From Austropuccinia psidii (lineage: Eukaryota > Basidiomycota > Pucciniomycetes > Pucciniales > Sphaerophragmiaceae), in NCBI GenBank assembly GCA_023105745.1, contig JALGQZ010000003.1:78032696-78096695 (forward strand): 64,000 nucleotides of DNA, in the 5' to 3' direction. Positions 1 to 64,000 of the stretch are shown one piece after another. Every line of letters begins with the position of its first letter. Within the stretch, counting starts at the first letter, position 1. Both the position numbers and the translations under genes were made by a program. Below the pieces are notes generated by a model. The model ran no database searches and was not told the DNA's origin. It was given only the letters and a program-made list of their open reading frames with translations.

Positions 1-45
1 ATCAGTTAACACATCAAAACATTAATGAAGACTGGTGATACTCAC

Positions 46-696
46 GATCTTCAATTGGCTCCTGAGATCGGACTGACTTGCCTTTAGGTGCCATATCTAA
101 CCCATGAAACAAACATATCAAATTGTGAATAAGTTTCTACTCCAAAATTCAAATGACTTACTTTGATGAAGCGTCAATACTGGATTTCCCTCCGACAGAC
201 CGCTCCAAGAGACATTTTCCAAAGGTCTTTTTCGTCGCCCCCCATCCACGCGCCTTTCATCACCCACATGAACCTGAGATCCTGATGGAATATTGAGGGT
301 TGGCTGTTTACTTTGGCCAAAGGGATCCTGGGATGCGACTGGATTCCGACCGGGATTAAGGAGGAACTCACGTGGAAATTTTGATTGGGGATTAGCGTGT
401 GATGAGATTTGAGGTGTGCCTTCTGGCCCCTGAGACACATGAATTTGTGTATTAGTGGGATTCGGGGGAATTGGAGTGACGGAAATATTTGGGATCGACC
501 AAGTGCTTGAAGTTGGAGCCTTTGGATTGCCCACATCAATGTTAAGACCTGATACATTCATTGAGGATGCGATAGGGGTTGTGAGAGGAATGTTGGAACT
601 CAATGGTGACTGTGTTTGAACATATTCTATGCTAGATTCACTCTTTGAGTCATGAACAGAACCTGAACGGGATTTATGTGACTTGAAAGATGACAT
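46..696 (-). CDS. Partner gene of the Tnp2-like transposase, copy A (5' exons, incomplete)
   Basis: Exon 1 runs from the ATG at 696 to 162 and exon 2 from 96 to 46. They are joined across an intron with GTAAGT donor and a TTAG acceptor, and a further GTGAGT donor starts at 45. The rest of the gene is outside the window. The N-terminus is Ser/Pro/Thr/Asn-rich and looks disordered. Copy B (29891-31951) carries the remaining exons. Here exon 1 has no stop where copy B has TGA, because this copy keeps CGA (about 230-234). The gene is transcribed divergently from the transposase, as second genes of CACTA elements may be. I do not recognise its domain and its role is unknown; a DNA-binding accessory protein is only a guess. 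Confidence 0.6.
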
Positions 697-1656
697 AAGG
701 GCCGAAAAAGTACACTAATATTTTTAACTAGATAAAACACCTCAGTATTATGATAAAATAGAGTGATATGAGATGAAATCTTTTCAAATTTAGAATAGAG
801 AAATTCTATGAATAGTTGGAACTAAGTGTTGTGTGGAAGTCGGATAAGACTCTTTTGAGGAGAATCCTCCCTGCCTCCTCTTGAGCTCCTCCGCTTTTGT
901 CGGAAACCACCCTGCACGGCCTACCAGAATATAATGTGATATTTCCTTGATCTGAAAGGGGACCCATCATCCATAAGTAATCATATTTGGTAACATTTCC
1001 GCCTCCCCATTGTCACATTTTGTGAATTATCCAAACTGCCAATATATGCATTGAAATTCCACAACATTGTACATCTGTAAAGGGGTATATTCATGAAGGA
1101 TTTACCCACAAAAGAGACATCACCTTTTCACGAAAGGCAAGACAATCCAAATCACATTCCAACTGATTCAAAGCCCGCCGCACTCAAACCAAATACCAAG
1201 ACTTTAGCTGCACTCCACCCCCTTATGTAATAGAGTTATATAGTTATGTCTGTAATAAGGTTTAAACCATGTACGATGGCGTGCCAGCGTACATGGGTTA
1301 AATGTTAATCCCCTCAATTCAATGGTAACACTTCACTAATGGAACCCCCTCAATGGTAAAACCCGCACTATCACAATGTGTAAATAAACTAGAATATGTA
1401 TGAGCATTGAGCAGCATGGCATTTTACCCAATTAAACGCCTAACCAATTCCGCCATCCAGATGAGACATGTTAAACTTTATCCACTGCAGCTCATGCTCC
1501 ATTACAAATGGGATAAAATCCTCAGCTGGCTCAAATCATCTCCCCCTTCATAAATAATCACTGAATTTTATTTCCAATTAATAACACTCCTAAACACTTT
1601 CACATCAACCATAGATATTTATACACAAACCAACCGTACTCCCAATTCCTGCAACA
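697..1656. promoter_or_regulatory. Divergent intergenic/promoter region, copy A
   Basis: About 960 bp separate the start codons of the partner gene (minus) and the transposase (plus), so both promoters must lie here. No ORF is supported. The same region in copy B is 28940-29890 and is well conserved, including the imperfect palindrome at 1268-1295. Confidence 0.6.
1268..1295. promoter_or_regulatory. 28-bp imperfect palindrome (family P, member 1)
   Basis: The left arm CATGTACGATGGC is followed by the right arm GTGCCAGCGTACATG, with 24 of 28 positions symmetric. Four further members occur in the giant transposon at 29302-29329, 35173-35198, 39941-39966 and 41854-41877. It lies about 360 bp upstream of the transposase start, between two divergent genes. 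Confidence 0.7.
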
Positions 1657-4600
1657 ATGACAACCCGGCCCTATTCCTCAATGCGTATATGCATGTGTCA
1701 ACACTGCTCAACTCAAACACACTCTTCCCCTGAGGGTGATAGGCAAGGAGTTGCCTTCACACCTTTCCAATATAAACAGCACATTAAAAAGCTCAAATCA
1801 ACCCTTGCACCCAAATCTCTTCCAAACATCCCTACTTCTGCATCAGGATCTGGGTGCCCACAAATTCTATTGGATCAAATCTTCCCAGCTGATTATTCAC
1901 GTTTGACCCAAAGCACTTTCCCAACTGCAGCGGCTCTCAATTCAACTGCACAGAAACCATATAGTGGCAGTCAAACCCTTCCCCCACAAGACCTAGGAAT
2001 GATAATATCTGCCATTCTATCATTAAGGTATAATTTACCCCGCAGGGCTTCACGCATACTCAACCCCGCCCTGAACCTGCTGATCAAGTCCAGTATCTCA
2101 AGCTCAGCTGGTCCCCCCGCTCCTGCATTCCATATACCTCAAGATCTGAGTACCATATTTGAACATCTCCAATTGGAGCCAGTGATTCAAAACTATATAT
2201 GTTGTCCTCAATGTTTCTCTCTTAATGGCCTTACTGAATCAGTCACAACTGACCAACCCCACTGTCAACGCCATAATGACCCAAATGATCATGATCCCCC
2301 TTGCACACAATCATTAGGCAAATTCATCTATTCATCTGAACCCCACACCCAAAACACAACCAACATGAAGCAAAAATTTATACCAACAAAACATTTCATT
2401 TATCAACCATTCAAAAATTGGCTTGCCAGATTTCTCCAGCGGGCTGGAATTATGGACATTCTGCATCAACATCAACAATCCCAAACTCCCGAAGATTCCC
2501 CAAAACGTGACGTCTGGGATGGATTGGTCTGGAGACGCTTCACTGGCACTAGAAATATCCATGACCCCCCATTCATGTCCATTCCTGGTGCATTGGCCTT
2601 CTCCATATATGTGGACTGGTTTAATGCACATGGAAAGTCAACCCGGTTGGCTAGCATTGGACCTATCATGCTTATTTGTCTTAATCTCCCCCCAAGTGAA
2701 TGATTGAAGCCCGAGAATGTCTATGTTGCAGGAATCATCCCTGGTCCAAAGGAGCCAACTGCGCTTCAATTGAATTATCTATTAATGCCACTCATCAACG
2801 AGCTCAAAGAGCTATGGCAGGGTTACCATTTTGCACCCACCTCAACAGGTCCATCAGGATCCTTTATCCGTGTTGCCATCCTCACAGCCATTGCGGATGT
2901 GGTTGCCATGCGCAAGCTTACTGGATTTATTTCCCATTCAGGAAACCACTTTTGTAATTTTTGCACCATTCACAAAGCTCAAATTGAAGAAATTGGTCCT
3001 CAATTTCACTACACGCGCTCATACCAAAGTCATAAATCAACCATTGCCAAATGGCTTCGGGCAACCCCACAACAAAGACAAGCAATTTTCTCTGAGTATG
3101 GAGTGCGATATTCAATTTTGGAAGACCTTCCGTATTGGGATGCAACCAGAATGGTTAATCTTGACATAATGCATAATTTAATACTTGGAATTTTGAAGGA
3201 TCATGCAACTTTCAAATTGTGCATTCCAGAGGCGAAATCAAAAATTTACTTCAGGTCCCGCAGGAAATCCAATGACACCAACAGTTCAGACTCAGATTCC
3301 ATGACCTCCAACAGCTCTCTTGATAAAATCACATTGAGAGAGGCCCGCTCCCTGAGAAGAGACGCAGCAAAAATAATAAATGAGCCACTCCCCACTACTT
3401 CCACCCAAAAAAACTACTTCCCAATGCCCACCCCTAACACAGAACATCCATCTAGTGGTTCTGCGGAGATTCCTTAATTTGATGCCGATTACATCCCCAC
3501 TTCTGAAATACCCTCTGAATTGGATATCACTGCACTGAGTGATCACCAGATCAAGGGTGAGGCTCTTGAGCATCTCCGACAAATCATATCTGAGACCATA
3601 ATTCCCTCATCATGGACAAGAGTTCCCCGCAAAATGGGTTCCCCCTCTCATGGTAGCTTAAAATCCGCTGAATGGGCTCTCTTATATAAGGTCTATATTC
3701 CATTTCTAATGCTCAGTCAACAGATGTCATTAGATGCACACCAATCTGCCAAACTCAAAGAAAAATGGGTCAGTCAGAAGAACTTGCAAATGAACTAGCC
3801 AAGAATACATTCCATTTGATTAGTGCTATCAACATTGCCACAAGCTGGACTGTTTCAATAGATGATGCGACTGCATTTGCTGAACATTGGAAAAAATTCC
3901 GCCTTTCCAATCAACACCTGTTCCCAAAACAGAAAAGTAAACCAAATCATCATTTTGCTGATCATATTCCCGAACTCTTCCAACGTTGGGGCCCAGCACA
4001 AGCCTCAGCCACATGGGGTTATGAGCGCTTGATTGGAGTATTTGCAAAAATGCCAACAAATAACAAAATATGTAGGTCAATTAATAAGATCAATATATTC
4101 ACATTGATTAATCACCTGACCCGAATAAGACTAACTTCTTGCAGCTCTGAATAGATGATATAGATAAAACCTTACTTCAACATATCTGTCGATGTTCCAA
4201 CCTTTCCGTTCTCCTGAAATCCCCATCTGTGCCATGTGAAATAAAACAGCTTTTCGAATCACAGCCACCTGCCGTGTTCAATCACCATAAATATAACAAG
4301 CCATCCCGCCATGACCAACAAAATTATGCTTGCCTGGTTGAGTACTTACAGAATTTTCATTCCCCAAGGGAAGTAGTTTATTGGATCAGCTTAGACACTA
4401 CCATGCAATCCACAAGTCCTCCCACTTCAAGGATTGTCTCACCTTGGTATTTTCCAGTTTCAAACATTAATATTGGGAACAATATATTTTCAACTGAATC
4501 CAAAAATATCAGCAACAGTGTGATATGTTTTCTGAGGGGCAACTCACAACAATTTGGTATTATTGATAGCATTTTCAAAGTCTCTGAGCCATCTAGCATA

Positions 4601-4816
4601 CTGAATAATAACTTTCTGATTTTAAAAACTTTGAAGATTGATGTGAATTTCCTACCAGATTGGCCGTATCTCAATATTTATAAAGCTGTTGGTTTTGATG
4701 ATGGACACTTGATTATATCAGAAGAAGAAATAGAAGGTAACTGTGGATTGTATGATAACAAAGCTCTGTCATGTGGACTGCTTGTAATGATAAAGCCGTT
4801 ATTTCATGATATTTAG
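1657..4816 (+). pseudogene. Tnp2-like (Plavaka-type) CACTA transposase, copy A, disrupted
   Basis: The encoded protein matches copy B (25779-28939) along its whole length. It has an N-terminal Cys motif (CMCQHC), an internal CCPQC motif, a Transposase_21-like core (IIPGPKEP, AIADVV, CNFC) and the motifs LDIMHN and WGYER that supply the likely DDE residues. A GT-AG intron at 4072-4154 joins the C-terminal exon (4155-4816) in frame, as in copy B. Breaks seen here are a TGA at 2701-2703 (AGA in copy B), a TAA at 3475-3477 (TCA in copy B), and a 1-bp deletion near 3750-3765. Copy B's own stop (CGA to TGA) is absent here, so the two copies decayed independently. The protein would excise and insert the element in the nucleus. 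Confidence 0.85.
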
Positions 4817-5070
4817 TCTACAAAAATGCAAATCTCTCAGATTCATTAGCAATTTTGCTAGTGAAATAATTGCCTCAAAATTTAGTGACAGAGACATGCC
4901 ATTGTGACAAGCAAAGCCCATTATTTCACATTGCCACAAAGAACTTACTATTTTGACATTGGGTACAGTGTGAATAAGCCAAGTCCAATGATCAAATGAC
5001 CCACACACTCACCTTTCATAGCATCCAAAATTTCTAACTGCGCCATCATCATGTTGGAAGCGGAATCGGC
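4817..5070. other. Subterminal non-coding DNA, copy A
   Basis: This stretch lies between the transposase stop and the minisatellite. It is matched by copy B at about 25570-25778 in inverted orientation. No gene or motif is evident. Confidence 0.5.
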
Positions 5071-5376
5071 TTTTGCGTACCCACACCCGCATGTGCACCC
5101 GCACGCGCCAATGCACACGCCCACGCACCCGCACACGCACACGCCAATGCACACGCAAACCCACCCGCACACGCCAATGCACACGCAAACCCACCCGCAC
5201 ACGCCAATGCACACGCAAACCCACCCGCACACGCCAATGCACACGCCCACCCACCCGCACACGCCAATGCACACGCAAACCCACCCGCACACGCCAATGC
5301 ACACACCCACCCACCCGCACCCGCACACGCCAATGCACACGCAAACCCACCCGCACACGCCAATGCACACGCACAC
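5071..5376. repeat. Subterminal minisatellite, copy A (~30-bp unit)
   Basis: About nine to ten tandem units of roughly 30 bp are built from ACACGCCAATGCACACG plus a CAAACCCACCCGC spacer, with small variations. The strand asymmetry (C/A on plus) leaves all frames open, so the long ORFs here are compositional artefacts. Copy B has a related but expanded array at 24859-25570. Subterminal repeats in CACTA elements typically bind an element-encoded protein; that role is inferred here. Confidence 0.85.
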
Positions 5377-5661
5377 TTCATGGATGACCTGGTGAAGTCA
5401 AACCCCCCGCCTACATCAAAACTGGCTGAAGGACATCTTTGTGTGTGTGTGTGCAAACAGGCGGGTCTGGTGTAATTTTTACCAATCATCGGACGGTTGT
5501 GGGATGATCAGGTGGTGAGGAATCTGAGTTGAAGGCACAGGGGAACCAATATTATTGGATGTCACAGGATTTGGTGTAAGACCAGAGTGTGACGTGTGCT
5601 TGACATTCGCTTGATTTTCGCTTGACGTGAGCTCGACTTTTATCCTGCTTGACGTTTGCTT
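5377..5661. other. Subterminal unique segment with CGTCAAGC-like short repeats, copy A
   Basis: Several short motifs of the type CTTGACGT/GCTTGACG occur at about 5590-5670, next to the terminal repeat. They also occur at the matching end of copy B (24600-24670). No coding sequence is supported. Confidence 0.55.
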
Positions 5662-5707
5662 GACGTGAAGTCAATCGCCGACGATTGACACGAGATTCGC
5701 CCCGGTG
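5662..5707. repeat. Terminal inverted repeat of the giant transposon, copy A
   Basis: Read inwards, this end starts CACCGGGGCGAATCTCGTG. It matches the two terminal repeats of copy B (24562-24607 and 45577-45622) over 46 bp with few differences. The CACC start resembles the CACTA/CACTG ends of the superfamily. Confidence 0.85.
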
Positions 5708-7247
5708 TTATATATCATTGTGCATCATTTTTCAACAGCAATTCAATTGTGGCAATATCAAATGGTCATTTCAACATTCCAACATCTCATCACGTCATCA
5801 AGGCACCCAATCATTCAGAGGAATTATCAAGGCTCAAGAGCAAGTGTTTCAGCGTCAAAGACCAATGACGCCATCAAGCAGTCATTGGTTATTCTCACTC
5901 CACAATAAATCAGATTCAAATAAAATATCAATAGTCTTGAGTAAATCAAAAGTCAATCAATATTCAATCAATAATCAATCAATCAATAAATCAGCTTCTT
6001 CAATATGAAATCAAGGTCTTGAGGAATCAATCAATCAATTTAAAATCTTCAGAAATCAATTCAAATATCTTAATTAGTCAAATCAGTCAATAATCAAAAT
6101 CAATTCTTGAGGATCATTAAAATATCTTGAGAATTTAAAGTCAATCAATCCAATTGAAATGAAAAATCCTGAATCTCTGAGTCAATAAACCCAATGAATC
6201 CCAATGAATAATCCAATCCATTAAACCAATCAATAATTCCTAAATAAGACCTGAATGATAACACAGAAAAAAATTGATTTGATAAGATAAAATGAAGTGA
6301 GTGAAATGGTCAGCAATGATTAATAAAGAAGAAAGAATCAATTTTCATATAAATGAAATGAATGAGATGAAAATTGATGGGAGAGAGAATCATAATCATG
6401 AAAAAATCATAAGATCATTAAAGAGTCATAATTTATGAATGAGAGAAAAGAATTCAAATGAATGAAAATAAAGAATCAAATATGAGTTAATTAATTTAAT
6501 GTCACAGGGGCTCTTCAACGTGAAGAGGGCCTGGCACTCAGTAAACTGTGACTCACTTATGGAGGGCTCAAAGATATGGTAAGAAAGGATACACTTAAGA
6601 GTGTTAAAGACAGATTACTAAAAGAATGAATATAAGAAAGCAGCAACAAAAGAATAGAAGAGCCAACCACAAACAAGTCCAAGTCCACTGTTTCAACCTG
6701 TCAGAATGGAAAGAGAAGGGTTGATAAGGATATGGCCTTCCAACTCATACTGTACAGGCAAAGAGAGAAAATGCAAAGACTAACTTAAAATCAAATAATT
6801 ATAATACCCAAAATAAGGATAAGAATAATTATAAAATAATAAATAAACTGAATTAATTAACTGGGGAAAAGTCCCCTGGGGGGAGAAAGAGGGGCTGGTA
6901 TATGTGAGAAACACCAGCCCTGATCCAGAGGAAGGATTTTAATGAGAGGATGGAATTATTGAATTGAGTCTGGCCAATACAGGTCCTGTAAAGCTGTACA
7001 GAACCTGTACAGGAGGTGTGGTGTATTTGATTGATCATACAGTTTCATGCTTGTGCATTGAAACTGTATTGGGTGAATCCAACCTGTACAGGTATTGAAA
7101 GGCTGTATTGATGTACAAAGCTGTATGAATGTTTCAGAATGAAGATTGCTGAAACTGAATGCTGATGCAGATACTGGATATGCTGATTTGAGGTGTTTGA
7201 GTGGGTTTATTGATGAATACCCTTACCCCTGGTAAGTGGTTGTTACA
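5708..7247 (-). mobile_element. Element 1 (Ty3 chromovirus) copy IV, 5' fragment
   Basis: In minus orientation this is a 5' LTR (6500-7247) followed by the AT-rich, TGATT/ATCAA-repetitive 5' untranslated region (about 5930-6499). It ends where giant transposon copy A inserted. The segment 5708-5930 is not matched by the other copies' leaders and is unassigned. The right flank (CCTGCACTG at 7248) continues element 2 pol, so copy IV inserted into an element 2 copy. No gag or pol remains. Confidence 0.75.
6500..7247 (-). repeat. Element 1 LTR (reverse), copy IV 5' LTR
   Basis: This is 748 bp, reading TGTCACAGGGG...GTTGTTACA on plus, so it is TGTAACA...TGACA on minus. It aligns along its length with the LTRs at 8241-8985, 21531-22290, 23165-23923 and 61120-61867. 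Several TGTACAG-type short repeats and a CTGGGGA/TCCCC hairpin are conserved inside. Confidence 0.9.
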
Positions 7248-8049
7248 CCTGCACTGCTGGAAAAAGACTTGAATCCATTATTGCCTGTGGATCACTTGAA
7301 GAGAAATCTTCTGACCATCCACCCCACGGCCAAGGATTCCCTTGAAGTGTAGAAGAGAGCTTGCAACACAGCTGCAAAACGCATAGCTGAGGCAAAAGGA
7401 TATAATAACCAGAGGTGGGAAAAATCACAGGTGGAACCTGACCTTAAAGAAGGGGACCAAGTGTTAGTGTCTGCACTGAACTTTAATAATATCAGAGGAC
7501 CTATGAAAGTGAGAAAATCATTTTTAAGGTCCCTTACTATCATTAAATTGATAGGGAAAATGCAGTGAAAGTCAAACTCCCAGAGGAATTTTCTGGGAAA
7601 CACCTCTTAAAGGACCCAAGAAGATGAGAGACTCATTTTTAGGGCCCTTCACTATCATAAATCTGATAGGCAAGAATGCAGTGGAAGTCAAGCTCACAGT
7701 GGAGTTTTCCAGGAAACACCCAGTCTTTCCAGTGAGCTTGGTCAAACCATACTACCAAACTGAAGAGGGTAAATTCCCCTCCAGGAAGAAGATCCTCACA
7801 CCACCAGAGATAGTGGAATTGGAGGATTCTCCAGGACCTGTGAGTAAAATCATCAAGGCCAGGAAGATCAGACTTAATGGGAGGGATCAGAGACAGTATT
7901 TAGTCAGATTCAAGAATCAGACAGCTGATAAAGACAAGTGGTTGGAAGAAGATGCCATACCAGATGGGAACCTTAATTTAAGGAGATTTGGAGCCTCTAG
8001 GAGGAGTGAGAAGTCTCATCAATGATGAGCCTTTTTTAGAGGGAGGCTA
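7248..8049 (+). pseudogene. Element 2 pol, C-terminal fragment (integrase tail)
   Basis: Translation from 7248 matches the C-terminal pol of the complete element 2 (minus strand, 49841-50480). It includes the segment beginning [10 protein letters not shown] and the last 133 residues (7624-8025), which end at a TGA. Upstream it has in-frame stops and a duplicated stretch around 7500-7620. A polypurine tract (AGAGGGAGG, 8038-8047) directly precedes the LTR at 8050. The N-terminal part was separated by the copy IV insertion and is not in the window. Confidence 0.8.
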
Positions 8050-8240
8050 TGTCAGCCTGTGACTCAAACCCAGAGGACAAGCATGACAGCCAAATACCAT
8101 AAATCAATGGTACAGCGAAGATACCACCAAAAATGGAGCTGAGCCAGATCAGCTCAAAAGGTATCAAACAAAAGAGGAAAATAACCTTTTTTCCAAATAT
8201 ACAAGTCCCATCATCATAGGAAAAAGAATAACAATGTTAT
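8050..8240 (+). repeat. Element 2 LTR, first 191 bp, interrupted by copy I
   Basis: It begins TGTCAGCCTGTGACTC right after the polypurine tract and matches the reverse complement of the LTR ends at 49816 and 58076. Element 1 copy I inserted at 8240/8241. The LTR resumes at 22291, with GTTAT duplicated on both sides. Confidence 0.85.
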
Positions 8241-8985
8241 TGTAACAACCATCCATCAGGGGTAAGAGTATTCATTCATACACCCACTCAAACACCCCAA
8301 ATCAGCAAATCCAGTATCTGCATCAGCATTCAGTTTCAGCAATCTTCATTCTGAAACATGCATACAGCTTGGTACATCAATATAGCCTGTCAATACCTGT
8401 ACAGGTTGCATTCACCCAATACAGTTTCAATACACCAATATGAAACTGTATGATCACTCAAATACACCACACTTCTTGTATAGGTTCTGTACAGCTGTAC
8501 AGGACCTGTATTGGCCAGACTCAATTCAATCATCAATTATTCTCATGAAAATTCTTCCTCTGGATCAGGGCTGGTGATTCACACATATACCAGCCCCTCT
8601 TTCTCCCCCCTGGGGACTTTTCCCCAGTTAATTAATTCAGTTTATTTATTATTTTATAATTATTCTTATCCTTATAATTGGGTATTATAATTCTTTAATT
8701 TTAAGTTAATATTTGCCTTTTCTCTCTTTGCCTGTACAGTATGAGTTGGGTGGCCATATCCTTATCAACCCTTCTCTTTCCATCCTGAAAGGTTGAAACA
8801 GTGGACTTGGACTTGTTTGTGGTTGGCTCTTCTATTTCTTACTCTTATTTCTTGTTTCTGCTTTTATTATATTTACTCTTTAGCAATTTATCTTAACGCT
8901 CTTCAGTGTGTTCCTTCTTACCTTATCTTTGAGCCCTCCATAAGTGAGTGCCAGGCCCTCTTCACTTCGAAGAGCCCCTGTGACA
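8241..8985 (+). repeat. Element 1 5' LTR, copy I
   Basis: 745 bp, TGTAACAACCATCC...CCCTGTGACA. It is 15 bp shorter than the 3' LTR, largely because the 3' LTR has an extra CAGCTTACTGAGTG-like stretch near 22240. Confidence 0.92.
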
Positions 8986-9625
8986 TTAAAGAAATTAACT
9001 CATATTTGATTCTTTCTTTCATTCATTTTATTCATTTCTCTCATTCTTCAATTATGATCTTTTCATGATTTTATGATTTTTATGATTTTTTATGATTTGT
9101 TTCTCTCTCATCAATTTTCATCTCATTCATTTCATTCAAAATGAAAATTGATTCTTTTTCTCATTTCAAAAATACTGCTGACCATTTCATTTTATTCTTT
9201 ATCATTCTAATTTCTCTTTTTGTCTGAATTCAGGTTTTTATTGGGTTATTTGAGTGGAATTATTTGATTGATTAGATTGATTGACTTGATTTGATTCCTC
9301 AAGATAGCTGATTTATCCTCAAGATTTGATTTGAATTTGATTCCTCAAGCGAATTGATTTGATTTTTGAAGATATTGATTGAATTCCTCAAGGCTTAATT
9401 GAATTGATTTTGAATTGAATTGATTTACTTGATTTGACTTATTAATTGAAATTGATTGTTCACAAGAATTTGACTTCGTCATCTTCACTCTTCAGGATTT
9501 ATTCATATTGATTCACTTCAAGACTATTGATTGATTTCTCAAGTTCATCAAGATTCTCATTTGATTGTTTTGGTCAAGCCTTATTTTATTCAAGTATCAT
9601 CAAGCTTTATTTCATTTTATTCAAA
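8986..9625 (+). other. Element 1 leader (5' untranslated region), copy I
   Basis: AT-rich and full of TTGATT/CTCAAGA short repeats. It begins TTAAAGAAATTAACTC, the degraded form of the candidate self-priming site seen intact in copy III. No coding sequence. Confidence 0.75.
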
Positions 9626-10986
9626 ATGCCAGTTCAGCATAGCCCCCCAGCCAAAAATACTAGATCCCAAAGAATTCAAGCTGTTCTCACTCCTACAGCA
9701 AGGGCTCCTCTTGACCGCACACCATCAGTTCATCAACTGAGTGCAAATTTGGACAGAGGACCACCAATGGAAGGAGCAGCACCCTCAAGAAGAGGTGGAA
9801 TGAAATCTAGAAGATCAAGATCTTTCTCTGGACTTTTGGGTGGCTACCCTGGCATGTCTGAAGGTGCAAGAGCAAGACAAGGGGAAGTTGAAGATGAAGA
9901 GGGGGAAGAGTCTGTGGAAGAGGAGGATTCTGGGGAAACTGAAGTGGCAGATGCCTTGGCAAATGCTCCAGAGGTGCCTCAGGGTTCTAATCTAGCGCTT
10001 TCTAGTCAACCTCTTGTCTCTCAAACCAATCCAAGTCTCCTCAAGATGATGGAGCAGATGACTCAATTCATGGGGCAACTCACTCAAGCAGTTGCTCCCA
10101 GGGACAATTCCAAAGCCCCTGCTTTCAAGAATCCATCCATGAAGGCACCTGATTCTTTTGGAGGTACTCAAGCTCATAAATTGAGAGGATTTATCCCATA
10201 CTGTCAATTAATCTTTGATAATGATCCAGCAAATTTCTTCTCTGACAGGAAGAAAGTTCTTTACTCAACTTCTTTTCTCACTGGTAGAGCTGGAAAGTGG
10301 ATTGAACCCTATCTCTCAAATATTTCCAATGAAGACCCTTCCTACCTCCTCAATAATTGGCCATTATTTGAATCTCAATTATTCACTCTGTTTGGTGACC
10401 CCAATGAAGTCAGGAAAGCTGAACAAGAGTTGGACAATTTGAGGATGAAGTAAAGTGGTCATGTTTCCTTGTACATTGCAGATTTCAAAAGCTTAATGTC
10501 AAGAATTGGAGATGGGGGGGAAAGAGCTTATATCCATGTTTACAGAAGAGGATTGGCATCAAGATTATTGGATCAGTTGGCTTCTCACCCTGGAACATTT
10601 GATACTCTTCAAGAACTTATGGATGTCACCTTAGAATTAGACACAAGATATCATGAGTGGCAAAAAGAAGAGGGTGGAAATCAAGAGAAGAAGCCTCCAG
10701 TCATTGGATCCAATCAATCTAGGCCTCCCAAAACTCATCTTCAAAGAGGTCTCACCAGAAGAAGAACAAGAAGGGCAAGCAATTTCAAGCTTCAAAGGAC
10801 AAGCCCCATGCTGCTCTCCTCAATAAGGACAATAAATTAATTGGTTCTGAAAAGGAGAGCCGGATTAAAGAGGGGTTGTGTACTTATTGTGGTGGAAGGC
10901 ACCCAATTGAAAAATGCTTCAAGAGACCTCAGAACAGGCCTGGGTCATCATCAAGAGGCTTCCCTAGCAAGCAGGGAAAGGCCTGA
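9626..10986 (+). pseudogene. gag: Element 1 gag, copy I (broken)
   Basis: The start is the ATG at 9626, as in the intact copy III gag at 62603, giving MPVQHSPPAKNTRSQ. It has an acidic linker, a gag helical core (WIEPYLSN, LFTLFGDP), a basic tail and the zinc knuckle CTYCGG-H-C at about 10878. A TAA replaces GAA at 10451-10453, and a small indel near 10730 shifts the frame before the zinc knuckle. Gag would package element RNA in cytoplasmic particles; this copy cannot make the full protein. Confidence 0.9.
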
Positions 10987-12951
10987 GTGGGAATCATGTT
11001 GTGTTCAATGGTTCTCACTTATTTCCTTCAAGAGCACAATTGTGCACTCTGAATACTAGTGTCAAGAAATGTTTAAAATTTCTTATTTTCTCTTCTGTCT
11101 CTTATATTTTTTATAGTTTTCTCATTGATTCTGGTGCTACAAACTCTTTTATTGCAAAAAATTTTGTTCTCAAGTACTCATCGACTCTGTCAGAGCTCCC
11201 TGAAAAGATTCCTCTTTTCATCTTGGATTCTAATGAATCCCCTGCCTTGTTCATCACCCATTATACCAAGTGGGTAGTTGACTTTCCTTCCTTCCCAAGC
11301 TTTGAATGGGACTTCTTTATCATAGATTCACCCAAGGGAGAAGACCTGATATTGGGCTATGATTTCCTTTACCATTTTAATCCCATTATTGATTGGAAAA
11401 ATGGATTGATCACCTATGATTCTAGTCATAAGGATTCTAGTGGTATTATTCCTTCTACTAGTAATGACTTAGCCACTGCTGTCAACAGTGTTGCTCTGGT
11501 TGGTGAACTTAAGACACCTTCCCTTCCTTCTTCTGTCCATATCCCTTCCATTATTCCCTCTCAGTCATTACTTCCATCAAAAGATGAAGTCTTCAAAGAT
11601 ATAAAGGATGTTGGAGAAGATGTTGCCATATCTTCACTTCATCTCTTTCAAGGGGATATGGACCCTCCTCCCTCATCTTTTCATGAATCCCTGGAGGAGC
11701 AGTGGGATGAGGAGGAAGAGCCAGAAGAAATTGAAACTGTGTTGAGGGTTGTTCCTTCTCCATATCACCAATATTTGGATGTATTCTCCGAGGTGAAAGC
11801 AGAGAAACTTCCTCCACACCGTGCCTGTGATCACCATATCAAATTGGAGGGTCTTCTACCTCCAATTGGTGTTATCTACTCATTATCAAATCAAGAGTCA
11901 GCAACACTGCGGGCCTACATTTCAGAGAATGTAGAGAGAGGTTTCATTAGACCAAGCTCATCTTCAACAGGAGCACCTGTCCTTTTTGTCAAGAAAAAGG
12001 TTGGAGATCTCCGTTTGTGTGTTGACTACCGCAAACTCAATGCTGTCACTAGGAAGAACAGATACCCTGTTCCTTCTATGAACCAGCTCCTTACCGTATT
12101 CAACGGCTCCACTATCTTCTCCAAGATAGATTTGCGTGGTGCATATAACCTTCTGAGAATCAAAGAGGGGGATGAGCACTTAACTGCCTTTAGAGCCAAA
12201 TATGGTAGTTATGAATATTTGGTCATGCCATTTGGTTTGACCAATGCTCCTGCTTCTTTGGAAAATCTAGTAAATGATATCTTTGCAGATTTTTTGGATG
12301 TGTTTGTTGTGATTTATTTAGATGATATAATGGTCTTTTCCAGTTCTGAGGAGGAAGACGTCAAACATGTGGCATCTGTCCTCCAAAGACTGAGGGAAAA
12401 TAATCTGTTTGCCAAAGCCTCCAAGTGTGTATTCCATGCCTCAAGTGTGGAATACTTGGGCTAGGTTCTTTCAAGTGATGGCCTCAAGATGGATTCTTCA
12501 AACGTTCAGAAAATCCTCATTTGGCCTCAGCCCAAAAACATCAAGGCTCTTCAGTCCTTTCTTGGCTTTGCCAATTTTTATTGTTGTTTCATTAAACATT
12601 ATTCCAAAAAAACACTTCTCTCACTTCCCTTCTCCAAAAAGATTCTCCTTTCATCTTCAATGAGGAAGCTCTTAGTCAGTTTCAAGCACTCAAAGAAGCT
12701 TTCACCTCTGCTCCTATCTTATCCCATTTCAATCCATCTCTACCTACTATTGTAGAGACTGATGCTTCTGATTATGCATTGGGCGCCGTACTGAGCCAGG
12801 TGAATGACTCAGGAAAGCATCCCATTGCATTTGATAGTCGCAAGCTCTTACCAGCTGAACTCAACTATGAAATTCATGAAAAGGAGCTCCTTGGCATAGT
12901 TTGGGCTCTCAAGTGCTGGAGAGCATTTCTTCTTTCTCTTTCCAATCCTTT
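10987..12951 (+). pseudogene. pol: Element 1 pol, copy I part 1: protease, reverse transcriptase, start of RNase H
   Basis: Protease is marked by LIDSGATNSF (about 11127), reverse transcriptase by KIDLRGAYN, MPFGLTNAP and VIYLDDIMVF (about 12130-12340), and RNase H begins with [19 protein letters not shown] sequence near 12760. The first pol ORF is open from 11001 to a TAG at 12462-12464, where the other copy has a sense codon. A frameshift follows near 12580-12750. Pol is interrupted by a solo LTR at 12951/12952 with CCTTT duplicated, and resumes at 14873. Confidence 0.9.
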
Positions 12952-14872
12952 TGTAAGATGTGACTATGAAACTGATGATAATATTACTATTAATCAACAG
13001 TACTATGTCTGTTCTTATGAAATATAATAATAAAAATTATTATAACCAAAATCAAATAATTATAAAATTATTTCTTTCACGTGTTATACACTACTAGTGA
13101 TTATAACAGTGAGCAGTAATTGTCTAAAAGAATCAATTACAAGAAGAATTTAATAATAAAAACTTCTTTTATTAAAATAATAAAATTATTTTAATATATA
13201 ATTATCTTTTACAAGAATAATTATAAAGATAATTCTTGAAGAAAACTATTACTAGAGAAAAACTTTAAGAATTAAAGATGAATGACCCATTAATACTCCA
13301 AAGAACTTATTGATAGATAAAAGTAGAGAAATTTGATGTGGAATTGTGGATTTAAGGGATCAGAAGGATTTATAACAGTATTACAACAATATATATTTGG
13401 ATTCTATGATTTCACGTCTTTCTGGTTGATTCTGAAAGATTTAAAACACTTAAGAATAGCTGTAACTAATACTTACTTGTTGGTAATAATGATTTAATAA
13501 ATTTATAAGATGATTCTTGGAAAAAACAGCAAGAGGAGGCCTCTTTTAAGTCAACAACAGCTCACAGAGGTGTGCCATGGAGCAAACTGAAAAACCAGTG
13601 AGTGAGAAAACAATAAACCCTTTTGGAGTATTGATTGAATCATCAGTTGTCATGTAAGATTATCATAATTACTTAATTGATGCTTTTACGTGACTACCAA
13701 CCCCAATATGGTTGAGAATAAAAGGAGTAACACTTGTAAATCTTCTTTTATTCTAAAATAATCATTGATTTCTCAAAGTTATCAATGTTATTGCCAATTT
13801 CATCACAGGTTGTAATTACTGTGAATTTTTGAAGATTCAGTGTTTCACGTAGAATAATCAAAAATGGACTGTAAGTAAAACTTTTAATTTTACTAGTAAA
13901 ACTGTAATCATTTTTGGTTGTACCATAGATAATACAGTTCCCCTTTAGTCCTGAAAGCTTCAGAAAGATTCATTAATAATTGTATTTTTAATGAATTTTT
14001 GAAGTTTTTACCTCATTTCTACGTAGAATTGCAAATAGCAGTGTTTTGCTGGTTGCTATGAGGTAAATCAATGAATATGGGTCCCAAAAGGGTTTTAATT
14101 ACTCTTTTGGGGTTTATCCATGCAAAGTCATTAGTCATTGACATGGTTAAAGGAGTGTAAGTAGCTCATTGCCACCTTGGCACGTCAAAATAGCAGGTTA
14201 TTTGCTATTTTCTGGTGTTTTACAGTAGTTGTAACTTGGTAACCAAGTTCCCAAAGAGTTTTGGTTTACCAATTGGGCCAAGATGAGGGATGTATCCATG
14301 CTCTGGAGCTATCCACGCCTCTGAGGCCTCAGAAGGTGGGTACCCTGGCTCTCTTTGATGTCTTTTGTCCCCCTTACTTATTTTTCACGTAAAAGTAGAA
14401 ATTTAAGCTTAAAATGAGATATCCACTATGGGTGTACCAAAAGTCCATGTAAGAATACCATGATATTAAGTGCTCAAAACATGCATAACACTATTTTTAG
14501 TGTATATGTAACATGGGATTTCTCACTTTCCCATTATTTTGGCTTAAAATCAAGAAAAACAAAGATTTTCACGGATCTTTTATGTGGTATTAATGATGTG
14601 GTATTGAAGTATTTTCCATTTTACCACCACAAATACTTAAATTGAGCTTATTCACTCTATGGAGCTACCCTAGGTGAATTTTTGTGTAGAATCCAAATCT
14701 GGTCTTAAATCCGTGGATTTACTTACTCAATAAAAAGTTATTCATCCTTTCTGACATTGAAAATGATGAATTTTGGATATAATCATGACTTATGAGTTGT
14801 GCATCATTCAAAATTTCTTTTTAAGATAATTGTCGCCTATTTGGATATGTAAAATATACCTCAAGGCTCAAA
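12952..14872 (+). mobile_element. Solo LTR, family 3 (copy M1), in element 1 pol
   Basis: 1921 bp, starting TGTAAGATGTGAC and ending GGCTCAAA. It is flanked by CCTTT (12947-12951 and 14873-14877), and its removal restores the pol reading frame. Copy M2 (17483-19404) is the same sequence in opposite orientation and keeps the CA end that M1 has lost. TG...CA ends with a 5-bp duplication and no internal genes fit a solo LTR. No ORF is supported inside. Confidence 0.85.
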
Positions 14873-16627
14873 CCTTTTGAGGTCTTGAAAGACCACTCTT
14901 CCTTGCAGTATTTCATGTCTTCCAAAGTTCTTACTCGTCGTCAGGCCCGTTGGGCTGAATTTCTCTCAGAATTTCATTTCATTATCACTTACCGCCCAGG
15001 CAGGCTGGCCACTTTACCAGATGCCTTGTCACGTCGGGACGACATGTACCCAGAGAGGGGGGTGGACTTCATCAGCAAGAATCCTCAAAATTTTCATCAA
15101 GTACTTGAGCAAGATGGAATTCAAGAGTGAAGATTCTTCTCAATCAAAGTGGAAATTTTCTCAGATTTAGTGGACAAGATTCAAAAAGAAGTATGTCAAG
15201 ACAAACACTATAAAGAAATACTCAAGCAACTAGCAAGAGGTGAATCAGTTCCAGATTATTCTCTTGAACCTCAAGCCAAGTTATTATTATTCAAAGATAG
15301 AGTGGTAATCCCAAGCAATGAAGAACTTCAACTCAATATTCTTCAAAAGAGTCATGACTCACCATTGGCTGGCCATCCTGGCCAGGAGAACACCCTCAAG
15401 CTTATCAAGAGGGATTTTTATTGGGCTGCCATGAATCAATTCATCAAGGACTATGTGTCCTCATGTCAGCAATGTTCAAGAAACAAGAACATTCATCACA
15501 AGAAGTTTGGATTACTCAAGCCTCTTTTGATTCCGTCTGGTCCTTGGAATTCATTATCAATGGACTTCATCACTCAATTGCCACTGTCAAACAACTTTGA
15601 TTCAATCTTACTAGTTGTGGACAGATTCTCAAAAATGGCAATCTTTATTCCAACTTATGGCACAATCACTGCTCTGGATTTAGCTCAAATTTTCATTAGT
15701 CATGTATTTTCCAAGCATGGACTTCCAGTCAGTATTGTCAGTGATAGAGGATCCTTATTTGTTTCATCATTTTGGACTCAATTGTGTCAGCAGCTCAAGA
15801 TATCAAGAAATCTTTCAACTGCCTTTCACCCTGAAACAGATGGACAGACAGAGAGGGTAAATCAGATACTAGAACAGTACCTTTGGATGTATGTCAGCTA
15901 TCATCAAGATGACTGGTACACCTGGCTCCCTCTGGCTGAATTTGCCTATAATAATGCAGAACACTCATCAACCAGGGAATCACCTTTTTTCACCATTTAT
16001 GGAAGAAATCCCAGCTTTGACTCAATCCATATTTCTCAAGACTCACCTTCTGGAAAGTTCTCAACAAAACTCCAATCAGTACAGCAAGTTGTCAAAGAAG
16101 AATTAGAGTCAGCAATAAGGAGATTCAAGAAGTATGCAGATAGAAATAGAGCAATTCCACCTGATTTCCAACCTGGGGACAAAGTATGGCTAGCTTCCAA
16201 GAACATCAAGACAACAATAGCCACCAAGAAATTATCAGAAAGATGGTTGTGAACTTTTGAAGTTCTGAAGAAGATTGGCAGCGATGCATATCACCTCAAG
16301 TTGCCTCAGCAATGGAAGACAGTTCACCCTGTATTCCATGTGTCCTTATTAGAACCAGTCAAGAATTCAACTATCCCAAATCGTCATCAGTTGCCGCCAC
16401 CACCAGTTTTAGTGGAGCAGCAAGAAGAATGGGAAGTGGCTCAGGTTCTGGACTCAAAACTCAAAAGAGGTAAATTATGGTATCTTTGAGAGTGGAAAGG
16501 ATTCAGTGAAGACCCAGAAAGAACCACTTGGGAACCAGCTTAAAACCTTACCAACTCACCAGATCTTGTCAAGGACTTTCATTCATTGTATCCAGACAAG
16601 CCTGGTCCAAATACCTCAAGAGTTTGA
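14873..16627 (+). pseudogene. pol: Element 1 pol, copy I part 2: RNase H end, integrase, chromodomain
   Basis: RNase H resumes with LKDHSSLQYF and ends at PDALSRRD. Integrase has the HHCC finger (H-H, CQQC), catalytic positions in MDFITQLP, VSDRGS and TDGQTERVNQ, and a C-terminal chromodomain (VAQVLDSKL, EWKGFSEDP, TTWEPA) at about 16435-16550. Stops relative to copy II are TGA at 15128, TGA at 16250, TGA near 16487 and TAA near 16541. The natural stop is TGA at 16625-16627. A chromodomain integrase would direct insertion into heterochromatin. Confidence 0.9.
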
Positions 16628-17375
16628 TTTATGGTGCTTGGTGGGGAGAAGAAGTTATGAAAGTAAGTTCCTCTCCTGGCATGCACCTTTAAGGGGGTAT
16701 TCTACCCATATGTTGTTGTAAGCATCACCTTGGCCACTTTGTGAGCACTTGTCAATTTTTTGGACAGGTTCAGGAAGCATACAACACCAATACCCTCCGA
16801 TTTGGACTGTATCACGATATGGCCAAATGTTTCTTTCTTTTTCTTTATCTTTTCAATTTATGCCAATCATCATAATTCAAGACATTCATTACTTTAAGTC
16901 ATTTACGGCAATTCTTTTCAGAAGTCATTTATGGCAATTCTTCTCAGAAGTCATTTATGGCAATTCTTTTCAATGTTATGGTGCTTGGTGGGGAGTGGAA
17001 GTTATGAAAGTAAGTTCCATCTCCTGGTATGCATCCCTGAGGGTTCTACTTCTTGTAAAACATCACCTTGCCCACTCTGTGAGCATCAAATGCTTGGTTT
17101 TCATTTTTCAGACACTGTTGGCCAGAATCAAGCAACTCACCACAAGAAGGACCAACCATCAGGATTTTTTCTTTATTTCTTTCTTTACTCTCATTTTCTC
17201 TTATTCTTTTATTTCTCTTTCTTTAATTACTTGTATAATTTTTTTTCTTTTATTTTTTAAGGCAGCAACATCCCCTCCCAAATCATGTATTGGGAGGTTC
17301 CATCATTTTTCACTTTTTAGTATTTATAAGAGTGGGGATAGAAGTCAAACCAAACACAAACAAGGAAAAGGAAAA
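16628..17375. other. Spacer between pol and the convergent antisense gene, with internal duplication
   Basis: Two related stretches start TGGTGCTTGGTGGGGAG (16632 and 16979) and contain GTTATGAAAGTAAGTTCC. Three copies of a GTCATTTATGGCAATTCTT motif lie at about 16900-16975. Pol (plus) and the antisense gene (minus) converge here, so both 3' ends lie in it. The homologous region in copy II is 47631-48378. ORFs here are not supported. Confidence 0.55.
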
Positions 17376-20300
17376 CTAGTTATCTCTACCCAAACATCAA
17401 AAGTTCTCTGGAAGTCATTTATCAACTCATCTTCATACCAGGCAAATTTTGCAGCCATCTCTTCAGAAGCAGTACCTGGAATTGTGAGCCTTGAGGTATA
17501 CTTCACATACCCAAATAGGCCACAATTATCTTAAAAAGAAATTTTGAATTATGCAAAACTCATAAGCCATGCATATATCCAAAATTCATCATTTTCAATT
17601 TCAGAAAAGATGAATAACTTTTTATTGAGTAAGTAAATCCATGGATTTAAGACCAGATTTGGATTCTACACAAAAATTCACCTAGGGTAGCTCCATAGAG
17701 TGAATAAGCTCAATTTAAGTATTTGTGGTGGTAAAATGGAAAATACTTCAATACCACATCATTAATACCACATAAAAGATCCATGAAAATTTTTGTTTTT
17801 CTTGATTTTAAGCCAAAATAATGGGAAAGTGAGAAATCCCATGTTACATACACACTAAGAATAGTGTTATGCATGTTTTGAGCACTTAATATCATATTAT
17901 TCCTACATGGACTTTTGGTACACCCATAGTGGATATCTCACTTTAAGCTTAAATTACTATTTTGACGTAAAAAATAGGCAAGGGGGACAAAAGACATCAA
18001 AGAGAGCCAGGGTACCCAACTTCTGAGGCCTCAGAGGCGTGGATAGCTCCAGATCATGGATCCATGGCTCATCTTGGCCCAATTGGTAAACTAAAACTCT
18101 TTGGGAACTTGGTTACCAAGTTACAACTACTGTAAAACACCAGAAAATAGCAAATAACCTGCTATTTTGACGTGCCAAGGAGGTAATGAGCTACTTACAC
18201 TCCTGTAACCATGTCATTTACTAATGACTTTCCATGGATAAACCCCAAAACAGTAATTCAAACCCTTTTGGGACCCATATTCATTGATTTACCTCATAGC
18301 AACCAGCAAAACACTGCTATTTGCAATTCTACGTAGAAATGAGGTAAAAACTTCAAAAATTCATTAAAAATACAATTATTAATGAATCTTTCTGAAACTT
18401 TCAGAACTACAGAAGAACTGTATTATCTATGGTACAACCAAAAATAATTACAGTTTTACTAGTAAAATTAAAAGTTTTACGTACAGTCCATTTTTGGTTA
18501 TTCTACATGAAACACTGAATCTTCAAAAATTCACCATAATTACAACCTGTGATGAAATTGGCAATAAAATTGATAACTTTGAGAAATCAATGATTATTTT
18601 AGAATAAAAGAAGATTTACAAGTGTTACTCCTTTTATTCTTAACCATATTGGGGTTGGTAGTCACGTAAAAGCATCAAATAAGTAATTATGATAATGTTA
18701 CGTGACAAATAATGATGTAATCAATAAACCAAAAGGGTTTATTGTTTTCTCACTCACTGGTTTTTCAGTTTGCTCCATGGCATGCCTCTGTGAGCTGTTG
18801 TTGACTTAAAAGAGGCCTTCTCTTGCTGTTTTTTCCACATCATCATCTTATCAATTTATTAAATCATTATTACCAACAAGTAAGTATTAGTTACAGCTAT
18901 TTTTAAGTGTTTTAAATCTTTCAGAATCAACCAGAAAGACGTGAAATCATAGAATCCAACTATATATTGTTTTAATACTGTTATAAATTGTTTTGATCCC
19001 TTAAATCCACAATTCCATGTCAAATTTCTCTACTTTTATCTATCAATAAGTTCTTTGGAGTATTAGTGAGTCATTTATCTTTAATTCTTAAAGTTTTTCT
19101 CTAGTAATAGTTTTCTTCAAGAATTATCTTTATAATTATTCTTGTAAAAGATAATTATATATTAAAATAATTTTATTATTTTAATAAAAGAAGTTTTTAT
19201 TATTAAATTCTTCTTGTAATTGATTCTTGTAGACAATTACTGCTCACAGTTAGAATCACTAGTAGTGTATAACACGTGAAAGAAATAATCTTATAATTAT
19301 TTAATTGTGGTTATAGTAATTTTTATTATTATATTTCATAAGAACAGACATAGTACTGTTGATTAATAGTAATATTATCATCAGTTTCATAGTCACATCT
19401 TAGAGGAATAGTCCTGTCATTGGCTTACATAATCACCTCTCTGCTATTTCTATCAACCCTCCTGAACAATCTGGCCACAGCATCTTGACTTTCACTACCC
19501 CCGTTGGGATCTTCTCTGGTAACCCGGATAGGCCAATGTTCTCTTCTTTGAAAAACTTGAGCGGCAGGAAACCGTAGAGGGGACAATCCATCTCTTCTTC
19601 TGCTGGAGCTGGCCACAGGTTGGAGTTGACGGGAGGTGTTTATGGGTGAGTTCCTGGACTGTTGAACTGGAGATGGTCTTACTGCTGGATTCAAGGCAGG
19701 CCTGGTGGTGTGGGAAGTAGTTGGTGAAGGAGGAGGAAGGGTTGTAGGAATGGAAGCAAGCATTGGTTGGGAGGTTCTTGGAGTGCTGGGAATGACTTGA
19801 CTTTGGAATCTGGTGTTGGCAAGAGGTTGAGAAGAGGAATTGCTGGATGGATGGCCAATTGAATGAGGAATAACTTGCACTTCTTCACCATCCAACTCAT
19901 CACTTCCTTCAGCATCTGGATCTGTTGGGTAATCAACAATTCTTCTTAGTTTTTTCACTACTTTCACCACTCCATCAGCATTGGTCCTTGAAATTGGGAT
20001 TTCTGAGCTGTAGTGGATGGGCTTACCACCAACTGGAATGGACCCTCCAACATTAGTCCATCTGGCCACATCCCTCTTCCTGGAACCAGTCACTACATCA
20101 ACATATCAGCACCAATTCAATCAAAATATGCAAATCACTCACATTGAGAAAATGCAGAAGTTACATCAGGGGTAGGCTCCTCAAGAATGGGGAATTCCTG
20201 CCCATAAGGTCCATCTTTCCTGCTCCATAAATGTCTTCTGACTTGGGACCAATTTGATCTGGTACGGCGGAATGGCTTCTTCCCAACAAAGCAAAAGTGG

Positions 20301-20596
20301 CATTTTGATGATTGAGGATTGTAATGTTGAAAGCAATCCTTCCCCTTGGCCAAAAACTCAGTACAGGCAGGATCAAGAACTTCAACTGCTCTGAACCCAT
20401 CATATGTTTGGGAGGGATCAAAATGGCCAGAAGACGCCATGGAAAGGGAGGACAATCGACTAAAGACGCCAGAACCATGAAGAACAGACGGTGGCAGTGC
20501 AGAAGGAGAAGATTCAGTGAGTTCAGTCAGTTTGGAACTCATAACTGAAGAATATGCAAGCAGAAGATTCAGGACGTCAGAATCAATCCACTCCAT
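17376..20596 (-). pseudogene. Element 1 antisense gene, copy I: Cys-rich protein, interrupted by solo LTR M2
   Basis: The ATG is at 20596 (MEWIDSD...). Exon 1 ends near 20150 at a GTGAGT donor, and exon 2 opens with LTGSRKRDVARW after a GATGTAG acceptor. The last codons lie at about 17376-17477, beyond solo LTR M2 (17483-19404). The protein has a Cys/His cluster (DCFQH-NP, CHFC, GKKP) near residues 85-120, a Pro/Ser-rich middle, and a basic-acidic C-terminus (RLFRRVDRNSREVI). It lies opposite to gag-pol, between pol and the 3' LTR, and copy II has the same gene in the same place. The exonic parts before M2 are open; a 1-bp deletion near 17390 alters the last residues. Function is unknown; nucleic-acid binding is plausible from the Cys cluster. 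Confidence 0.75.
17483..19404 (-). mobile_element. Solo LTR, family 3 (copy M2), in the antisense gene
   Basis: 1922 bp, flanked by GGAAT at 17478-17482 and 19405-19409. Copy II (around 47520) preserves the uninterrupted site with one GGAAT. Read on minus it starts TCTAAGATG and ends GGCTCACA. It aligns over its full length with M1 in reverse. Confidence 0.87.
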
Positions 20597-21530
20597 ATCA
20601 AAAAAATAAAGAATTTGACCTCAAGGAAATGGGGCCATAACTCAATTATGCCCCCCTCAAAGCCTCTAAGGTGAAGGTTCATACCCCTGTGGGGCTGAAC
20701 TCATCATCCAGGGCCTCCCCTGCAACTTTGGGGAGGCCAGGATCTTGATGGTCCTGGACCCCATCAATGGGTCCAGGCCATGTATGGTGAATTTTTTGAC
20801 TGGGCCATTTCTGTGCCCCTTGGTCACCCTGGGTCCCTAGCAAATTTGGGCCCAGGGGCTCCATATTGGTCCTGGGGGCCTCCATTAACCCCCATGGAAC
20901 GCGGACCGCAGACCACAGCCCACGGCGTATGGTCCATGGACCGTAGGACCGCAAAGGCATAAAAAGGCCAACTATGGCCAAAAATCAAGTAAAGACCAAA
21001 GTTCACCAAAACATTCAAAAGGCCCAAAAGGCCATAAAAATCAAGACAGGTCAAGAATCATCAGGGTAAAGGCCACAGCCCAAAAGCACTTTGGAGGACT
21101 GTTGGGGCTATTTCCATGGGTAATGGGGACAAGACCCCTTGGAGGAAATTTTTTAATTTTTTCATTGGATTCAGCCTTGCCAAATGAGTACACTTCATAT
21201 ACTCATTGGGTGCCATTTTTTGAGCACAAGAGCTCAGGGGTCCTTATTCTTGGATATATCCCAACACCACATCCCAAGGGCATGGTTGATTGAATCAGAA
21301 GACAAGAAATTCATATTTTTGAAGTGGAATACTTACTCAAACTTGAAAAAAAGGGGAATGAATTGAATTTGACAGGGAAGGAGGAATGAAGGAATTTCAG
21401 GATAATGGTCAAGAGGAAAAGAAAATTAAAAAGAATTTTTTTTGAAAATATGTGGGGATAATGAGATGCCACTCAACAGTGGCAGGGTATTATGTTGTTC
21501 AGGAGCCCACCAGTTTCAAGAGGGGGATAC
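20597..21530. other. Element 1 3' region: upstream of the antisense gene, up to the polypurine tract
   Basis: This contains the presumed promoter of the antisense gene and the element's 3' untranslated DNA. A polypurine tract (AAGAGGGGGATAC, 21518-21530) abuts the 3' LTR. Bases 20842-20844 (AAA, i.e. TTT on minus) are the intact equivalent of the site where the giant transposon inserted in copy II, so this is a paralogous empty site. ORFs here are not supported. Confidence 0.7.
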
Positions 21531-22290
21531 TGTAACAACCATCCATCAGGGGTAAGGGTATTCATTCATACACCCACTCAAACACCCCAAATCAGCAAAT
21601 CCAGTATCTGCATCAGCATTCAGTTTCAGCAATCTTCATTCTGAAACATGCATACAGCTTGGTACATCAATACAGCCTGTCAATACCTGTACAGGTTGGA
21701 TTCACCCAATAAAGTTTCAATACACCAATATGGAGCTGTATGATCACTCAAATACACCACACCTCTTGTACAGGTTTTGTACAGCTGTACAGGACCCGTA
21801 TTGGCCAGACTCAATTCAATCATCAATTATTCTCATGAAAATTGTTCCTCTGGATCAGGGCTGGTGTTTCTCACATATACCAGCCCCTTTTTCTCCCCCC
21901 TGGGGACTTTTCCCCAGTTAATTGATTTAGTTTATTTTTTATTTTATGATTATTCTTATCCTTATAATTGGGTATTATAATTATTTAATTTTAAGTTATT
22001 CTTTGCCTTTTCTCTCTTCGCCTGTACAGTATGAGTTGGGTGGCCATATCCTTATTAACCCTTCTCTTTCCATCCTGAAAGGTTGAAACAGTGGACTTGG
22101 ACTTGTTTGTGGTTGGCTCTTCTATTTCTTACTCTTATTTCTTGTTGCTGCTTTTATTATATTTATTCTTTAGCAATTTATCTTAACGCTCTTCAGTGTG
22201 TTCCTTCTTACCTTATGTTTGAGCCCTCCATCAGTGAGTCCCAGCTTACTGAGTGCCAGGCCCTCTTAACTTTGAAGAGCCCCTGTGACA
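21531..22290 (+). repeat. Element 1 3' LTR, copy I
   Basis: 760 bp, TGTAACAACC...CCTGTGACA, followed by the target duplication GTTAT (22291-22295). It contains the conserved CTGGGGA...TCCCCAG hairpin near 21900. Confidence 0.92.
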
Positions 22291-22727
22291 GTTATTCCTT
22301 CTCAAAGTTATCTCTGAGCATAAACCTTAATTTTCACCTCCCATCTGAAATACAGAGTAAAAGGCTTAAAACCATCAAATGGGTATTCAAAACAAAGCTC
22401 TAAGTCAGGGTTATCAAATGGTACCAGCCAAACTGAGGTCGCACCAGTATTACAGAAGCTATGGCCAAATTCAGGCCAAAGAAGGGTGAATAAAATAATC
22501 ACCTCTCATCTAACTTCTACAGCTTTAGTGTGAGATACTGAAAGTGGCATCTTTTTGGAAATAGCACAATCACAGCTATCTGATGATGCCATTCATTTCT
22601 CTATATCTCATCTAGAACAAAGTTTATGAGGCAAATAACCCCAATACATCTTTTGCCTAAAACACGCATAAGAAAAAAATCCTTGTACATGGCATCAACC
22701 ACTCCACAATGTGATTTGAAGAAGATA
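22291..22727 (+). repeat. Element 2 LTR, continuation after copy I, truncated
   Basis: Continuation of the LTR begun at 8050. It matches the reverse complement of the LTRs at 49300-49650 and 57560-57910, with divergence. It breaks off around 22727, before the other LTR end. The exact break is approximate. Confidence 0.75.
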
Positions 22728-23164
22728 AATAATGGTGGTATATGAAAAATACCACTTTAAAAATATATATAAGATATATATTATATATATTTTTCAGAAA
22801 TTACACCTAAAAAGATAAAACAATTTGTCAGAATTAGAGAAAAAACTCACTTATAAGGTCCAAAAAGACAAAACAAACATGGCCAGCCCCCAAAATTTCA
22901 AGCTGAGTCTATGATAAAGGTGTAATAAGGCTATTTACAGCTTTAACTACGGCTGTGACATGGATAAAAGTATTTTGAAAAAGGTTTAATTAAAGCTATA
23001 AAGAGGTTTACTAATGAGAATTAGTGGTGGTGACCGCTATTGAAAGCCCTTGGTGCAGCTTTTCCTGTTGGTTTAAAATAATAAAGACTACAATACTAAG
23101 GTTCATAGTATAATTTGTTTCTTTTCCAACAGTATAACTGTTTTTGACAGTGTTAATACGTAGG
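22728..23164 (-). repeat. Element 2 leader plus LTR start in minus orientation, rearranged
   Basis: Bases 22728-22895 match the minus-oriented leader (about 56480-56638, including the GGCCCCCAAAA site). From about 22896 the sequence matches the left end of the LTRs (48379 and 56639), with clear divergence. It abuts the opposite-orientation LTR fragment at 22727, so the pair is a rearranged inverted junction. Element 1 copy II inserted after 23164. Confidence 0.7.
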
Positions 23165-23923
23165 TGTCACAGGGGCTCTTCGAAGTGAAGAGGCCCTGGC
23201 ACTCAGTAAACTGGGACTCACTTATGGAGGGCTCAAAGATATGGTAAGAAAGGATACACTTAAGAGTGTTAAAGATGAATTACTAAAATAATGAATATAA
23301 GAAGCAGAAACAAAAGAATAAGAATAAAGAATAGAAGAGCCAACCACAAACAAGTCCAAGTCCACTGTTTCAACCTGTCAGAATGGAAAGAGAAGGGTTA
23401 ATAAGGATATGGCCAACCAACTCATACTGTACAGGCAAAGAGAGAAATGCAAAGAATAACTGAAAACCAAATAATTATAATACCCAAAATAAGGATAAGA
23501 ATAATCATAAAATAATAAATAAACTAAATAAATTAACTGGGGAAAGGTTCCCAGGGGGGAGAAAGAGGGGCTGGTATATGTGAGAAACACCAGCCCTGAT
23601 CCAGAGGAAGAATTTTCATGAGAGGATTGAATTATTGAATTGAGTCTGGCCAATACAGGTCCTGTACAGCTGTACAGAACCTGTACAAGAGGTGTGGTGT
23701 ATTTGAGTGATCATATAGTTTCTTACTTGTGTATTGAAACTGTATTGGGTGAATCCAACCTGTACAGGTATTGACAGGCTGTATTGATGTACCAAGCTGT
23801 ATGCATGCTTCAGAATGAAGATTGCTGAAACTGAATGCTGATGCAGATACTGGATTTGCTGATTTGAGGTGTTTGAGTGGGTGTATTGATTGATACCCTT
23901 ACCCCTGGTGAGTGGTTGTTACA
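23165..23923 (-). repeat. Element 1 3' LTR, copy II (reverse)
   Basis: 759 bp, TGTCACAGGGGC...GTTGTTACA on plus. On its right it is followed by the inverted polypurine tract (GTACCCCCCTCTT), which identifies it as a 3' LTR. The flanking five bases on the left are GTAGG; the partner duplication would be outside the window. Confidence 0.9.
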
Positions 23924-24561
23924 GTACCCCCCTCTTGAAACTGGTGGGTTCCAGAACACCATAATACCCTGCCACTGTTGAGTGGCATCTCAATATCCCC
24001 ACATTTTTTCAAAAACTTTTCCTCTTGAACATTATCCTGAAAATCCTTCTTCAATTCTTCTCTGTCAAATTATCTTGATTCCCCCCTTCTTTCAAGTTTT
24101 GAGTAAGTATTCCACTTCATAATATGCTTTTTTCTTTCTTCTGATTGAGTCAATCTTGCCCTTGAGTTATGGCCTTGGTATATATCCCAAAATGATGGCC
24201 ACTGAGCTCTTGTGCTCAAAAAATGATGCCCAATGAGTATATGAAGTGTACTCATGGGGAAAGGCTTGATCCAAATGAAATCTTGAAAAATTGCCTCCAA
24301 GGGGTCTTGTCCCCATTTTCCATGGAGCGAGCTCAAACAGCCCTCAAAAATGTTTTTGGGCTGTGGCCTCTTCCCTGATGAATCTTGATGAACCTTGATT
24401 TTCTGGCCTTTTGGGCCTTTTTGGGGTTTTGGTGATTTTTGATGATTTTGTGAGCTATGGCCATTTTTGGCCATTTTGGGTCCTTGGAGTCCTACGGTCT
24501 GTGGGCCGTGGGGGCTATTGGAGGCCCCCACGACCAAAATGGAGCCCCTGGGCCCAATTTT
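23924..24561 (-). other. Element 1 3' region of copy II, up to the giant transposon
   Basis: Reverse complement of 20845-21530 of copy I, diverged. It ends with the TTT target duplication (24559-24561). No coding sequence is supported. Confidence 0.8.
24559..24561. other. Target-site duplication TTT (left); partner at 45623-45625
   Basis: TTT flanks both ends of the giant transposon. The uninterrupted paralogous site in copy I has one TTT (20842-20844 on minus). Confidence 0.85.
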
Positions 24562-24607
24562 CACCAGGGCGAATCTCGTGTCAATTGTCGGCGATTGACT
24601 TCACGTC
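24562..24607. repeat. Left terminal inverted repeat of the giant transposon
   Basis: 46 bp starting CACCAGGGCGAATCTCGTG. It matches the right repeat (45577-45622) at 43 of 46 positions by eye. Confidence 0.92.
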
Positions 24608-24858
24608 AAGCAAACGTCAAGCAGGATAAAAGTCGAGCTCACGTCAAGCAAAAATCAAGCGAACGTTGAGCACACGTCCTACTCTTGTCTTACACCAAAT
24701 CCTGTGACATCCACCAATATTGGTTCCCCTGTGCCTTCAACTCAGATTCCGTACCACCTGATCATCCCGCAACCGTCCGATGGTTGGTGAAAATTACACA
24801 AGACCCGCCTGTTTGCACAAACACACATCAAAGAGGTCCTTCAGCCAGTCTTGATGTA
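24608..24858. other. Left subterminal unique segment with CGTCAAGC short repeats
   Basis: At 24601-24680 CACGTCAAGC, ACGTCAAGC and AAATCAAGCG repeat at short intervals. The rest matches copy A at 5377-5600 inverted. No gene is supported. Confidence 0.55.
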
Positions 24859-25570
24859 GGCGGGGGGTTTGACTTCACCAGGTCATCCATAAAAGGACTC
24901 CGCCTGAGCAGGATTGTCGTTTTGCAGGTGACACTGGTAGGGCCCGCTGCACAATACCGCATGTGCGGGTGTGGGTGCGTGTGCATTGGCATGTGCAGGT
25001 GCGCTTGCGTGTGCATTGGCGTGTGCGGGTGCGCTTGTGTGTGCATTGGCGCGTGCGGTGTGCGGGTGCGCAAGGGTCGCTTCCCCTTCCTACATGATGA
25101 TGGCGCAGCTAGAAATTTTGGCGGGGGGTTTGACTTCACCAGGTTGTCCATGAAAGGACTCCGCCTGAGCGGGATTGTCGTTTTGCAGGTGACACTGGTA
25201 GAGCCCGCCGCACAATACCGCGTGTGTGGGTGCGGGTGCATTGGCGTGTGCGGGTGCGCTTGCGTGTGCATTGGCATGTGCGGTGTGCGGGTGCGCAAGG
25301 GTCGCTTCCCCTTCCTACATGATGATGGCGCAGCTAGAAATTTTGGCGGGGGGTTTGACTTCACCAGGTCGTCCATGAAAGGACTCCCCCTGAGCGGGAT
25401 TGTCGTTTTGCAGGTGACACTGGTAGAGCCCGCTGCACAATACCGCGTGTGTGGGTGCGGGTGCGCTTGCGTGTGCATTGGCGTGTGCGGGTGCGCTTGC
25501 GTGTGCATTGGCGGGTGCGCAAGGGCCGCTTCCCCTTCCAACATGATGATGACGCAGTTAGAAATTTTGG
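24859..25570. repeat. Left subterminal compound minisatellite, copy B
   Basis: A higher-order unit starting GGCGGGGGGTTTGACTTCAC begins at 24859, 25120 and 25345. Inside each unit are runs of GTGTGCATTGGCGTGTGCGG-type short repeats. Copy A has only one higher-order unit with a longer simple array. ORFs spanning it on both strands are artefacts of the repeat. Confidence 0.85.
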
Positions 25571-25778
25571 ATGCTGTGAAAGGTGAGTGTGTGGGTCATT
25601 TGATCATTGAACTTGGCTTATTCACACTGTACCCAATGTCAAAATAGTAAGTTCTTTGTGGCAATGTGAAAGAATGGGCTTTGCTTGTCACAATGGCATG
25701 TCTCTGTCACTAAATTTTGAGGCAGTTATTTCACTAGCAAAATTGCTAATGAATCTGAGATATTTGCATTTCTGTAGA

Positions 25779-28700
25779 CTAAATTTCATGAAATAACGGC
25801 TTTATCATTACAAGAAATCCACATGACAGAACTTTGTTATCATACAATCCACAGTTACCTTCTATTTCTTCTTCAGATATAATCAAGTGTCCATCATCAA
25901 GACCAATAGCTTTGTAAATATTGAGATGCGGCCAATCTGGTAAGAAATTCACATCAATCTTCAAAGTTTTTAAGATCAGAAAGTTATTGTTCAGTATGCT
26001 AGATGGCTCAGAGACTTTAAAAATGCTATTAATAATACCAAATTGTCGTGAGTTGCCCCTCAGAAAAGATATCACACTGTTGCTGACATTTTTGGATTCA
26101 GTTGAAAATATATTGTTCCCAATATTAATGTTTGAAACTGGAAAATACCAAGGTGAGACAATCCTTGAAGTGAGATGACTTGTGGATTGCACGGTAGTGT
26201 CTAAGCTGATCCAATCAACTATTTCCCTTGTTGCATGAAAATTCTGTAAGTACGCAACCAGGCAATCATAATTTTCTTGGTCATGGCGGGATGGTTTGTT
26301 ATATTTATGGTCATTGAACAGGGCAGGTGGCTGTGATTCGAAAAGCTGTTTTATTTCACATGGCACGGATGGGGATTTCAGGAGAACGGAAAGGTTGGAA
26401 CATCGACAGATATGTTGAAGTAAGGTTTTATCTATATCATCTATTTAGAGTTGCAAGAAGTTAATCTTATTAAGTTCAGGTGTTTAATCAATGTGAATAT
26501 ATTGATCTTATTAATTGACGTACATATTTTGTTATTTGTTGGCATTTTTGCAAATACTCCAATCAAGCGCTCATAACCCCATGTGGCTGAGGCTTGTGCT
26601 GGGCCCCAACGTTGGAAGAGTTCGGGAATATGGTCAGCAAAATGATGATTTGGTTTACTTTTCTGTTTTGGGAACAGGAGTTGATTGGAAAGGCGGAATT
26701 TTTTCCAATGTTCAGCAAATGCAGTCGCATCTCCTATTGAAACAGTCCAACTTGTGGCAATGTTGATAGCACTAATCAAATGGAATTTATTCTTGGTTAG
26801 TTCATTTCCAAGTTCTTCTGACTGACCCATTTGCCTTTGAATGTTGGCGGATTGGTGTACATCTAATGACATCTGTTGACTGAGCATTAAAAATGGAATA
26901 TAGACCTTATATAAGAGAGCCCATTCAGTGGCTTTTAAGCTACCATGAGAGGGGGAACCCATGTTGCGAGGTACTCTTGTCCATGATGAGGGAATTATTG
27001 TCTCAGATATGATTTGTCGGAGATGCTCCAGAGCCTCACCCTTGATCTGGTGATCACTCAGTGCAGTGATATCCAATTCAGAGGGGATTTCAGAAGTGGG
27101 GATGTAATCGGCATCAAATGAAGGAATCTCCGCAGAACCACTAGATGGATGTTCTGTGTTAGGGGTGGGCATTGGGAAGTAGTTTTTTTGGGTGGAAGTA
27201 GTGGGGAGTGGCTCATTTATTATTTTTGCTGCGTCTCTTCTCAGGGAGCGGGCCTCTCTCAATGTGATTTTATCAAGAGAGCTGTTGGAGGTCATGGAAT
27301 CTGAGTCTGAACTGTTGGTGTCATTGGATTTCCTGCGGGACCTGAGGTAAATTTTTGATTTGGACTCTGGAATGCACAATTTGAAAGTTGCATGATCCTT
27401 CAAAATTCCAAGTATTAAATTATGCATTATGTCAAGATTAACCATTCTGGTGGCATCCCAATACGGAAGGTCTTCTAAAATTGAATATCACACTCCATAC
27501 TCAGAGAAAATTTCTTGTCTTTGTTGTGGGGTTGCCCGAAGCCATTTGGCAATGGTTGATTTATGATTTTGATATGAGCGTGTGTAGTGAAATTGAGGAC
27601 CAATTTCATCAATTTGAGCTTTGTGAATGGTGCAAAAATTACAAAAGTGGTTGCCTGAATGGGAAATAAATCCAGTAAGCTTGCGCATGGCAACCACATC
27701 CGCAATGGCTGTGAGAATGGCAACACGGATAAAGGATCCTGAAGGACCTGTTGAGGTGGGTGAAAAATGGTAACCTTGCCATAGCTCTTTGAGCTCGTTG
27801 ATGAGTGGCATTAATAAATAATTCAATTGAAGGGAAGTTGGCTCCTTTGGACCAGGGATGATTCCTGCAACATAGACATTCTCTGGCTTCATTCTTTCAC
27901 TTGGGGGGAGATTAAGACAAATAAGCATGATAGGTCCAATGCTGGCCAACCGGGTGGACTTTCCATGTGCATTAAACCAGTCCACATAAATGGAGAAGGC
28001 CAATGCACCAGGAATGGACATGAATGGGGGGTCATGGATATTTCTAGTGCCAGTGAAGCGTCTCCAGACCAATCCATCCCAGACGTCACATTTTGGGGAA
28101 TCTTCGGGAGTTTGGGATTGTTGATGTTGATGCAGAATGTCCATAATTCCAGCCCGCTGGAGAAATCTGGCAAGCCAATTTTTGAATTGTTGATAAATGA
28201 AATGTTTTGTTGGTATAAATTTTTGCTTCATGTTGGTGGTGTTTTGGGTGTGGGCTTCAAATGAATAGATGAATTTGCCTAATGATTGTGTGCAAGGGGG
28301 ATCATGATCATTTGGGTCATTATGGCGTTGACAGTGGGGTTGGTCAGTTGTGACTGATTCAGTAACGCCATTAAGAGAGAAACATTGAGGACAACATATA
28401 TAGTTTTGAATCACTGGCTCCAATTGGAGATGTTCAAATATGGTACTCAGATCTTGAGGTATATGGAATGCAGGAATGGGGGGACCACCGGAGCTTGAGA
28501 TGCTGGACTTGATCAGCAGGTTTAGGGCGGGGTTGAGAATGCGTGAAGCCCGGCGGGGTATATGATACCTTAATGATAGAATGGCAGATATTATCATTCC
28601 AAGGTCTTGTGGAGGAAGGGTTTGACTGCTGCTGTATGGTTTCTGTGCAGTTGAATTGAGAACCGCTGGAGTTGAGAAAGTGCTTTGGGTCAAACGTGAA

Positions 28701-28939
28701 TAATCAGCTGGGAAGATTTGATCCAATAGAATTTGTGGGCACCCAGATCCTGATGCAGAAGTAGGGATGTTTGGAAGAGATTTGGGTGCAATGGTTGATT
28801 TGAGCTTTTTAATGTGCTGTTTATATTGGAAAGGTGTGAAGGCAACTCCAGGCCTATCACCCTCAGGGGAAGAGTGTGTTTGAGCTGAGCAGTGTTGACA
28901 CATGCATATACGCATTGAGGAATAGCGGCGGGTTGTCAT
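25779..28939 (-). pseudogene. Tnp2-like (Plavaka-type) CACTA transposase, copy B, one nonsense codon
   Basis: Exon 1 (28939-26524) and exon 2 (26440-25779) join across a GTACGT...ATAG intron to give 1025 codons with a single in-frame TGA at 27488-27490; copy A has CGA there. Features are an N-terminal CMCQHC, CCPQC near residue 180, the Transposase_21-like region (VDWFNAHGK, IIPGPKEP) around 320-370, likely catalytic Asp in AIADVV (about 414), Asp in LDIMHN (about 503) and Glu in WGYER (about 790), and the zinc-like CNFC. Assignment to Tnp2/Transposase_21 rests on these motifs and is supported by the CACC ends and 3-bp duplication. Otherwise the frame is intact, so it is a recently inactivated gene. 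Confidence 0.88.
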
Positions 28940-29890
28940 TGTTGCAGAAATTGGGAGTACAGTTGGTTTGTGTATAAATATCTATGGCTGATGTGAAAGT
29001 GTTTAGGAGTGTTATTAATTGGCAAAAAAATTGAGTGATTCTTTATGAAGGGGGAGATGATTTGAGCCAGCTGGGAGTTTTATCCCATTTGTAATGGTGT
29101 GTGCGCTGCAGCTGATAGAGTGTAACATGTCTCATCTGGATGGCGGAATTGGTTAGGAGTTTAATGGGGTAAAATGCCATGCAGCTCAATGCTCATACAT
29201 ATTCTATTTTATTTACACATGGCGATACTGCGGTTTTGACCCTTGAGGGGCGTTGCAATAGGGATGTGTCAGCATTGATTTGAGGGGATTGACATTCAAA
29301 CCATGTACGCTGGCACGCCATCGTACATGGCTTAAACCTTATTACAGACATAACGATATAACTCTATTACATAAGGGGTTGGAGTGCAGCTGAAGTCTTG
29401 GTATTTGGTTTGAGTGCAGCAGGCTTTTAATCGGTTGGAATGTGATTTGGATTCTCTTGCCTTTCTTGAAAAGGTGATGTCTCTTTTGTGGGTAAATCCT
29501 TCATGAATATACCCCTTTACAGATGTACAATGCTGTGGAATTTCAATGCGTATATTGGCAGTTTGGATAATTCACAAAATGTGACAATGGGGAGGCGGAA
29601 ATGTTACCTAACATGATTACTTATGGATGATGGGTCCCCTTTGAGATCAAGGGAATATTACATTATATGGTGGTAGGCCGTGCAGGGTGGTTTCCGTCCA
29701 AAGCGGAGGAGCTCAAGAGGAGGCAGGGAGGATTCTCCTAAAAAGAGGCTTATTGGACTTTCACGCAACACTTAGTTCCAACTATTCATAGAATTTCTCT
29801 ATTCTAAATTTCATCTCATATCACTCTATTTTATCATAATACTGAGGTGTTTTATCTAGTTAAAAATATTACTGTACTTCTTCGGCCCTT
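28940..29890. promoter_or_regulatory. Divergent intergenic/promoter region, copy B
   Basis: 951 bp lie between the start codons of the transposase (minus) and the partner gene (plus). The region is conserved with 697-1656 of copy A, including the palindrome at 29302-29329. No ORF is supported. Confidence 0.6.
29302..29329. promoter_or_regulatory. 28-bp imperfect palindrome (family P, member 2)
   Basis: Arms CATGTACGCTGGCAC and GCCATCGTACATG, identical to the reverse complement of member 1 in copy A. It lies in the divergent promoter. Confidence 0.7.
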
Positions 29891-31951
29891 ATGTCATCTT
29901 CCAAGTCACATCAATCCCGTTCAGGTTCTGTTCATGACTCAGATAGTGAATCTAGCATAGAATATGTTCAAACACAATCACCATTGAGTCCCAACATTCC
30001 TCTCACAACCCCTATCGCATCCTCAATGAATGTATCAGGTCTTAACATTGATGTGGGAAATCCGAAGGCTCCAACTTCCAGCACTTGGGTGATCCCAAAT
30101 ATTTCTGTCACTCCAACTCCCCCGAACCCCACTAATACACAAATGCATGTGTCTGAGGGGCCGGAAGGCACACCTCAAATCTCATCAAACGCTAATCCCC
30201 AATCAAAATTTCCATGTGAGTTCCTCCTTAACCCCAGTCGGAATCCAGTCGCATCCCAGGATCCCTTTGGACGAAGTCAACAGCCAACCCTCAATATTCC
30301 ATCAGGATCTCAGGCTCATGTGGGAAATGAAAGGCGCGTTGATGGCGGGCGATGAAAAAGACCTTTGGAAAATGTAACTTGGAGCGGTCTGTCGGAGGGA
30401 AATCCAGGATTGACGCTTCATCAAAGTAAGTCATTTGAATTTTGGAGTATAACATTTGTCACAATTTGATATTTTTGTTTCATGGGTTAGATATGGCACC
30501 TAAAGGCAAGTCAGTCCGATCTCAGGAGCCAATTGAAGATTGTGAGGATGACCAGTCTTCATTAATGTTTTGATGTGTTAACTGATTATTTGCATGGCAG
30601 GGGATGAACTTTATGCGTCTTCACCTCTGGTCCATAAAGAGAAAGTCACTGGACGTCATCATCCATATGCCTCCAAACCAAGAACGGGTCATGCCAGTTC
30701 ATCAAGAGAAAGAATTGTGGATGATGAGGATGCGAACATGTCTCTGACTCAAAGTGAAAGAAATGATGAACCAAGGAGGGACGATTTCACGGCGCATGAG
30801 CAAGGCACTCAATCAAATAGTGAGTTCACCCATCCTCAGCTGGGCCTTGCCCAGAGTATGCTTGAACAATCCGAGGTCAGACAGCAAAGGAACCAGGCCC
30901 GCAAAGCTCACAATGTGGCGAAACGTGCAAGCCAGAAGGAGCAACAAAAATGGCTGAAGGCAGAACTTCCAGAGAATGTCCATGGAATGAAATCAGCAGT
31001 ACAGGCACATTGCCTGTTCCTACTCAAAGTTAGGGATAAGGATTTTTCCTCACTACCAGCACCACCCAGCATAGAAGAGTGTGAAATTGCAATTCAAGTG
31101 GCTGGTCATCTCGGATATGTCCCCGAGGATGTTTTCAATGAGCCATCAACACAGGTTCAGTCTCAGGGTTTCCAAAGCTACTGCGAAAATGAGCTCCACA
31201 AGCTAGGACTAAAGCGGTTCACTTGGGACTGGGAGAGCTCATGGCAACATCCGTTCAATGAGCTGATGTCTATGGTGTTTTACCGTACATTCCGTCTTGC
31301 ACTGGTCAGCACTGAGTATCATCATTACTGTTGGAACAAGGATCATAATAACCATGGGGTCGTGGCGGCTTTAATGGAGCGATATTTCACTTATTTGAAA
31401 AGAGAATGGAAGTCTATTCAAAAGGATGCCGAGTATTTGGTTAAAAAGAAGGAGAATCAAAAGCTTGCGAAGATTTGTCAAAGGGTTAGTTAATGTATCT
31501 CTTCTTCATTGTGAGCAAAGACTGATGATGATCTACTTCATTATGTACAGACCTGTGAGCGCCGTCGTGAATGGTGTGATACGGCTAATTTTCCCATTCT
31601 AGCATCACAATTCAATGACCCTCGAGTATGTTCAGATACTGAGGAGGTACTGGAAAATGGCCATCAAGTTTACCGCAAAGTGGGATTAGGCTGGCGCTCC
31701 CAGTTATTTAATGAATTGGTATTAAAAATTGATCGAGACATAGAGTTTTGTAATCGCATTAAAAAAAGGGTAAAAAAACTATTGATAGATTGCCAGAATT
31801 ACGATTGACAGATGATGGTGATATTCCGGAAGGCTTATCATTTCAGGTATTTGATCAAGATTGGCTCAAAGGCTGTAGTAAGATGCAGACTAGCGCCCTC
31901 AAAATACTTGACATGCCAGTTATTAGGCCGAATGGTGATGCTCTGCAATAG
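29891..31951 (+). pseudogene. Partner gene of the transposase, copy B (all exons, broken)
   Basis: Exons are 29891-30425, 30491-30541, 30601-31484 and 31551-31951. Introns are GT-AG except that the second donor is degraded (GTGAGG; copy A has GTGAGT). The N-terminus is Ser/Pro-rich. The middle has a basic stretch (KAHNVAKRASQKEQQKW) and an aromatic-rich segment (WDWESSWQHPFNE). The C-terminus contains RLPELRLTDDG, a kind of ending I associate with second proteins of basidiomycete Tnp2 elements. Breaks are a TGA at 30353-30355 (CGA in copy A) and a frameshift in the A-runs at 31761-31778. The function is not known. Confidence 0.7.
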
Positions 31952-32329
31952 CTTAGTAATATAAATGTATAGCACCGTTACAAATTAACATTTTGTGAAT
32001 TATTTGTCCAGGTGTAATAAAATCTGATTATTATCTCTTAAGGATGCAACAACTTGCTAAATACGTTAGAATATAGACAATATGAATTGAAATGTATCAC
32101 CGTCTCCCTTAGCAATAAAACTCTATTGCTCATTTTCATTGAGGAAATATTGAAGAAGTTTGATCCAGCTCATGGTGTTCATAATTGTGGACCTGTGCCA
32201 GAGTCAACAGGGGTTATCAACTTTGTCAATCACAAATTATATAATATCAGTAAGGCTCACGCAGTTAATGATTTTCCTTTTCTTGGACCTATTGGTGATT
32301 GGAATATGGCATTCCCATAAGGAAGGATT
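31952..32329. other. Gap between the partner gene and the SNF2 gene (convergent 3' ends)
   Basis: Two genes converge here. An 88-codon plus-strand ORF (32054-32320) has no recognisable motif and no partner copy for comparison, so it is not called. Confidence 0.4.
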
Positions 32330-34672
32330 TCAGAATAGTAATACAATCAAGTGAAAGATGAGCTTGAAAGGTACCTTCAGCATGTTGACCTCAACTGAAT
32401 GAGGAGTGATATAGTGGATGACCTGTACAGGTCGTTGTTGGCCAATACAATGTAGACGATCAACAGCCTGAGCCTCAATGGCTGGGTTCCAATTGGGCTC
32501 CTGGAAATGTGGATGTCAGGGTCCGAAAATCAGGGGAGAATTTTGGGGGGAAACTCACCATTAAATAGACTATATTAGCACAAGTTATATTGAGGCCAGT
32601 TCCAGCCGCGGCAATGGATGCAATGAGTACTTCACATTCAGGATTATTGAAGAAATTCTCAAGCGCCTTGTCCTGCGCTCGTGGTGTATTTGTTCCATCA
32701 ATTTGTGCTGAAAGGATAGAGTGATGGGCAAGAGCAATCCCAATTCTACAATATAAAAAAGTCAGATGGAGTCAATTGGTAATGGATGCATATTAGAATT
32801 AACGCACAAATCTAGAAATTGGGTCCATTGGGTATAAACAACCGATTTGGTTGGACCACACCTTGTTTGTTTGTTCTTCATTAAGCTTTGTAGGAGGTGT
32901 GAAATTTTACTACTCATCATGCATGTTTCCACATCCACAATAGTTCGTGTGATTGTTGGCAAGTTATCCTGAGTGCTCCTGCCCTCGGGGTCTTCCAACT
33001 CCGCCTCTGCAATTGTGTTAAGCATGATGTGATGGTTACAACATATTCGCAGCTTATTAATATTTCTGAAAAAATCTTCTGGTCCTTTGCTTTTGGATGA
33101 TAGGAATTCTTCATATAATGTGGAATATTCTTGCTGCATGGTCGGGTTGAGTGGGAGCAGCTCATAAAGATGGCTAATAGTGGGGAGGGATTCGAGATGT
33201 GTGGTTTTGGTGCGGCGGAAACTTAAATGCCGCAATGCCAAATGCAAAACATCATTGCAACCTTTCGAAAGACTACTCAGGATGAATGGTGACCAGTTAT
33301 CTTGATCGGCGCACTGTGGTTGAGTGATGAATGATATTATGCCCAAAAGGTCATAAATGGTGTTGTGAATAGGTGTGCCCATTAAGCATATTCGACGGGA
33401 TGAAAGGAGGCTATTAATGGCACGGTGAGTGGCAGTGTATTGAGAGCAAATATAGCTATAAGAGGGGGCAAGGGTTATTGGATATAAAAGGTAATTTGAA
33501 TCATTTAAGACCAGAGACTCACTGTGCTTCATCCAAAATTATACAATGCCAATTGATTTGAAAAATTAATGATGTAGAGGTATTGGTTTGCTTAAAATCT
33601 TGGGTGATAGTATTGTAAGAAGTGATGATGATATCATATTTTAAGATGTCGTCTTTGGATGATGAGTGACGAGTGGGACCATGGTAGATTTTGGAATGCA
33701 GCGCTCCAGCCTGAGCATTCTTGGATATTTCTGATTGCCAGTTGGTAATTAAGCGAGGGGGACAGATGATCATGGTGGGCGTGGAGCGATGGGGGTTTGC
33801 AATCATCCGCTCCTTGGAGGTACCAATTAGAGCAATGGCCTGAATGGTTTTACCTAATCCCATATCATCCGCGAGCAGTCCTCCAAGAGGGGTATTGGTC
33901 GAAAGGGTTTCAAATGAGCTAACGACCTTGTTTGTAATGATGTGCCTGGCATTGAAAGTGGATCCTGGGGGTGAGGTGGCCCAAAGGTTACGGGCTGATT
34001 GGCCATTGGGGATTTCTCGATCCCAGAGAAACGCTAGTCCGGTCTTTTGATGAGGGAGGAGGGGGGTTTGAATAATGGCATGGGGAGGTCTGATCCACTG
34101 GGTAATTGTATCAGTTCTTGCTTGGAAATCAATGATGAAACAGCAGGATATGAAGCAGGCGTCGAGTTTGAAGCGGGAAATGTCGGAGTAAAGAGTTGAC
34201 ATTGACAATGAGTAGTACAGTCATATTCTTTGGGCATTTTAAGCTTGAAATCTTGTGTTCGAAAGCTTTCCATTATGAACAAAATGTTTGGATACCATGT
34301 GAAGAACATCAATGTTAGATTGGGTTTCTGAGATGAGGAGGGATCATTTGCATCAGTCATAAATACTCCCTCAACAAATAATATTTGAGTAGGATTGGTT
34401 TGGCAATTTTCAATCCATGCCCCACCAGGACCACAGTGCATGAACGTTTTTGGTGCCCCAAGGAATGGTATCAACGTTTGGGAAAGGGTTCCCGGGAGAG
34501 AGCCAATAGAATGCTGGTGATTGGGGAGATATACAAATATGTTGTGTTGATTGTGCCATAGGATAATCCAAGAACCTAAGTGGGAATTCTCAGGCTTTAA
34601 GGTTATATCACTATTTATTTGAATACGAATATTAATCATCCCAATGCAAAGTGGTTGTGAAGGGGTTGACAT
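32330..34672 (-). pseudogene. SNF2-family helicase-like ATPase, decayed
   Basis: From the ATG at 34672, an N-terminal region of about 200 residues precedes the ATPase. Visible motifs are LLPHQKTGLAF, motif I LADDMGLGKT, motif II DEAH (formed across the 33456-33522 intron), motif III LMGTP, RICCNHH, and, after introns 32746-32807 and 32501-32558, motif V AAAGTGLN and motif VI QAVDRLHCIGQ. The canonical HRIGQ arginine is Cys here (TGT), fitting CGT to TGT decay. The N-terminal and ATPase frames disagree around 34034-34208, so an indel or missed intron lies there. No RING finger is seen. Such ATPases remodel chromatin or translocate on DNA in the nucleus. Placement inside the transposon makes it cargo or an accessory protein. 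Confidence 0.82.
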
Positions 34673-36397
34673 GATGGCTATGTTAAATTATTTGGGGACA
34701 GTTGGAAATTATATGATTGGGAAGGGTTAGCTAAAGGGAATGAAGAGGAATAAGCGTAGGTGGGGAACTTATATGAGTGGCAGCAACAGGCCAAAAGGGG
34801 GATGACCTGTGGTTACGTGCATGGTCTTGATGGGGGTGGGCGTCTTGGGCTGACAATTTTCATATCCAATTTGGGGCATATATCAAGGCAAGGTGGCCAA
34901 AATATGGGTGCACCGATATTTTGCTGGATCTGCAGCAAGGTACAAAACCTTTGGTGGAACAAGGTTGACATTAGCATATCCAAAATTGGGTGGGTTGGAG
35001 CAAGTTATTGTGGAGGGCATATCAGAGGCATGCAGTCATGTTCGCTGGTGTGACAGCGAACAATGAGCGTATCATCCCCAGGTTAATTTTCGCACAGGGA
35101 CCTACTGGGCAATGTTGGCGGTTTCAAAGGGCAAACTCACTGTAGAGATGTGTGTGTGTGGGCGGGTAAGATATGTTCGGTGGCACGCCACCAAACATGA
35201 CTTTGGTTTTGCGTGAAGTTTTTTGATGACTGATTCCAACTAGGCTTCAGGGGGGGAAATGTGGCATGATCAAACGGGGCACCGACCGTGAGGCATGATC
35301 CACATCTACATTCACCCCTATTGCGTTTGAGGAGGCTACTATTCCCCAGAGATTGGGATCACGGTCTTTGCCTCACGCGTGAACAAAACTCCGGAGAAAG
35401 AGGCCACCCACCCAAGGGAATTTCTGGCTGCAAGCCAGGTGCCACAACTTGGGCGGGGCATGTGAGAACGTGAAGAAAATAACCCGTGGTGGGAGATACC
35501 CACGCAAACATAACCAGCCTCAGCAATCATAGGCTGGGATTATTCTGATGTGGATGAGGCTGATGCAAATCCACACTGATTGGCCTCAGGTTTCCACGCG
35601 CGAGCAGGTGAGCGTCTGCAGTCAAGCTGACCACCCGACCAAGAAACTAGCCGGTCGGAACACTGGCAGTAAAATGTCTTCGAGGCGTGTGAAAGTTGCC
35701 TGTGTATGACCTGTTGGGGGGTGCGTATGAAAGCGTGTGGCTGCCCAACAATGAGCACGCGCAATGAACAAGCAGGGCCAGTCATTGTTGGCCCTGACAA
35801 TGGCACCGGAGTGAATCCACTGTTTGTGTATTACCCAAATAATAAGTCATCCCATTATGACTCACTTTCATTAACTCGGATTACACCCGCGTCTATGCCA
35901 TTGTTAGGCAGAGCTCTGCAAAAAGGTGCACCAAAGGGATGCAGTTGAGATATATGACTCAATGGCTTGACGTGATTTTCATGTTACATTGCTGAACAGC
36001 TTTTGCTCTGCCCCGCAGCATACATTTACACAGGTGTACTGCGTACTACAGTGTTGGCTGTACAGATCAGGAAGGTGTTATACTACTTGAGCCTGCATGC
36101 ATATAGCGAATGTGCATGCACCTTCCGATCGTTGGCATATACGTAGCTCATGTGCCACATGCTCAGCATTGCGTTTCACCCGATTTGCACACGCAAGCTG
36201 AGAATATCATGGTCAAAAGCACCGTGTGAAAGTGCTCAGTAAAGCCATGGAATGAACTATTTTTGCAATAGTTCATTGGAAGGCTCAGTTTGGAGCACTT
36301 CACCAAAGCGTGTGAAATGTTGCAGCTGGCTGAAATGTCACCCAATGCTGTGCCAAATGCTCAGATTGTGGGAATACAAAAACGACTGAGCAATGGC
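34673..36397. other. Intergenic DNA inside the giant transposon, no supported gene
   Basis: About 1.7 kb upstream of the SNF2 gene. Short ORFs on both strands lack motifs and repeats of coding type. A palindrome of family P lies at 35173-35198. GCTCAGCA/TGAGCA-type short motifs accumulate from about 36150. Confidence 0.5.
35173..35198. promoter_or_regulatory. 26-bp palindrome (family P, member 3)
   Basis: ATGTTCGGTGGCA pairs with CGCCACCAAACAT with few mismatches. It lies about 500 bp upstream of the SNF2 start codon. Confidence 0.65.
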
Positions 36398-37108
36398 TCA
36401 GCATGGTGCATTTGATATTTTTATATCAATAGTTCAATCACTGTGCCATTAAAATGTTCAGCCACTGAGCATTTCAATTATGACCCGAAAGCAAACCTGA
36501 GCAACGGGTTGAGGCAAGCTCACGCTGTATTCACTTGTGTTACAGCCCCCCCTTTGTTCACATACTATTACCAGGCCATACAGCTGGTAATATTGCCGCG
36601 GTCACTTGTGACCAAATGCACCGGGTGCATTTCTGCATGGGTCACTTGTGCATTCCACCCACAATGCACATTCAACAAGGGCCTCACGACCACCCTCCCG
36701 GGTGATCGGGTGGCTATTTAAGGAAAGAAAGGGGATTTGACTCAGCTTCACAATTTAATAAATTGCAATACTCAGCGGTGCATTTGATATTGTTATATCA
36801 ATTGTTCAATTACTGTGCAATTCAAATGCTCAGCCACTGAGCATTTCAATTATGACCCAAAAGCAAACCTGAGCAATGGGTCGAGGCAAGATCACGCTGT
36901 ATTCACTTGTCTTACAGCCCCCCCCTTTGTTCAAAGACTATCACCAGGCCATAAGGCCGGTGATCTTGCCGCGGTCACTTGTGCATTGCACCCACAATGC
37001 ACAATCAATAAGGGCCTCACGACCACCCTCCTGGGTGATCGGGTGGCAATTTAAGGAAACAAAGGGGATTTTACTCAGCTTGACAATTCAATAAATTGCA
37101 ATACTCAG
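36398..37108. repeat. Tandem duplication, two units of ~340-375 bp
   Basis: Unit 1 (about 36398-36773) and unit 2 (about 36770-37108) both start GGTGCATTTGATAT and end CAATACTCAGC. The first has an extra stretch near 36605-36640. Small ORFs in each unit arise from the duplication and are not called. It lies 0.6 kb upstream of the gene at 37690. Confidence 0.8.
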
Positions 37109-37689
37109 CCAGACCCCCATTGTTCACCTGCCTCACGCGAGCATTTCACTTCTCAGTTGCAGCATTCGCTGAGACTCAGCTTCAATTTTGCCCACACGCC
37201 TTGAAGCTGAGACTTTTGCGGGTGCTGCAACTGCTGAGATCGTCTCAGCTTCACCATGGTATAAAAGACCATCTTCAAACGACACACACTTCACTTTCTT
37301 TCTCACCCGCTCCACTTCGTTCAACCTCACCCGCGTTTGTCCTTCTTGTGCATATTCCCCTTCGTCTTCCTGCCTTTCTATTTTTGTCTTTCGCACTCCA
37401 CTCAACTCACTTCCCTTCCTTTTGCCTGTTTGTTTATTCTTCTGATGCGTTCAGAACCTCACTTCTATCCACCTCGTGCGTTACCTCTTTTTTAAACTTT
37501 TGTCGACATTACATACCGATATTAATACTTATTTTTCTTCACAACTCTTTTCCAGACTTTTAAAACCTTCGGACTAGAGCGATCTTATTTTGTTTCCAAT
37601 TTAAATTTATAATTCATCGTACGTCTTCATTTTTTCTCTTGATTGTTTACTTTGTATGCAGTTACTAACCTCAATTGTTTTGTTTTTAG
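37109..37689. promoter_or_regulatory. Upstream region of the Cys-cluster gene
   Basis: Pyrimidine-rich sequence (about 37290-37480) precedes the ATG at 37690, as is common for fungal leaders. A possible 5' untranslated intron ends TTTTTAG just before the ATG. ORFs on both strands are not supported. Confidence 0.4.
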
Positions 37690-39041
37690 ATGTCGTGCAC
37701 TTTATGCACCAAGCGGGGTATCCCCTGCATTTGCTCCTCGACGACAAACAACGCTTGTGATGCTTGCCGACAAGCACACAAGAAATGTTTGTTTGTTGTC
37801 CTCCCCTTCCGACCACGAGGCCAGAGGAGTTCCCGCCCAAGAGGCCCTTGCGAGGACTCCTTTGTGGTCGACGATGATGAAACCATTTCCGAGCGTGAAT
37901 GGACGCCGGGCCCCCAACAGGCCAACGGGAACGATTCCGGACGATCAGCCCTGTCCCCTCAAGTATCGATTTGTCCACTCCCCCTCCTAGGCCACCATCC
38001 GATGGTCACTTCACTCCTTGACTGGAGCGAAGTGATTATCCGGCCGATGAAGGATGGCGATGGCGAGAGGACATTCAAACTTGGGCTGATCGTCACCATG
38101 TCTTGTCACCAATGGGATTCAAACGCCAAAGTAAGTTTTCTTTCTCCTCCTTATCTCATTTCTCTTCACGCAATAATACTGACTTTTTTCCATTTCTCAT
38201 AGAACAAAACCCCCCGAATCCCCCCCGACAAGACTCTCCCGTGCCTAGTTTGCCTCGCGAGCAAACCCCCCGGCAACCCACTCCAGGCCCAAGTGGCACC
38301 CGATGGTCTGAGGAATTATTCCGCGGTAAGCAGCCAAAGTTTCATTTCATTTTCACTTTCACTTTTGAGTCGAGTGAACTGACTCTTACTCCTTTTCTAG
38401 AACCCTCCCAAACGGAAGAGCCACCTATTCCTGGCCCGAGTCCAACGTCCCAACAACCTGAGGACAATACGACTCGTGAGCCAGAACCCGATGTGGCTCC
38501 TACGCAATCCACGGAGGAAGCTTATGGTAAGTCACCCCTTCTTTCTCTCTTCGATCCATATACCCTTTTCCTCATTTTTTCTTCGACCGTCTCCAGATCG
38601 TCCCGCCACTCCTCGCTCGATCATCATCATTGACGATACGCCCGTCGGATCCCCCCTCCCCCTTCTTCTTACCCGACTCGCCCACCTTCCCCTTCCATTC
38701 CCCCCCCCTCCCCAGAGATCCCTTCCAGTGCCCCTGAGAACCCCAACGCCTTTTCCCCCCCGGTGCCAAGCTCCTCTCATTCCCACGATGAAGCTCTCCA
38801 GGAATTCACCGACCTGCGACCGACCCTAATGATTCCTCGAGCCATCGTCCACGATTCGATCAACCGAATCTTGTTGGAGCATCGTTGCTTGCTCCACATG
38901 ATTCCTTTCGTGGATGCAACTCATCAAAACGAGATGCACCGGGAATTCCGGGATGAGCTAAACTGCCTCCTTGCCCAGGCACTGGAGGCTTATCCAAAGG
39001 AGGACATAACCGGGATAGTCTCCAAATTCCTTGAAAAATAA
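37690..39041 (+). pseudogene. Multi-exon gene with N-terminal Cys cluster and Pro-rich middle, probably broken
   Basis: The N-terminus has a regular Cys pattern (CTLC, C-I-C, CDAC, KKC within residues 3-33) like a small zinc cluster. Introns with GTAAG donors and AG acceptors lie at 38131-38202, about 38326-38400 and about 38528-38596. The exons are Pro/Ser/Thr-rich (GPSGTRWSEELF, PIPGPSP). The last exon (to TAA at 39039-39041) is acidic and helical and ends SKFLEK. The frame that best links exon 1 to exon 2 has a TGA at 38019-38021 and needs a shift upstream, so the gene is probably damaged. The Cys layout recalls Zn2Cys6-like or gag-type fingers. The function is unknown; DNA binding for the element is a possibility. 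Confidence 0.5.
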
Positions 39042-39464
39042 AAAATTAAAAAAAATAATCTCATTATTTCCACTTTTTATCATTTGTAATACTTTCTTTT
39101 AAATGAATTATTTGTATTCAATTATTATTATGTTTAATTTCTATTACATTCTTTGTTCACGTAAAAATTATTTATTTCCTCCTTAGAGAAAAACCCTGAT
39201 TGCGTGAGAATTATTTTTGTAAGTGCCCCACCAAGCGTTTGAGTGAGTATTTGTTTTCGTGAACCTCTTTTTTTCAAAATGCGCCAATAGTTGCCGTTAT
39301 CCTCTCCTATATTTTCTTCTTCCATGGTTTAGAGCCATATCCATTCTTAACTGTAAAAAAGCGGGAGGTTCCCGTATGTGAGCAATCCAGTCCAGATTCG
39401 TGAAACATGGCCTTTCCTATGGCCACACGCTATTAATATTACTCATGTATTGAATTGTTTAAAT
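39042..39464. other. AT-rich spacer, no gene
   Basis: AT-rich DNA downstream of the Cys-cluster gene. Nothing recognisable. Confidence 0.5.
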
Positions 39465-39904
39465 TGTCTGGAACCTTCACAAGCGTAAGGATTGGCGTGT
39501 GACTTGTCTGGAGCCTGCACAGGCGTAAGGATTGGCGTGTCAATTGTTAGGAGCCTGCACAGGCGTAAGGATTGGCGTGTGAATTCTTGGGAGCCTGCAC
39601 AGGTGTAAGAATTGGCGTGCGAATTGTTGGGAGCCTCCAAAGGCGTAAGAATTGGCGTGTGAATTCTCGGGATCCTGCACAGGCCAAGAAAATTTCAGCA
39701 TTGTGGGGAACCCTCACAAGCGTAAGGATTGACGTGTGAATCGTCAAAAGCCTGTACAGGTTCAAGGAATTTTTAGCATTTTTTGGAAACTTCACAAGCG
39801 TAAGGATTGGCGTGTGAGCTGTCGGGAACCTGCAAAGGCGTAAGGATTGGCGTGTGAAGCGTCGGCAGCCCGCATAGGCGTAAGGAACTTTTTGCGTGTG
39901 AAGC
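39465..39904. repeat. Internal minisatellite, ~40-bp unit, about 11 units
   Basis: Units have the form GGAGCCTGCACAGGCGTAAGG followed by ATTGGCGTGTGAATTGT, with some degenerate or shortened units. The first half-core GCGTAAGGAT recurs in the right subterminal array (44770-45290). The second, ATTGGCGTGTG, recurs in the left one (24859-25570). Confidence 0.88.
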
Positions 39905-39940
39905 ATTCGCATCCTGGACAATAGCAACAAACCAGGACAG

Positions 39941-39966
39941 ATGTACAATGGCATGCCACCGTACAT
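39941..39966. promoter_or_regulatory. 26-bp palindrome (family P, member 4)
   Basis: ATGTACAATGGCA with CATGCCACCGTACAT; arms pair almost fully. It lies 125 bp beyond the stop codon of the TET/JBP-like gene (minus strand). Confidence 0.7.
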
Positions 39967-40090
39967 AATCCACTTCACCCCTTTTTCATGTGAGACACCC
40001 CATCTCCCGCACTCGAATCCATCCAATCCTGGTGTATATTGTCCTCTGCCTTACCCCACCATTACTTACCCAACACACATGCAAATCTCC

Positions 40091-41419
40091 TCATTCTTTG
40101 AATTGGCATGAGATTGTATTACCATCCCTGATTTGATAGCCCGCTCTCTTGCCAATCTCATAATAGCCATGGTTTTTTTGCCGCATTGTTTTTGCTAACC
40201 TGCTTGAGCATTGTGCGGACATACCCACTAGTGTCGTGCTTTTGTTATCCTGTGCTGGATCAGTATAATGAACAAATGTACTACTGGCCCACACTACCTG
40301 AATGAGCCCATGACATGCGGATAGATCAATCCAAAAATGCTCATTTGGGAAAATCAATTTTCCCCCTGTACACCGCTTTGACGCATCTCTTTGAATTTGG
40401 CCGGTCCGCTTATCAGCTTGAAACCACCATCCCGAAGCATACTGCGATGCATCCTTATCAACATGAGGTGCGTTTTTGAATCCATTCATGGTGAAAGTGA
40501 GTGCGGAAGCGAACTCAAATGCACCCTGATTTGCCGGAATATTGCCTTCATAGTTGACTTGATCAAAAGACGGAACCCCCAATGAATTGTAGGAATTTTG
40601 AATCTTCTCAAATAAATTATCCCCAACATATCGTAAGGATTGACCTAGAATGCGACCCACCGAGCTAAGATTGGCACCTCGGTTCCGCCATTCATCTTTT
40701 GCATTTTCAATTTTGCCAGCACTTCCATACAGACCAAATTGTTCATTCTTCGTGGTGCATTTGTGCCACCCAATCGCGAACATAAATCCCTCCAGTAATG
40801 CTCCATTGGTTGCAATAGGGTCAGTGAACCTCTTTTTGCGAAATAGGAATTGTGATAATTCATCCCATTGATTGACCTCGACTTCACTCATTGTTGTGAA
40901 TGGTTGGAATTCAACAAGGGCAATGAGTAATCCGGTTGAAGAGAAAATTGCCACACGGCCCAGGTGAATGCGTTTGATCTGATTGACATCCACAACCCTC
41001 CGAATTTCACTTGGGGTGATATTTGCTGATACTGGCATTGATATTTGTGCTGTTGGGCGAGAGGAGGAAAACAACCTATTCATTTGGGTTGTTTTGCGCT
41101 CATTTGTCTTTTGGGATCTGCTACTATTCTCGAGTGGTTGAGGGATCACTATGTGTTGAAGCACACAAGATATCAGATACTGCCAAGGAGCTTTCTTCGG
41201 CACACATCCTTTGACTTCCCTGTTGGAGCCCACATGACATTGGCACAATCTGAACCGACTAAAGCCAATGTTCTTCCGTGGGGCCCAATGAGGGTGCCAC
41301 ATAAATGTGGAAGCATATATACACTGAGATTAAGCGAGTAACTCACACTTTCCTTCCTCAGCCCGACGCTTTCTCGCGAGTTCCCTTTTACGCTCTTTTC
41401 CTTTTTTGGTGAATGGCAT
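40091..41419 (-). CDS. TET/JBP-like 2-oxoglutarate/Fe(II) dioxygenase
   Basis: An open frame runs from about 41302 to the stop at 40091. A short basic first exon (41419-about 41347, MPFTKKGKERKRELARKRR) can be joined across an intron (about 41220-41346); two splice choices keep the frame. The C-terminal half has the metal-binding HxD in NAPHVDKDA, the following WWF and GGKLIFPN strands, a distal His in FVHYTD about 63 residues later, and a downstream Arg (SSRLAK) suited to 2-oxoglutarate. This layout is that of the fungal TET-like 2OG-Fe(II) oxygenases, which in characterised relatives oxidise 5-methylcytosine or thymine in DNA. The basic N-terminus suggests a nuclear protein. No stop or frameshift is seen, unlike other genes in the element. 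The substrate is inferred only. Confidence 0.75.
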
Positions 41420-41995
41420 GCTTGCAGCAGAAATTGAAATGAAACCAAATGATTACTGATTTCTTAATATCACCTAAATTGGATTGCGGTGGATGAATCT
41501 TTTTTAATTGCGGTAAAAAGAAAGCTCACACCTGACCTTGGCAAATTCACGATCTCAAATACCTGAACCTGAAAATTGCAGTGGATAGTGCATTATTCAA
41601 TTTTACACATTGATGTTCCCATGCAATCACTTTCCAATCCGACCATTTGGAATCTTGCAAGCACATGCAAATGCAATTTGCATCCTGCTGCGGATCCCTA
41701 GCTATCCTAGTCCTCTTGAAAGACACAGGAACATTTGCCCTATTATGGGCTGGCGGGAAGTGATAAACACGACTTCCCGCAATGCACCCGCGTGTGCTAC
41801 TCGCGGGCACATCGCCTGACTCAGCTTTTGTCTTGTCGGAGTCTTTGCAATGATGTACGGAGGCATGCCGCCGTACAATTACTATTGGTACTCAGACTGT
41901 GGCATCCGGGCAGTAGTAGGATAGGAAGTCATGATTATTAAATTCATAAATAACTTTGCAAAATTCAATTACAATCTATCTAGTACAAAGCTAAT
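41420..41995. other. Spacer between two tandem minus-strand genes
   Basis: Presumed promoter of the TET/JBP-like gene and 3' end of the upstream gene. It contains the palindrome at 41854-41877. No supported ORF. Confidence 0.5.
41854..41877. promoter_or_regulatory. 24-bp palindrome (family P, member 5)
   Basis: TGTACGGAGGCA with TGCCGCCGTACA; near-perfect symmetry. It lies 119 bp beyond the stop codon of the gene at 41996-44234 and about 435 bp upstream of the dioxygenase start. Confidence 0.72.
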
Positions 41996-44234
41996 CTAAA
42001 ACGGGTCAATCCTGGTTGTGAGTTTAGCTGACCTGGGTACCGTCAAGGTGACCTCATCACTTGAACCAAGACCGCGTTTTGCCACCCAGGCATCACCAAA
42101 GTCTAATACTAAGCATCGTGCAAATTCAAATCTAAGAGGTACAGTGGGGTTGAAAGACTCTGATGAGAAGAAACTTTTATTCAGTAAATTACATATATAC
42201 TTATTAGTACGTAGCCACACTGGCTCCACTAGATTTTTACCCTCTGAAAGTTTTGCGGAAATGTCAATTAGTGATAAAGCCCCTTTAACTGAGCTTGTTC
42301 TCCAGTCATCTGAGCATACCATCAAACCACAAACCCCCGCCGCACAGAATGCCGCTAATATACCATAGCAAATTCGATTTATTCCGAGATTCTTGTGACA
42401 CGCCAAAAGATCTTTGATGGCCTCATTTTTTTTGAGTTCGTGAGTTTGCCTTTGATGCCATTAACTTCGACCTTTGTATGTGCACGTACCATGTTGTACG
42501 CAATCATCAAATGGATAACTGTATCCATTAGATCCTCCAGGTTCTGTGCGGCTTTTTGGATATCTCATTGTCAGCCCCGCCACCTTCAATGCTGAGTTGG
42601 GTTGCACGTTGCTTTGATTTACTCAAGCAGGAGGCCAGGTATTCAACTGCTCCGCGTTCGAGTCCAAGAGGATCGGTCGAATTTGATGTTGGTGCAACAT
42701 ATGGTTTGGGTGCAATCACATCGTATGAGACTAAACTAATGGATTCAAACATAACATTTGCCCAAAAATGTTTAACTGGATTGGCGGGGTAAAGAAGGCT
42801 CTGAACCATTTTGAAGAAGGAGTGTTCTGATTTTGGGAGATTATCTGGACGTTTAGCTGATTCCTTCATCAATTTGAGATTCCAAATGTTGTGATCAAAA
42901 AACCCTTCTGTTTTGGTTGGCTTAAAAAAATCTAACCCTGTATATTTCAATTTATATCACCAGTCAACAGCCAATAATCAAGTATCATGCACAAAGATAA
43001 AAAAAAACTCATCTGCCATCTCAAGGTCCTCCAGCCAAGCCGACATTTTAAGCTCTTGGTTACTGATCACCTTAATACCAATGGGCAGGAATGTATGAGC
43101 ATCCTTTGTTGGTAAATTGTCCCATCTATTTTTGTAAATCCTATTGATATTATCAAGCCCCCTTTTCCATGATTGTTGAGAAATATTGGAATGATAATTC
43201 AAACTGCCTGCAAACTCTTCCATGCGGGATAAAAATATTCCTTGAAAATTCGCAGCGGATGACACTTCGGACCCAGCATCGGGAATTATATCAGTCATAT
43301 CTCGTCCCATTGTATCATGTTTAATTGTTTCGCTTGGTTGAAAGGCTTGAATATTCTGAGGAGAGGCAGGAGGGGTTGCATCATGCATTGTTTCATTGGG
43401 TATCGGGGGGCTTTCAGTATGTGGAGCTTGATCATGGATTGTTTCATTGAGTATGGGGGGGGTTCAGTATGCGGAGGTTCATTATCAATATGGTCCACTT
43501 CAACATTGATCATTTCATCACCTTGATCCCGGGAATCCTTTGCGGCTTCAAAGGTACGGCGTTTTTTGTTGGTTTTTTTGGTCGCATGTATATTTGGTCT
43601 TTTTCCTAATCCTTTGCCTGGAAATCCAATTACGACTCGAGATGCTTCAGGTAGAGATTCTCCCACCTCCACACCTGCCCATATATTGTAAGCAGGTATT
43701 TTTATTAATTTTGTTTTGATTTAGTAATGGACTTACGGTTCAAATCCATTTTGAGCAGGCTCATGGCTTCAGCAATCTTTTGACGCACATAATCAGGAAT
43801 TTTACTATCATTTTGAATTTTTTCGAGCCTTGGGATTGTTTGAGCAATGTTGGAGACAAATTGTTCCTTGGATATAATTTCCACCTCCCCACTGAAAATT
43901 ACATCATCTTGCCCATCATCTTCTGTCGGTGCACAAGGTTCAACAGTCTTTTCCTTCTCATAACTTTTAAAATTCGGTTTCTGAGAGCTTGGAGGCTGAC
44001 CTGAAATAAAGGCTATGACACAATGTCAGGTTTGGGGAGATTAGAAATATTCAAGATGGATGCATACTCACATTCTGGAAGAACTGGGGGATCTTGATTA
44101 TCTTCATGTGACTGGCTCTCTACTTCAATGCCTAATTCACGACTACTGGCAATATCAGAGATTTCACTTCCACTCTCTGGGGCTGAAGTTGGTCGTTCAT
44201 TAAATTCAGTTGAATTTCCCGGGGTTCGGGCCAT
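41996..44234 (-). pseudogene. Large multi-exon gene of unknown function
   Basis: Exons begin at the ATG at 44234 (to 44072), then 44000-43737 and from 43674 onwards. They are joined in frame through GTGAGT and GTAAGT introns. Later coding continues through KHDTMGRDMTDI, KYTGLDFFKP and HLMIAYNMVRAHTK to the stop at 41996. The protein would be about 650 residues, acidic at the start, with a nuclear-like basic patch (ATKKTNKKRRTF), and largely alpha-helical later. Three frame breaks fall on homopolymers: the G8 run at 43455-43462, the A5 run near 42555 and the A8 run near 42424-42433. I recognise no domain. It lies upstream of the dioxygenase in the same orientation and may be co-regulated. Confidence 0.55.
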
Positions 44235-44769
44235 GGCGGAGGTAGTTTATTAAGCAAATAGATGGTGACGAGGTGATTGATAACTTGTTTGAAAATTTTT
44301 GAATAAAAAGATCCAAATTGAAGAAAAAAGGTGCAAGTAAAATAATTGCATTTGCAAAATGCAATTTGTCGGGAAATTAAAGGAGGCAATGTTTTGCAAA
44401 TTATTTCATATCATGCAAATGAAATCACTTCCCTGTGAGACATTGAATAAAGTTGACTAGTGAGAAACCTACTAAAGTCAACTTTTGAACTATTCAACAC
44501 TCATGAGGTAAGGACTAAGCAAAGTGTTCATTTGATTGATATGAAATAAAATGGTTTTGTCGGGGAAACAGGAGACACAATTATTGTCTTAAATAGTCCA
44601 CTTATTAGGTTTTAATTTGTGAGTCTCATGATTTAAACCCTAACCACAACATTGTGAATATACTGACCAATTTCCCCTTAGGTCCTGTTGGCAGAGAAGG
44701 CCACTCAGCATATTTCGGGGATTGCCTTCATCGTGTATGCCAACAAGACACCGTACACTATGGATGTAG
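44235..44769. other. Spacer at the right side of the giant transposon
   Basis: Non-coding. AAGTTGACTAGTGAG...CTAAAGTCAACTT (about 44450-44485) can form a hairpin. Otherwise nothing recognisable. Confidence 0.45.
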
Positions 44770-45290
44770 TACGGAAGCGTAAGGATATGTCGTGTCGGGA
44801 GTATGTTGAGAGGCACTCCGCGAGCGTAAGGATAGGTGGTTTCGGGAGCATGTCGGGAGGGCACCACACAAGCGTAAGGATAAGTGGTGTCGGGAGGGCA
44901 CTACACAAGCGTGAGTATAAGTGGTGTCAGGAGCATGTCGGGAGAGCACTCCGCAAGCGTAAGGATGGTAAGCAGTGTCGGGAGTGCACTACACAAGCGT
45001 AAGGATAAGCAGTGTTGGGAGCATGTCGGGAGGGCACTACACAAGCGTAAGGATAAGCAGTGTCGGGAGCATGTCGGGAGGGCACTTGAGCGAGCGTAAG
45101 GATAAGTGATGTCGGGAGCATGTCGGGAGTGCACTCCGCGAGCGTAATGATCGTAAGCAGTGTCGGGAGCATATCGGGAGGGCACTTGAGCGAGCGTAAG
45201 GATAAGTGATGTCGGGAGCATGTCGGGAGTGCACCATGTGAGCATAAAGATGGTATGGGCGGGGGTGTGAAAGCGTAAGGAGTGGTAAGG
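44770..45290. repeat. Right subterminal minisatellite
   Basis: About ten irregular units of 40-55 bp, built from GTGTCGGGAGCATGTCGGGAG, GGCACTACACAA and GCGTAAGGATAAG. Long ORFs on both strands here are repeat artefacts. The position, 0.3 kb from the transposon end, mirrors the left array. Confidence 0.85.
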
Positions 45291-45576
45291 ACGGAGATGG
45301 GGGGGCAGTGTCGGAGTCTCATCTGGAGGGTGGTGCGGGCTCTTAAGCATGCGAAGCATCGGGGAGGATTAGGTGGGGATGCGGAAGCCAATGAGGTGAA
45401 ATTACCCGAACATTGTGAATAGTGTTGAAATGGGTTTGGGCTTTGAGTGACATTCGCATGTGACACATGTGACGATTGACGTTGTCTTGACGCTGACGTG
45501 ACATGACCCACTAAATCCAGTGACTATAAAGTGACACTAACGCGACTGAAGCAAGATTTTATACTGACAGCGGTGC
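45291..45576. other. Right subterminal unique segment with TGACG-type short motifs
   Basis: ATTGACGTT, CTTGACGCTGACGTGACATGAC and related motifs occur at 45470-45530, close to the terminal repeat. They are similar in kind to the CGTCAAGC motifs at the left end. Confidence 0.5.
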
Positions 45577-45622
45577 GACGTGAAGTCAATCGCCGACGAT
45601 TGACGCAAGATTCGCCCTGGTG
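45577..45622. repeat. Right terminal inverted repeat of the giant transposon
   Basis: Read inwards it starts CACCAGGGCGAATCTTGCG. It matches the left repeat over 46 bp with three differences, and TTT follows at 45623-45625. Confidence 0.92.
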
Positions 45623-45866
45623 TTTGCTGCGGACCCAGGGTGACCAAGGGGCCCAGAATTGGCCCAAACCAAACTTCACCATATATGGCCTGGACCAATT
45701 GATGGGGTCCAGGACCATCAAGATCCTGGCCTCCCCAAAGTTGAAGGGGAGGCCCTGGGTGATGAGTTCAGCCCCAAAGGGGTATGAATCTTCACCTTAG
45801 AGGCTTTGAGGGGGGGCATAATTGAGTTATGGCCTCCATTTCCTTGAGGTCAAAAAGTTTGTTGAT
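45623..45866 (-). other. Element 1 3' region of copy II, resumed after the giant transposon
   Basis: Matches the reverse complement of about 20597-20844 in copy I. It contains the presumed promoter of the antisense gene. Confidence 0.8.
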
Positions 45867-47630
45867 ATGGAGTGGATTGATTCTGACGCCTTGAATCTTC
45901 TGCTTGCATATTTTTCAGTTATTAATTCCAAGCTGACTGAACTCACTGAATCTTCTCCTGCTGCACCACCACCATCTGTTCTTCGTGGTTCTGGCATCTT
46001 CAGTCAATTATCTTCCCTTTCCATGGCATCTTCTGGTCATTTTGATCCCTCCCAAACCTATGATGGGTTCAGAGTAGTTGAAGTTCTTGATCATGCCTGT
46101 ACTGAACGTTTGGCCAAGGGTAATGATTGCTTTCAACATTACAATCCTCAATTGTCAAAATGCCATTTTTGCTTCCTTGGAAAGAAGCCATGTCGTTGTA
46201 CCGGGTCAACTTTTTCCAACGTCAGGAGGCATTTATGGAGCAGAAAGGATGGGCCTTTTGGACAGGAATTCTTCATTTCTGAGGAACCTACTCCTGATGC
46301 AACCTCAGGATTTTCTCAATGTGAGTGATTTGCATATCTTGATTGAATTGGTACTGATATTTTGATGTAGTGACTGGTTCCAGACAGAGGGATTGTCACA
46401 TGGTGGAATGTGATCTACAACTTGCCAGTATTAATCGGTCTTTAAACTGGTTTAATAGCCTTTTTGGCAAGAGTTCCCTTTTCTGAGGTCTGGCAGACAG
46501 CATTGTGACAATAAACCGGTTACCAACGTCATGGGTTCAATTCCGGTTGGAGACAAGAGGTGGTCTCAATCAAACAACCAGAAATCGCTGGGTTTTCCGC
46601 TCCATTGGCGTACAAGGGTTCCGCACCTTGGAGCTTCCTTTTAGGCTCCTGTTGTGACTAATTTAACTCCATGAGGGTCACATGGGTAATACAATCAGTT
46701 ACATGCACTTTGGGACGCAGTGCTCTAAACCCGGGGGTACTGTCACATGGTGCAATGTGATCTACAACTTGCCAGTATTAATTGGTCTTTCAACCGGTTT
46801 AATAGGCTTTTTGGCAAGAGTTCCCTTTGCTGAGGTCTGGCAGACAGCATTGTGACAGGGATGTGGCCAGGTGGACTAATGCTGAAGGGCCCATTCCAAG
46901 TGGTGGTAGGCCCATACATTACAGCTCAAAAATCTCAATCTCAAGGACAAATACTGATGGAATAGTGAAGGTAGTGAAAAAACTAAGAAGAATTTTTGAT
47001 TCCCGAACAGATCCAGATGCTGAAGGAAGTGATGATTTGGATGGTTAAGAAGTTGAAGTTGTTCCTCATTCAGTTGGCCATCCATCCAGCAATTCCTCTT
47101 CTCAACCTCTTGCCAACACTAGATTCCAAAGCCAAATCATTCCCAGCACTCCCAGAACCTTCCAAACAATGCTTGATTCAATTCCTACAACCCTTTGTCC
47201 TCCTTCACCAACTACTTCCCACACCACCAGGCCTGCCTTGAATCCAGCAGTAAAACCATCACCAGTTCAACGACCTGGAAACTCACCCATAACCACCTCC
47301 CGTCAACTCCAACCTGTGGCCAGCTCCAGCAGAAGAAGAGATGAATTGTCCCCTTTGCCGTTTCCTGCCGCTCAAATTTTTCAAGGAAGAGAACGTTGGC
47401 CTGTCCGGGTTGCCAGAGAAGATCCCAACGTGGCTAGTGAAAATCAAGATGCGGTGGCCAGATTGTTCAGGAGGGTTGATAGAAATAGCAGAGAGGTGAT
47501 TATGTATGCCAATGACAGGACTATTCCAGGTACTACTTCTGAAGAGATGGCTGCAAAAATTTCTTGGTATGAAGATGAGTTGATAAATGATTTCCAGAGA
47601 ACTTTTGATGATTTAGGTAGATGTAACTAG
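45867..47630 (+). pseudogene. Element 1 antisense gene, copy II, interrupted by a TRIM
   Basis: The start is the ATG at 45867. Exon 1 ends at about 46320 (GTGAGT) and exon 2 starts after GATGTAG near 46371. A TRIM inserted at 46394-46857 splits exon 2 at the DVARW segment. A TAA replaces GAA at 47046-47048. The last part (47169-47630) is open and ends EDELINDFQRTFDDLG. It aligns with the copy I gene (17376-20596) at the protein level. Plus strand here means opposite to gag-pol, because copy II is in minus orientation. Confidence 0.8.
46394..46857. mobile_element. TRIM (terminal-repeat retrotransposon in miniature), 464 bp
   Basis: Two 117-bp direct repeats (46394-46510 and 46741-46857) begin TGTCACATGG and end GCATTGTGACA. 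They flank a 230-bp non-coding interior, and GGGAT is duplicated at 46389-46393 and 46858-46862. A purine-rich CCGGGGGTAC precedes the right repeat. The interior contains GGTTCAATTCC, resembling a tRNA T-arm/B box. Removing the element restores the antisense gene sequence seen in copy I. Confidence 0.9.
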
Positions 47631-48378
47631 TTTGCCTTTTCCTTGTTTTTGTTTGGTTTGACTTCTATCCCCAATCTTATAAATACTAAAAAAAGAAAAA
47701 AATAATGGAACCTCCCAATACATGATTTGGGAGGGGATGCTGCTGCTTTGAAGAAATAAAAGAAAGAATATTATACAAGTAAAGAAAGAAAGAAAAGAAA
47801 AGAATAAGAGAAAATGAGAGTAAAGAGTAGAAATAAAGAAAAAATCCTGATGGCTGGTCCTCCTTGTGGTGAGTTGCTTGATTCTGGCCAAGAATTGTCT
47901 GAAAAATGAAAACCAAGCATTTGATGCTCACAGAGTGGCGAAGGTAATGTTTTACAAGAAGTAGAACCCTCAGTGATGCATACCAGGAGATGGAACTTAC
48001 TTTCATAACTTCCACTCCCCACCAAGCACCATAAAACTGAAATAAATTGCCATAAATGACTTCTGAAATGAATTGCCATGAGTGACTTCAAGTAATGAAG
48101 GTCTTGAATTATGATGATTGGCATAAATGAAATGATAAATAAGAGAAAAGAAAAGAAAATAAAGAGAGAAACATTTGGCCATATCTTGATAAGGTCCAAA
48201 TCGGAGGGTATTGGTGTTGTATGCTTCTGGGACCTGTCCAAAGAATTGACAAGTGCTCACAAAGTGGCCAAGGTGATGCTTACAACAACATTTGGGTAGA
48301 ATACCCCCTTAAAGGTGCATGCCAGGAGAGGAACTTACTTTCATAACTTCTTCCCCCCACCAAGCACCATAATCAAAC
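47631..48378 (-). other. Spacer between antisense gene and pol of copy II
   Basis: Reverse complement of 16628-17375 of copy I, including the repeated GGTGCTTGGTGGGGAG-type stretch. It ends with CAAAC (48374-48378), the target duplication of element 2. Confidence 0.75.
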
Positions 48379-49816
48379 TGTCTGGCTGAGTCTATATTGA
48401 AGTAGTAATAAGAGTATTTACAACTAGAATTATGACTGTGACACGTAGAAAATTGATTTATAATAAGAGTTTTTGATTTAAAAGATGATTTATAATGTAA
48501 TTAAGGGGTTCTACTATTGGAAAATAGTGGTGGTGAGCGCTATTGAGAACCCAGGGTGCAATCTTACCAGTTGGGTTACTATAATAAGAGTTACAATAAT
48601 TAAATATATAATTATACCTGTTTATTACCCAAGAGTAAAACTGTTTTTGACAGTTTACTACGTAGGGTATTCAAGAGCAGGATGAGGAAAGGGTTTTGGC
48701 AGTGAAAAGCCCTCCTTTTATCCTGAAATTGAGGTGAAAAGGTTGTTAGACCTTTTCACGTAGAGGAAGTGAAGATTTTTCACTCCTCATGACAGGCTCG
48801 TGGTTTGAAAACAGCCTGTATACCCTCTATTGGGCTCAGATGTGGTTTTGAAACCACATCTGGGCAGTTTCCACCAATACAGGGTGAAAATTTTCATCTG
48901 GGGACCTCACAGCCTGATTCTGACGTGTATGACGCGTAGAATGCTGTACAGAAACTGTATGGGACCCCAGTATTGACTGACATATGAGGTATTGAAGTAA
49001 AAACATGCTTCTTTGTCTATTTGACACCTCATATTCATGGTTATAGGGTATTATCCCATGGTAAGGCTGTATATGACAGCAGGTGGGATTTTTACCTTAA
49101 AATTGTCATACCTCTTTCAGTTTTTGAGATATCAAGCTCAAAGTTGGTTCATTGAATAGCCCTGTATGAGCTCTATACAATGGTACCCAACTTGACAAGG
49201 TTATCCTTAAATATGGCAAAGTTATCCCATGTACAAGTGTTTTTATACATTGGCGTGTTTTGGGCAAAAGCTGTATTAAGCTTGTTTGGCCAATAACTTC
49301 TGTTCTAGTTGAGATATGAGGAAATGGATGACACCATCAGATAGCCCTGATTGTGCTCTTTCCAAAAAGACCCCACTTTAAGTATCTCACACTAAAACTG
49401 TAAAAGTTAGATGAGAGGTGAATGTTTTGTTCACCCTTATTTGGTCTGCATTTGACCATAACTCAAGTAATACTGCTGCTAGCTCAGTTTGGCTAGTACC
49501 ATTGGATAGCCCTAGCTCAGAGCTTCATTTTGAATACCCATTTGATGGGGTTAAGCCTCTCCTTCTAGATTTTAGATGAGAGGTGAAAATTAAGGTTTAT
49601 GCTCAGCAATAACTTTGAGTAGGAATAACTTTGTTATTTCTTGTCCTATGGTGATGGGACTTATATTTTCAGGAAGAGGTGAGTTTCCTCTTTCTTTTGA
49701 TACCTTTTGAGCTAATTTGGCTCAGCTCCATGTTTTGGTGGTATTTTGGCTATACCATTGGTTTATGGTATTTTGGCTGTCATGCTTGTGCTCTGGTTTT
49801 GAGTCACAGGCTGACA
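48379..49816 (-). repeat. Element 2 3' LTR
   Basis: 1438 bp, TGTCTGGCTGAG...GAGTCACAGGCTGACA on plus, nearly identical to the 5' LTR at 56639-58076. ORFs in it are not genes. Confidence 0.95.
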
Positions 49817-49836
49817 TACCCTCCCTCTAAAAAAGG
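49817..49836 (-). other. Polypurine tract of element 2
   Basis: On minus it reads CCTTTTTTAGAGGGAGGGTA, directly before the 3' LTR. The same tract precedes the LTR fragment at 8050. It primes plus-strand DNA synthesis in LTR elements. Confidence 0.75.
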
Positions 49837-49840
49837 CTCA

Positions 49841-51895
49841 TCATTGATGAGACTGTTCAGTCCTCCTAGAGGCTCTGAATCTCCTTAAATGAAGGTTCCC
49901 ATCTGGTATGGCATCCTCTGCCAACCATTTGTCTTTGTCAGCTGTCTGGTTCTTGAATCTGACTAGATATTGTCTCTGATCCTTCCCATTAAGTCTGATT
50001 TTTCTGGCCCTGATGATATTACTCACAGGTCCAGGAGAGTCTTCTACTTCCACTATTTCTGGTGGAGTAATGTTTTTCTTCCTGGAGGGGAATTTATCCT
50101 CCTCTGTTTGGAAGTATGGTTTGACCAGGCTCACTGGAAAGACTGGGTGTTTCCTAGAAAACTCCTCAGTGAGCTTGACCTCTACTGCATTCCTCCCTAT
50201 CAACTTAATGATAGTGAAGGGCCCTACAAATGAGTCTCTCATTTTCTTAGGTCCTTTGAGGTTGTTAAAGTTCAGTGTAGACACTAACACCTGGTCCCCT
50301 TCCTTGAAGTCAGGTTATATATGTGACTTGTCCCACCTTTGCTTGTTGTACTCTTTGGCCTCAGCTATGCATTTGGCAGCAGTATCACAGGCTTTCTTCC
50401 ACATATCATGGAAGTCTTTGGCTGTGGGGTGGATGGTCAGAAGATTTCTCTTCAAGTGATCCACAGGTAACAGGGGATTCCACCCTTTCTCTACCAGTGC
50501 AGGTGTTTTTCCTGTGGTAGAGTGCTGGCTTGTATTATAAGCCAGTTGGACTGCTGGTAAGAGGGTGACCCAATCATGGGTGTATCCCTCATGGTCCTTG
50601 TATTCCATGCCATAGGCACAGAACCTCCTGAGGATGTCCTCCATTGTTTGGATCATCCTCTCAGCTTGGCCATCTGTTTGTGGATGGTAAGCTGTGGAAA
50701 AAGCAAGCTTGGTGCCAAGCATGTCATATAAATTGGTCCAAAATGCAGATGTAAATTTTGGGTCCCTGTCACTAATTATGATCTTAGGGACTCCACAGGT
50801 GGATATGATGTTATTCCAAAATAACAGAGCAGTGTCCATGGCTGTGTCCTCTTTATGGCATGGTAGACATCTCATGCTCTTGCTGAACCTATCAACTATG
50901 ATTAAGCAGGCATTGTAGTTTTCTTTGCCTCCTGGGACAAGTCCTGTGACCCAGTCCATGTTGATGGTTTCCCATGGGTGTTTGGGTTCTTCTATGTGTT
51001 GAAGCAACCCATATTTCTTCCCATGTTTTCTATTTGCCTTTTGGCATCTTTCACAAGTGTTGATATATTCACTCAACTCTTGCTCCCACTTGGGCCACCA
51101 AGCTGTGCTTGCTACCCTCTCCTTCGTCCTGTCCTCACTCATGTGTCCCATGTAGGGGCATTCATGGCATTCCTGCAGGATTAAACAGATGTGGTCTCTG
51201 TCTATCACTGTGAGTGCACTGGTGTGCTTGTCTCTGTGATAAATCAGGCCATCTATAAGGAAGAATTTATTGTCCTTATAGGCCCTCAACCAAGGTTCCT
51301 CCAGCTGGGTTTCCAGTTCTGGGCTCCTGTATTTTTGCTGAAGGAGTTGCATTAGTATGCTACACTGTTTGTGTTTAGCATAAGATTTCAGTACTGCATT
51401 GAAGAATTCATTGTGCAGTTCTGAGGAACTTATCCCCAGTATGGGGGTTTCTGTCCCTTCTGAATCAGTGTTTCCACTGTCAAGGGTACCACTCCCTGGT
51501 GCCCATTCAGAGAATCTGAAGTTCTTCTTCCTATCTATTTCCATAAAATGGATAGGAATTTTTGCAGCAACTTCAGGGTCATAAGCTGGATTGCTCTTGA
51601 CATTGTCCAGTGGCCATCTGCTAAGGCCATCTGCATTGGTATGGCTTTTACCTTCCTTGTATATGATGGTCATGTTCCCTCTATACTCCTGGATGGCTAT
51701 TTGCCATCTCAGCATGTGTCTATTAGTAGTCTTCATGTTTAGTAAAGACTTCAAGGCTGTGCAGTCTGTGTAGACTTCAAAGACTGCACCCTCCAAATAG
51801 TAATGGAGTTTTTCTAGAGCCCAGACTAGACATAAACATTCTGTCTGGGTGGCCCCATACCTGGCTTCTGAATCTTTCAGCTGCCTGGAGATGTA
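49841..51895 (-). pseudogene. pol: Element 2 pol, C-terminal half: RNase H end and integrase
   Basis: Continuing in frame after the TGA at 51896-51898, the coding has [12 protein letters not shown] (RNase H), the integrase HHCC finger ([17 protein letters not shown]), catalytic positions in [15 protein letters not shown] and [10 protein letters not shown], and a C-terminal tail ending SRRTEQSHQ. A TAA at about 50312-50314 interrupts between RWDKSH and PDFKEGDQV. No classical chromodomain motif is obvious, although the tail (RQYLVRFKN, KWLAEDAIP) resembles a degenerate one. Confidence 0.9.
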
Positions 51896-54800
51896 TCATA
51901 TTACACCTTCTCTTGGTTCACCATCCACAATTTGTCTTTGGTGAAGGGCTGCTCCCAAGCCTTGGCTGCATGCTGCATCTATATATAACTTGAATGGTAC
52001 TTCAAAGTGAGGCAAGATGAGCACAGGTGCATTAGTGAGTTCATATTTGATCCTCTCATATGCATCCCTCCTTTCCTTGGTTATTTCAAAAACTACATCC
52101 TTTGAGCATAACTTGTATAGACTACTGGTTATGTGTGCAAAGTTCTTAATGTGGCTTCTATAGTAGCTAGCAAACCCAAGGAAAGATTGCATCTCTTTGA
52201 TGTTCTTTGGTACTGGCTTTTGCAGTACTGCTGCTACTTTGTTCTGGTCAATTGCCAGACTAAGGCCTGAGACTTTGTGTCCTAGAGCTAGCAGCTCTTG
52301 TTGGCCAAAATTACACTTTTTAAGTGATATTTTCAGATTGATGGGTGTACATTTACTTAGCACTCTGTCTATGTATTGTACATGGTCTTCCCATGTCTCT
52401 GAGTATATAATGATATCATCAATGTATACTACCATCCAGCCTTCCATTATTTCTTCTTGAAATATGGTGTCCATCATCCTTTGGAATTGGGCTGGTGCAT
52501 TCTTGATGCCAAATGGCATCCTGGTGTACTCATATATGCCCATATGGCATATAATTCTGAGTAATTTCATGGAGTTTGGTTTAACTCCATTTTGGTGGAA
52601 GCCCTTCATACAATCCATCTTAGTTATGTATTTGGCTTTGGCCAATTTATCCAAGGCATGAGGTATCCTTGGTATAGGATACCTGTCTGCTTTTGTGTAG
52701 TTGTTCAGGGCTCTGAAGTCTCCACACAGTCTAGACTTGCCATCATGCAAGGTGATTAGGACAGGAGTGGTGATTTCCACTATTTCATTATGTCCAATCT
52801 TCCTAATGACATCCATGTCCAGGAGTTCATGGATATGTTTCTCAATCTCTTTCCTGGTCTCCAGACTTGCTGGGTAAGGAGGTCTCCTTAACATGGGTGG
52901 ATAAGGCCTTTCTACATCCAGATATAGTTCTATATCATGGCCTTTGATCTTGCCTAATGGTTCTTCACCAATGGCAAATGCTGGTCTATTCTTCCTCAGC
53001 ATCTTCAGTAAACTTAGCTTTTGTTTACTGGTGAGGGTAGTGCTAAACTGTCCCTCTCTGAATTCTTTCAGAAGTTCTTCCAGTGGGTCCTGAGAAGATA
53101 TCTGGTATATATCAAGAGAAAATTTCTTTTCCTTGTTAGTACCAATGGTAATATTCCTATTTTTACTATTGTAAATATCTATGCCATACATCCTCTGGTA
53201 ATCTGTTCCCAGAAAAAACCCTTGGATATGGGCATCTTCAAGCACTACAAAATCTGGGTTGAGTCTGATATTACCTTTTCTGTGGGGTATAATTATCTCT
53301 TTGATAATTGTCCCAATAGAGGTCATCTTTCCAGATGCACTCTTAAAGTTTTTTGCCCTGGTGGGCAAGAGTTCTTTTTCCCAGTTTGGGAAGTGGTTAT
53401 CCAGATATTTTCTGGCCACTATGGAGCAGTGTGCTCCACTGTCAATGATCAGTGGGTGCTGAGCATTGTCAATACATACAGTCATTTTTGTGGCTGTTCC
53501 ATGTATATATGCCATTCCTTTGGTTGGTGTAACCAGGAATGTTTGTGCATCTTGTGTGTGTTTACACAAGTTCTTGTTGGCAGTGTCTTGTGGCATGCCT
53601 GCTTCCAACTGTATATCCTGGATTTCTAGTGGGGTTTCCTCTTGGTATTCCACTAGAAATTCCTCTCTTGGGTCTTGATCCTCATCAGATGGTTCTCTGA
53701 TGGCTTCACCCATAGAGTCTGATTCAGAATCCTCTGTTGGGGGTTCTTCTTCAGGGACTTTTTCTATAGCATAGACTTTTTTCTTTGCTTTTGGACAGTT
53801 GTTGGCATAGTGGTCTGTTGAACCACAATTGTGACAAGAATTCTTCTTCTTTGCCACTTCTGCCACTCTTTCTCTGGGTTTGTCTTTAAACTCTACCCTG
53901 AAAGGTTGTTTCTCTTTGAAATTATTGCTCCTATATGGGGTGAATTTCCCTATATTAGTCCTTTTCCTTATGTCTTGTAAGGTATTGGCTATATCATCTA
54001 GAGTGCAATTTTGGTTGCATCTGCACTTTACTGCATGTTCTAGTTCTCCTGGCAGTTGTGTCAGAAGTTTATGATTCCTCATTTGAATGTTCATTTGAGG
54101 ATCAATGGCTTTAAGTCTTTTAGACTGTCTAAGACACCACTCATATGGATCTTTGTCCACAGAGTATTTGTCATTTTCAAATGACATGGTCTTTTGCCAT
54201 ATCCAAGTTCCATTACTGTACTTTTGGATTATTTGACTCTTCCACCATGGCCAGTTCCTTCTGCCATGGATTTCTTTCATTTCAGTGTACCATATACTTG
54301 CATGACCTTTAAATGCAGTATTTATTCTAGCAGTAATCCAGTAATCTGGTATGCTTGGTACATCAATGAAGAGTCCATCAATATAACCTATGAGTTCCAT
54401 ATGATCATATTCTCCTGATCCAGAGAATTTGGGCCAGCTTGAGGCCTCAGGAAGCTGTTTCAAGGCTTCCTTCTCTGAATAAGACATTCCATCTCCATCC
54501 TGGTATTGTGATGGAGATCTTGCCTTATTCAACAACATGGCATCTGGTTTGATTTCATCTGGTTGATATGGATTCTCTATAGCTTGGCCTTGTGGTTGGG
54601 GCTTCAAGCTATGGTAGGCATCAAACAATTTGTTGATGTCTTGGTTCAGACACTCCCTGTCCCTGATACTATGGTGTTGTTCTTCAGAGACTTGATTCAG
54701 TCTCTTGTTGGTTTCTTCAGAGGCTTTGCTCAGTTGAGCATATCCTTCCTGAAGGTTTTTAACTATCTGCTCCAATGAGGCTTGAGTTTTTCTCATCCTC

Positions 54801-55696
54801 TCTTGGGCAGCTGCAAATTCTGTAGCCTGCTTTGCAGATTGCTCAGCATATTGGGACATTTGTAACCACAGTGTGTCACTGTTGATGTTACTCTCAGATG
54901 TGATAATGTTATTTTCAGTCTGAGTGGGGGTAATGTTTCTATTACTAGGACTACTGATTCTAGAGTGGTTTACAACTATTTCTGGTTCTTGTGTACTTCT
55001 TTTACCAAATCTAACAGCTTCTGGATCATGGGGTCTGACTCTTTCCTCCTCTGGTTGAAGGAGGCTTTGTTCTTGCCCTTGTTGCCTTGTCTTCTCCTGG
55101 AAACTTCCTGGAATTGTGAAGAATGGTGACTCTTGGCCACTGATCTGCTGGTTTCTGAATGGTGTGAAGCCACTGGAGAGCTGATTTGGCTTGCTCATTG
55201 TGAACCTGAAGGAATCTGAGTAGGCCCTGTCTGGGTTAACTGTTCTTCTATAGCTTGGATAGTGGCTTGATTCTCCCTTATCCTCTGTGCCCTTGCCTCC
55301 AGGAGTCTGTGCTGCCTGGTAGGATTCCAACCCTTGGTGATTACCATAAGGTCTTTGAAGTCTATCTCTTTGAGACAGATCTTCTGGCAACTTGATCCCA
55401 GTTCTGCCCAGTGAGTTGCTAGGTTGAACCTCTTGTTGTCCATGCTCCATTGAAACAAATCTTTGAGGAGTTGGTGGATTTGAAGAACTTGATCCATATC
55501 CTTCCAGTCCTCTGGTTTGAGGTTTCTGTTGAATTGGAGTGTGAATGGCAAGGTTGATATTATCTCCCTCATTGTTTTGCCATCCACCACTGTGTCCAAT
55601 GTGTCTTCTTTCAGGTCTTCTGGTTCTAGACATTCCTGCTCTGTCCTCTGGCTGGTTCCTTTGGAAGCCAAGGTCTCTGAGGTATGCAGGGGACAT
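51896..55696 (-). CDS. gag-pol: Element 2 gag-pol: gag core, CCHC knuckle, protease, reverse transcriptase
   Basis: An open frame of 1266 codons. It has a Gln/Arg-rich N-terminus, a coiled-coil-like segment (about 270-350), a retrotransposon gag core with W residues (ASIWYTEMK, WPWWKSQI), a CX2CX4HX4C knuckle (CHNCGSTDHYANNC), the protease motif LIIDSGAHCS, reverse transcriptase motifs (KMDCMKGFHQ, MPFGIKNAPAQF, VVYIDDIIIYSE), and the beginning of RNase H (LYIDAACSQGLGAA). It ends in a TGA where related elements have a Cys-like position before YISRQLKD, so the stop is probably a mutation. The start ATG overlaps the upstream ORF's stop (TGATATG). Confidence 0.88.
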   Translation of the reverse strand: MSPAYLRDLGFQRNQPEDRAGMSRTRRPERRHIGHSGGWQNNEGDNINLAIHTPIQQKPQTRGLEGYGSSSSNPPTPQRFVSMEHGQQEVQPSNSLGRTGIKLPEDLSQRDRLQRPYGNHQGLESYQAAQTPGGKGTEDKGESSHYPSYRRTVNPDRAYSDSFRFTMSKPNQLSSGFTPFRNQQISGQESPFFTIPGSFQEKTRQQGQEQSLLQPEEERVRPHDPEAVRFGKRSTQEPEIVVNHSRISSPSNRNITPTQTENNIITSESNINSDTLWLQMSQYAEQSAKQATEFAAAQERMRKTQASLEQIVKNLQEGYAQLSKASEETNKRLNQVSEEQHHSIRDRECLNQDINKLFDAYHSLKPQPQGQAIENPYQPDEIKPDAMLLNKARSPSQYQDGDGMSYSEKEALKQLPEASSWPKFSGSGEYDHMELIGYIDGLFIDVPSIPDYWITARINTAFKGHASIWYTEMKEIHGRRNWPWWKSQIIQKYSNGTWIWQKTMSFENDKYSVDKDPYEWCLRQSKRLKAIDPQMNIQMRNHKLLTQLPGELEHAVKCRCNQNCTLDDIANTLQDIRKRTNIGKFTPYRSNNFKEKQPFRVEFKDKPRERVAEVAKKKNSCHNCGSTDHYANNCPKAKKKVYAIEKVPEEEPPTEDSESDSMGEAIREPSDEDQDPREEFLVEYQEETPLEIQDIQLEAGMPQDTANKNLCKHTQDAQTFLVTPTKGMAYIHGTATKMTVCIDNAQHPLIIDSGAHCSIVARKYLDNHFPNWEKELLPTRAKNFKSASGKMTSIGTIIKEIIIPHRKGNIRLNPDFVVLEDAHIQGFFLGTDYQRMYGIDIYNSKNRNITIGTNKEKKFSLDIYQISSQDPLEELLKEFREGQFSTTLTSKQKLSLLKMLRKNRPAFAIGEEPLGKIKGHDIELYLDVERPYPPMLRRPPYPASLETRKEIEKHIHELLDMDVIRKIGHNEIVEITTPVLITLHDGKSRLCGDFRALNNYTKADRYPIPRIPHALDKLAKAKYITKMDCMKGFHQNGVKPNSMKLLRIICHMGIYEYTRMPFGIKNAPAQFQRMMDTIFQEEIMEGWMVVYIDDIIIYSETWEDHVQYIDRVLSKCTPINLKISLKKCNFGQQELLALGHKVSGLSLAIDQNKVAAVLQKPVPKNIKEMQSFLGFASYYRSHIKNFAHITSSLYKLCSKDVVFEITKERRDAYERIKYELTNAPVLILPHFEVPFKLYIDAACSQGLGAALHQRQIVDGEPREGVI

Positions 55697-55697
55697 A

Positions 55698-56045
55698 TCA
55701 GTGTTTGCAAGCAGTCAAAAACTTTATGTTCTTAGGGTATTTACCTTTGACTGTGCCTTGTACAAATTTGTTATCTTCTGATTTGGGCAGTTTGCCTTTG
55801 GAAGTTACAACTGGGTTAATAATTGTAATCTTCCCTGTACAAGTGGTTAAGGTTGGTTTACCTTGTATTGATGTAGAGTTTCGTGGTTTTCTACTTCTCT
55901 GAGTGGCTATTGGTGTCCACTTCTTGGCTGTAATCAGGCCTTCACTAAGCCTTTTTCCTTTGCCCTTTCTGCCCTCTGGTTCAGAGGGTGTCACTGGTAT
56001 GTTGGCCTGTGACTGGGTCTCAAGTGGTATGAAGTTTTCTTCCAC
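55698..56045 (-). CDS. Element 2 small upstream ORF (gag N-terminus or leader protein)
   Basis: 115 codons, basic, Lys/Pro/Thr-rich (PEGRKGKGKRL, TQRSRKPRN), starting MEENFIPLE. Its stop at 55698-55700 nearly coincides with the ATG of the long gag-pol frame. It may be the true N-terminus of gag linked by frameshift or splicing, or a separate protein. Confidence 0.55.
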   Translation of the reverse strand: MEENFIPLETQSQANIPVTPSEPEGRKGKGKRLSEGLITAKKWTPIATQRSRKPRNSTSIQGKPTLTTCTGKITIINPVVTSKGKLPKSEDNKFVQGTVKGKYPKNIKFLTACKH

Positions 56046-56638
56046 TGAATCAAACAGGAAAAAGAGGGCTTATGTCAGTTAAGACTTCTTAAAAGGCTGA
56101 TTTTGCACGTCTAAGAATGGCCTCTGTGCTTGTATTTTACTACAATATGCCCTTGTATAGTGACAGTGTAATTGAATTAACAATTCCACGTCAAAAATAC
56201 AGCTTATTGATAAGTGGTATACTGTTTTGTATACCAATATCTTACAGAATACTGGTTATCAGCAAGTATAATCTGTCAAAAGATGGTGTATTACAGGGTA
56301 ATTGAGTTAACAATGTGCCCAAACACGCCTCAACTGTTGGTTTATCAGTATTAGTTGTCTCAATTCAATTAAGAATCAGGACTGTATTAGTGGCTCAATG
56401 TGTTTTAATATGCAAAAACACACCAAAAATACTGGTCTTATGGTTATTAGCCACTAGACAAATACTCTTAAATATATGAGTATTATTAGATTTTCAAAAA
56501 GAAATATATATAAAATATATTTTATAAAAGAAAATGACGCCTAAAAAGATAAAACAGGTGTCAATAAATCATAAAAAGAGAAAAAACTTACTTGTAAAGG
56601 TCCAAAAATAAGTTAAAAACACGGCCAGGCCCCCAAAA
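56046..56638 (-). other. Element 2 leader with primer-binding-like site
   Basis: Non-coding. Immediately next to the 5' LTR, minus reads TTTTGGGGGCCTGGCCGTG. A TGG-initiated primer-binding site beginning three bases in is plausible, but I cannot name the tRNA. The equivalent leader fragment is at 22728-22895. Confidence 0.6.
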
Positions 56639-58076
56639 TGTCAGGCTCAGTCTATATTGAAGTAGTAATAAGAGTATTTACAACTAGAATTATGACTGTG
56701 ACACGTAGAAAATTGATTTATAATAAGAGTTTTTGATTTAAAAGATGATTTATAATGTAATTAAGGGGTTCTACTATTGGAAAATAGTGGTGGTGAGCGC
56801 TATTGAGAACCCAGGGTGCAATCTTACCAGTTGGGTTACTATAATAAGAGTTACAATAATTAAATATATAATTATACCTGTTTATTACCCAAGAGTAAAA
56901 CTGTTTTTGACAGTTTACTACGTAGGGTATTCAAGAGCAGGATGAGGAAAGGGTTTTGGCAGTGAAAAGCCCTCCTTTTATCCTGAAATTGAGGTGAAAA
57001 GGTTGTTAGACCTTTTCACGTAGAGGAAGTGAAGATTTTTCACTCCTCATGACAGGCTCGTGGTTTGAAAACAGCCTGTATACCCTCTATTGGGCTCAGA
57101 TGTGGTTTTGAAACCACATCTGGGCAGTTTTCACCAATACAGGGTGAAAATTTTCATCTGGGGACCTCACAGCCTGATTCTGACGTGTATGACGCGTGGA
57201 ATGCTGTACAGAAACTGTATGGGACCCCAGTATTGACTGACATATGAGGTATTGAAGTAAAAACATGCTTCTTTGTCTATTTGACACCTCATATTCATGG
57301 TTATAGGGTATTATCCCATGGTAAGGCTGTATATGACAGCAGGTGGGATTTTTACCTTAAAATTGTCATAACTCTGTCAGTTTTTGAGATATCAAGCTCA
57401 AAGTTGGTTCATTGAATAGCCCTGTATGAGCTCTATACAATGGTACCCAACTTGACGAGGTTTTCCTTAAATATGGCAAAGCTATCTCATGTACAAGTGT
57501 TTTTATACATTGGTGTGTTTTGGGCAAAAGCTGTATTAAGCTTGTTTGGCCAATAACTTCTGTTCTAGTTGAGATATGAGGAAATGGATGACACCATCAG
57601 ATAGCCCTGATTGAGCTCTTTCCAAAAAGACCCCACTTTAAGTATCTCACACTAAAACTGTAAAAGTTAGATGAGAGGTGAATGTTTTGTTCACCCTTAT
57701 TTGGTCTGAATTTGACCATAGCTCAAGTAATACTGCTGCTAGCTCAGTTTGGCTAGTACCATTGGATAGCCCTGGCTTAGAGCTTCATTTTGAATACCCA
57801 TTTGATGGGTTTAAGCCTCTCCTTCTAGATTTTAGATGAGAGGTGAAAATTAAGGTTTATGCTCAGCAATAACTTTGAGTAGGAATAACTTTGTTATTTC
57901 TTGTCCTATGGTGATGGGACTTATATTTTCAGGAAGAGGTGAGTTTCCTCTTTCTTTTGATACCTTTTGAGCTAATTTGGGTCAGCTCCATGTTTTGGTG
58001 GTATTTTGGCTATACCATTGGTTTATGGTATTTTGGCTGTCATGCTTGTGCTCTGGTTTTGAGTCACAGGCTGACA
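56639..58076 (-). repeat. Element 2 5' LTR
   Basis: 1438 bp, TGTCAGGCTCAG...GAGTCACAGGCTGACA on plus. It is followed by CAAAC (58077-58081). Confidence 0.95.
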
Positions 58077-61000
58077 CAAACTCTTGAGGTATTTGGACCA
58101 GGCTTGTCTGGATATAATAAAGGGAAATCCTTGACAAGCTCTGGTGAGTTGGTAAGGTTGGAAGCTGGTTCCCAAGTGGTTCTTTCTGGGTCTTCACTGA
58201 ATCCTTTCCACTCTACAAGATACCATAATTTAACTCTTTTGAGTTTTGAGTCCAGAACCTGAGCCACTTCCCATTGCTCTTGCTCCTCCAGTAAGACTGG
58301 TGGTGGTGGCAATTGATGACAATTTGGGATAGTTGAATGCTTGACTGGTTCTAATAAGGACACATGGAATACATGGTGAACTGTTGTCCATTGCTGAGGT
58401 AACTTGAGGTGATATGCATGGCTGCCAATCTTCTTCAGAACTTCAAAAGGTCCCAACCATCTTTCTGATAATTTCTTGGTGAGTCTTGTTGTCTTTATAT
58501 TCTTGAAAGCTAGCCATACTTTGTCCCAGGTTGGAAATCAGGTGGAATTGCCCTATTTCTATCTGCATACTTCTTGAATCTCTTTATTGCTGACTCTAAT
58601 TCTTCTTTGACAACTTGCTGTACTGATTGGAGTTTTGTTGATAACTTTCCAGCAGGTGAGTCTTGAGAAACATGTATTCAGTCAAAACTGGGATTTCTTT
58701 CATAAATGGTGAAAAAAGGTGATTTCTTTGTTGATAAATGTTCTGCATTATTATAGGAAAATTCAGCCGGAGGAAGCCAGGTGTACCAGTCATCTTGATG
58801 ATAGCTGACATACATCCAAAGATACTGTTCTAAAATCTGATTTACCCTCTCTGTCTGTCCATCTGTTTCAGGATTAAAAGCAGTTGAAAGATCTCTTGAT
58901 ATCTTCAGCTGCTGATATAATTGAGTCCAAAATGATGAAACAAATAAAGATCCTCTATCACTGATGATACTGACTGGAAGGCCATTCTTGGAAAATACAT
59001 GACTAATGAAGATTTGAGCTAAGTCCAGTGCAGTGATTGTTCCATGAGCTGTAATGAGGATTGCCAATTTTGAAAACCTGTCCACAACTACTAGAATTGA
59101 GTCGAAGTTGTTTGACAAGGGCAATTGAGTGATAAAGCTCATTGATAAGGAACTCCAAGGACCAGATGGAATTTGAAGAGGCTTGAGTAGTCCAAACTTC
59201 TTGTGATGAATGTTCTTGTTTCTTGAACATTGCTGACATGGGGACACATAGTCCTTGATGAATTGATTCATGCCAGCCCAATAAAAATCCCTCTTGATGA
59301 GAAGGAGGGTCTTCTCCGGGCCAGGAGGGCCAGCCAATGTTGAGTCTTGACGCTTTTGAAGAATATTGAGTTGAAGTTGTTCATTGCTTGGGATTACCAC
59401 TCTATCTTTGCATAATAATAACTTGGCTTGTGGTTCAAGAGAATAATCTGGAACTGATTCACCTGCTGCTAGTTGCTTGAGTATTTCTTTATAGTCTTTG
59501 TCTTGCCATACTTTTTTTTGAATCTTGTCAACTAAATCTGAGAAAATCTCCATTTTGATTGAGAAGAATCTTGACTCTTGAATTCCATCTTGCTTAAGTA
59601 CTTGATGAAAATCTTGAGGATTCTTGCTGATGAAATCCACCCGCTCTCTGGGTACACATCGTCCCACCGTGACAAGGCAGCTGGTAAAGTGGCCAGCCTG
59701 CTTGGGTGGTAAGTGATAGTGAAATGAAATTCTGAAAGAAATTCAGCCCAAGGGGCCTGGCGACAAGTAAGAACTTTGGAAGACATGAAATACTGCAAGG
59801 AAGAGTGGTCTGTCAAGACCTCAAAAGAATTGGAAACAGAAAGAAGAAATGCTCTCCAGCGCTTGAGAGCCCAAACTATGCCAAGGAGTTCCTTGTAATG
59901 AATTTCATAGTTCAGCTCAGCTGGGAGAAGCTTGCCACTATCAAATGCAATGGGGTGCTCTCCTGAGTCATTCACCTGACTCAGTATGGCGCCCAATTCA
60001 TAATCAGAAGCATCAGTCTCTATAATAGTAGGTAGAGATGGATTGAAATGGGATAAGATAGGAGCAGAGGTGAAAGCTTCTTTGAGTGCTTGAAACTGAC
60101 TAAGAGGTTCCTCATTGAAGATGAAAGGAGAGTCTTTTTTAAGGAGGGAAGTGAGAGCAGTGATTTTTTTGGAATAATTTTTAATGAAACAACATAAAAA
60201 TGGGAAAAGCCAAGAAAAGTTTGAAGTGCTTTGATGTTTCTGGGCTGAGGCCATTTGAGGATCCGCTCAACTTTTGAAGAATCCATCTTGAGGTCATCAC
60301 TTGAAACAACATAGCCCAAGTATTCCACACTTGAGGCATGGAATACACACTTGGAGGCTTTGGCAAATAAATTATTCTCTCTGAGTCTTTGGAGGACAGA
60401 GGTCACATGTTTGACATGTTCTTCCTCAGAACTTGAGAATACCATGATATCATCTAGATAAACCACAACAAACACATCCAAGAAATCTGCAAATATATCA
60501 TTCACAAGATTCTGGAAAGAAGCAGGAGCATTGGTCAAACCAAATGGCATGACCAAATACTCATAACTACCATATTTGGTTCTAAAGGCAGTTAAGTGCT
60601 CATCCCCCTCTTTGATTATCAGAAGGTTATATGCACCACACAAATATATCTTGGAGAAGATAGTGGAACCATTGAATAGGGTAAGGATCTGGTTCATAGG
60701 AGGAACAGGGTATCTGTTCTTCCTAGTGACAGAATTGAGGTTGTGGTAGTCAACACACAAACGAAGACCTCCATCGTTTTTCTTGCCAAAAAGGACAGGT
60801 GCTCCTTTTGAAGAGGAGCCTTTGGAGGTAGAAGACCCTCCCATTCCAAATGGTGATCACAGGCACGGTGTGGAGGAAGTTTCTCTGCTTTCACTCTGGA
60901 GAATATATCCAAATATTGGTGATAAGCAGGAGGGACTACCTTCAGCACAGTTTCAATTTCCTGTGGCTCTTCCTCCTCATCCCACTGCTCCTCCAGGGAG

Positions 61001-61119
61001 GCATGAAAAGATAAAGGAGGAAGGTCCATATACCCTTGGAAGAGATGAAGTGAAGATATGGAAACATCTTCTCCAACATTCTTTATCTCTTTGACGACTT
61101 CATCTCTTAATGGAAGTAA
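58077..61119 (-). pseudogene. pol: Element 1 pol, copy II: RT, RNase H, integrase, chromodomain
   Basis: Reading on minus, sequence upstream of RT (from 61119), RT (60844-60020), RNase H (60254-59532), integrase (59667-58678) and chromodomain (58456-58082; WYLVEWKGFSEDP) follow in order, with frame breaks between them. The RT motif A aspartate is Tyr (KIYLCGAYN), while YLDD is intact. The first integrase catalytic Asp is Ser (SMSFITQL; copy I has SMDFITQL). A TGA ends the integrase frame at 58678. Element 2 removed the normal stop by inserting there. The N-terminal pol and gag are cut off by copy III at 61120. Confidence 0.88.
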
Positions 61120-61867
61120 TGTAACAACCATCCATCAGGGGTAAGGGTATTCATTCATACACCCACTCAAACACCTCAAATCAGCAAATCCAGTATCTGC
61201 ATCAGCAGTCAGTTTCAGCAATCTTCATTCTGAAACATGCATACAGTTTGGTACATCAATACAGCCTGTCAATACTTGTACAGGATGGATTCACCCTAAT
61301 ACAGTTTCAATACACCAGTATGAAACTGTATGATCACTCCAATACACCACACCTCTTGTACAGGACCTGTATTGGCCAGACTCAATTCAACAATCAATTA
61401 TTCTCATGAAAATTCTTCTCTGGATCAGGGCTGGTGATTCTCACATATACCAGCCCCTCTTTCTCCCCCCTGGGGACTTTTCCCCAGTTAATTAATTTAG
61501 TTGATTTATTATTATCTGAATATTCTTATCCTTATATTTTGGGTATTATATTTATTTAATCTTAAGGTAGTCTTTGCCTTTTTTCTTGCTTCGCCTGTAC
61601 AGTATGAGTTGGGTGGCCATATCCTTATTAACCCTTCTCTTTCCATTCTGACAGGTTGAAACAGTGGACTTGGACTTGTTTGTGGTTGGCTCTTCTATTT
61701 CTTATTCTTATTTCTTTTGTTGCTGCTTTTCTTATATTTATTCTTTTAGTAATTCATCTTTAACACTTTCAAGTGTATCTCATCTTATCTTATCTTTGAG
61801 CCCTCCATAAGTGAGTCCCAGTTTACTGAGTGCCAGGCCCTCTTCACTTCGAAGAGCCCCTGTGACA
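61120..61867 (+). repeat. Element 1 5' LTR, copy III
   Basis: 748 bp, TGTAACAACC...CCTGTGACA. It contains the hairpin CTGGGGACTTTTCCCCAG (61470-61487), followed directly by AGTTAATTAATTTA (61486-61499), the complement of the site just inside the element at 61869-61882. Confidence 0.93.
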
Positions 61868-62602
61868 TTAAATTAATTAACTCATATTTGATTCTTTCTT
61901 TTCATTCATTTATATTCATTTCCTCTCATTCATCAATTATGACCTTTTCATGATTTTATGATTTTTATGATTTTTTATGAATTTCCACTCTCTTATCAAT
62001 TTTCATCTCATTCTTTTCATTCTTATGAAAATTGATTCTTTTCCCTTCTTAATCATTGCTGACCATTTCATCACTTCATTTTATTTTTATCAAATCAAAT
62101 TTTCTCTGTGTTTTTTATTCAGGTCTTATTCAGGAGTAATTGATTGGTTATTTGATTGGATTATTCATTGGGATTCATTGGTTGATTGGGTTATTGATTC
62201 AGGATTTCATTTGGATTATTGATTGACTTTTGAACTCTCAAGATATTGATTGATCCTCAAGAATTGATTTTGATTATTGATTTGAGTTAACTCATCAAGA
62301 TATTGAATTGATTTCTGAAGATTTTGAACTGATTGATTGATTCCTCAAGACTTGATTTCATATTGAAGACACTTATTGATTGATTATTGATTGAATATTG
62401 ATTGATTATTGATTTCCTCAGGTTTATTGATATTTGATTTGAATTGATTGTTGATTGATTGAATTGATTTGATTGTTGATTGAATTTGATTCCTCAAGAT
62501 TTGAATTGATTCCTCAAGATTCATCAAGATTTTATTGTGATTGATTTGGCCAAATCTGATTATTCTTCTTAATACCATCAAGTTATTTTAATTCTTTTCA
62601 TA
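61868..62602 (+). other. Element 1 leader, copy III, with candidate self-priming site
   Basis: The 14 bases at 61869-61882 (TAAATTAATTAACT), one base after the LTR, are the perfect reverse complement of LTR bases 61486-61499. No TGG tRNA-type site is visible. The rest is AT-rich TTGATT/CTCAAGA repeats. Confidence 0.6.
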
Positions 62603-63964
62603 ATGCCAGTTCAGCATATCCCCCCAGCCAAGAATACTAGATCCCAGAAAATTCCAGCTGTTCTCACTCCTACAGCAAGGGCTCCTCTTGACCGCACACC
62701 ATCAGTTCATCAACTGAGTGCAAATTTGGACAGAGGACCACCAATGGAAGGAGCAGCACCCTCAAGAAGAGGTGGAATGAAATCTAGAAGATCAAGATCC
62801 TTTTCTGGACTTTTGGGTGGCTACCCTGGCATGTCTGAAGGTGCAAGAGCAAGATTAGGGGAAGTTGAAGATGAAGAGGGGGAAGAGTCTGTGGAAGAGG
62901 ATGATTCTGGGGAGACTGAAGTGGCAGATGCCTTGGCAAATGCTCCAGAGGTGCCTCAGGGTTCTAATCTAGCCCTTTCTAGTCAACCTCTTGTCTCTCA
63001 AACTGATCCAAGTCTCCTCAAGATGATGGAGCAGATGACTCAATTCATGGGACAACTCACTCAAGCAGTTGCCCCCAGGGACAATTACAAAGCCCCTGCT
63101 TTCAAGACTCCATCCATGAAGGCACCTGATTCTTTTGATGGTACTCAAGCTCATAAGTTGAGAGGATTTATCCAATCCTGTCAACTAATTTTCCATAATG
63201 ATCCAGCAAACTTCTTCTCTGACAGGAAGAAGGTTTTGTACTCAACTTCTTTTCTTACTGGTAGAGCTGGCAAATGGATTGAACCTTACCTCTCAAATAT
63301 TTCCAATGAAGACCCTTCCTACCTCCTCAATAATTGGCCATTGTTTGAATCTCAATTATTCACTCTGTTTGGTGACCCCAATGAAGTCAGGAAAGCTGAA
63401 CAAGAGTTGGACAATTTGAGGATGAAGGAAAGTGGTCATGTTTCCTTGTACATAGCAGATTTCAGAAGCTTAATGTCAAGAATTGGAGATTGGGGGGAAA
63501 GAGCTTATATCCATGTTTACAGAAGAGGATTGGCATCAAGATTATTGGATCAGTTGGCTTCTCACCCTGGAACTTTTGATACTCTTCAAGAACTCATGGA
63601 TGTCACTCTAGAATTAGACACAAGATATCATGAGAGGCAAAAGGAAAAGGGTGGCAATCAAGAAAAGAAGCCTCCAGTCATTGGATCCAATCAGTCTAGG
63701 CCTCCTCAAAACTCATCTTCAAAGAGGCCTCACCAGAAGAAGAACAAGAAGGGCAAGCAATTCCAATCTTCAAAGGACAAGCCCCATGCTGCTCTCCTCA
63801 ATAAGGACAATAAACTAATCAGTTCTGAAAAGGAGAGGAGGATTAAAGAGGGGTTGTGTACTTATTGTGGTGGAAAGCACCCAATTGAAAAATGCTTCAA
63901 GAGACCTCAGAACAAGCCTGGGTCATCATCAAGAGGCTTCCCTAGCAAGCAGGGAAAAGCCTGA
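62603..63964 (+). CDS. gag: Element 1 gag, copy III, intact
   Basis: 453 codons from the ATG at 62603 to the TGA at 63962-63964. The order is a basic N-terminus (NTRSQKIPAV), an acidic linker (EDEEGEESVEEDD), a gag core (APDSFDGTQAHKLRGFIQSC, WIEPYLSN, LFTLFGDPNEVRKAE), a Lys/Ser-rich linker, and a zinc knuckle CTYCGGKHPIEKC (CX2CX3HX4C, one residue shorter than usual) near residues 420-433. It would form the element's particles and bind its RNA. It is the best-preserved gene of this family in the window and shows that copy I's stops are secondary. Confidence 0.93.
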   Translation: MPVQHIPPAKNTRSQKIPAVLTPTARAPLDRTPSVHQLSANLDRGPPMEGAAPSRRGGMKSRRSRSFSGLLGGYPGMSEGARARLGEVEDEEGEESVEEDDSGETEVADALANAPEVPQGSNLALSSQPLVSQTDPSLLKMMEQMTQFMGQLTQAVAPRDNYKAPAFKTPSMKAPDSFDGTQAHKLRGFIQSCQLIFHNDPANFFSDRKKVLYSTSFLTGRAGKWIEPYLSNISNEDPSYLLNNWPLFESQLFTLFGDPNEVRKAEQELDNLRMKESGHVSLYIADFRSLMSRIGDWGERAYIHVYRRGLASRLLDQLASHPGTFDTLQELMDVTLELDTRYHERQKEKGGNQEKKPPVIGSNQSRPPQNSSSKRPHQKKNKKGKQFQSSKDKPHAALLNKDNKLISSEKERRIKEGLCTYCGGKHPIEKCFKRPQNKPGSSSRGFPSKQGKA

Positions 63965-64000
63965 GTGGGAATCATGATGTGTTCAATGGTTCTCACTTAT

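Follow-up and report, generated by a model that had tools for sequence, protein, structure and literature searches.

A multi-gene EnSpm/CACTA transposon carrying a Tet-like oxygenase gene and a SNF2 gene in the rust fungus Austropuccinia psidii

A stretch of 64,000 nucleotides from Austropuccinia psidii (the window) contains a DNA transposon at 24562–45622 (21,061 bp), within which both a TET/JBP-like oxygenase gene and a SNF2 ATPase gene are located. The element ends read CACCA..TGGTG, and its terminal inverted repeats (24562–24607 on the + strand, first letters CACC, pairing with 45577–45622 on the − strand) extend over 46 bp with 3 mismatches; over 60 bp the two ends differ at 12. A 3-bp target-site duplication, TTT, is present on the left (24559–24561) and the right (45623–45625). 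Self-BLAST of the window showed that the sequence cut at the insertion point is unbroken in a paralogous region (20070–22290), where comparison with the element ends placed the matching empty site at 20842–20844. The initial annotation had placed one bounded CACTA-type element at 32330–44234. Inverted ends, duplication and empty site uphold a bounded element, but not those limits: the element is larger, and its transposase gene falls outside that span. A second, inverted copy (copy B, 1–5707) with the same terminus is cut off by the window start. Its identity to the first (copy A) was 94.8% over 1–5144, and 94.6–94.8% across the comparisons made. CpG-rich subterminal tandem repeats are found on the left (24859–25570; CpG o/e 0.88 for 24562–25600) and on the right (44772–45255; CpG o/e 1.06 for 44700–45622).

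The transposase gene (25782–28939, − strand) matched the tnp2-type profile PF02992 above cut-off (E=4e-16), which makes this element a multi-gene EnSpm/CACTA DNA transposon and not a KDZ element. The CAC..GTG termini and the 3-bp duplication are likewise EnSpm/CACTA features; the strict CACTA pentamer is absent from the ends, both of which read CACCA. CAC..GTG is how Kojima 2025 (PMC12730594) defines the termini of these elements. Elements of the KDZ superfamily (Kyakuja-Dileera-Zisupton) share a transposon-borne TET/JBP gene with this one, and the initial annotation had drawn on them for comparison. That comparison is inapplicable and KDZ membership was rejected, given the tnp2 transposase and a duplication of 3 bp rather than the 8 bp of the Dileera example (Kojima 2025, PMC12730594). 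Plavaka membership was also rejected: PF18759 scored 13.5 bits (E=0.042) against a cut-off of 26.3, and the ends are neither TGT..ACA nor CATCA..TGATG. The transposase frame of copy A contains an in-frame stop near 27.49 kb and an additional frame change near 26.44 kb that is common to copies A and B. Because this frame is interrupted, the window copy is probably unable to act alone.

Several further open frames lie within the limits of the element. A high-copy second gene (29891–31948, + strand) is broken in frame near 31.77 kb when compared with A. psidii models; it has 317 homologues at E≤0.001, and the 120 matches listed are all from A. psidii. Open frames with a Cys-rich N-terminus at 37690–39038 (+ strand) could be cargo of the element or belong to an insertion nested in it, and the two frames tested from this region gave no Pfam match. 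The multi-exon gene upstream of the oxygenase (42000–44234, − strand) likewise gave no Pfam match above cut-off among the frames tested. A minisatellite with a unit of ~40 bp lies downstream of the oxygenase gene (39412–39914).

The oxygenase gene (40091–41302, − strand) comprises a 403-residue open frame, preceded by a possible short basic first exon starting from an ATG at 41419. Its assignment to the 2OG-Fe(II) oxygenases in the initial annotation was borne out by profile search, with a match to the Tet-like family 2OG-FeII_Oxy_6 (PF20515) at E=1.7e-46 and 159 bits (cut-off 27). An apparently intact enzyme with an HxD..H..R signature had also been described. The metal ligands are indeed present (H280 and D282 of the HxD motif, and the distal H345), and no lesion was seen in the reading frame of the window copy; the arginine, in contrast, is not at the spacing expected for TET enzymes. 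T356/T357 occupy what we take to be the position of the 2OG-binding Arg, and the nearest well conserved Arg is R368, 23 residues past H345 (Arg in 75 of 85 letters). Searches of PDB sequences recovered no TET relative: the protein queried on its own gave a lone chance match (E=1.3), and the oxygenase alignment gave zero matches. Structure predictions were too poor for use, with a mean pLDDT of 42.9 from a 91-sequence alignment and 38.7 from a 62-sequence alignment.

Homologues of the oxygenase number 208 at E≤0.001, and all 120 matches listed are from A. psidii. All three metal ligands are intact in 83 of the 107 A. psidii models that cover them; random column triples average 58, and 6.7% of them do equally well or better. 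Taken singly, the ligand columns are not above average in conservation among these models (percentiles 0.80, 0.55 and 0.37), which counts against an active role, and 24/107 models lack at least one ligand. We did not take catalytic-residue conservation as proof of selection. These figures bear on the possibility that the oxygenase, and with it the SNF2 gene, is a passenger captured once, copied along and now decaying with no role in the life cycle of the element. The single-column values and ligand-less models fit such a history, as do the damage to the SNF2 gene, transposase and + strand ORF of the window copy and the passive transfer between superfamilies reported by Kojima 2025 (PMC12730594). 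Against it, the ligand triad is kept jointly above most random triples, and the oxygenase frame is open in the very copy in which the three other genes are broken. Abundant decayed copies are expected whether the oxygenase is a passenger or counters 5mC, because the copies of an active element decay once they are dead. We judge passenger status to be rather unlikely. A counter-5mC role is favored by the position of the gene inside a bounded element, by the joint retention of the triad and by the following observations. Element context was found beside the oxygenase in 12 of 120 homologous A. psidii gene models: the minisatellite in 7, where it is translated inside the model, the fused upstream gene in 2 (P0081 and P0108), the 41.5–41.8 kb stretch in 2 and the transposase N-terminus in 1. 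Comparison of the transposases of copies A and B gave a dN/dS of 0.30 over 827 codons.

The SNF2 gene is Rad5-like, with main exons at 32375–34672 (− strand) assigned by GT-AG borders and homology. Its match to PF00176 is split into two segments (E=2.1e-30 and 1e-11). The initial annotation had reported motifs I, II, III, V and VI for this gene. Motif I (DDMGLGKT), motif II (DEAH, following removal of a GT-AG intron), III and V are present, whereas motif VI is altered (DRLHCIGQ, versus DRAYRLGQ in a Puccinia triticina relative) and the frame is broken at ~34.07–34.09 kb relative to the A. psidii gene model P0121, which is 80–85% identical by block. Other A. psidii SNF2 models that reach motif VI run into intron-like sequence there. 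RAD5 was the best PDB match of P0121 (E=5e-32), and no chain named DNMT5 occurred among the best 60 of its 76 matches; a DNMT5 origin finds no support in these matches.

Whether SNF2 and oxygenase travel together was judged from A. psidii gene models. In the window they are separate genes ~5.4 kb apart. Twelve SNF2 models were listed, a number that is not comparable with the totals of matches to the oxygenase (208) and the + strand ORF (317) because of length filters. None of the SNF2 models (12) or oxygenase models (120) set against the window held both genes, and no adjacent SNF2 and oxygenase locus tags were seen within the two match lists. Just one pair of MF-1 locus tags hints at SNF2 being part of such elements: a SNF2 model (O181_026219) and a + strand ORF model (O181_026215) have tags four apart, both on 10,839-bp contigs; by our arithmetic, ~0.1 such pairs are expected by chance. 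The other closest tag pair is an oxygenase (P0018, O181_024241) and a + strand ORF (O181_024242), and we estimate both pairs to be of a kind near chance frequency. Equal contig size was rejected as a sign of linkage: in a pair on 1,639-bp contigs the tags differ by 104, and the tags of a 1,854-bp pair are 8 apart, for which the contig is too short. A model joining SNF2 to element-end sequence (P0132) was likewise rejected as a link, since it reads inward across an end and is therefore better explained by nested insertion.

CpG content separates the element from its surroundings: the o/e is 0.61 inside it and falls to 0.14 and 0.10 on its two sides, a comparison with flanking repeats rather than with an age-matched TET-less DNA transposon. 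Retention is uneven: the transposase is at 0.37, 1-kb bins in the element fall to 0.31, flank bins rise to 0.33, and the step is blunter on the right, where the first kilobase outside the element has an o/e of 0.27. Transposable elements of A. psidii are reported to be hypermethylated at CpG and CpG-depleted (PMC12774611 and PMC8063080), younger families being richer in CpG (PMC12774611); this host context favors a counter-5mC role. The CpG difference could be history only, reflecting the age, methylation level or base composition of the source family rather than protection by the oxygenase. Such an origin, to which we give a little under an even chance, is consistent with the richer CpG of younger families, with the uneven retention and with a contrast drawn from flanking repeats instead of from a dated DNA transposon that lacks TET. 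On the other side stands a nearby Gypsy-like element with LTRs 98.7% identical. This recent insertion is nearly CpG-free, with zero CpG in its 1,272-codon open frame, so a high CpG content does not follow from youth by itself. The identity between the two element copies, moreover, provides only an upper bound on their insertion ages.

The mutations themselves leave a fainter trace. The three sequenced element ends vary at four positions, each of them a CpG transition (chance ~0.036 by position). Between copies A and B, transitions making or breaking CpG were observed 55 times at 1352 positions, versus 89 at 4307 others (ratio 1.97, p=1e-4). A GpC control was also raised (41 at 1202 versus 103 at 4457, ratio ~1.5), and the CpG-transition ratios of three further repeat pairs within the window were 1.65, 0.76 and 0.89, none significant. 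The balanced count with its control leaves a modest excess, barely above GpC as a purely historical origin would have it, and CpG transitions were rejected as a strong methylation footprint; they are only suggestive of one.

We propose that the putative oxygenase counters 5mC silencing of its own element, with SNF2 possibly aiding access, and put the probability of this reading at about one in two. The host would methylate CpGs in the element, those of the 46-bp ends and of the CpG-rich subterminal repeats among them, and the oxygenase would oxidize that 5mC. Dilution or repair of the oxidized base would then keep ends and promoter usable. Where whole, the SNF2 ATPase may open nucleosomal DNA to the oxygenase or the transposase. 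The oxygenase of the window copy, predicted from an open frame, could act in trans. Alternatively, the putative oxygenase could act on element DNA as a writer rather than as an eraser of 5mC, its product (5hmC, 5fC, 5caC or a glyceryl adduct) altering reader binding or marking the ends. Kojima 2025 (PMC12730594) leaves the activity of the PU type open and counts CMD1, an enzyme that attaches a glyceryl group to 5mC, among the solved structures nearest to it. We hold such writing to be distinctly improbable. If 5mC is countered as proposed, the window might hold two opposite answers to CpG methylation: a DNA transposon that keeps its CpGs and carries a putative 5mC eraser and perhaps a chromatin opener, and a Gypsy-like retroelement whose long frame dispenses with CpG. 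This pairing is offered tentatively, as we think it quite unlikely. The CpG step between element and neighbors, together with the CpG-free neighbor, yields simple countable predictions that are testable on existing A. psidii methylation data. If whole copies turned out to carry SNF2 together with TET, an accessory motor would seem to be required for the removal of methylation in chromatin. If the two opposite answers to methylation proved general, CpG content and cargo would predict the escape of each transposon family from silencing in this very large rust genome.

The closest known systems are the TET-bearing EnSpm families of rust fungi, with PU-type TET/JBP genes, CAC..GTG ends and 3-bp duplications, for which A. 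psidii is among the hosts (Kojima 2025, PMC12730594). The window element is alike in host species, superfamily, ends, duplication and a Tet-like oxygenase that has the HxD motif and the distal H; it appears to differ in its SNF2 gene, SNF2 having zero occurrences in the main text of that study. The claim of a TET/JBP-like gene within a bounded CACTA/EnSpm-type element, made in the initial annotation and confirmed by the PF20515 match inside 24562–45622, is thus already in print. A counter-methylation role for a putative 5mC oxygenase is reasonable and was also proposed there, with the function of transposon-borne TET genes stated as not experimentally validated (Kojima 2025, PMC12730594). The SNF2 gene and the CpG contrast with neighbors appear to be added detail beyond the published TET elements. 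Kinetoplastid JBP2 combines TET/JBP and SNF2 activities in one fused protein. The analogy suggested at first is weak: both activities occur together, but in the window as two separate genes, of which the SNF2 gene is closest to Rad5 and broken. In maize Spm, the CACTA-encoded protein TnpA relieves promoter methylation. It belongs to the same superfamily and offers a precedent for element-encoded counter-methylation, although TnpA is a DNA-binding protein and not an oxygenase.

Transposons crowd the window. A repeat that is unbroken at 20070-22290 recurs as two halves at 46393-45623 and 24561-23165 (window self-comparison), and because these halves sit on either side of 24562-45622, the latter is an insertion. 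The ends of this element (copy A) are 46-bp inverted repeats with CACC as their first bases; 3 mismatches separate them over the 46 bp and 12 over 60 bp, and TTT flanks the element on each side. A second, inverted copy (copy B; 1-5707), cut by the window start, shows 94.8% identity over 1-5144 (self-comparison). Its terminus is exactly that of copy A and the sequence beyond is unrelated, which fixes the left end of the element a second time. A profile search identified a tnp2-type transposase (PF02992, E=4e-16). The bounded CACTA-type element proposed in the initial annotation is thus borne out by inverted CACC ends, TTT on both sides, the split repeat and the transposase inside. A separate inverted pair of ~1.9 kb with 95.5% identity was seen at 12954-14870 and 17485-19402 (self-comparison).

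As read from the assembly, the copy A transposase carries an in-frame stop near 27.49 kb that is absent at that point in copy B, whose frame has two stops at other places. Comparison of the two copies over 827 codons (39 synonymous and 43 non-synonymous changes) gave a dN/dS of 0.30, suggesting that the transposase lineage was under selection before the present lesions arose. In the high-copy gene at 29891-31948(+), the frame is interrupted near 31.77 kb, again as read from the assembly. Open frames with a Cys-rich start occupy 37690-39038(+), two of which were tested and had no Pfam match. They are preceded by a tandem duplication (36.4-37.1 kb) within a CpG-rich stretch (36.3-39.1 kb, o/e 0.79), and could represent a nested insertion within the element.

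The oxygenase (40091-41302, minus strand) matched PF20515 in a profile search (E=1.7e-46), upholding its initial assignment as a TET/JBP-like dioxygenase. Its frame is open in the window, and the metal ligands H280, D282 and H345 are in place. The ATG at 41419, originally taken as its start, may open a short basic first exon (by eye). TET enzymes have an arginine at a set spacing after the distal histidine. Of the HxD..H..R signature first reported, the three ligands are present; T356/T357 occupy the arginine's place at the TET spacing, and R368 is conserved (75/85). Among 120 homologue models, 107 covered all three ligands, the triad being intact in 83 and incomplete in 24. The ligand columns fall at conservation percentiles 0.80, 0.55 and 0.37 among 210 columns, and random column triples were jointly intact in a mean of 58 models, with 83 reached in 6.7% of draws. 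For constraint on the triad, this homologue set is weak evidence at best. Many oxygenase copies thus resemble relics in decay, a fate to be expected for any transposon. A minisatellite of ~40-bp units (39412-39914) lies directly downstream, and a multi-exon gene, whose tested frames gave no above-cut-off Pfam match, lies upstream (42000-44234, minus strand).

The Rad5-like SNF2 gene, 32375-34672(-), matched PF00176 (profile search). Of the helicase motifs initially claimed, motif II reads DEAH once GT-AG introns are taken out, but motif VI is altered (DRLHCIGQ, versus DRAYRLGQ in a P. triticina relative). The A. psidii gene model P0121 aligned in four blocks of 80-85% identity; because the first two differ in frame where P0121 is continuous, a frame break was placed at ~34.07-34.09 kb. 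This may be a mutation or an assembly error, and the gene is broken as read from this assembly. In the homologue search, 3240 proteins passed, from 7993 scored candidates sharing the most words. Among the best 120 of these, the first 12 were from A. psidii (65-83% identity), followed among the matches listed by P. graminis (37%) and then P. triticina (31%).

The best 120 of 208 oxygenase homologues and the best 120 of 317 homologues of the 29891-31948(+) frame were all from A. psidii. Because each search was restricted to proteins with 0.55-1.75 times the length of its query, the three homologue counts are not mutually comparable. Comparison of 252 A. psidii models (120 oxygenase, 12 SNF2 and 120 from the plus-strand frame) with the window revealed none combining SNF2 with TET. 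Element context was found beside the oxygenase in 12/120 oxygenase models: seven run on into the minisatellite at 39.4-40 kb, two (P0081, P0108) are fused to the upstream gene, two contain the 41.5-41.8 kb stretch and one (P0018) begins with the transposase N-terminus. Right-end sequence of the element occurs in one of the 120 plus-strand models (P0290), and element-end sequence in one of the 12 SNF2 models (P0132), where its orientation would fit a nested insertion.

CpG hypermethylation of A. psidii transposable elements, with CpG depletion by deamination, has been described (PMC12774611, PMC8063080). CpG o/e was 0.61 for the element, 0.14 for the left flank (5908-24561) and 0.10 for the right. 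In 1-kb bins, values of 0.31-0.89 (copy A), 0.28-0.96 (copy B) and 0.00-0.33 (flanks) mean that element and flank ranges just overlap. The step is sharp at the left end and less so at the right, as the first outside kilobase has 0.09 and 0.27, respectively. Subterminal repeats are among the CpG-richest parts (0.88 and 1.06). The three sequenced ends vary at four positions, each by a CpG transition, a change possible at 20/46 positions (chance ~0.036). Between copies A and B, the per-position frequency of CpG-making or -breaking transitions was roughly double that of other transitions (55/1352 versus 89/4307, p=1e-4), but a GpC control was raised ~1.5-fold (41/1202 versus 103/4457). That the element's own CpGs mutate like methylated CpGs is only suggested by these comparisons.

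The neighbouring Gypsy-like element (class by eye; 48374-58076), with LTRs 98.7% identical (self-comparison), contains 25 CpG in 9,703 bp. Its 1,272-codon open frame (51899-55714(-)) has zero CpG, with 75/75 arginine codons being AGA/AGG and 0/300 serine, proline, threonine and alanine codons ending in CG. The CpG difference between the two elements could reflect family history. We read them as two ways to live with CpG methylation, in a window without a matched TET-less DNA transposon.

The core of the initial finding was already known, since Kojima 2025 (PMC12730594) describes EnSpm elements that carry TET, terminate in CAC..GTG and show 3-bp duplications, with A. psidii among the several rusts concerned. 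The rust enzymes are termed PU type there, and an escape from methylation is proposed. The main text of that paper has no mention of SNF2, and we found no description of SNF2 in such elements among the titles and abstract openings of the papers retrieved; PMC13297926 treats SNF2 in DNMT5 and transposon TET genes separately. The present additions are the anatomy of one complete insertion, the SNF2 gene with its damage, and the CpG contrast. The window oxygenase agrees with the H, D/E and H residues common to Kojima's three types (Figure 7 legend, PMC12730594).
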